The notes beneath the pieces are model-generated. The model searched no databases. It saw only the letters and a program-made list of their open reading frames with translations, and was not told the origin of the DNA. A program made the translations under genes and the position numbers. From Thiohalobacter sp. (GTDB lineage Bacteria > Pseudomonadota > Gammaproteobacteria > DSM-19610): a DNA stretch of 34,494 nucleotides. Below are positions 1 to 34,494 of the stretch, piece after piece. Within the stretch, counting starts at the first letter, position 1. Each line of letters opens with the position of its first letter. The stretch is taken from contig JALSRZ010000105.1 of the NCBI GenBank assembly GCA_026984515.1, positions 1-34,494 of the forward strand. The letters are read 5' to 3'.

Positions 1-7
1 GACCTGT

Positions 8-13
8 CCTCCT
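8..13 (-). promoter_or_regulatory. Ribosome binding site of a gene beyond the left edge
   Basis: On the minus strand the sequence reads TTGAGGAGGACAGGTC and then leaves the window. AGGAGG is a full Shine-Dalgarno motif, and only seven bases separate it from the edge. A further leftward gene probably starts just outside, after the small cytochrome gene, and would extend the peroxidase operon. Confidence 0.45.
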
Positions 14-94
14 CAATTGTGGCTCTGAGCCAAGGGTTTCCAACCTCCAGCTTAACCCACGCTGCTTGAGGTTGGGCAGGTCAAAACATGATGT

Positions 95-514
95 CTAGTG
101 CTTGCCGGGCGCCAGCGCCACCCCGCGGCGTTCCTGCAGGATATACGCCTGCAGCGCGATCATATCCGGGTCATCCAGTGCCAGCGGTTTGCTTTCCAGC
201 GGGTTGCGGATACACCAGTTGATCATCTCCCCCAGTACCGCCACCTTGCCCAGCTGTTGCTGGAACTTGGGATAGGTTTCAGCGTGGGTATTTGCCGCGT
301 TGGGGTGGCATTGATCGCAGGAAACCGTGTTCTCGTTCCCCAGCCCGCCATGAAACAGCTGCTCACCCTTGCTGACCACCGCCTGGTATTCCTGCTGCCA
401 GCGATCCAGGTCCGCGCGGGTGAAATTGTCAGCCTGAGCCGATGACATGCCTGCAATGCCTGCCGCCATCAGGATCGCACCGGCAACGGTCCGCTTTCTG
501 CCTCTGCTATTCAT
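95..514 (-). CDS. Small periplasmic mono-haem cytochrome c
   Basis: This 139-residue protein is probably a periplasmic electron carrier. It has a basic N-terminus and a signal peptide ending near residue 28 (SSAQA). It carries one haem site, C66-D-Q-C69-H70. The later segment around TYPKFQQQL and EMINWCIRNP recalls SoxA/SoxX-like class I cytochromes, and M118 in DDPDM is a possible distal ligand. The ATG at 514 is preferred because AGGAGG lies nine bases upstream; an upstream TTG would overlap that site. It is the third gene of the leftward peroxidase operon, 17 bases after the metallophosphatase stop. It could pass electrons to the di-haem peroxidase, but that is inferred from position. The exact cytochrome subfamily is unsure. 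Confidence 0.85.
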   Translation of the reverse strand: MNSRGRKRTVAGAILMAAGIAGMSSAQADNFTRADLDRWQQEYQAVVSKGEQLFHGGLGNENTVSCDQCHPNAANTHAETYPKFQQQLGKVAVLGEMINWCIRNPLESKPLALDDPDMIALQAYILQERRGVALAPGKH

Positions 515-531
515 TGCCTCGTTCCTCCTGA

Positions 532-1605
532 TCAATAGTGAGTCTGCGGCGGAATCCGGCTCGCCGTGTCCTGGAATTGCGTATCCGCGGGACGCCCTGC
601 CTTGTCGTCCCAGGCCACCACCCGGTTCTGGTTGCCCGGCAGCAGGTAATTGACATCCACGCGACCGGTATGCAGGTTGATAAACTGCCAGCCGGTAGCG
701 TCGCGTTCAAAAAACGGATCGGCCCGGTTCATGTTCACCGTGAGTCTGGGCAGGTAGCTGGCCTGCTGTTTGTAGGTGGCGGGATACGGCCAGGGCCAGG
801 CGGTGGCCATGGCCGCGTTGAAACTGATGTTGCCGATCTGGTTGGTCTGGATCTGGTGAACGTGACCGTACAGTACGTTGACCTTTTTAAAGGGTTTCAG
901 CAAGGCCTGCACCTGTTCGGCATCTTCCGTCCAGAAGTTCCAGCCCTTGTAGATTTTCTGCAGGGGGGAATGGGACATTACCACCAGCGGCGTGTCCTTG
1001 CTGACCTTGTCGAGGTCATCCTTCAGCCAGGCCCGCTGTTGCTCGCCCACCATGAACGGCGACCCCTGCGGGTTATCCAGGCGCGCCATCTGGTGCATGC
1101 GTTCCGCGCCACTCGGCCAGCGCTTGTAGGTCCAGTCATCAAAGGTCCGGATGCTGTTCAGCACCACGAAATGGACTCCCTTGTGGTCGAAGCTGTAATG
1201 GTCCGGCCCCAGGCGCTTGCGCCAGTGCTCGCCCAGATCCAGGTAGTAATCATGTTCACCCATGACGTAATGCACGTCACCGCGCAGGGCGCCGAGAAGC
1301 TCCAGGCCATGATCGATCTCCTCCGGTTTACCCAGCTGGGCGATATCTCCGCCATAGAAGACAAAGTCCGGTCGCGGGTCCATCAGGTTGGCCTCGGCGA
1401 TGGCCCGGATCAGGCCCCGGTCCCAGTTACGCACGAATTCCCGCCCTTTCAGATGCGTCAGATGGGAATCGGAAATATAGGCAAAGGTAAAGTTCTGCTC
1501 CGAAGTCTTACCGAAGGCAACGTCCACCAGGCTCAGGGGCAGGCTGCTGGCCGCCAGTAATGCACCACCCCGTTTCAAAAACTCACGTCGATCGATCCTG
1601 CTCAT
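532..1605 (-). CDS. Tat-exported calcineurin-like metallophosphoesterase
   Basis: This 357-residue protein has a Tat-type leader (DRREFLKRGG) and a hydrophobic stretch to about residue 31, so it should be exported folded. Metallophosphoesterase motifs follow in order: D46-S-H48, GGD at 85-87, GEHD at 116-119, SHSP at 211-214 and GHVH at 247-250. The fold is clear but the substrate is not. In the third motif the usual metal-bridging asparagine of GNHD/E is replaced by glutamate, which may change metal binding. Its ATG overlaps the stop codon of the di-haem peroxidase (ATGA at 1602-1605), so the two are translationally coupled. Pairing with a cytochrome peroxidase and a cytochrome c suggests a redox-linked periplasmic role, which is inference. 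Confidence 0.9.
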   Translation of the reverse strand: MSRIDRREFLKRGGALLAASSLPLSLVDVAFGKTSEQNFTFAYISDSHLTHLKGREFVRNWDRGLIRAIAEANLMDPRPDFVFYGGDIAQLGKPEEIDHGLELLGALRGDVHYVMGEHDYYLDLGEHWRKRLGPDHYSFDHKGVHFVVLNSIRTFDDWTYKRWPSGAERMHQMARLDNPQGSPFMVGEQQRAWLKDDLDKVSKDTPLVVMSHSPLQKIYKGWNFWTEDAEQVQALLKPFKKVNVLYGHVHQIQTNQIGNISFNAAMATAWPWPYPATYKQQASYLPRLTVNMNRADPFFERDATGWQFINLHTGRVDVNYLLPGNQNRVVAWDDKAGRPADTQFQDTASRIPPQTHY

Positions 1606-2723
1606 GGTGTGTTCCCTCCACTGTTGACCTGTGCTTTTACCGATGGACTGGTCAGTGCCCTGAGAAAGGCAACCAGGTCTTTCTTCTGCCCGTTGGAAAG
1701 ATCCAGTGGCCGTATACCACCGCTCAGGAAGGCAGACACCGGATCGGTATCCTTTACCCGGCCACCGTTGTTGTAGAAATCGACCACGTCTTCCAGGGTC
1801 TCCAGGCTGCCATCGTGCATATAGGGTTGTGTAAACTCGATATTACGCAGTGTCGGCGTCTTGAAAGCACCCACCTGGGTAAGATTCTCCGTTACCGCAA
1901 AGCGGCCGATCTCTGACATGTTCCGGTTGGTAAGCACGGTATGGTCGATATCCGCACCCCCGTGTTTGGATTTCAGGAACGCCGCTGCCGTCTCTGCCTC
2001 CTTACCGCGAATCCGTTTGAAACCGACCCCGATATTATGAAAGCGGTGATCCATGAACAGCGCCTGGGTCTGCTCGATGCGGTGGCAGGAAACACAACGG
2101 CCCTGCTCCAGGAATACCTTCAGGCCACGGACCTGGGCAGCGTCCATGGCGTCCTTTTTACCACTGTAATAATAGCGGTCAAAAGGTGAATCACCGGCAA
2201 CAATGGTGCGTTCAAAACTGGCAATGGCCCTGGACACCTCCTGCATGGTGATGTGCTCGCGATCCACACCGAATACTTCCCTGAAGGCGGTGACATAGTC
2301 CGGGTCATTGCGAATGATGGCAAGTTCCGCATCGTGGTCAGGCAGGCCGCCTTCCACCGGGTTGACAGGCGGCTGTTTCGACTGCCCCTCGAGGTCCGGT
2401 TCGCGACCGTCCAGGAACAGGGTCTTCATATACGCCGAGTTGATCACGGTAGGCGCGTTGCGGGTACCGGTGAGCCCCTTGAAACCCTCGGAAACCGGCT
2501 TGTGATCGGTGAAGGCCTTGCTCTTTTCGTGACAGGTCGCACAACTGACCTTGCCATCCGCACTGATGCGCTGATCGTGGAACAACTTGTCCCCCAGCGC
2601 GATCTTCTCCGGCGTCTGGGGATTATCGGCGGGTATGGGTACCGGTGGTAATCCGAGTGGCGCGGCGTGCAGGCTGCCCGTCCCGCCGATGAAAATGAAT
2701 GCTGCTGCAATCTGTCTGATCAT
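1602..2723 (-). CDS. Di-haem cytochrome c peroxidase (CcpA/MauG family)
   Basis: This 373-residue secreted protein is expected to reduce hydrogen peroxide in the periplasm using electrons from small cytochromes. The signal peptide ends near residue 20 (SLHAA). It has two haem c sites, C61-A-T-C64-H65 and C210-V-S-C213-H214. The family segments FKTPTLRNIE and PYMHDGSLETLEDVVDFYNNGG-like lie near residues 287-320. The ATG at 2723 is chosen because AGGAGG lies seven bases upstream; a longer frame to 2780 would add a non-signal-like N-terminus. It is the first gene of the leftward operon and diverges from oxyR, with an OxyR-type box 79-93 bases upstream of its start. MauG-like oxidases share this architecture, so the peroxidase role is likely but not certain. 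Confidence 0.92.
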   Translation of the reverse strand: MIRQIAAAFIFIGGTGSLHAAPLGLPPVPIPADNPQTPEKIALGDKLFHDQRISADGKVSCATCHEKSKAFTDHKPVSEGFKGLTGTRNAPTVINSAYMKTLFLDGREPDLEGQSKQPPVNPVEGGLPDHDAELAIIRNDPDYVTAFREVFGVDREHITMQEVSRAIASFERTIVAGDSPFDRYYYSGKKDAMDAAQVRGLKVFLEQGRCVSCHRIEQTQALFMDHRFHNIGVGFKRIRGKEAETAAAFLKSKHGGADIDHTVLTNRNMSEIGRFAVTENLTQVGAFKTPTLRNIEFTQPYMHDGSLETLEDVVDFYNNGGRVKDTDPVSAFLSGGIRPLDLSNGQKKDLVAFLRALTSPSVKAQVNSGGNTP

Positions 2724-2779
2724 CGACAACCCTCCTGTGGCTTTTGCATCATCCTGGGACAGGGGCGTCGTTGTTGCCA

Positions 2780-2785
2780 ATTGTA
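2780..2785 (-). promoter_or_regulatory. Candidate -10 of the peroxidase operon promoter
   Basis: On the minus strand TACAAT lies here, 16 bases downstream of the OxyR-type box. The expected -35 position would overlap the CTAT end of that box, an arrangement common at OxyR-activated promoters. No good -35 hexamer is present, which fits activation. Confidence 0.45.
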
Positions 2786-2798
2786 TTTGTTAAGTGCT

Positions 2799-2819
2799 GT
2801 AATAGGCGGCGCCTATTAC
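2799..2819. promoter_or_regulatory. OxyR-type palindromic operator between oxyR and the peroxidase operon
   Basis: This is a perfect inverted repeat with 9-base arms (GTAATAGGC and GCCTATTAC) around three bases. Inside it, ATAG (2802-2805) and CTAT (2813-2816) are exactly seven bases apart, which is the half-site spacing of the known OxyR consensus. It ends 12 bases before the oxyR ATG, so binding could repress oxyR while activating the divergent operon. A second half-site is not obvious. Confidence 0.7.
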
Positions 2820-2831
2820 CGGGACCATGGA

Positions 2832-3776
2832 ATGAATCTCGCCGAACTCCGCTACATCGTCGCGCTGGCACGCGAGCGCCATTTCGGCCGCGCTGCAGCG
2901 GCCTGTTTTGTCAGCCAGCCGACATTGAGCGTTGCCGTCAAAAAGCTGGAAGACGAACTGGGGATTCCCCTGTTTGAACGGGCGCGCCACGAAGTACGCA
3001 TCACGCCCGCCGGCGAACGCGTCGTCGAACAGGCCCAGCAGGCGCTGGAAGCGGTAGAATCGGTCCGCCAGGTCGCCTGCTCGGAACGCGACCAGCTCGC
3101 CAGCCCGCTGCGTATCGGCGCGATTTATACGGTCGGCCCCTACCTGTTCCCGGACCTGATCTCCAACCTGCGCGAACGCGCACCACAAATGCCCCTGGTG
3201 GTGGAAGAAAACTACACCGCCGTACTCAGCGACAAACTCCGGCAGGGCGACCTGGACGTGATCATCATCTCCCTGCCGTTCGACGAGCCCGGCATCCTGA
3301 CACTACCGCTCTATGACGAACCCTTTGTGATCCTGTTGCCGGCGGCGCACCCGCTCACGCGCCGCAAGACGCTGCGTTCGAAAAACCTCGAGGATGAAAC
3401 CATCCTTATGCTGGGCTCGGGGCACTGTTTCCGCGACCAGGTGATCGAAGCGTGCCCGGCCTGTGCGCCGCGCGCCACCGGCGACGGTCGTGCGGTCTAC
3501 ACTGCAGAAGGCAGCTCCCTGGAAACCATACGTCACATGGTCGCATCCGGTATGGGACTCACCGTATTACCCTGCACCGCCGCGGGGGCACACCGCTATT
3601 CGCAACGGCTGCTGGCCATCCGGCGCTTTGCCAGCCCGGTACCCAGCCGCCAGGTCGCGCTGGCCTGGCGCACCAGCTTCCCCCGCCCTAAAGTGATCGA
3701 TGCACTGCAGGCAGCGATCGCGGCAGCACAACTGAGCTGCGTACGCCCGCGCAGCCGCGCCAGATCCCGGCGCTGA
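2832..3776 (+). CDS. oxyR: Hydrogen peroxide-sensing LysR-type regulator OxyR
   Basis: This 314-residue LysR-type regulator has an N-terminal winged helix-turn-helix (about 1-60, with FVSQPTLSVAVKKLE) and a substrate-binding-like effector domain (about 90-295). In GSGHCFRDQVIEAC the cysteines are residues 199 and 208, the same numbers and spacing as the peroxide-sensing disulfide pair of E. coli OxyR. The ATG at 2832 is chosen because it gives the standard LysR N-terminus; the frame stays open to 2667 but that extension has no domain. The ribosome binding site is weak. The C-terminal tail is arginine- and serine-rich. The gene diverges from a peroxide-detoxifying operon and precedes peroxiredoxin and DyP genes. 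Confidence 0.93.
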   Translation: MNLAELRYIVALARERHFGRAAAACFVSQPTLSVAVKKLEDELGIPLFERARHEVRITPAGERVVEQAQQALEAVESVRQVACSERDQLASPLRIGAIYTVGPYLFPDLISNLRERAPQMPLVVEENYTAVLSDKLRQGDLDVIIISLPFDEPGILTLPLYDEPFVILLPAAHPLTRRKTLRSKNLEDETILMLGSGHCFRDQVIEACPACAPRATGDGRAVYTAEGSSLETIRHMVASGMGLTVLPCTAAGAHRYSQRLLAIRRFASPVPSRQVALAWRTSFPRPKVIDALQAAIAAAQLSCVRPRSRARSRR

Positions 3777-3799
3777 GTGGACCCGCGACAGACATTTCA

Positions 3800-3836
3800 A
3801 TAGTTAATATCTATCATAGATATCTATTTAATCAAT
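3800..3836 (+). promoter_or_regulatory. OxyR box upstream of the peroxiredoxin gene
   Basis: ATAG (3800-3803) and CTAT (3811-3814) are separated by exactly seven bases, matching the OxyR half-site. Seven bases further lies a degenerate second half (ATCT at 3822, CAAT at 3833). A candidate promoter follows at once: TTAGAC (3836-3841), 18 bases, TAATGT (3860-3865). The tract is much richer in A and T than its surroundings. Confidence 0.7.
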
Positions 3837-3946
3837 TAGACTAATTATTAAGAATCTCCTAATGTACTCATCAGGGCCTGCAGGCACATCGCCCCGGCCC
3901 ACTGTTTTCATCACATGCAACGGATTCAGCACAGGAGATCACCGCA

Positions 3947-4591
3947 ATGAACGAAACCACACAGCACACCATGCCACGCCTGAACGAAGCCGCACCCGCT
4001 TTCGATGCAGTCACCACCCACGGGAAAAAAACGCTCGAGGACTACAAGGGTAAATGGCTGGTCCTGTTCTCGCACCCGGCGGACTTCACACCGGTATGCA
4101 CAACAGAATTCATGGCGTTCGCCAAACGCCACGCTGACTTCCAGGCCATCAACACGGAATTGCTGGGCCTGTCCATCGACAGCCATTTTTCACACCTGGC
4201 CTGGATACGTAATATCAAGGAAAAATTCGACGTGGACATCCCGTTCCCGATCATCGCCGACCTGGACATGAAAGTAGCCCGCAGCTACGGCATGATCCAC
4301 CCGGGCGCAGCGGATACGTCCGCAGTACGTGCCACCTTCGTCGTCGATGACAAGGGGGTACTGCGCGCCATGGTCTACTACCCCATGACCAATGGCCGTT
4401 CCATCGATGAGATCCTGCGCCTGGTGACCGCCCTGCAGACGTCGGATGCGAATGGCGTTGCCACACCGGAGGGATGGCAGCCCGGTGACAAGGTCATTGT
4501 ACCGCCACCCGCCACCGCCGACGCGGCCGAGGCGCGGGTAAAAGAAGGCTACGAGTGCGTGGACTGGTACTTCTGCAGGAAGACCCTGTAG
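3947..4591 (+). CDS. Prx6-type (1-Cys-like) peroxiredoxin
   Basis: This 214-residue cytosolic thiol peroxidase should reduce hydrogen peroxide and organic peroxides. The active-site segment [13 protein letters not shown] holds the peroxidatic cysteine at 51. Length and the long C-terminal arm with [13 protein letters not shown] match the Prx6 group rather than classic AhpC. The tail has two further cysteines, C204 and C210, as in archaeal Prx6-type enzymes, so one may act as a resolving cysteine. An AGGAG site (3933-3937) lies nine bases before the ATG. An OxyR box and promoter precede it, and the DyP peroxidase gene follows 47 bases later, probably in the same transcript. Confidence 0.93.
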
Positions 4592-4638
4592 AGTGATACC
4601 GGCACCGCGATAACAGCGCCAACAGGGAGACCAACAGC

Positions 4639-5574
4639 ATGCCGACACCCCAAAGTGGCATCCTGCCGGAAGGCAATTCAAGCGCCTGTTTTATCATCGC
4701 GACCGTGAATGCCGGTGACGACGCGCTGCTAAAGGCTCATTCGGGCTGCAGCAAGGTGCCGGACCTGACCCGGAAAATCGCCGCGCTCGACCCCGGGGCG
4801 GGACTGGTCAGCGTGGTAGCCGTGGGCTCGGACTGCTGGAATCGGCTGTATCCCGACGAACCCCGTCCCGCTGCCTTGCGGCCGTTTCGCGCCCGCTCCG
4901 AAGGTTCAAGGCAGGCGCCTGCAACCGCAGGCGACCTGCTGTTTCATATCCGTTCAGAGCGGCGCGACCTCAACTACGTGCTGGCGCGCAGGATACTGGC
5001 GGTATTCAGCGAAAGTATTTCGATCGTCGAAGTGATCGACGGCTTCCGTTACCTGGAAAACCGCGACCTGACCGGCTTTGTCGATGGCACGGAAAACCCG
5101 GAAGGCGATGAGCGCGCGGAAGTGGCGCTGGTAGCGCAGGAAGACCCCGGATTTTCCGCTGGCAGCTACATCCACCTGCAGCGTTATATCCATAACCTGG
5201 CTGACTGGGAAGCACTGCCGGTCAAGCGGCAGGAAAGCATTATCGGTCGCACCAAAGCGGACGACGTCGAACTGGAAGACGGGGTAAAACCACCGACTGC
5301 GCATATCAGTCGTGTGGTCATTGAAGAGGATGGTAAGGAACTCGAAATCCTGCGCCACAGCATGCCATACGGAGATGTACGCGAAGCCGGCCTGCTGTTT
5401 ATTGCCTACGCCCGCAGCCCGGATCACTTCGACCGTATGCTCGACAACATGATCCACACCGATGCAGATGGCCACCACGACCACCTGCTGGACTACACAC
5501 ACGCCGTCACCGGCTGCGCGTTCTTTGCACCTCCCATGGAGTTCCTGAAGGAAGACATGCCTCATAGCGTGTAG
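4639..5574 (+). CDS. DyP-type haem peroxidase (YfeX-like)
   Basis: This 311-residue dye-decolorizing peroxidase has no signal peptide, so it should be cytoplasmic. The signature GFVDGTENP places the catalytic aspartate at 149. H222 in AHISRV is the expected proximal haem ligand and R239 in ILRHSMPYG the expected distal arginine. Length and motif order fit the short bacterial P/B-type enzymes. AGGGAG lies about nine bases before the ATG. It follows the peroxiredoxin gene and is probably induced with it by OxyR. Its last part (5443-5531) is repeated base for base at 6963-7051 in a gene remnant. The physiological substrate of this class is poorly defined. Confidence 0.93.
   Translation: MPTPQSGILPEGNSSACFIIATVNAGDDALLKAHSGCSKVPDLTRKIAALDPGAGLVSVVAVGSDCWNRLYPDEPRPAALRPFRARSEGSRQAPATAGDLLFHIRSERRDLNYVLARRILAVFSESISIVEVIDGFRYLENRDLTGFVDGTENPEGDERAEVALVAQEDPGFSAGSYIHLQRYIHNLADWEALPVKRQESIIGRTKADDVELEDGVKPPTAHISRVVIEEDGKELEILRHSMPYGDVREAGLLFIAYARSPDHFDRMLDNMIHTDADGHHDHLLDYTHAVTGCAFFAPPMEFLKEDMPHSV
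5443..5531 (+). repeat. 89-bp direct repeat, copy A (inside the DyP gene)
   Basis: This segment encodes DNMIHTDADGHHDH and the following residues of the DyP C-terminus. It is identical over 89 bases to 6963-7051, in the same orientation and 1520 bases away. The flanks differ at once on both sides. Confidence 0.95.
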
Positions 5575-5712
5575 ACCCGCCACGAACCACCTGCCGAAGG
5601 ACCGACGCTGTAGAATGCTCGCTCCAGCACATACTGTCGCAAGCAATGAATAACGGGAACCTGCTGCTACCCGAAAATTTCAGGCTGAACCTCTTGCTAA
5701 CCGGAAGCACTA

Positions 5713-6882
5713 CTAATGACCAGTAGCCTGCCTTGCCACGTAATCGTTATCCCCAACATGACGCCCTGGAGTAAGCTCAGAGCCTTCCGGGAAACCGCGA
5801 GCATCAAAGTTTCGATAGATGCTGTCATGAACGAGGCAGCTCTTCTTTATAATTGGCCACACAATACGACCAAGAAAACACTGGTCTGCTATTCGGCTTT
5901 CCGTTACCGGATCATACGAAAACCCCTGCAATAGCCTGTGCAATGGGGGTATCGACCTGGCTACACCTCCCCACATACCTGCCAGAATGGTAGCCGTATG
6001 GGAACCATGATCCCGCATTACGTGAAACAACCGTTGCGACAACAGCCACTCATCCACCGCACATTTTTCACGTACGTTCAACAAGGAATCGCAATCCCGG
6101 ACCAGGAAGCGAACCACATCCGGGTCGTCTGCAACAAGAAAACGCCAGAAAAGACCGTCCGCGGGGCGTTTCGGTCGCCGCATCATCACAAGCTGCGCTC
6201 CCGCTTCCCTTAACGCGGTACACGCTTGCTCCGGAACCCGATCATCACAGTAGAAACGGCATCTCCAGCCAGGGTACAGGTCTTTTGCAATGACCGCATT
6301 CCTCACGGCTCCATCGTGATATTGCTTCGTTTGGCCAAACAACGAAAAGGAAATGATGTTCTCTACAGGGTGGTCTGGATGAAATGGCGGAGCACACTCT
6401 CTCTCGATTTCAAAATCTGACGACACAGAACATGCCTGAATGTCCTTGATTTCCAGTGACCGTTCACCGTATAGCCGGGCCTTGTTTTCATCTCCTTTTT
6501 TCCAGTAGGCATCCGCCAGGCCATCCAGCAGGTTGGTATTGTTTTTCTCCCTGCCCACAACCGATTCAAGCTGTGCAATTCCTTCGTCGATCCGATTGCA
6601 ACGCACCAGGCTCAAACCAAGATTCAGTGACACAGCACCAAAACCGGAATCCAGACTGTGCACCCTGGCAAAAGCGGCGGCTGCTTTATCAAAAGCACGT
6701 GCGGCGAAATACTGCACACCCAGCTGGTGGTAATCACCGGCCTGAATCCGGCCCTCACGCTCAGCCACCCTGATCAACTCTAGCTGCAGACTGATTGCCT
6801 CCACCAGACGGCCGGCTGCATGCAATTGCTCTGACCTGAGCCGCATCGTATTGACGGAAAATGAGGGAATACGGGTAGCCAT
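5713..6882 (-). CDS. TPR protein with glycosyltransferase-like C-terminal domain
   Basis: This 389-residue protein has a tetratricopeptide-like N-terminal half (about 20-150, with AFDKAAAAFARVHSLD and LADAYWKKGDENKARLYGE). A C-terminal domain starts at NIISFSLFGQ. In that domain FLVRDCDSLL resembles the DXD metal/nucleotide-sugar motif of GT-A glycosyltransferases, followed by HVMRDH and ILAGMWGG. I infer transfer of a sugar to an unknown acceptor. There is no signal peptide. No Shine-Dalgarno site precedes the start, but TATAAT lies nine bases upstream (6892-6897), so the message may be leaderless; an internal ATG at codon 13 is an alternative. It runs opposite to its neighbours, looks less GC-rich, and sits between a DyP gene and a DyP remnant, all suggesting acquisition. 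Confidence 0.75.
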   Translation of the reverse strand: MATRIPSFSVNTMRLRSEQLHAAGRLVEAISLQLELIRVAEREGRIQAGDYHQLGVQYFAARAFDKAAAAFARVHSLDSGFGAVSLNLGLSLVRCNRIDEGIAQLESVVGREKNNTNLLDGLADAYWKKGDENKARLYGERSLEIKDIQACSVSSDFEIERECAPPFHPDHPVENIISFSLFGQTKQYHDGAVRNAVIAKDLYPGWRCRFYCDDRVPEQACTALREAGAQLVMMRRPKRPADGLFWRFLVADDPDVVRFLVRDCDSLLNVREKCAVDEWLLSQRLFHVMRDHGSHTATILAGMWGGVARSIPPLHRLLQGFSYDPVTESRIADQCFLGRIVWPIIKKSCLVHDSIYRNFDARGFPEGSELTPGRHVGDNDYVARQATGH

Positions 6883-6891
6883 TCTATGAAC

Positions 6892-6897
6892 ATTATA
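6892..6897 (-). promoter_or_regulatory. Candidate -10 for the TPR/glycosyltransferase gene
   Basis: A consensus TATAAT on the minus strand ends nine bases before the ATG at 6882. Transcription would start at or within a base or two of the initiation codon. I see no convincing -35 element. Confidence 0.35.
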
Positions 6898-6932
6898 TGG
6901 CGATAAATCTTGCGAAACAGCCGCCTGTTTAA

Positions 6933-7073
6933 GGCAAACTGCATCCGTTTAACCACGTGCTGGACAACATGATCCACACCGATGCAGATGGCCACCACGA
7001 CCACCTGCTGGACTACACACACGCCGTCACCGGCTGCGCGTTCTTTGCACCCTCGATCGGGTTTCTGGAATAA
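6933..7073 (+). pseudogene. 3' remnant of a second DyP peroxidase gene
   Basis: The frame is open from 6933 to the TAA at 7071-7073 and encodes about 46 residues that match only the C-terminus of a DyP peroxidase (LHPFNHVLDNMIH, then DADGHHDH, ending APSIGFLE). It has no start codon or catalytic region. Its first residues (HPFNHV) differ from the intact gene (DHFDRM), as does the end. The middle 89 bases are identical to the intact gene. So it looks like the tail of a paralogue partly overwritten by recombination, rather than a simple duplicate. Confidence 0.85.
6963..7051 (+). repeat. 89-bp direct repeat, copy B (inside the DyP remnant)
   Basis: It is identical to 5443-5531 in the same orientation. 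Together the two copies flank the TPR/glycosyltransferase gene. Confidence 0.95.
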
Positions 7074-7097
7074 AAAAAACCGGGCGCAGAAACCCGG
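7072..7097 (-). terminator. Rho-independent terminator of the 36-residue peptide gene
   Basis: On the minus strand CCGGG, an eight-base loop and CCCGG are followed directly by a run of eight T. This is a good intrinsic terminator for leftward transcription, and it lies 23 bases after the stop of the small gene at 7120. Confidence 0.75.
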
Positions 7098-7119
7098 CCG
7101 TATCAGGATGTAGCGGAAC

Positions 7120-7230
7120 CTACTTCTTTTCCAGGCAGTTGTCGCCTGCGGAATGACATACCCGTACCACCACTACGACGGCGACTGCAGCCAGTATGGC
7201 CCCTGCGATAGTCAGTGCATCGATAACCAT
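7120..7230 (-). CDS. 36-residue single-span membrane peptide, function unknown
   Basis: This short gene encodes MVIDALTIAG, then a hydrophobic AILAAVAVVVVV stretch, then RVCHSAGDNCLEKK. The hydrophobic core (residues 6-22) fits one membrane span. The tail is polar, with cysteines at 25 and 32 and lysines at the end. Support for coding is unusually good for its size: AGGAGGTGAC lies just before the ATG, a promoter-like TTGACC lies upstream (7277-7282), and an intrinsic terminator lies just downstream. It forms its own transcription unit between the DyP remnant and the CcdA-like gene. I do not recognise a family. CHSAGDNC might bind metal or form a disulfide, which is speculation. Confidence 0.7.
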   Translation of the reverse strand: MVIDALTIAGAILAAVAVVVVVRVCHSAGDNCLEKK

Positions 7231-7252
7231 GTGTCACCTCCTGTATTAGAAA

Positions 7253-7282
7253 ACAATAATATTGTAACTTTAGGCGGGTCAA
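7253..7282 (-). promoter_or_regulatory. Promoter of the 36-residue peptide gene
   Basis: On the minus strand TTGACC (7277-7282) is followed by 18 bases and TATTGT (7253-7258); TATTAT at 7256-7261 with a 15-base spacer is an alternative. The tract is AT-rich and ends about 20 bases before the start codon. Confidence 0.5.
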
Positions 7283-7399
7283 CACGCAAAAAGTTCCTGC
7301 CCATGCCCGAAAAACACGGGAATGCACACTTAATATTGCAGAATTTCAAAAGGTTAAGAAGTAGTAACTCACATGCCGAGGCCACGTCCCGGCTCATCC

Positions 7400-8704
7400 T
7401 CAGTATTTTATGATGAAAAAGTATTCATTGAGCAGGTATATCCCCGTAAGAATAAGGGTAATACCGGCGACCACCTCCAGCGCTTTCTGGTAGCGCGAGA
7501 ACCTATGTAACGACTCCAGCCAGCCCATACTCCAGGCGCCCAGTATCACGGGCAGGCTGCGCCCCGCGGCAAAGGCCAGCAGCAGCGCAAAGCCGAAGGA
7601 TACCGAACCGATCGCGGCGCTGGCGGTCAGGGTCACCAGCAGCGCCGGCGTACAGAATGGGCAGATCGCCACCGAAAAGGGGATGCCCAGCAGGAAAGCG
7701 CCCCACAGCCCGGTCACCTGCCGGGCGCGCATGGACAGCCAGGGCAGCCGCAGCCTGAGCCAGCCCGGCCAGACAAGACCGAGCACAATCAGCAACGGGC
7801 CCAGCAACAAACCCCATTCCCTGCCCATCAGACCCTGCACCCAGTCGCCGCCCAGCGCCGCGACCACCCCCAGCAGCACGTGTGTCACGATCATGCCGGC
7901 CACAAAGGCGCCGCCGAGTAACAATGCCTGGCGTTCTTCGTGCGCCCGCGTGACATAGGCCAGCACGACCGGGATCGAGGCAAACGACACCGGGTTGAAA
8001 CTGAAGATGAAACCGGCGGCAAAGGCCAGGCCGACCCCGGTCAGGCTGGCCTGCTGCAGGCTGTCTTTCAGCAGGTCGGCGCTCACCTCCAGGGACGGCA
8101 GCAACAGATAGAGTGCGGCGCCCAGCAACAGGATTGCCGTCAGGTACGGACTGCCTGTCGCGGCCCGGTTCAGGAAATCACGCCTATCCGCAGGTACGCC
8201 TTTTAACGACGTCACCACCATCGGTGCCGTAAACAGGGTGGCAAACAACACACCGGCCAGTGCTGCAAACGGTGCGGAATCCAGTGTCACGGCCAGGCCG
8301 GTAACCACCATGAACAGGGGAATGGTGCAGGCCGGCAGGGTCAATCCCAGTTGCACAGCAAACGGCAGGTAACGACCACCCGGCAGCAGGCGGAAAAATT
8401 CCAGGTGCGGAACCGGCAGATAGGCAAAGCGGGAGACGATATAGAGTAGCGCCATGAGCGACAGAATGAGGCCGGGCAGCCAGGGCCCCCATTCGGGCGA
8501 CGGCAGCAACAGTGTGGCGCCGACCAGCAGGATGACCGACAGGCTGCTGCGCGCCAGCCAGACGGTGAACAGTCCCTGGCAACAGCGGACGCGCGACAGG
8601 GTGTGCGAACGCGCAGCAAACAGAGTATGGGTCGCGATCGTGCAGGGTTCGAAGAAGGCCAGCCCGCCCAGCAGGATGGCGGCAAGGATCAGCGTCACGG
8701 TCAT
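7400..8704 (-). CDS. Tandem CcdA/DsbD-like membrane thiol-redox transporter
   Basis: This 434-residue protein is almost entirely hydrophobic, with about 11-12 membrane spans, roughly twice a normal CcdA. It looks like two CcdA-type halves. The first half has C21 in FEPCTIATHTLF and C126 in LPACTIPLF, the expected pair of redox cysteines. The second half starts near residue 222; its first-span motif reads FSFNPVSFASIP, with valine where CcdA has cysteine, but it keeps C348 and C351 in ICPFC. CcdA and DsbD carry electrons from cytoplasmic thioredoxin to periplasmic thiols. Its start overlaps the thioredoxin-like gene stop (ATGA at 8701-8704), so the donor and the transporter are probably made together. 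Confidence 0.85.
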   Translation of the reverse strand: MTVTLILAAILLGGLAFFEPCTIATHTLFAARSHTLSRVRCCQGLFTVWLARSSLSVILLVGATLLLPSPEWGPWLPGLILSLMALLYIVSRFAYLPVPHLEFFRLLPGGRYLPFAVQLGLTLPACTIPLFMVVTGLAVTLDSAPFAALAGVLFATLFTAPMVVTSLKGVPADRRDFLNRAATGSPYLTAILLLGAALYLLLPSLEVSADLLKDSLQQASLTGVGLAFAAGFIFSFNPVSFASIPVVLAYVTRAHEERQALLLGGAFVAGMIVTHVLLGVVAALGGDWVQGLMGREWGLLLGPLLIVLGLVWPGWLRLRLPWLSMRARQVTGLWGAFLLGIPFSVAICPFCTPALLVTLTASAAIGSVSFGFALLLAFAAGRSLPVILGAWSMGWLESLHRFSRYQKALEVVAGITLILTGIYLLNEYFFIIKY

Positions 8705-8976
8705 GCCTGCTTTTTCTCCAGCCGCTCCTGCAGGGCCTGGCGCAATTTCTTTTCGGACGGCAGGGCGGTAAACACCAGTCGTCCGTCAATGGCGATGGCC
8801 GGTGTTGCCAGCACACCGAGTTCAACGGCATAGTCCAGTTCGTCCAGTATATTCACTTCACGCCAGCGGATATCGGCGGCTGTCCATGCGTCGGCGATGC
8901 CCTTTAACACCTCCCGGGCACGCCCGCATTTGCCGCAACCGGGCGCTGTAAACACTTCAACCTGTATGTTCGTCAT
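8701..8976 (-). CDS. Small thioredoxin-fold protein with CGKC active site
   Basis: This 91-residue cytoplasmic thioredoxin/glutaredoxin-like protein has the redox motif C14-G-K-C17 after VEVFTAPG and the cis-proline P59 in LATPAIAIDG. Its size fits the short thioredoxin group also found with metal-resistance genes. The ATG at 8976 is chosen because a GAGGT site lies about nine bases upstream; a longer frame would need a TTG that overlaps it. It overlaps the CcdA-like gene by four bases, and the likely role is to supply electrons to that transporter. The partner assignment is inference from the overlap. Confidence 0.85.
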   Translation of the reverse strand: MTNIQVEVFTAPGCGKCGRAREVLKGIADAWTAADIRWREVNILDELDYAVELGVLATPAIAIDGRLVFTALPSEKKLRQALQERLEKKQA

Positions 8977-8987
8977 GGCGCAGTACC

Positions 8988-9710
8988 TCAAAAATGAAAG
9001 CGCGTACTCAGAATAAACCGTGTGTCTTCGGGTCCGTTGAGGTCCTGTACCGCAGCACCTTCCAGCACCCAGCGCTTGTGTATGGACTGCAGCCCGACGG
9101 TTGCCTGGTGCACCATGTCATCACCCCGTTCCCAGCGACCACCCAGTTCCAGATCCAGATCCCATTCACCACCAATGCCCCAGTCCGCATACTCGGCAGG
9201 GCTGAGGCGATACTGCCAGGCAATGTCATACCGCGCCCGGTCTTTGGCATCCTCCAGCCCTTCGACCCACAATCCATCCAGGTCCCACTCATAGCGATGC
9301 CGGAAAAAAGTGGCCACGGCCCCGGTCTGCAGGGCCGGGTCGCGATCACGATCGGTCGGCACAATCACGCCACCCAGCAAACCCAGGCGGCTGGTGCCCT
9401 GCATCGTATCGGACTGCCAGGCGGTGTAGCGGTACAGGGTATTCAGGTCACCCAGCCGGCGACCCTTGCCTGCGGAAAAAAACCGGTAGGGCAAACCCAG
9501 AAACAGCGTCTGCCGCGCACCTACACCGTAGGCCAGGCTGGTGGTCAGCGCGTTGCGGCTTTTATCCTGGTTGCGCTCACCGAACAGACGTAACACGGTA
9601 CCGCCCTCTTCCAGCGGCAGCGCGACAAACGAACGGATGCCCATGGCGCGGGCCTCGAACACGGCAAACAGCATGAGCCATACCCCGACCATGGTCGATC
9701 TTCTGATCAA
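8988..9710 (-). CDS. Outer-membrane beta-barrel protein of the metal/thiol operon
   Basis: This 240-residue protein has a signal peptide (MIRRSTMVGVWLMLFAVFEARA) and then alternating polar/aromatic strands, ending in RFILSTRFHF with a terminal phenylalanine. That is the signature of outer-membrane barrels. I do not recognise a named family. The start is uncertain: TTG at 9710 overlaps the stop of the merP-like gene and gives the expected arginines at the N-terminus, whereas ATG at 9692 has an AGAAG-like site but no basic residues. It lies between the merP-like and thioredoxin genes and may let metal or small thiols cross the outer membrane, by inference only. Confidence 0.75.
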   Translation of the reverse strand: MIRRSTMVGVWLMLFAVFEARAMGIRSFVALPLEEGGTVLRLFGERNQDKSRNALTTSLAYGVGARQTLFLGLPYRFFSAGKGRRLGDLNTLYRYTAWQSDTMQGTSRLGLLGGVIVPTDRDRDPALQTGAVATFFRHRYEWDLDGLWVEGLEDAKDRARYDIAWQYRLSPAEYADWGIGGEWDLDLELGGRWERGDDMVHQATVGLQSIHKRWVLEGAAVQDLNGPEDTRFILSTRFHF

Positions 9711-10015
9711 GGGGCAACCCGGGCGGATTCAACCGTTACTTTCCCGGGCGTAAACCCGGCGTCGGTAATCGCCTCGCGTATGGCATCAAGGTCCGCCTGC
9801 TTACCGGGTTCCATGCGGATGCGTGCCTTTTTGTTTTTCAGGCTCACCTCGGCCGACGCCACACCCGGAAGCCCGTTGAGCTTTTTCTCTGTCCCGTATA
9901 CACAGAACGGACAGGTCATTCCCGTCACTTCGATTTCGACATACTGTGGCGTTTCCGCCCGGGCGAGTGAAACGAACAGCAGCAGACCGATCAAACTCGC
10001 AATTACCTGCTTCAT
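9707..10015 (-). CDS. Periplasmic heavy-metal-associated protein, MerP-like
   Basis: This 102-residue secreted protein has a signal peptide ending near residue 20 (SLARA) and one HMA domain. The metal motif is GMTCPFC, with C35 and C38. MerP carries mercuric ions from the periplasm to the MerT transporter, and this protein has the same size and layout. The HMA domain also occurs in copper carriers, so metal specificity is not proven. AGGAGGT lies seven bases before the ATG. It follows a MerT-like gene in the same direction, with a MITE-like element inserted between the two. Confidence 0.85.
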   Translation of the reverse strand: MKQVIASLIGLLLFVSLARAETPQYVEIEVTGMTCPFCVYGTEKKLNGLPGVASAEVSLKNKKARIRMEPGKQADLDAIREAITDAGFTPGKVTVESARVAP

Positions 10016-10050
10016 GAAACATACCTCCTGTTAAACATAATCCGGACTCG

Positions 10051-10081
10051 CTCTCCCACCATGCCCGCTACGATTGCCTAA
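10051..10081 (-). repeat. Left part of an interrupted intergenic repeat (R2)
   Basis: Read on the minus strand, this reproduces TTAGGCAATCGTAGCGGG and the ten or so bases after it, which also occur at 33694-33723 with two differences. The matching right part lies at 10258-10275, beyond the MITE-like element. Confidence 0.8.
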
Positions 10082-10257
10082 CCCGCATTTCTCACCGACT
10101 TCCTGCTGCGGCGGCGTCATGCCGCGCGCTAAGCGCCGTTCACTCGGTCGGGCTGCTCGACATCGTGTCGACTATGCCTGCGCGGCCCTCGGTCGCGAAC
10201 GCCGCTTATCACACGACCTGCCACCGCCTCGCTACGGAACCCGGTGAGAAATGCGGG
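10082..10257. mobile_element. MITE-like element, copy 1 (176 bp)
   Basis: The element starts with CCCGCATTTCTCACCG and ends with its exact reverse complement, giving 16-base terminal inverted repeats. It is flanked by perfect CTAA duplications (10078-10081 and 10258-10261). Further in, the two halves remain imperfectly complementary, so the whole can fold into a long hairpin, with TCGACATCGTGTCGA at its centre. It has no coding capacity. A second copy of the same length lies inverted at 24792-24967, about 95% identical by eye. YTAR-type four-base targets are known for IS5-subgroup transposases, so mobilisation in trans by such an enzyme is possible. It separates the merT-like from the merP-like gene. 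Confidence 0.9.
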
Positions 10258-10665
10258 CTAAACCCGACAGGCTCCTAGCCAGATACGCACTGGCAGCGCC
10301 AGGTAAGCCACCGAAAAACCGATCAACCAGAGGAAGACCGACAACCCGTATAAACGCCTGTTCCAGACCTGTGAACGCGCACACAGTGCACCCGGCCCCG
10401 GCTCCACCGGGCAACGGCGCCCGGCCCGGTACAGCAACCAGCCGGATAACAGCAACAGCGCGCCGGACAGTACAAACACCCACACCTTGTGCTCGCTGAG
10501 CGTAACCAGCACCGGAAAACTGCTGGTAAACGCCGCGACCGTAGCACCCAGCCCCAGCGTCACCAGGGTGGCAGGCAGTGCGCAGCAGATCAGCGTGCCG
10601 CCTGAAGCAAACAGCGTCAGCCAGGCAAGACCCCCTGTGCGCTTCAATAGCGGATCATCACTCAC
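10258..10665 (-). CDS. MerT-like metal-ion membrane transporter
   Basis: This 135-residue membrane protein has three predicted spans (about 11-46, 61-80 and 104-125). The first contains the adjacent pair C27-C28 (GGTLICCALPATL), and the loop between spans two and three contains C85 and C95. That is the cysteine layout of mercuric transporter MerT. The overall sequence is divergent, so another metal is possible. The GTG at 10665 is chosen for its AGAGG site; an ATG at 10731 is in frame but lacks one. The stop codon TAG is supplied by the target duplication of MITE copy 1. A 19-base-spacer MerR-family promoter drives the gene. Confidence 0.75.
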   Translation of the reverse strand: MSDDPLLKRTGGLAWLTLFASGGTLICCALPATLVTLGLGATVAAFTSSFPVLVTLSEHKVWVFVLSGALLLLSGWLLYRAGRRCPVEPGPGALCARSQVWNRRLYGLSVFLWLIGFSVAYLALPVRIWLGACRV

Positions 10666-10701
10666 TGCTGGATACCTCTTTCCCTCGTGCCGGGTATGAC
10701 A

Positions 10702-10721
10702 GTCTGGAGCCAACTCCAGGT
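10702..10721. promoter_or_regulatory. Second, imperfect copy of the ZntR-like dyad
   Basis: GTCTGGAG-CCAA-CTCCAGGT repeats the core CTGGAG-N4-CTCCAG of the operator at 10764-10783. It lies about 28-47 bases downstream of the expected leftward transcription start, where a bound regulator could block elongation. No promoter hexamers frame it on the minus strand. Confidence 0.55.
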
Positions 10722-10755
10722 TCCCGGACACATCAAAAATTCAGCCAGTGCGTAC

Positions 10756-10786
10756 ATCCTACGACCTGGAGTTGACTCCAGGTCAA
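10756..10786 (-). promoter_or_regulatory. MerR-family promoter with ZntR-like operator for the merT-like operon
   Basis: On the minus strand, TTGACC (10781-10786) and TAGGAT (10756-10761) are separated by 19 bases, the over-long spacer typical of promoters remodelled by MerR-family activators. The spacer holds a perfect dyad, ACCTGGAGT-CA-ACTCCAGGT (10764-10783). Its core resembles the E. coli zntA operator more than the mer operator. Confidence 0.8.
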
Positions 10787-10824
10787 GCATGGATTCACCC
10801 CGCCGGAAAAAAAACCGGAATCCC

Positions 10825-10856
10825 TTGACTCCGTACCATGGTACGGCGCCTAGACT
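10825..10856 (+). promoter_or_regulatory. mer-type promoter/operator for merC-merA
   Basis: TTGACT (10825-10830) is followed by the perfect palindrome CCGTACCATGGTACGG (10831-10846) and a weak -10 (TAGACT at 10851 with a 20-base spacer, or CTAGAC at 10850 with 19). It closely resembles the Tn21/Tn501 mer promoter, where MerR twists the DNA to align the two hexamers. No merR gene is present in the window. Confidence 0.8.
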
Positions 10857-10864
10857 ACCCTTGA

Positions 10865-10881
10865 AGTACAGTTTTTGTACT
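10865..10881. promoter_or_regulatory. Inverted repeat in the merC leader
   Basis: AGTACA and TGTACT form a perfect six-base inverted repeat with five bases between, just downstream of the mer-type -10. It could be a second regulator site or an early RNA hairpin. The leader runs about 250 bases before merC and also contains a 25-codon frame (10917-10994) that I do not accept as a gene. Confidence 0.35.
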
Positions 10882-11111
10882 CCACGGTGACACGAAATGC
10901 AGGGGAATCACTGCGTATGACCCATCCAGACACCATCACCGGAAAACCCGCTCCGGAACCGGCTTCGCTTCCTTGCCGGGTCTCTCGGCGGTAGCAGGGA
11001 TGCTGCCATCGAGCCTGCAGGAACGTATTTAGCGCGCGTCTGTAAACCAACCGACCGGCCAACAGCGCACTCACTGAAAAACGACGTAATGACAATGAAA
11101 GGAACACACGC

Positions 11112-13212
<2,101 letters not shown>

Positions 13213-13227
13213 ACCGGGAACGGGCAA

Positions 13228-13252
13228 CCGGTCATAACCCCGGCATGACCGG
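13228..13252. terminator. Hairpin between convergent merA and multicopper oxidase genes
   Basis: CCGGTCAT and ATGACCGG form a perfect eight-base stem around a nine-base loop, between the two stop codons (13212 and 13280). No T run follows on either strand, so it may be a weak bidirectional terminator or transcript-end stabiliser. Confidence 0.5.
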
Positions 13253-13279
13253 CTGCCCCCCCGCTAAACTGCGTCGGTG

Positions 13280-14845
13280 CTACTCCACCACCATCCAGTT
13301 CACCATCATGGCGTGATCCTCGTGTTCGAGGATATGACAGTGCATCATGTAGGAAGTAGACACATCGGCCGGATCACTCACGTAGTCGTCAAAACGACCG
13401 ATTACCCGTACCGAACCTCCCGGCGGTAACTGGAAGGTATCCTTCCACCCCGCCCACTGCGGTGGTGGTGGTGCGCCGTTGATATCCAGGATCTGGTATT
13501 CCAGGTCGTGCAGGTGGATGGGATGGAACATGCCGGTCCGGTTAACCAGCTCCCAGATTTCCGTATCACCCAGCTTGACCATCGCCCCGACGTATTCCGG
13601 ATCGTACGGCCGCCGGTTGATCGTCCACGGGGTATTACCGCGTCCTGCACGTTCGAAGGTCCAGCGCCGTGTAGTCGTCGCATCCGCCGGGTTCAGGCGC
13701 TCCATGGGCCGCAGGGTGGAAGGCACCACACTGTCATCGATGGTCTCCGTGGCTACGTCAAAGCGGATGATGTCGAAGGTATTGCCACCACCGCCTCCGC
13801 CGCCCATGCCACCGCCGCCGCCCATGCCGCCACCGGTGTTGTTCATGGTGACCGACTGCCCGATCGGCACACCGGAAAAATCGATAATAAAATCGACCCG
13901 TTCCGCAGGCGCCACATTCAGTGTGTTGAGTGTTACCGGTGCTTCCAGCAGGCCGCCATCCGAACCGATCACGATGAATGACGCTCCGTTGCTCAGCGTG
14001 AAATTATAGAAACGTGCATTGGAACCATTCAACAGGCGGAAGCGGTACTTGCGGTTACCGACCTCGAAACGCGGGTACGGGGTACCGTTGACCAGAATGG
14101 TATCGCCGAACTCTCCCATACCCTGGAACCGGTCGTTATAGATCAGCGAACCATCCGCCGCAAAGGTACGGTCCTGTACCACCAGCGGTACTTCATACGC
14201 GCCGCTCGGCAGTCCCAGTGAACGTTCCAGATCGTCTTCAATGAGATAGAAGCCCGCCAGGCCCGCATACACCTGGTCGCCGGTCAGGTCCATGGTGTGG
14301 TCGTGGTACCAGAGCGTCGCCGGCAACTGCAGGTTACTGTAATCGTAGTCCTTGGATTCACCCGGGTTGAGCAGATCGATGGGGTGACCGTCGTAACGGG
14401 GGTCCATGTGCCCGCCGTGCAGGTGGGTAGTGGTCTGTGTATTCAGGGTGTTGTTGGTCTGACGCACAATGGTTCGCCGGTTGGCATCCACGCGAATCGT
14501 CGGCCCGGGAGTCATACCGTTATAACCCAGTATGTCGGTCGTCGTCCCCGGAATAATGGAGACCGATGCATTCTGCTGCGAGATCTCATACAGATCATAC
14601 GCGGCTGTTGACGCAATCGGTGCAAGTTCCGGCGGTATATTCAATGGCAACTCGAAAACCGGAACGGTTGTCCCGCCACCGCCACCGCCACCGCCACCGC
14701 CACCGCCACCGCCTCCGGCACCACCTCCGCCTCCACCGCCCATGCGCCGTGCAATACCGGTTTGTGGTAACAACAACGCGCCGGCACCGGCACCGACCCC
14801 CTTGATGAATTTACGTCTGCTTATTGCCGAGTGTAGTTTGCTCAT
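13280..14845 (-). CDS. Tat-exported multicopper oxidase with polyglycine insert
   Basis: This 521-residue periplasmic multicopper oxidase carries a Tat leader (SRRKFIKG, R10-R11). All four copper segments are visible: HLHGGH at 141-146, WYHDH at 169-173, HPIHLH in the third domain, and MHCHILEHEDHAMM at the end with type-1 ligands C503, H508 and M513. It should oxidise metal ions or phenolics with reduction of oxygen to water. Next to the mer and HMA genes, a cuprous-oxidase role is plausible but unproven. Two glycine-rich tracts are odd: one at about residues 36-58, between the leader and the first domain, and a GGGMGGGG-type one in the middle. GAGGACGT precedes the ATG. Confidence 0.93.
   Translation of the reverse strand: MSKLHSAISRRKFIKGVGAGAGALLLPQTGIARRMGGGGGGGAGGGGGGGGGGGGGGGTTVPVFELPLNIPPELAPIASTAAYDLYEISQQNASVSIIPGTTTDILGYNGMTPGPTIRVDANRRTIVRQTNNTLNTQTTTHLHGGHMDPRYDGHPIDLLNPGESKDYDYSNLQLPATLWYHDHTMDLTGDQVYAGLAGFYLIEDDLERSLGLPSGAYEVPLVVQDRTFAADGSLIYNDRFQGMGEFGDTILVNGTPYPRFEVGNRKYRFRLLNGSNARFYNFTLSNGASFIVIGSDGGLLEAPVTLNTLNVAPAERVDFIIDFSGVPIGQSVTMNNTGGGMGGGGGMGGGGGGGNTFDIIRFDVATETIDDSVVPSTLRPMERLNPADATTTRRWTFERAGRGNTPWTINRRPYDPEYVGAMVKLGDTEIWELVNRTGMFHPIHLHDLEYQILDINGAPPPPQWAGWKDTFQLPPGGSVRVIGRFDDYVSDPADVSTSYMMHCHILEHEDHAMMVNWMVVE
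14673..14708. repeat. Hexanucleotide microsatellite in the multicopper oxidase gene
   Basis: Six perfect tandem copies of CCGCCA are followed by degenerate CCGCCT-like units to about 14740. They encode the polyglycine tract near the N-terminus. Slippage by whole units would change linker length without shifting the frame. Confidence 0.9.
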
Positions 14846-15312
14846 ACGTCCTCACTGGTTCAGTTGATTGTGCGAAAAAAAACATTGCGTTTACCAGTGT
14901 CTTTAATGCGCGCGAATGAATCAGTACCTTTGTATACAAATTCATCCAGCAAGAAGACCTGAACCGGCACCCCTGATGACTGGTCACGCAGCCGGCGGTC
15001 TACGGGAGCTGAACCGCGTCGTGCTGCGGGAACTACACCGCAACCGCCGGTAACGGATGCCACCCGGCACGCTACACACCTGTCCGGCCCCCGGATATAA
15101 ACCACATCCTGTTGAAAACAGGTTGTATTTTCCCCATCAGCAGTTGCAAGACGCCGGCAGGCAAAATGTCGTCGATCCGCGCCCGATCAGTACTTGAGGA
15201 AACCACTAATATGCATTAGGGTATATACCTATAACAATCACCAGGCTGACATTTTCCGGTTTGCAGCAGTCGTTTCGCTGGTGTCAGCTGACGGTATGGA
15301 GGAGCAGACAGT
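14846..15312. other. Divergent intergenic region between the multicopper oxidase and Crp/Fnr genes
   Basis: I see no convincing gene in these 467 bases. There is a CCTGTT-GAA-AACAGG hairpin (15110-15124). Two short AT-rich palindromic elements also occur, CTAAT-N4-ATTAG (15206-15219) and GGTATATACC (15219-15228), about 90 bases before the Crp/Fnr-type gene. They are candidate regulator sites only. Confidence 0.4.
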
Positions 15313-16014
15313 ATGGAAACCCAGGCAGTACAGCCGGAATGGCTGCAGCAGTACCCGCAACTGGCGTCGCTGGATGACCCGGCATGGCTGGCCACGCTGA
15401 ATAAAATGGAAATACTGAGCCTGCCACCCGGCAGCGTAGTATTCCGGCCAGGCGACCCGTGTGCCAACCTGTTATTCCTGATCGATGGTCACGTACGGGT
15501 ATTCATGCACGGCGAAAACGGTCGCGAGATGGCTATCTCGCATCTGTCGGGTGGCGAGCTGTGCGTATTCACGCTCACCACCCTGTTGCAGGGCAGAAAC
15601 TATTCAGCCACTGCCCTTACCGAGACCAGGGCGCGCGCAGCCCGCCTGCCCGCAGCCGAATTCCGGGAAGCCTTTGCCCGCTCCAGGGGCTTCCAGGACT
15701 ATGTCCTTTCCGAACTGGCCAGGCGACAACAGCATACACTGCTGCTGTTGCAGGAGGTTGCCTTTGAACGCCTGGAAACCCGGCTGGCCGGGTTCCTGAT
15801 GCGTCAGGCCAGCAGGGATCAGCAGGCAGCGGTCCGCATGACGCACCAGCAAATCGCCTGTGAGCTGGGTACCACCCGGGAAATGATCAGCCGCCTGCTG
15901 AAGGACATGGAGCAACGCGGCTGCGTGCGCCTGAGACGCAAGCGCATCGACGTACTGGATGCGCAGCGAGTGCCACAACCCGGGTTCGCAGCAACTCCAA
16001 TACGTAACCTTTGA
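15313..16014 (+). CDS. Crp/Fnr-family transcription regulator
   Basis: This 233-residue regulator has an N-terminal cyclic-nucleotide-type beta-roll (about 15-130, with LPPGSVVFRPGDPC and LFLIDGHVRVF) and a C-terminal winged helix (about 165-215, with MTHQQIACELGTTREMISRLLKDME). It lacks the cysteine cluster of a [4Fe-4S] Fnr. It has C50, and C84 in GGELCVFTL, a position that also carries cysteine in some redox-responsive Crp/Fnr members. AGG-rich sequence (atggaggagc) lies about ten bases upstream. It precedes the histidine kinase pair by about 100 bases and faces the multicopper oxidase gene. The signal it senses cannot be read from sequence. Confidence 0.88.
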   Translation: METQAVQPEWLQQYPQLASLDDPAWLATLNKMEILSLPPGSVVFRPGDPCANLLFLIDGHVRVFMHGENGREMAISHLSGGELCVFTLTTLLQGRNYSATALTETRARAARLPAAEFREAFARSRGFQDYVLSELARRQQHTLLLLQEVAFERLETRLAGFLMRQASRDQQAAVRMTHQQIACELGTTREMISRLLKDMEQRGCVRLRRKRIDVLDAQRVPQPGFAATPIRNL

Positions 16015-16112
16015 TACACAGAAACGGCTCCTGAACTTTCCAACTGAACCTTTCCATTTCCAACGGTCAAAGCTGCGAAGCGTCTGTACATAGGACGGAA
16101 CCCATTCGGAAC

Positions 16113-17927
16113 ATGACGGAAGGTTGGCGCAAAGACCGATATGGCGTGTTCGTAAAACGAATCCGCAGTCTGCCCGGCCGGCTGCTGCTTTCACTGCTGG
16201 CGATTCACCTGGTACTGGTACCGTTGCTGGTGGTCTTTGTGTTCCGGATGGCGGAACAGAACTACCAGGACCGTTTCATCGACCAGTCCCGCAGCGATGC
16301 GCAATGGGTACAGACGCGACTGGAATCAAGCTCCATCGACGCCCGGAATGTGCAGGCCCTGCTGGACGACCTGGTGCTGAACCCGTTCCGCCAGTCGGTG
16401 CAGCTGTTCGATGCCGACGGCATCCGCATTGCCGGTGCCGGCTCGCTGCTGGATGTGTCGGTGCGTGAGCTGCCCGAAGATTATGGCTTTGGACAGCACG
16501 GGGATGGGCTGTACTGGATCGTGCAACCGCTGCGTGATAACACGGATCGCTCGCTGCATACACTGCGGGTTGCCTACGATGAAGCCCCCGTTTCAAAAGA
16601 CATCAGCCGGCTGTATTCCCGCAGCATGCAGCTGGCTGCCGGTTACCTGCTGCTGGTGGTTGCCGCCGTCGCTGTCTTCGGCAACTACCTGTCACGCGCC
16701 CTGCGCCAGATAGGATCGGCAGCCCACCGCATTGCCACCGGTCACATCCACGACCGCTTCCGGCCATCCGGCAGCGCCACAGAAATCGTTGAACTGGCCG
16801 CAGACCTGGAACACATGCGCGCCGATCTGGTCAAGCGTGGCCAGCTGCTGGAAGAACAGCGCCTGTACCTGCGCATGCTGCTCGATCATATTGCCGAAGG
16901 CGTGGTGACCTTCGACTTCGACGGCCGCATCGAAACCTGCAATCCGGCCGCGCTGGACATTTTCGGCTACCGCCCGGAACAGGCCGGTGAACTGATGATC
17001 AGTGACTGGCTGCCGGGCCTGCGCATGCCACCCACGACCGATGGCGACTATCCCGCCCAGCAACACCTGGGGCAACGCCGGGACGGCAGCTTTATTACGG
17101 TTGAGCTCACCTTCAGCATGACCACGCACCAGGACAGGCAGGGCTACCTGGCCCTGATCCGGGATATCAGCGAACGCAAACGTATCGAGGATGAACACCG
17201 GAAAAACAGTGAAGAACTCGCCCACGCGCGTCGCCTCAGCAGCCTGGGTGAAATGGCGGCCAGCCTGGCACACGAAATCAATCAGCCACTGGCCGCTATC
17301 AATCTGTACATACAGGGTGGCCTGCGTCGCCTTACCGGCACCCCTGACAAGCTCAGTGACATACGGCAGGCACTGGAGAATGCCAGCCAGCAGGCGCAGC
17401 GTGCCGGCGACATTATCGAACGGATACGCGGGTACGTAAAAAAGACCCCGTTGCGGGTCGTGCCTACCGATATCAACCAGCTGATCCGCAAGGTCGCTCA
17501 CCTGGTGGAGACCGAAACCATTGGCAGCGTCACCGGCATCCAGTTCGAATTATCCGGACACCTGCCGCCGGTGGCGCTGGATCCCGTGCAAATACAACAG
17601 GTTCTGGTCAACCTGATCAGCAACGGCATCGAAGCCATGAAAACGACGCCGGCGCCCGAACGATTGCTGACCATCCGCACCGGCTGTGACGCGCAACACG
17701 TGAGTCTCGCCGTGGAGGACCGGGGACGTGGCATTAGCGCTGATATCGCCGACCGGCTTTTCGAGCCCTTTGTCAGTGGTCGCCGCGATGGTATCGGCCT
17801 GGGGCTGGCCATCAGTCGCTCGATTGCGGAAAAACACGGCGGCAGTCTTGACTTCAAAGCGCGCGCCGGCGGTGGTACTGTGTTCCTTGTCACATTACCC
17901 CTACCGGGCACACAACAGGCGCCATGA
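16113..17927 (+). CDS. Sensor histidine kinase with periplasmic FGQHGD domain, HAMP and PAS
   Basis: In order, this 604-residue kinase has a membrane span (21-45), a periplasmic domain (46-170), a second span (about 173-195), HAMP (about 196-250), PAS (about 255-360), HisKA and HATPase. The phospho-accepting histidine is H387 in LAHEINQPLAAI, the FixL/DctB-like type. The ATP site shows DRGRGIS and GIGLGLAISRS. The periplasmic domain contains FGQHGD (126-131), shared with the GGDEF-EAL protein at 22437. The start has only a distant AGGA site and could be slightly further downstream. Its stop overlaps the next kinase start (ATGA at 17924-17927), so the two kinases are coupled. The ligand is unknown. 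Confidence 0.93.
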   Translation: MTEGWRKDRYGVFVKRIRSLPGRLLLSLLAIHLVLVPLLVVFVFRMAEQNYQDRFIDQSRSDAQWVQTRLESSSIDARNVQALLDDLVLNPFRQSVQLFDADGIRIAGAGSLLDVSVRELPEDYGFGQHGDGLYWIVQPLRDNTDRSLHTLRVAYDEAPVSKDISRLYSRSMQLAAGYLLLVVAAVAVFGNYLSRALRQIGSAAHRIATGHIHDRFRPSGSATEIVELAADLEHMRADLVKRGQLLEEQRLYLRMLLDHIAEGVVTFDFDGRIETCNPAALDIFGYRPEQAGELMISDWLPGLRMPPTTDGDYPAQQHLGQRRDGSFITVELTFSMTTHQDRQGYLALIRDISERKRIEDEHRKNSEELAHARRLSSLGEMAASLAHEINQPLAAINLYIQGGLRRLTGTPDKLSDIRQALENASQQAQRAGDIIERIRGYVKKTPLRVVPTDINQLIRKVAHLVETETIGSVTGIQFELSGHLPPVALDPVQIQQVLVNLISNGIEAMKTTPAPERLLTIRTGCDAQHVSLAVEDRGRGISADIADRLFEPFVSGRRDGIGLGLAISRSIAEKHGGSLDFKARAGGGTVFLVTLPLPGTQQAP

Positions 17928-19336
17928 AAGACACCCACATCACCGCCAGCCCAGCGGCGCAAACACCCTGTCCCAGGGCCGGCAGGATTTATATAGAACC
18001 CACTATCCGCACCATTGCCGGTGGCATCATCGTCACGCTGGGCACGCTGATGTATTTTGTCGAACAGCATTCGCTCATCCTGTATTTCGTCCTGTTGTTT
18101 GTCGGCATCAACCTGTTCCAGTCCGGCCTCAGCGGTTTCTGCCTGATGGAGAAAATGCTGAAGCTCGCCGGCCTGACCAGCGAGCTGGACGAGATACGCT
18201 CCCTGAGCAACAGAATACAACTCATCTCCAACCGGCAGGCGGCCTACCTCGACACGCTCAACCTGCTCAATGAAGCGGTGATGGAACTGTCTCCCGAAGG
18301 ACGCATACTGGCTATTTCGGATGGCTGGCTGCGCCTCAGCGGGGAGACCGATCACGACCATTCCTTCAACCGGCCACTCACCGACTACCTGGCGGACAGT
18401 GACCATGAACGGCTGACCGGCCTGCTCGATACACTGAACCGGAAGAGCGGGAACACCCGGCAGGCCAAGTTCCGCCTGGTAACCCGCGACGGGGAGATCA
18501 AATGGGTAAGCGGCAACTTCATGCTCGTCAGCCAGGATGGCCAAAGTTCCATAAAAGGCGTGCTTACCGATATCAGTGAAAGCAAACGACTGGAAGAGGA
18601 ACGGCGCACCTTTCACCAGGAGCTGACCCATGCGCGTCGCCTGAGCAACCTGGGCGAAATGGCGGCCGGACTGGCGCATGAACTCAACCAGCCGCTGGCC
18701 GCTGTCAACCTGTATATACAGGGTTGCCTGCAACGCCTGGATACCCCCCCGGAGAACCCGGAACAGCTCAGGAATGCCATGCAGGCGGCCGGGCAGCAGG
18801 CCAAGCGCGCCGGCGATATCATCAAGCAGATCCGGAGTTTTGTACGCAAACGACCGTTCAGTCGCCTGGACACCGATATCAACGAGCTGATCAGGGACTC
18901 CCTGCAGCTGCTCGACAGCGAACCGGCCCGCCAGGATATCCACTTCTGCCTTGAATTCGACGACCGGATCCCGCCGATCCCGCTGGACCGCCTGCAGATC
19001 CAGCAGGTACTGATCAACCTGATCAGTAATGCAGCCGACGCCATGGAGGGTATGCAACAGGACCGGCGCATCACCCTGCGCACGCGTTCCTCCACGGGCG
19101 ACGTGCTGGTCGAAATAGAAGATCGCGGCAAGGGCATACCGGAGGAAATTACCGACCAGCTGTTCGAACCCTTTGTCACGGGCCGCAAGGACGGGCTGGG
19201 TCTGGGACTGGCCATCAGCCGGTCTATTATCGAGGAACACGGCGGCACACTGAGGTACAGCAGCTTGCCGAATGGCGGCAGTTGCTTTAGTTTCAGATTA
19301 CCCGTGGAGAACGGAGACGGCGAAAATAATGACTGA
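17924..19336 (+). CDS. DUF2892-PAS histidine kinase
   Basis: This 470-residue kinase has no periplasmic domain. Residues 20-85 form a two-span membrane hairpin of the DUF2892 type (IEPTIRTIAGG, LFQSGLSGFCLMEKM). A linker, a PAS domain (about 100-220), HisKA with H252 in LAHELNQPLAAV, and HATPase with DRGKGIPEE and GLGLGLAISRS follow. The same N-terminal 220 residues recur, clearly homologous, in the diguanylate cyclase at 26140. It is translated from an ATG overlapping the previous kinase and overlaps the response regulator start by eight bases. Both kinases probably act on that single regulator. The cytoplasmic PAS may bind a cofactor, but none can be assigned. Confidence 0.92.
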   Translation: MKDTHITASPAAQTPCPRAGRIYIEPTIRTIAGGIIVTLGTLMYFVEQHSLILYFVLLFVGINLFQSGLSGFCLMEKMLKLAGLTSELDEIRSLSNRIQLISNRQAAYLDTLNLLNEAVMELSPEGRILAISDGWLRLSGETDHDHSFNRPLTDYLADSDHERLTGLLDTLNRKSGNTRQAKFRLVTRDGEIKWVSGNFMLVSQDGQSSIKGVLTDISESKRLEEERRTFHQELTHARRLSNLGEMAAGLAHELNQPLAAVNLYIQGCLQRLDTPPENPEQLRNAMQAAGQQAKRAGDIIKQIRSFVRKRPFSRLDTDINELIRDSLQLLDSEPARQDIHFCLEFDDRIPPIPLDRLQIQQVLINLISNAADAMEGMQQDRRITLRTRSSTGDVLVEIEDRGKGIPEEITDQLFEPFVTGRKDGLGLGLAISRSIIEEHGGTLRYSSLPNGGSCFSFRLPVENGDGENND

Positions 19337-19943
19337 AGCGGCCACCGTATTCATTGTCGATGACGACCCCGCTGTTCGTGACTCCCTGCGCTGGCTGATC
19401 GAAAGCCTGCAGCACCCGGTCGAAGTATTCGAATCGGCACAGGACTTCCTCGACAGCCATACCCGCAACCAGCCGGGCTGCCTGGTGCTGGATGTCCGCC
19501 TGCCCGGCATGAGCGGTCTGCAGCTGCAGGGCAAGCTCCTGGAAGAAGGCATCGACCTGCCCATCATCATTATCACCGGTCACGGGGACATTCCCATGGC
19601 GGTACGCGCGCTGCAGGCCGGCGCCCTGCACTTCCTGGAAAAGCCGTTCCGCGACCAGGAGATCCTGGACTGTGTCCAGGAAGCCCTGGAACTCTCCAGT
19701 AACCGCTTTGCATCCCGCCTGCACAAAAAACAGATCATGAACCGCATTGAAACCCTGACGCCGCGCGAGTACCAGGTCATGAAGGATATCGTCGCCGGGC
19801 ATACCAACCGGAGCATCGGCGAAAAACACGACATCAGCACCAAGACCGTCGAGATACACCGCACCCGGGTCATGCATAAAATGGAAGCCGGCACCCTGCC
19901 CGACCTGGTGAAAATGGTGCTTGCCGTCGACCCCGAAAGCTGA
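19329..19943 (+). CDS. FixJ/NarL-type response regulator
   Basis: This 204-residue regulator has a receiver domain (about 5-120) with the acidic cluster D11-D13, phospho-acceptor D55 (LDVRLPGMSG), T83 and K105 (EKPF). A LuxR-type helix-turn-helix follows (about 140-200, LTPREYQVMKDIVAGHTNRSI). All residues needed for phosphorylation are present. The ATG at 19329 is chosen because it gives a standard receiver start and overlaps the kinase stop, and a GGAG site lies upstream. With the two preceding kinases it forms a three-gene two-component operon that ends at a strong hairpin. Its target genes may be the nearby CHRD and porin genes, but I cannot see a shared operator. Confidence 0.93.
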   Translation: MTEAATVFIVDDDPAVRDSLRWLIESLQHPVEVFESAQDFLDSHTRNQPGCLVLDVRLPGMSGLQLQGKLLEEGIDLPIIIITGHGDIPMAVRALQAGALHFLEKPFRDQEILDCVQEALELSSNRFASRLHKKQIMNRIETLTPREYQVMKDIVAGHTNRSIGEKHDISTKTVEIHRTRVMHKMEAGTLPDLVKMVLAVDPES

Positions 19944-19950
19944 ACGGCAT

Positions 19951-19982
19951 GGCAGGCCGGAACCACACGGATCCGGCCTGCC
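19951..19982. terminator. Strong hairpin between convergent regulator and CHRD genes
   Basis: GGCAGGCCGG and CCGGCCTGCC form a perfect ten-base stem around a 12-base loop, eight bases after the response regulator stop. The gene on the other side (stop at 20006) points towards it. T runs are short, so it may act in both directions with moderate efficiency. Confidence 0.65.
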
Positions 19983-20005
19983 TTCCGATCACTGACTGAA
20001 CCGTA

Positions 20006-20533
20006 TCAGTCTTCCCCTGCAGCCGGCGTTTCGATGACCTGGCCGCGAACCTCCCCGGCCGGGAAGTTAGCAGTGTGCACGTTGACATAGATCCTGTGCT
20101 GCCTGACTGCTTCAAGCAGGGATGCAATATTGTTGATCGCCATACCACAGGCCGGATTGGTCGCGTCGATCGGACGAATATCGTCGTTGCTGATCGTGAT
20201 ATTCCTGCCCACCATCACGTTGACCGCGGGCATGCCGTTGGCGCCTGACAGGGCACAATGCATATGTATGGCCGTTACATCCGCCGACAGGCCATTGACC
20301 TTCAGCGTGTAGGTCGCACTGTCCAGCGCCGCGGGAAAGTCTATGCTGAAAGTACCGGAACCATCGCTCATTACCGCCGGAACGTTCTGGGCACCACTCA
20401 GTGTGGCAGCAAATGAATAGGCCGGTGCAGGCGGTTTGCCACCACTTCCCATACCACCACGCATACCACCGGCATGTGCGGACGTAACCAAGACCAGTGC
20501 TGCAAGTGCACCGCTTACTGTCAGTATTTTCAT
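20006..20533 (-). CDS. Secreted CHRD-domain protein
   Basis: This 175-residue exported protein has a signal peptide ending near residue 21 (TSAHAGG) and a glycine/methionine-rich linker. A CHRD domain follows, with YSFAATLSGAQNVPAV, AIHMHCALSGANG and IYVNVHTANFPAGEVRGQV. CHRD domains were named after chordin; in bacteria their role is unknown. The ATG at 20533 is chosen for its AGGAGGGG site; the frame is open upstream but without signal-like sequence. Two cysteines (in HMHC and NPACG) may form a disulfide. It stands alone, convergent with the two-component operon. Confidence 0.88.
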   Translation of the reverse strand: MKILTVSGALAALVLVTSAHAGGMRGGMGSGGKPPAPAYSFAATLSGAQNVPAVMSDGSGTFSIDFPAALDSATYTLKVNGLSADVTAIHMHCALSGANGMPAVNVMVGRNITISNDDIRPIDATNPACGMAINNIASLLEAVRQHRIYVNVHTANFPAGEVRGQVIETPAAGED

Positions 20534-20935
20534 TGTACCCCTCCTTTGAGATTTATAAATGCAGCCAAAGTAACGGCTGCTCGCCCCGTGGAAACTGAAC
20601 AGGCTCAGCCACGGGGAGCGCATAGTGGAACACGCATCCACCCGGAGCGTCTGTAGCTAACGATGCAAAATGCAAACCCTGTCAGGAAGCGGGCCTACAC
20701 CGGGAAAGAACAGCAACAAGGTGCAGCCGGTCATGGATCGCGATGGGAACACACGCTGCCGGCCGTCATACCAGTGTACGGAAAGATACATACCATGCTG
20801 TCTACCTGTGATAATAATAGTGGCGGAACCAGCACTTCACTGGTTTCTTCATTGAGTTCTTCTGTTCCGTTCACGACGGCCTGACAGACGCATTCACCAG
20901 GGGATGTGCCGGATAGCTGCAACTTTAATTATTTC
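20534..20935. other. Non-coding region between the CHRD and porin genes
   Basis: About 400 bases hold divergent promoters and a stem of eight bases (CCCCGTGG at 20584 and CCACGGGG at 20609) with a 17-base loop. Short frames exist on both strands but lack ribosome binding sites. I see no repeat shared with the rest of the window. Confidence 0.4.
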
Positions 20936-22006
20936 ATGGAAAAAGCTGCGCATTTCTTCCGACGATTCCTTTATCTATCCGGCCTGTTTACAGCGCTGGC
21001 ACCGGTATTTTGTGTTGCACAATCCAGTCAACAGCTCCTTGTGCTCCCGGAACTCAGGTACCTGCGCCAGGAGCCGGACGCGAGCGGAAAAAACGACAGC
21101 GACTACCGCGCAAGCCTCGACCTGCTGTACGCGCTGGACATCGACCAGTACCGGTTTTTTGCCGAATTCATTGCCACCGACGAGAAAAGCGAGCTGGCAC
21201 GTCTTCACCTGGGCTATAAAACCCGCGCAGGCACAACCCTCTGGCTTGGCCGTTTCCAGCTGAACCAGGGATACTGGAACAAAACCTTCCACTTCCGTAA
21301 CTATATCCAGACCTCCATCCAGCCGCCCGGTATCGCCGCCTACGAGCGTGAAAACGGTGCACTGCCGGTCCACTTCTCCGGCTTCGATATCCGTCACCAG
21401 TGGGCGCTGAATCCTGACGCAACACTGCAACTGGAAGCCGGGTTCGGCGCGGGCACCCGGCTGGAAGGCAGACGACTTGACAGCTTCGACCTGCTCGACC
21501 CTGATGGTGGCCGCAAACCCTCAACCAGTGTGCGACTGAGCTACCTGCCGGAGCAGGATACCGATACCGAGTTCGGCATATTCTATGTCGATAACCGTAT
21601 GCCGATGCGTCGCCTGCAGTTTATACAAAACAAACAAAGGGTCACCGGTGGCTACGCCAATATCCGTTTCGGTGCACTGCGAAGCTACGGTGCCCTGTAC
21701 CGGGTAGATAATGAGTTAACGACTGTGAATGCTCGCCAGAGTGATCATTTCTACAGCGCCTGGCTGCAGGGCGACTACCACCTCCATGCACACTGGACCC
21801 CTTACCTGCGCATCGAACACAGCAACGGGGATGCCGATGATCCCTACGTGTCACTGTTCCCGGCATTTGTGCGCGACCGCAAGCTGGCCGGATTGCGCTG
21901 GGACCTCCTTGAAAACCAGGCCGTCAAATTCGAGTACGCCGACACTGACTTTCTGCGTGAAGATTCCAGCCAGTGGGCGCTCCAGTGGAGCATGATTTTC
22001 CCGTGA
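20936..22006 (+). CDS. Outer-membrane porin-like protein
   Basis: This 356-residue protein has a signal peptide (MEKAAHFFRRFLYLSGLFTAL, cleaved near CVAQS). Many short amphipathic strands follow, ending in LQWSMIFP, close to the usual terminal aromatic of outer-membrane barrels. LGRFQLNQGYWN and PPGIAAYERENGALP resemble equivalents in the second porin at 30320. ATG 20936 gives a proper signal peptide; an upstream in-frame GTG at 20906 is possible. Neither has a good ribosome binding site. Its stop overlaps the start of a PBP-like gene (TGATG at 22004). The solute is unknown. Confidence 0.8.
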   Translation: MEKAAHFFRRFLYLSGLFTALAPVFCVAQSSQQLLVLPELRYLRQEPDASGKNDSDYRASLDLLYALDIDQYRFFAEFIATDEKSELARLHLGYKTRAGTTLWLGRFQLNQGYWNKTFHFRNYIQTSIQPPGIAAYERENGALPVHFSGFDIRHQWALNPDATLQLEAGFGAGTRLEGRRLDSFDLLDPDGGRKPSTSVRLSYLPEQDTDTEFGIFYVDNRMPMRRLQFIQNKQRVTGGYANIRFGALRSYGALYRVDNELTTVNARQSDHFYSAWLQGDYHLHAHWTPYLRIEHSNGDADDPYVSLFPAFVRDRKLAGLRWDLLENQAVKFEYADTDFLREDSSQWALQWSMIFP

Positions 22007-22452
22007 TGCGCGCTGCCCGGTTTCTGCTTCTGCTGCTGTGCACGGCAATTTCACCGTCGGGCCATGCCATGCAATGCCCCTTGCTGGTGGTTGCCAATCG
22101 CACCGTGCCTGTCGACTCACTGTCCCGGAAAACCATCAGGCGGCTGTACCTGGGCGTACCCTACAGGACCCGGAACGGTTCCCTGCAGCCTGTCCGCAAT
22201 GCAGCGGATGCCATGCTGCAGGAGGTCTTTCTGCAAAAGATCCTGTTTATGTCGAAAAACTCCTACCGCCGTGTACTGGCCAATCGACTGGTACAACGAC
22301 GCGAGGCCGGACCGGCGGAATACCGGGATGTCAGCAAACTCATCAAAGGGCTACGCGCCAACCCCCTGATGATTTCCTACCTGTGGGCGTCAGACCTGCC
22401 ACCGGACGGCCAGCTGAAGATACTGCTGGACGTACCATGCGAGAACGACTGA
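22006..22452 (+). CDS. PBP-like (PstS-type) small periplasmic protein
   Basis: This 148-residue exported protein has a signal peptide ending near GHAMQ. The body recalls one lobe of phosphate-type periplasmic binding proteins: LLVVANRTVPVDSLSRKTI, then RRLYLGVPYRTRNG, and NPLMISYLW near the end. In the ABC-associated family this opening strand and the IYLG/FLGK segment are conserved. It is not next to ABC transporter genes. It overlaps the upstream porin and the downstream GGDEF-EAL gene, so it may bind a ligand and present it to the sensor domain. That role is inference. A homologous pair occurs at 30320-31886. Confidence 0.75.
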   Translation: MRAARFLLLLLCTAISPSGHAMQCPLLVVANRTVPVDSLSRKTIRRLYLGVPYRTRNGSLQPVRNAADAMLQEVFLQKILFMSKNSYRRVLANRLVQRREAGPAEYRDVSKLIKGLRANPLMISYLWASDLPPDGQLKILLDVPCEND

Positions 22453-24791
22453 GATACCTCACCGGGAGCCTTGCCGGCCGTTTCGTCTTTGCCGCAGTGA
22501 CGGTAAATCTGCTGCTGGTATCGCTGTTTTATATCGTTATCGTCAACGTGATGGTGGCCAATATCCAGGACGATTTCATCTCCACGGCACGGGTGAAAAG
22601 TGACCTGATCGCCCGCCTGCTGCCAAGTCACACGAACAAGGACAGCGCCCGGGCTGCGCTTGAGGATATCATGCTGGCCGGAGAGGTCGTCTATGCAGAC
22701 TACGGCCTGACCGGTCCGCTGCTGGCACCCGGCTTGTCCGACCGGGATGTGCCGGTATTCCGCGAGGATTATCGTTTTGGCCAGCACGGCGACGCGATCT
22801 ACTTTATCAGCGTCCCGTTGGGCAACCCGTCCATTGCGGACAGGTTGCGCCTTGGCTTCTCTGAACAGGGCGTCCGGCAATACATCGACCAGATCCACCG
22901 CAACGGGCTGTACCTGTCGGGACTCTACCTGCTGATGCTCATCCCCCTGTCGATACTGGCAGCGCGTTCATTGTCCCGACCCATTCAGCGGCTGCGCCAG
23001 AACGCACACGCGATTGCCGGCGGCGAGGTATCGACCCGCATTCGCCAGGACACCGGCATTGTGGAACTGCAGCGGCTGGGGGCAGACCTGGAAACCATGC
23101 GCAGCACCCTGGTTGCTCGTGAAGCGCGCTATGCGGCTGTGCTGACGAATGCCGCCGAGGGCATTCTTACCCTGGACCAGGACGGGCGCATAGAGACCAT
23201 CAACCTGTCCGCGCAACAGGTGCTCGAACTGTCTGCTGATGAGTCGCCTGGCATGTCGCTGGCCACCGCGCTGCGACTGGCCCCGGACCGGTTTACCGGC
23301 GCCGATGGAAAATTCCGGCTGGAAGGCCGGCAACTGCTCACTGTGCCGGCCGGAAAATCCGGTCGACCCACGGAGCTCAGTATCGCCGCCAGCTCGTTCC
23401 GGCAGAATGACCGGCAGGTCTATGTCCTGCTGATACAGGACATCACGCGGCACAAGGAATTGCAGGACCGCCTCCAGTTCATGGCCTACCATGATCTGTT
23501 GACCGAACTGCCCAACCGACAGCAGTTTGTCGAACGTCTGCACAACGCGATTGCCGGTGCCGCCCGCAAGCAATCCGGCCTGGCCGTCCTGTTTCTTGAC
23601 CTGGATCACTTCAAGGTCATCAATGACAGCCTGGGACATCAATACGGTGATTTGCTGCTACAGGAGGCGGGACAGCGGCTGTACGAAAGCGTGCGGGAAA
23701 CCGATGTCGTCGCTCGTATGGGCGGTGACGAATTCACTATCCTGCTGTCATCGATCGAACAGCGCAGCGACGCTGCCCGGGTAGCGGACAAAATTATCGC
23801 TGCATTTGCAAAACCTTTTGACCTGAAGCACTACGAACACTATGTTGGCGCCAGCATCGGCATCGCGATCTACCCGGAAGACAGCGAGGGCGCAGAAGAA
23901 CTGGTCAAACAGGCTGACACCGCCATGTACCAGGCCAAGTCCGCCGGGCGCAACCGCTACCACTACTACAGCAAAGAGTTGCAGCGCAGTGCCATACGCC
24001 GCCTGTCGCTGGCCAACAACCTGCGGCAGGCGCTGAAAAAACGGGAATTAGCCATCCATTACCAGCCGGTCGTGGCGGTCCGCGACAACCGCCTGGTCGG
24101 CGCCGAAGCCCTGGCACGCTGGCGTCACAGCCGGCACGGCTGGATCTCACCCGGAGAATTCATCCCGGTCGCGGAAGAGACCGGCATTATCGCCGACCTG
24201 GGTATCTGGGCACTCAAACAGGTGGTAAAGGATGCTGCCGCACTGCTGGTGGAATCCCCCCTGCTGCGGCTGAGTGTCAATATCTCGGTCCACCAGCTCT
24301 ACCACCGCGATTTTTTTCACCTGCTCGATGCGATTACAGCGGATCACCCGATGGTTACTGAACACCTGGTACTGGAGGTCACCGAAACCGCCGCCATGGT
24401 GGATATCGAAGGCGCTTCCCGCCGCCTGGCGCGCATCCGAGACATGGGTTTTCACATTGCCCTGGATGACTTCGGCACCGGCCATTCCTCGCTGTCCTAT
24501 TTGCGCCGCCTGCCGGTCGATATCCTGAAAATCGACCGTTCTTTTATCAGTGAAATGACCGGCTCTTTCCAGGGCGCCGGCATTGTCAAAAATATCCTGG
24601 CGCTGGCGGCCAACCTGCGCCTGAAGGCCATCGCGGAAGGTGTCGAACGCCCGGAGCAACTGGATATATTGAGAGACAACGGTTGCTATGCCGTGCAGGG
24701 CTTTCTGTTCAGCCCGGCCATCCCCTTTACGGATTTCCAGACCCTGGCGAGCGAGACCGTGCATGGCGTACAACCGGCAACGGCGCGCTAG
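22437..24791 (+). CDS. GGDEF-EAL cyclic-di-GMP enzyme with periplasmic FGQHGD sensor
   Basis: In order, this 784-residue protein has a span (14-38), a periplasmic domain (39-158), a second span, HAMP, PAS (about 240-345), GGDEF and EAL. The cyclase motif GGDEF is intact at 429-433, with an RETD inhibitory site five residues before it. The phosphodiesterase side keeps EAL at 557-559, NISVHQL, EVTET, DDFGTG, ILKID and AEGVE, so both activities are possible. The periplasmic FGQHGD at 114-119 matches the kinase at 16113. The ATG at 22437 overlaps the PBP-like gene by 16 bases. The stop codon TAG is part of the target site of MITE copy 2. Confidence 0.93.
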   Translation: MRERLRYLTGSLAGRFVFAAVTVNLLLVSLFYIVIVNVMVANIQDDFISTARVKSDLIARLLPSHTNKDSARAALEDIMLAGEVVYADYGLTGPLLAPGLSDRDVPVFREDYRFGQHGDAIYFISVPLGNPSIADRLRLGFSEQGVRQYIDQIHRNGLYLSGLYLLMLIPLSILAARSLSRPIQRLRQNAHAIAGGEVSTRIRQDTGIVELQRLGADLETMRSTLVAREARYAAVLTNAAEGILTLDQDGRIETINLSAQQVLELSADESPGMSLATALRLAPDRFTGADGKFRLEGRQLLTVPAGKSGRPTELSIAASSFRQNDRQVYVLLIQDITRHKELQDRLQFMAYHDLLTELPNRQQFVERLHNAIAGAARKQSGLAVLFLDLDHFKVINDSLGHQYGDLLLQEAGQRLYESVRETDVVARMGGDEFTILLSSIEQRSDAARVADKIIAAFAKPFDLKHYEHYVGASIGIAIYPEDSEGAEELVKQADTAMYQAKSAGRNRYHYYSKELQRSAIRRLSLANNLRQALKKRELAIHYQPVVAVRDNRLVGAEALARWRHSRHGWISPGEFIPVAEETGIIADLGIWALKQVVKDAAALLVESPLLRLSVNISVHQLYHRDFFHLLDAITADHPMVTEHLVLEVTETAAMVDIEGASRRLARIRDMGFHIALDDFGTGHSSLSYLRRLPVDILKIDRSFISEMTGSFQGAGIVKNILALAANLRLKAIAEGVERPEQLDILRDNGCYAVQGFLFSPAIPFTDFQTLASETVHGVQPATAR

Positions 24792-24967
24792 CCTGCATTT
24801 CTCACCGGGTTCCGTAGCGAGCTGGTGGCAGGTTGTGTGATAAGCAGCGTTCGCGACCGAGGGCCGCGCAGGCATAGTCGACACGATGTCGAGCAGCCCG
24901 ACCGAGTGAACGCCGCTTAGCGCGCAGCATGACGCCGCTGCAGCAGGAAGTCGGTAAGAAATGCGGG
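24792..24967. mobile_element. MITE-like element, copy 2 (176 bp, inverted)
   Basis: It has the same length and about 95% the same sequence, by eye, as the reverse complement of 10082-10257. Its ends are CCTGCATTTCTCACCG and CGGTAAGAAATGCGGG, each with one change from the copy 1 ends. The flanks are CTAG (24788-24791) and CCAG (24968-24971), a YTAR-like duplication with one difference. The left flank supplies the TAG stop of the GGDEF-EAL gene. It may act as a terminator for that gene, since it can fold into a long hairpin. The 162 bases after it carry the promoter region of the DUF302-like gene. Confidence 0.9.
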
Positions 24968-25129
24968 CCAGGCCGGAGACAGAAAGAGCCGGTATACGCC
25001 TCTTGTTTGTACCTTTACCCACACTCTGATGCGAATAACCGGCAAAATCCCGCCGTAATGCGCGGTCGGCATCAAGTTTCTGCGCCATATGGTCGCCATG
25101 CAGAGGCACTCACCAACCGGAGGGACCTC

Positions 25130-26086
25130 ATGCCTATCGTAAAACAGGCGCTGTTTGTTTTTACGCTATTGCTTGCCGCATCGTTTGCAGTAACACTGCC
25201 CACGCAGGCAGCGGAACGTTTCAAGCCATTTGTGCTGGCCTGGCGGGGTAATGCCGACTTTACGACCAGGCTCAACGAAGTGCATGAGTCCCTGGAAGCG
25301 GCCGGTTTCCAGGTGGTGGCTGACGTCGCACCCTACCCCAAAGACGGGTATGTCGATGAGCTGCGTATACTGGTATTCACCAGCCCGGAGTTGAAGCGCG
25401 CCGCCGCCCGCTCGGAGCACGGAGGTTTTGCGGCCGCGCAACGTGTCGCCATCACCCGCAGTGGCGATGATATCCAGGTGACCTATGTCAATCCCGTATA
25501 CATGGCGCATGCCTATCGTCTGAAAGGCGATCTGTCCGACACGGCCGCGCTGTTGGCCCGGACCCTTGGCAAGCTGGAGACCTTCGGTTCCCGAAAGGGA
25601 CTGAGCAAACGCCAGTTGCGCAGATACCACTACACCTTTGGCATGGAATACTTCGACGACCCATACCGGCTGGCGGAATATGCAAGCTATGCCGATGCCA
25701 TCCGGCAAGTGGAAAAACACCTGGCGACCAATACAGTCGGCGTACGCCCGGTCTATCGCATTGACATTCCCGGCAAGGAAGAAACCGTGATCGGGGTTAC
25801 CCGCCATGGCCAGGGGGAACGCGGTGAAAAATACGACGATTACTGGATCATGGACAATGTTGACTTTGGTGAGCTGCACACCACTGCTTACCTGCCCTAC
25901 GAGATTATGATTACGGGAAAGCGGGTCATTGGCCTGCACATGCGTTTCCGCATGGCCGTACATCACCCTGACCTGAAAATGATGGGCAAGAACAGTTTCA
26001 TGAACATCATGCCAAGCCCCGGCGCTGTCAGGGACGTGATGACCGTTGCAGTCGGCGGGAAGCGGCAGGAGAACAACGGGGGTTAA
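25130..26086 (+). CDS. Exported DUF302-like protein
   Basis: This 318-residue protein has a signal peptide (MPIVKQALFVFTLLLAASFA, cleaved near TQAAE). The region at residues 30-140, with LEAAGFQVVADV, LVFTSPELKRAAARSEHGGF and QVTYVNPVYMAHA, resembles DUF302, a small fold of unknown function. The second half (YHYTFGMEYFDDPYRLAEY, GLHMRFRMAVHHPDLKMMG) does not match anything I recognise. It is rich in histidine and methionine towards the end (HMRFRMAVHHPDLKMM), which could suggest metal or haem contact. GGAGG lies six bases before the ATG. The DUF2892-GGDEF gene follows 53 bases later, so the two may be coexpressed. Confidence 0.7.
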   Translation: MPIVKQALFVFTLLLAASFAVTLPTQAAERFKPFVLAWRGNADFTTRLNEVHESLEAAGFQVVADVAPYPKDGYVDELRILVFTSPELKRAAARSEHGGFAAAQRVAITRSGDDIQVTYVNPVYMAHAYRLKGDLSDTAALLARTLGKLETFGSRKGLSKRQLRRYHYTFGMEYFDDPYRLAEYASYADAIRQVEKHLATNTVGVRPVYRIDIPGKEETVIGVTRHGQGERGEKYDDYWIMDNVDFGELHTTAYLPYEIMITGKRVIGLHMRFRMAVHHPDLKMMGKNSFMNIMPSPGAVRDVMTVAVGGKRQENNGG

Positions 26087-26139
26087 CACGGCATCCGTGT
26101 CGACTCCTGATACAGGAAGCGAAAAGAGTTCACACAGAC

Positions 26140-27372
26140 ATGACTGCACAGACAGAAAAAAAAGCCCATCTACCCTATATCGAACCCTCTATCCGGACCA
26201 TTGCCGGATTTTTTCTGACAACCATCGGGGTGCTCCTGTACCTGTATGACGAGCAGCGCCTGTTATGGCTGGGCATGCTGTTTTTTATCAGCCTGAACCT
26301 GTTCCAGTCCGGGTTTACCCGCTGGTGTCTGATGGAAATCATTCTCAAGCGCTTCGGTCTCAGGAGTGAACTGGATGAAATCCGCACCCTCAGCAGGCAC
26401 CTGCGCGAGTCGGCTGCACGCCAGGCCGGGCACATGGATACCCTGAATCTGCTCAGTGAAGCGGTACTGGAACTGTCACCGGACGGGATCATACTAAGCG
26501 CTTCGGATGGATGGCGCCGGCTCTCCGGGCACAGTCCGGCAAGCGGAGCGGTAGCCCTGTCACCACTGCTCGACCATGTCATGCAGGACGATGCCCCGGT
26601 GGTAACGAACATGCTCCAGGAGATTACCGGCAGTCGGCGGCGTGTGTTGCGAATCCGTTTCCGGCTGCGGAACAGTCGCAGGGCTGAACGCTGGATCGAA
26701 GGCCGCTTTATGCTCGACCGGCATGACGCAAGCTGCATCCGCATCAAGGGCGTGCTGCGTGATGTCACCGAAACGCACCGCAAAGAACGCCGGATCCGCC
26801 GCATGGCCATGCACGATGCGCTTACCGGGCTGCCCAATCGCAGCCTGCTGCAAAACCGCATGAACCAGGCACTGGCGCACGCCAAACGACACGGATTCCA
26901 CGTTGGTGTCCTGTTTATCGACCTGGACCATTTCAAACAGGTCAATGATACGCACGGACACCGGCGCGGCGACCGGCTGCTGATACACATCAGTAATCTC
27001 CTCAGTCGCAAACTGCGCGCCAGCGACACGCTGGCACGCTGGGGCGGAGATGAATTTGTGGTATTGCTGCCTGACCTGCAGGACCATAGTCGCGGCCTGC
27101 GCACCGTGGCAGAAAACCTGATGTCTGCACTCGCCGGCGAATACCCGGGCGATGCCCTGGAGTCCGTCGTTACACTGAGCATTGGCGCCGCCACTTACCC
27201 CGGGGATGCAGACAATGCGGAAGCACTGCTGTTGCTGGCGGACAAGGCCCTGTATGTCGCCAAGTCACAGGGCAGAAACAACCTCCAGGTCTATAGCGAA
27301 ATACAGGAAAACAGACCCGTCTCCCGGGTATCCGACCGTCCCGTCTGTTGCGAGCACAGCACCCCTACCTGA
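26140..27372 (+). CDS. DUF2892-PAS diguanylate cyclase
   Basis: This 410-residue protein has the DUF2892 membrane hairpin (about 10-75, IEPSIRTIAGF and LFQSGFTRWCLMEI), a PAS domain (about 95-215) and a GGDEF domain. GGDEF is intact at 302-306, with RASD five residues before it as the product-inhibition site, so it should make cyclic-di-GMP. There is no EAL domain. Its first 220 residues are clearly homologous to the kinase at 17924, including LDTLNLLNEAV/MDTLNLLSEAV and SELDEIR. The ribosome binding site is weak. It follows the DUF302-like gene closely and may share its transcript. Confidence 0.92.
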   Translation: MTAQTEKKAHLPYIEPSIRTIAGFFLTTIGVLLYLYDEQRLLWLGMLFFISLNLFQSGFTRWCLMEIILKRFGLRSELDEIRTLSRHLRESAARQAGHMDTLNLLSEAVLELSPDGIILSASDGWRRLSGHSPASGAVALSPLLDHVMQDDAPVVTNMLQEITGSRRRVLRIRFRLRNSRRAERWIEGRFMLDRHDASCIRIKGVLRDVTETHRKERRIRRMAMHDALTGLPNRSLLQNRMNQALAHAKRHGFHVGVLFIDLDHFKQVNDTHGHRRGDRLLIHISNLLSRKLRASDTLARWGGDEFVVLLPDLQDHSRGLRTVAENLMSALAGEYPGDALESVVTLSIGAATYPGDADNAEALLLLADKALYVAKSQGRNNLQVYSEIQENRPVSRVSDRPVCCEHSTPT

Positions 27373-27687
27373 GCCTGTCGGGCCACTGCCCCGGGGTGCG
27401 TCATACCCGGCGCGTAGTGGTACCGATTCCGTTCACCTGCGTCGCCTGATCCGCTTCAGGGAACCCCTCCCGACCGGCAAGTGTTTGGTGCGAACAGGCA
27501 CAGAAAAACGCCGCGTACACCCCTTTCATTTGTACCTAAAGTTACATTAAAAACAATTAGTTAAAGCATCCCCGCCAGCGTCCGATGACACCATCCAGTG
27601 ACACCCGCCGCCACCGGTTACCGCGTGGTTTTCAGGGTGTCGATCGTTGCAAACCAGCCAGTGGACAGGACAAAGGCACGCGTACGA
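27373..27687. other. Intergenic region before the Sel1-repeat gene
   Basis: No gene is supported in these 315 bases. An AT-rich tract at 27525-27565 contains TTGTAC followed 17 bases later by ACAATT, a possible but weak promoter for the downstream pair. The frame of the Sel1 gene is open upstream of 27688 but lacks a signal-like sequence there. Confidence 0.35.
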
Positions 27688-28827
27688 ATGACAAACAGAC
27701 AAGGCTTTTACTGCAGATGGTTTTTACACGCCCTGACCATCGCTATGGTGGTCCTCGGTTCGGCCGCCAACCCGGCACAGGCCGGCCTGAACGGCAAGGT
27801 CGATCGCCTGTCAGCAAAAATCTTCCAGCGCAATTTGCAGCAGGCACAGGCTGGTGACGCGCAAGCCCAGCTGGAAGTTGCGCACCGCCTGGAAACCGGC
27901 AAAGGAACGACGGCGGATGCCGCACAGGCACTTGCCTGGTACCGGAAAGCGGCCGCACAGCATATCGGTGAGGCCCAGTACCGACTGGGCAGGATGTTCG
28001 AGACCGGTACCGGCACCCGCCAGGACCTGTCACAGGCAAGGCAGTGGTACGGGAAGGCGGCGGCGCAAAACTACCGGCCGGCGGCCGCCGCGATCACCCG
28101 ACTCGAACAGGCGGAACAACGGGCAAGGCTGAAAGCTGAACAGGAAGCCCGCGCGCGCGCCGAACGCGCGGCGCGCGAAAAGGCACGTGAACAGGCGCGC
28201 CAAAAGGCACAACAACAGGCAGCGGCGCAACAAGCCCTTGCCGCACAGCGTAAAGCCCGGCAGCGGGAACAGGCCCGAATCCGTGAAGCGAAGACCGCTT
28301 CGCAGCCCGTGCACGCCAAACCATCCGCGCCGGAACGGGACGAGCCAGGCCGTGCACAGAAAGCGCAGGTGCACCCGCAGTACGATGTACAGCAATCGCT
28401 GGACCTGTTGCAGCAGGGCAACTGGCAGAGCGGTCGCGCCAATGTGGATTTTCTGCCTTCACCGCTGAGTCGCTGCATACGCCAGGGGAACCGGCTGTCG
28501 TGCTTTAGCGATGAGCGCGAGGTACTGGGCGGGCAGCACAGTATCCGCTACATGGCAAAGTCCACGATCGAAGCCGGCGATGGCGGCCTCGTCACTATCC
28601 GTTACCGCTACCAGGTCACACGACTGCGGGATGCCCGCGACGACCTGGAGGTGCACCAGGGACCCGATCACCCGATGGCGAAAACGGGGTGGCAGAGTCT
28701 GTATATGTATCGGTGTCAACTGCTCACTGAGCAAACATTGTCCTGCCGTAACGACAACGGCAGAGCGTTCAAACTGACCCGCAGCGTGGCTGCCGGTGTT
28801 GCCAACTCAGACATCGTACAGCCATGA
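27688..28827 (+). CDS. Exported Sel1-repeat protein with basic coiled coil
   Basis: This 379-residue protein has a signal peptide (cleaved near NPAQA, residue 31). Two Sel1-like repeats follow (about 55-90 and 91-127, with ALAWYRKAAAQ and ARQWYGKAAAQ). A long alanine/arginine/glutamine-rich helix (about 138-215) is probably a coiled coil. The C-terminal domain (about 240-370) has cysteines in SRCIRQGNRLSCFSD and YRCQLLTEQTLSC. Sel1 repeats bind proteins. I recognise no C-terminal family. The ATG at 27688 is chosen because it begins the signal peptide. It overlaps the next gene by four bases (ATGA at 28824), so the two products likely work together. Confidence 0.75.
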   Translation: MTNRQGFYCRWFLHALTIAMVVLGSAANPAQAGLNGKVDRLSAKIFQRNLQQAQAGDAQAQLEVAHRLETGKGTTADAAQALAWYRKAAAQHIGEAQYRLGRMFETGTGTRQDLSQARQWYGKAAAQNYRPAAAAITRLEQAEQRARLKAEQEARARAERAAREKAREQARQKAQQQAAAQQALAAQRKARQREQARIREAKTASQPVHAKPSAPERDEPGRAQKAQVHPQYDVQQSLDLLQQGNWQSGRANVDFLPSPLSRCIRQGNRLSCFSDEREVLGGQHSIRYMAKSTIEAGDGGLVTIRYRYQVTRLRDARDDLEVHQGPDHPMAKTGWQSLYMYRCQLLTEQTLSCRNDNGRAFKLTRSVAAGVANSDIVQP

Positions 28828-30233
28828 AGTATTCCATCCGGCCGACATTTCAGTTGCCCTTCCCTGTAAGCGGAAAACACGCGATTCGGGTACTGGCCGT
28901 TGCCTGCCTGCTGGTCTCGGGGTTCGTATCCGCGGACGATCTCTGCGGCAAGCGCCCGGCCGGGGCGGTCGTAGCGCCCGGCAGCTTCGAGCAGCAGCTG
29001 CTGAGCCTGAAAACACCGGACCAGGCACAGCGGGAAATCCGTACCGGTCTGTGTTCGAAAGACAGTGTGTATGCGTTCCTGACCGGAGAACCCGCCTACC
29101 GGTACGGCCATTGTTTCATAGCGGCCGGCAGCGCCAGGAATTTCTGGAATGCAGACCACCGCCAGGCCCAGGCAATGCTGCAGCGCTTTCGCACTGATTG
29201 CATCAGTTGGGCGGAAAAGCGCTACCAGCCGCAGCTGGCCGCAATCGCTGCCGGCAACCGGGCCCGGCTACGGCGACTGCGGGCACAGGCGCTGCGCAAA
29301 CAGGCAGCGCAGCAAAATGTGAATGCGGTGGCAAAAACCGTACAAGGCGCCGACCGGGTGGCACCGGCACCTCACCCGGCACCTCACCCGGCACCTCACC
29401 CGGCAGGGCAGCGGCAGGCACTGCAACAGGCACTGGAGGCGGTGCGCGGCCGGCACCATGGCAGGTTGTTGCAATGGTCGGGCGGGCCGTCCGACGAAGC
29501 TCAGGCCAGCGCGGAACTGGCGGCATGGCTGCTGGCTACAGACCTGTCAGGCCACGGCGATTCCGAACAGCCTGGCCCTGCACATTTGCAACAACACCTC
29601 AATGCACTGCTGGGCAGGCACCGTATTGCAGCGGTCTCGGCAAGCGGCAAAGCGGGAGAGTACCGGGTGCAGATCCGCGCCGGCCGGTCGGATTTCTCGA
29701 TCGACGCATACGTTGAAAGCCACCAGCCGCCCGGCACCGATAGCACGCCCCGGGTACTGTTCGAACAGCACGGACAACGACTGCGACCCGTTGCCGCCGT
29801 ACTGCAGACCCCCGGGCAGGTAGTGACTGCCACACGCCTGGAAGGCGGCAACCTGCCCCTGAAGGTTTTACCCGCCGGCGGCACCAGCCGCCTGCCGGCT
29901 GCCCCGACGCGTGTTCAGCTGCAACTGCGCTGCGTCCCGCACGACGGAGGCCAGGTCATGCCCCTCGCGCGCTGCCTCAAACCCGACGGCGAGATTCGCA
30001 TTCTGACGCTGGAGAAAGACGAGCAATTTTCCTATCGCAAGCTGCAGCGCCGGCAGCGCCGCTACCGGGCCGGCATCAAGCCGCCCTATGTACTGCTGGT
30101 ACGGACGGGCGATGGCAATCGGCGAGGAGAACTGCAACTCACCATCAGTGATGTCACCCGGGACAACAACCCGGCGCTGTTCGACAGCCGGGCCGTAGGC
30201 CGGGGCGACAGCCTGTTCGTGTACGCGGAGTAA
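28824..30233 (+). CDS. Large exported protein of unknown function
   Basis: This 469-residue protein has a signal peptide ending near VSADD (about residue 38). I recognise no family. The N-terminal domain (40-135) has four or more cysteines (DDLCGK, GLCSKD, GHCFIA, TDCISW), probably disulfides. A basic helical stretch and three PAPH repeats follow, then a long middle with ALEAVRGRHHGRLLQW. The C-terminal part (about 330-465) contains VQLQLRCVPHDG, ILTLEKDEQFSYRKL and LQLTISDVTRDN and could be a beta-rich domain. It is translationally coupled to the Sel1-repeat gene. The periplasmic location is inferred from the signal peptide. Confidence 0.75.
   Translation: MKYSIRPTFQLPFPVSGKHAIRVLAVACLLVSGFVSADDLCGKRPAGAVVAPGSFEQQLLSLKTPDQAQREIRTGLCSKDSVYAFLTGEPAYRYGHCFIAAGSARNFWNADHRQAQAMLQRFRTDCISWAEKRYQPQLAAIAAGNRARLRRLRAQALRKQAAQQNVNAVAKTVQGADRVAPAPHPAPHPAPHPAGQRQALQQALEAVRGRHHGRLLQWSGGPSDEAQASAELAAWLLATDLSGHGDSEQPGPAHLQQHLNALLGRHRIAAVSASGKAGEYRVQIRAGRSDFSIDAYVESHQPPGTDSTPRVLFEQHGQRLRPVAAVLQTPGQVVTATRLEGGNLPLKVLPAGGTSRLPAAPTRVQLQLRCVPHDGGQVMPLARCLKPDGEIRILTLEKDEQFSYRKLQRRQRRYRAGIKPPYVLLVRTGDGNRRGELQLTISDVTRDNNPALFDSRAVGRGDSLFVYAE
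29364..29405. repeat. 12-bp tandem repeat (three and a half copies)
   Basis: CCGGCACCTCAC is repeated three times perfectly plus a partial copy. In frame it encodes the PAPH repeats that separate the N-terminal and C-terminal parts of the unknown protein. Copy number could vary without breaking the frame. Confidence 0.9.
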
Positions 30234-30319
30234 ACCAGACAGGCGCCGGTGAACCACAGGATATGCAAACAACCGCGCGCCATACGCCAACTTAACGTGA
30301 TACTACCAGGGAGTACGAT

Positions 30320-31444
30320 ATGACAATCCGATACCGACTGAACGCACTGGGCGCGGCACTGGCGCTTGGCATGGCTCACAATGCCCAGGCGATTGAATTC
30401 AAATGGAGTGGTTTCCTCAACATGGTCGGAGCCAGGAGCAACGACTCCGCCCTGTATCTTCATGATGAGGGCAACATCGACGACAACGGCAGCTTCGAGG
30501 AATCCACCCTGGGACTGAATGCCATTGTCACCATCAATGAAAAACTGAGCATCGCCGCGCAGATCGCCAATGCACCGAGTGATCGCTCCATCGATTTTGA
30601 CTGGGGTTATGGCACACTGAATCTCAACGGTAACTGGGCCGTCAAGGCCGGACGCGTGAAATTCCCCGGCTACCTGGTATCCGAATACGTGCGGGTCGGT
30701 TATGCCTATCCCTGGATCCGCCCTCCGGAAGTCGTGTACTCCATCAACATGGCTGCGCCCACCATGGGTCTGGACGCCTATGACGGTGGCGCACTGCGCT
30801 ACCAGGGCTTCAATGACCGTTTTGACTACTCCGCGGAAATCTATGGCGGCGGGCGTTCCACGGACGTCATGGATTTCGACAAGATGTACGGCCTGGTGCT
30901 GCGCGCCAGTAATGACATCGTCAACCTGGTTACCGATGTCAACTGGTCAACCCTGAACAATCCCCCGGGACTCGCCCCGGCCACCGCCGCGGCACTGGCC
31001 GACACGGCGAACCAGGATATGTTTACCGCCAGTGCCGGCATCAATACGGACTGGAACAACCTGATCCTGTACGCTGAATACGCCTATACCCTGCTGGACT
31101 TCATCAATGCGGCCGGTCAGTCGGATGATGTTGGTATCACCGGCTGGTACACCACGGTCGGATACCGTTTCGGCAACCTGCTGCCTCACCTGACCTATCA
31201 GTCACTCGACAATGGCAATGGAGGACTGGAACAGACCAGCTGGACCGCCGGCCTGCGCTACGACCTGGGCACCGCCACGACGTTAAAACTGGAATGGCAG
31301 CGCATCGAACCGGAAGCCGCAAGGGCCGGCGCCAATGTGCCGGTCAATCTGCAGAACCAGTCCGGCCTGTTCGCCAACGGCGTCGATGTAAGCCCTTCTG
31401 ACGAAGTCGATATGCTGAGTGTCGCTGTCAACTTTATCTTCTGA
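30320..31444 (+). CDS. Outer-membrane porin-like protein
   Basis: This 374-residue protein has a signal peptide ending near NAQAIEF. Strand-rich sequence follows, ending VDMLSVAVNFIF, a classic outer-membrane C-terminus with terminal phenylalanine. VKAGRVKFPGYLVSEYVRVG, WIRPPEVV and LRYQGFNDRFDYSAEIYGGG resemble porins of the same broad family as the one at 20936. AGGGAG lies about seven bases before the ATG. The PBP-like gene follows 10 bases later, repeating the porin plus PBP arrangement at 20936-22452. The transported solute is not apparent. Confidence 0.85.
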   Translation: MTIRYRLNALGAALALGMAHNAQAIEFKWSGFLNMVGARSNDSALYLHDEGNIDDNGSFEESTLGLNAIVTINEKLSIAAQIANAPSDRSIDFDWGYGTLNLNGNWAVKAGRVKFPGYLVSEYVRVGYAYPWIRPPEVVYSINMAAPTMGLDAYDGGALRYQGFNDRFDYSAEIYGGGRSTDVMDFDKMYGLVLRASNDIVNLVTDVNWSTLNNPPGLAPATAAALADTANQDMFTASAGINTDWNNLILYAEYAYTLLDFINAAGQSDDVGITGWYTTVGYRFGNLLPHLTYQSLDNGNGGLEQTSWTAGLRYDLGTATTLKLEWQRIEPEAARAGANVPVNLQNQSGLFANGVDVSPSDEVDMLSVAVNFIF

Positions 31445-31454
31445 GGAGTCACTC

Positions 31455-31886
31455 ATGAGCAGATCAACCGGCATGTTATGGCCTGTGGCGCTGTTCGGGC
31501 TGCTGCTTACCGGCAGCGTTCACGCCGGGCTGGCCATCATCACCCACCCGGATAACCCGGAACCGGCGCTGACACTGAACCAGGTCAAACGGATCTATCT
31601 GGCCAAAGCCAGGACCTTCCCGCAGGGCGGTACCGTGCGACGCGCGGACCAGGCACCCGATACCCCGGCGTACCGGGAATTCGTCAGCAAAGTGCTGGGG
31701 TTGCGCGAGCAACAGCTGAATGCCTACTGGTCGAAGATGACCTTTACCGGCCGCGGCGTCCGTCCCGACAACGTCGGTGACGATGCAGACGTCCGGCAAT
31801 GGATACTGCAACACCGCGATGGACTGGGCTACATTGATACCGGCCAGGTAAATGAACAGGTCAAGGTTCTTCTGATCGTACCCTGA
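31455..31886 (+). CDS. PBP-like (PstS-type) small periplasmic protein
   Basis: This 143-residue exported protein has a signal peptide ending near SVHAGLA. The opening strand LAIITHPDNPEPALTLNQVK and RIYLAKARTFPQGGTVRRADQ match the first part of phosphate-type binding proteins, and GLGYIDTGQVNEQVKVLL matches the end. GAGGAG lies six bases before the ATG at 31455. It pairs with the upstream porin. Compared with its counterpart at 22006 the order of elements is the same but identity is low, so the two probably bind different ligands. No ABC permease or ATPase is nearby. Confidence 0.8.
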   Translation: MSRSTGMLWPVALFGLLLTGSVHAGLAIITHPDNPEPALTLNQVKRIYLAKARTFPQGGTVRRADQAPDTPAYREFVSKVLGLREQQLNAYWSKMTFTGRGVRPDNVGDDADVRQWILQHRDGLGYIDTGQVNEQVKVLLIVP

Positions 31887-32037
31887 ATGCGGGCGCTTGT
31901 GAAAACCACCGGACTTTTCTGTGTTGGACAAATCCGGATACGGGTTACGTCATGGATGTATGTGCGTTTTATTACACACAGAAAGCTGCAAAAGGTATCC
32001 GACCGCCGCGCTCGGCGTGGTGTCTGCCCTGCACTGC

Positions 32038-33426
32038 CTACAGCAGCGCTCCGCTGTGCGGATCCATCACCACGACCGCCACATTCTGCCGGTTGTGGCT
32101 GGCTTCCACGCGCAGTGTCATACCGGGAGTAACCGGCAGTGGCGGCACCAGCAACTTGACGGACTGGTACCAGTGTCTGCAGTAATGACCGGCCTGCTCC
32201 TCGCCGTCAAACACCGGGCGATTATCAATCACTGCCCCGGCATCGAGGTGTAACTGTATCCAGTAGACCAGTGCGTGACAGACGCCCGGTTCCAGGATCG
32301 GGATATCCAGGCTCACCTTCGCGGGCGTTTGCGGCCCACCGGTCAGGTCAAAACTGAACAGGGGGAACGCATCCGCCAGCAGGCGACCACCGAAACTCGC
32401 CGCCTCCAGGGCAATGCTGTCCGGGCGAAACTGATTCAGGCGCGTCAGGTCAAAACCGGCGGCCCGGTCCGCACCGCCCTCACGCCACAGGCGTTCCGAC
32501 TCCACCAGGCCGGCGAACAGCACCGCCTGCCGGGGGATGACCGTAGCACCCGGCGCCAGCAGGTAGCGACAGGCATGCGTAAAGGTGTTCAGGGCACCTT
32601 CGCCGATCACCATGGTGTCGAACACCTCCGCGACCAGCACGTCAGGGCGCGTATGGCGGGGGAAGTCCGCCTCCGGATCGAGCTGCAGGGAGGATTTGTT
32701 GATTACCCGGATACGGTCCGAGCAACCGTTATCCCGGATCACTTCCCGGGCCAGCGAGGCCAGTGCCGGGTTGGCTTCGCAGGCAATGACCTGCCTGGCG
32801 CCCGCCCGCGCCGCCATCATGGACAACAGGCCGGTACCGGCGCCGATATCCAGCACCACGCTCCGCGGGGTAATGGCGCGTTCCAGCGCCGCCGCAAACT
32901 GCCGGTTACGCGCCTCATCGTTCACCATGGCAAAGTGCCAGCGATCCACCAGGCGACTGTCAAGCAACCGCAGGTTGCGCCGGCTGAAGGCGTGTCCGGG
33001 CTCACGCTCGACCGCACGCTGCAACAGCGAGCGTGCCTCGTCGAGCTGCCCCGTTCCCCACAATGCCAGTGCGTAACCGTTCAGGACATCGATATCGTCC
33101 GGTCGCAGTTGCAGTGCGTGCCGGTAACAACGCAGTGCTTCCGGGGCACGGCCGATCTGCATATTGACTTCAGCCAGGTACTGGTAGGCATCTGCCCGCG
33201 CGGGATCGGTCTCGATCGCCCGGCTGAGCTGGTGGCCCGCACCCGGCAGGTCACCCGTGGCGGCAAGACTCCGGCCCAGCAGGACAAGCGCTTCAACCGG
33301 GTCTTCACCCCCGGACAGGGCCGTCCTGCAATGCACCACCGCCTGCCAGGGATCGCCCTGCGCATGACATTGACGAGCCAGTGACAGCGCTTCTCCCGGT
33401 GGCAGGTCATCGTGCGATGCTTTCAT
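32038..33426 (-). CDS. TPR-fused PRMT-type (arginine) methyltransferase
   Basis: This 462-residue cytosolic protein has TPR repeats at about 15-160 and an S-adenosylmethionine methyltransferase domain from about 161. HFAMVNDEARNRQF, VLDIGAGTGLLSMMA (191-205) and VAEVFDTMVIGEGAL (265-279) follow the order of protein arginine methyltransferases. E267 and E276 are nine apart, matching the spacing of the paired glutamates that hold the target arginine in PRMTs. The EVFDT and IGEG wording is closest to the PRMT7/PRMT9 branch. A family beta-barrel-like region follows to the end. The ATG at 33426 has an AGGTA site; a longer frame to 33525 looks non-coding. It stands alone. The target is unknown. Confidence 0.85.
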   Translation of the reverse strand: MKASHDDLPPGEALSLARQCHAQGDPWQAVVHCRTALSGGEDPVEALVLLGRSLAATGDLPGAGHQLSRAIETDPARADAYQYLAEVNMQIGRAPEALRCYRHALQLRPDDIDVLNGYALALWGTGQLDEARSLLQRAVEREPGHAFSRRNLRLLDSRLVDRWHFAMVNDEARNRQFAAALERAITPRSVVLDIGAGTGLLSMMAARAGARQVIACEANPALASLAREVIRDNGCSDRIRVINKSSLQLDPEADFPRHTRPDVLVAEVFDTMVIGEGALNTFTHACRYLLAPGATVIPRQAVLFAGLVESERLWREGGADRAAGFDLTRLNQFRPDSIALEAASFGGRLLADAFPLFSFDLTGGPQTPAKVSLDIPILEPGVCHALVYWIQLHLDAGAVIDNRPVFDGEEQAGHYCRHWYQSVKLLVPPLPVTPGMTLRVEASHNRQNVAVVVMDPHSGALL

Positions 33427-33580
33427 ATCCGCTTTACCTGGAATTCGACCGTCCCAGTATAACAGGCCCCGCTGTTTTCGGCCTTTAAGCCTGTGTAATA
33501 AAAGCCACAGATAAACACCGTTCAACCATGCTATAAGTTATACAACCATCGAATGGCACTAAGTTAATCTCAAAAGCCCT
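33427..33580. other. AT-richer spacer upstream of the methyltransferase gene
   Basis: This stretch holds the leftward promoter of the methyltransferase gene. ACTTATAGCATGG and neighbouring AT-rich sequence on the minus strand could include a -10, but I cannot fix the hexamers. No gene is seen. Confidence 0.3.
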
Positions 33581-33660
33581 GTCATTACGAGGAACGCAGT
33601 GACGTGGCAATCCCTGAATGATAGAGATATCGTCATGAGATTGCCGCGCTACGCAATGAC
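33581..33660. repeat. 80-bp palindromic intergenic repeat
   Basis: It starts GTCATTACGAGGAACGCAGT and ends CGCTACGCAATGAC. The ends are inverted relative to each other (GTCATT with AATGAC, and GGCAATC with GAGATTGCC further in), so it can fold into a hairpin. The wording closely resembles a widespread bacterial intergenic repeat of the form GTCATTGCGAGG...GCAATCTC. There is only one copy in this window. Confidence 0.75.
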
Positions 33661-33680
33661 GGCTATTTTTACTTAACCTG

Positions 33681-33723
33681 GGAGCCTGTAGGGTTTAGGC
33701 AATCGTGGCGAGCATGGTGGGAG
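33681..33723 (+). repeat. Uninterrupted copy of intergenic repeat R2 (empty MITE site)
   Basis: GGAGCCTGTAGGGTTTAGGC and the following bases up to GGTGGGAG match, with three changes in 43 bases, the sequence obtained by removing MITE copy 1 and one CTAA duplicate from 10051-10275 (minus strand). It therefore shows what that site looks like without the element. The part from 33724 to 33900 holds no supported gene. Confidence 0.85.
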
Positions 33724-33923
33724 GGCCTGGAACCGGTACCACGCGGTCAAGACCGTCTGCCGCAGGGATGGCAGGTTCTGCGTGTCCTGACCGGGTGATA
33801 CCGGTTCCATGTCCGGGTTGCCCGACCTGGCTCAAAACGTACCTGCCGTTTATGTTTCAGCCTCGTTGTTGGCAGGGTAACGGGGCAGCAGTGACAGCAA
33901 CCGTTTAATAAGGAGGATAGGCC

Positions 33924-34121
33924 GTGGGTATCAGTGTCTGGCAATTGCTTATTGTTCTGGCCATCGTGCTGGTTTTATTTGGCGCGAAACGCATGCGCGG
34001 ACTGGGTACTGACCTGGGCGCAGCCATCAAGGGGTTTAAACAGGCCGTGCGTGAAGACCGGACGGCACCCGACGAGGTGGTTCCCGCAGCGGTCAAACTC
34101 AAGGACTCTTCGCGTGTGTAA
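33924..34121 (+). CDS. tatA: Twin-arginine translocase subunit TatA
   Basis: This 65-residue protein has one N-terminal span ([18 protein letters not shown]) followed directly by the amphipathic helix [21 protein letters not shown] and a charged tail. The FG hinge and the following glycines are typical of TatA/E, which forms the pore for folded Tat substrates. It begins with GTG, and AAGGAGG lies just upstream (33910-33916). tatB follows after 30 bases; tatC is expected beyond the right edge. The window itself encodes two likely substrates, the metallophosphatase and the multicopper oxidase. Confidence 0.93.
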
Positions 34122-34151
34122 GCGGCTGAAAGACCTGCCGCACCGGCCCTG

Positions 34152-34484
34152 ATGTTTGATATCGGATTTTTTGAAATCGCACTGGTATGCCTGGTCGCCC
34201 TGATCGTCATCGGGCCCGACCGGTTGCCCGGGCTGGCAAGAACTGCCGGTCTGTGGATTGGCAAGGGGCAGGCGATGATGCGCAGCGTCAAGGCGGACAT
34301 TGACCGCGAGCTGGCCGCCGGCGCGACGCCGGCCGGGGAAGACCGGGAATCCGTCACCGACCTGTTGAGCGATGCAAAAGAACTGGCCGAGGAAGTCCGC
34401 TGCAACTTTCGCCTCGATGCCTCCGGCCAGGTAAATCATCACAAGCACTCACCGGAACATAAAAACGAAGTCGCGTCAGGCTGA
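34152..34484 (+). CDS. tatB: Twin-arginine translocase subunit TatB
   Basis: This 110-residue protein starts MFDIGFFEIALVCLVALIVIGPDRLPGLARTAG, the characteristic TatB opening in which the span is followed by GPDRLP. An amphipathic helix (KGQAMMRSVKADIDREL) and an acidic then histidine-rich tail (NHHKHSPEH) follow. TatB works with TatC to recognise twin-arginine signal peptides. It is complete in the window and is presumably cotranscribed with tatA. The ribosome binding site is weak (CGGCCCTG before ATG). Confidence 0.93.
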   Translation: MFDIGFFEIALVCLVALIVIGPDRLPGLARTAGLWIGKGQAMMRSVKADIDRELAAGATPAGEDRESVTDLLSDAKELAEEVRCNFRLDASGQVNHHKHSPEHKNEVASG

Positions 34485-34494
34485 AACGGGCTAG

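Follow-up and report, generated by a model that had tools for sequence, protein, structure and literature searches.

Two sensor modules, each carried once by a histidine kinase and once by a cyclic-di-GMP (c-di-GMP) enzyme, lie together in one gene cluster of the window, the whole 34,494-nucleotide stretch of Thiohalobacter sp. DNA analysed here. Sensor A (TM, periplasmic domain of predicted Cache-like fold, TM, HAMP, and PAS) is common to the kinase HK1 and a GGDEF-EAL protein, and sensor B (YgaP-like/DUF2892 hairpin and PAS) is common to the kinase HK2 and a GGDEF protein. The original prediction had these four genes and their two modules in the right places. We lean towards the view that an outer-membrane barrel and a small periplasmic protein (half-SBP) encoded in the same cluster control sensor A, and that this lineage feeds two inputs into a phosphorelay and c-di-GMP.

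Gene organization of the cluster

The first half of the cluster consists of a Crp-type regulator, HK1, HK2, and a FixJ-like response regulator (RR), and the second half of the barrel, the half-SBP, the GGDEF-EAL protein, a gene without a Pfam family, and the GGDEF protein (Table 1). Genes overlap in both halves: HK1 and HK2 share an ATGA at 17924, the ATG of RR at 19329 lies within the end of HK2, and overlaps join the barrel to the half-SBP gene at 22006 and the latter to the GGDEF-EAL gene at 22437-22452. The listed start of the barrel ORF is GTG at 20906, and ATG at 20936 is the likely start.

Table 1. Features of the signalling cluster and their positions in the window
Feature	Position	Strand	Remarks
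Crp/Fnr-type regulator	15313..16014	+	5' of HK1; Pfam cNMP_binding and HTH_Crp_2
HK1	16113..17927	+	Histidine kinase: sensor A, HAMP, PAS, HisKA/HATPase
HK1 periplasmic sensor A domain	16248..16622	+	Residues 46-170; EDYGFGQHGDxxYW motif; predicted Cache-like fold
HK2	17924..19336	+	Sensor B hairpin 18002-18166, PAS 18272-18580, kinase core 18650-19309
FixJ-like response regulator (RR)	19329..19943	+	REC and LuxR HTH; overlaps HK2 end
Outer-membrane beta-barrel-like protein	20936..22006	+	Sensor A cassette; no Pfam family
Half-SBP (small periplasmic protein)	22006..22452	+	Predicted single PstS-like lobe; no Pfam family
GGDEF-EAL protein	22437..24791	+	Sensor A periplasmic 22551-22910, HAMP, PAS, GGDEF 23484-23957, EAL 24015-24716
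GGDEF protein	26140..27372	+	Sensor B hairpin 26188-26349, PAS 26494-26754, GGDEF 26806-27282

On reading the sequences, boxes H, N, G1, F, and G2 were all intact in HK1, and the catalytic motifs of HK2 were intact too. The GGDEF motif and the RxxD I-site were intact in both c-di-GMP proteins, as were EAL, N, E, DDFGTG, K, E, and Q in the EAL domain; by these catalytic motifs, both proteins would qualify as active enzymes. FixL and FixJ were the nearest NCBIfam models of the kinase cores and RR, with scores below the curated cut-offs (FixJ, 245.3 of 255; FixL, 205.9 and 203.1 of 850). A promoter scan gave matches at no more than chance level.

A divergent CHRD-domain gene (20006-20641) sits between RR and the barrel gene and had no counterpart in the related loci read. 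The gene at 24929-26086 has no Pfam family and is missing from its place in a second genome described below (G007), where the GGDEF-EAL and GGDEF genes adjoin.

Each sensor is shared by a kinase and a c-di-GMP enzyme

BLASTP joined HK1 and the GGDEF-EAL protein in one alignment of 357 columns (31% identity, E 8e-31) that ran continuously through TM1, the periplasmic domain, HAMP, and PAS. The periplasmic parts alone (residues 46-170 and 39-158) scored 107 in local alignment, compared with 28 for the average shuffle (z 16), and none of 1000 shuffles equalled it. A profile of c-di-GMP-type sensors, built only from sequences of other genomes, found residues 46-170 of HK1 at E 9e-25 and residues 39-158 of the GGDEF-EAL protein at 4e-24; E 0.3 was the lowest value among 4000 shuffles.

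HK2 and the GGDEF protein were 44% identical over 217 residues covering the hairpin, linker, and PAS (E 4e-50). The parts of sensor B also matched singly, the hairpin at z 26 (0 of 1000 shuffles reached the score) and the linker at z 15. The DUF2892 assignment held for both hairpins, which scored 26.8 and 28.7 with Pfam PF11127 (YgaP-like_TM; gathering score 25.3). An invariant Cys lies in the hairpin. Because the kinase cores of HK1 and HK2 are homologous too (49% over 275 residues), the four proteins make up a full two-by-two set of inputs and outputs, and every module joint in it is a PAS-output junction.

Predicted folds of the envelope parts

The sensor A model (pLDDT 86) consisted of a helix at residues 20-72, a second helix at 77-87, and four strands. 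Its best structure matches were WalK/YycG, LuxQ, and CitA domains (Z about 9-11). With Z 10.8 and 2.7 A over 122 residues, the extracellular domain of WalK came nearest; LuxQ gave Z 9.1. The periplasmic domain is thus predicted to be Cache-like. No Pfam Cache model matched any of 19 sensor A members among hits up to E 0.5, and the EDxxFGQHxDxxY motif was assigned to none of the families found in this analysis. A sequence search of the PDB returned only HAMP domains and a weak CusS match (E 0.29) for sensor A. For sensor B it returned PAS domains only and therefore gave no ligand clue.

The half-SBP model aligned with a single lobe of PstS proteins, covering 108 residues of a 244-residue chain at 2.2 A (Z 12.6), and its mature part of about 125 residues fits a single lobe of this predicted fold. 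Such a protein would have no usual two-lobe ligand cleft, and the model therefore points to a role in protein contact.

The four-gene layout recurs in related genomes

Exactly two copies each of sensors A and B were found in the window's genome (G000). All four genes were present in two of the 20 genomes of the order, the other being MAG HyVt-581 (G007) of another species, and three of the four in a third, HyVt-519 (G012); wider samples yielded no further genome with all four. In G007 they lie on two contigs that end near the junction of the window's two halves, with the order of Crp, HK1, HK2, and RR preserved and the Crp gene 89% identical in the same place (contig C200). G012 carries HK1, HK2, RR, and the GGDEF-EAL gene, its two halves being on different contigs. 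Both points on which the original prediction had staked itself were thus borne out: the paired proteins are homologous outside HAMP and PAS, and the layout recurs, in full in G007 and in part in G012.

Among the 20 genomes, three (G000, G007, and G012) had complete sensor B on kinases and five (G000, G007, G011, G013, and G014) had it on c-di-GMP enzymes; G016 contained a fragment of the module. Strong sensor A matches came from G000, G007, G012, G011, and G016. The only additional carriers of complete sensor B in 369 genomes of the class were GGDEF-EAL proteins of a single other family (G045 and G190). G318 had a further hairpin on a GGDEF-EAL protein, and the rest were stand-alone DUF2892-type or PAS-only matches. 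A 398-genome sample of the phylum contained no additional complete sensor B.

The two halves might also be unrelated operons, Crp-HK1-HK2-RR and barrel-SBP-GGDEF-EAL-GGDEF, that are merely adjacent and do not cooperate. The contig break in G012, the join not being seen in G007, and the divergent CHRD gene between the halves in the window are in keeping with this. However, the two copies of each sensor in the window's genome are divided between the halves, so that both halves have an A and a B sensor; chance adjacency does not readily account for this pairing, and we consider the reading improbable.

A barrel and a half-SBP accompany sensor A

We compared 45 unique sensor A loci, all outside the window. 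In 28 of them a barrel gene and a half-SBP gene stood directly 5' of sensor A, giving a cassette in the order outer-membrane barrel, single-lobe PstS-like periplasmic protein (by its predicted fold), and sensor A. Six loci had the half-SBP only, one the barrel only, and ten neither, so that at least one partner was present in 35/45. Pfam contains no family for any of these three envelope components. The outputs of sensor A were GGDEF-EAL (33 loci), GGDEF (6), and histidine kinase (6); one or two of the six in the GGDEF group are truncated, at the end of a contig or by a frameshift, and their true output may therefore be longer. In two further genomes, G128 and G155, a kinase and a c-di-GMP enzyme encoded on separate contigs both carry sensor A; the reading frame of the G128 kinase is broken. 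A plasmid collection contained no half-SBP relative.

Two sensor A genes are split over frames, one for a GGDEF protein (L158 7165-8796, Candidatus Tenderia MAG) and one for a kinase (L163 2151-3986, HyVt-429); either a frameshift or an assembly error would account for this.

The window's cluster has one half-SBP, and the only other credible match in the same genome is one remote protein (25%). In neither the window nor G007 is HK1 accompanied by its own barrel or half-SBP, and it may therefore have become independent of them. Further downstream in the window, a second barrel gene and, after it, a small gene of binding-protein-like type form a pair that no sensor gene follows (30320-31886). 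This pair was considered as the missing cassette of HK1 and rejected, since neither gene matched the cassette profiles; in G007 the interval from the GGDEF to the PRMT-like gene contains no pair of this kind.

History of the cassette and the kinases

With about 30% identity, the two A sensors were not paired in the tree, but a constraint pairing them was not rejected either (AU p 0.51 and 0.44). In a tree of 36 half-SBPs, those of the G012 HK1 and of the GGDEF-EAL genes of the genus formed one clade with full support (100/100), so the kinase-side and c-di-GMP-side half-SBPs are paralogues. By this tree, a duplication of the cassette probably took place in this lineage, and the clusters of the window and G007 retain just the copy on the c-di-GMP side. 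Both A sensors of G012 have a half-SBP each.

These data also bear on a reading without shared signals, in which duplication and domain swapping were followed by specialisation of each sensor; the barrel and half-SBP would then serve the GGDEF-EAL protein alone, and HK1 would sense a different stimulus directly. The low identity and separate tree places of the A sensors, the absence of cassette genes at HK1 in the window and G007, and the separate half-SBPs in G012 favour this reading. On the other hand, HK1 keeps the invariant EDxxFGQHxDxxY motif, the kinase-side half-SBP of G012 is sister to the c-di-GMP-side one, and the genes remain clustered in two species. We give such specialisation a substantial but lesser chance.

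The B sensors on kinases formed one clade (96/95). The cores of HK1 and HK2 in G012 (L093 2395-5664) are 69% identical to each other and 53-57% identical to those of the window and G007, whereas their sensors are orthologous to the window and G007 counterparts. This difference suggests that the kinase cores evolve together, as would be expected with one shared RR; gene conversion in G012 is a possible cause. Two or more origins of the kinase output in sensor A are not firmly supported: the best trees had 2-4 output changes, but a single clade of all kinase-borne sensors was not rejected (AU p 0.38 and 0.07).

Discussion

We propose to read the cluster as a signalling island with two inputs and two outputs, built by sensor swaps at the PAS-output joint. 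The barrel would admit or sense something outside the cell, and the single-lobe half-SBP would carry the state of the barrel and contact the Cache-like domain of sensor A, from which HAMP and PAS would relay the state to the GGDEF-EAL enzyme. In this lineage the paralogous sensor A of HK1 would also receive input A. Input B would enter through a cytoplasm-facing module, made up of the membrane hairpin with its invariant Cys and of PAS, and reach both HK2 and the diguanylate cyclase at 26140. HK1 and HK2 would phosphorylate one shared FixJ-like RR, which is likely the single partner of both kinases, and both c-di-GMP enzymes would act on one c-di-GMP pool. We infer the protein contacts, the control of HK1 by the half-SBP, the use of one RR by both kinases, and any ligand. 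The original prediction that the same two signals feed a FixJ-type phosphorelay and c-di-GMP turnover holds for the shared modules, both outputs, and the FixJ-like RR, and had overlooked the barrel and the half-SBP; that the same signals reach the paired sensors is a plausible prediction. A stronger version is tentative: one barrel and one half-SBP would drive both the HK1 phosphorelay and GGDEF-EAL turnover, and the second input would be split likewise. Part of it, and equally tentative, is the idea that the barrel, half-PstS protein, and Cache-like sensor constitute an unnamed envelope sensing system with exchangeable outputs. If true, transcription and c-di-GMP would be set in step by matched sensors.

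In Vibrio cholerae and Sinorhizobium, the periplasmic binding protein NspS controls MbaA, a bifunctional GGDEF-EAL receptor in the inner membrane (PMC8967002). Similarly, the binding-protein-like gene at 22006-22452 overlaps the gene of a GGDEF-EAL receptor, and the partner is kept in most related loci. The polyamine-binding NspS is a periplasmic binding protein, whereas the partner here is predicted to be a single PstS-like lobe and not a full two-lobe protein; in addition, a barrel gene precedes the half-SBP here, and sensor A also occurs on kinases. The YfiBNR/TpbB system of Pseudomonas has an outer-membrane part, a small periplasmic protein, and an inner-membrane HAMP-GGDEF protein with a periplasmic PAS (PMC3375315), and the cluster resembles it in a chain from outer membrane through periplasm to inner membrane that ends in c-di-GMP control. 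However, YfiB is a Pal-like lipoprotein and not a barrel, and YfiN has no EAL domain. YfiR-type Pfam families did not match any of 17 half-SBPs, and the barrel gene had no Pfam match, Pal/OmpA included.

LuxP-LuxQ is similar in combining a Cache-clan periplasmic sensor with a separate binding protein, and the sensor A model has LuxQ as one of its structure matches. LuxQ, a hybrid kinase with a larger, double periplasmic domain, binds the full two-lobe SBP LuxP. The predicted sensor A domain is smaller than this double domain, and the half-SBP has a single predicted lobe against the two of LuxP. The Cache superfamily combines a PAS-like fold in the periplasm with a long helix at the N-terminus and is found on kinases, chemoreceptors, and c-di-GMP enzymes (PMC4822843), but sensor A has no Pfam Cache match and its motif falls outside any family found. 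Unlike FixL/FixJ, the cluster kinases carry different sensors. The sensor B hairpin resembles YgaP-like TM (PF11127); in the surveyed class, this family mostly matched small proteins standing alone, and its fusions to PAS with a kinase or GGDEF were rare.

The sharing of Cache sensors, a GGDEF-EAL receptor controlled by a binding protein, and an envelope-spanning c-di-GMP chain are documented (PMC4822843, PMC8967002, PMC3375315). The evolutionary transfer of sensor domains between kinases and c-di-GMP enzymes is likewise known. The arrangement had been predicted to be undescribed; this stands for two kinase/c-di-GMP sensor pairs side by side, which is unusual, and not for the sharing of Cache-like sensors (PMC4822843). 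In a literature search conducted for the most part outside subscription journals, we found no description of the barrel/half-PstS/sensor cassette, of two sensor pairs side by side, or of DUF2892 kinases. Two pairs in one genome allow a direct test of whether matched sensors coordinate a phosphorelay with c-di-GMP. The cassette is widespread in Gammaproteobacteria, with GGDEF-EAL, GGDEF, or kinase output, and its parts have no Pfam families; one well-chosen representative would therefore explain the input of many receptors.

The region 5' of the cluster (1602-14845) contains oxidant and metal genes by sequence reading, including cytochrome c peroxidase-, OxyR-, peroxiredoxin-, DyP-, and mercuric-reductase-like genes and a multicopper oxidase. 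A multicopper oxidase also adjoins a cluster gene in G012 and G013.
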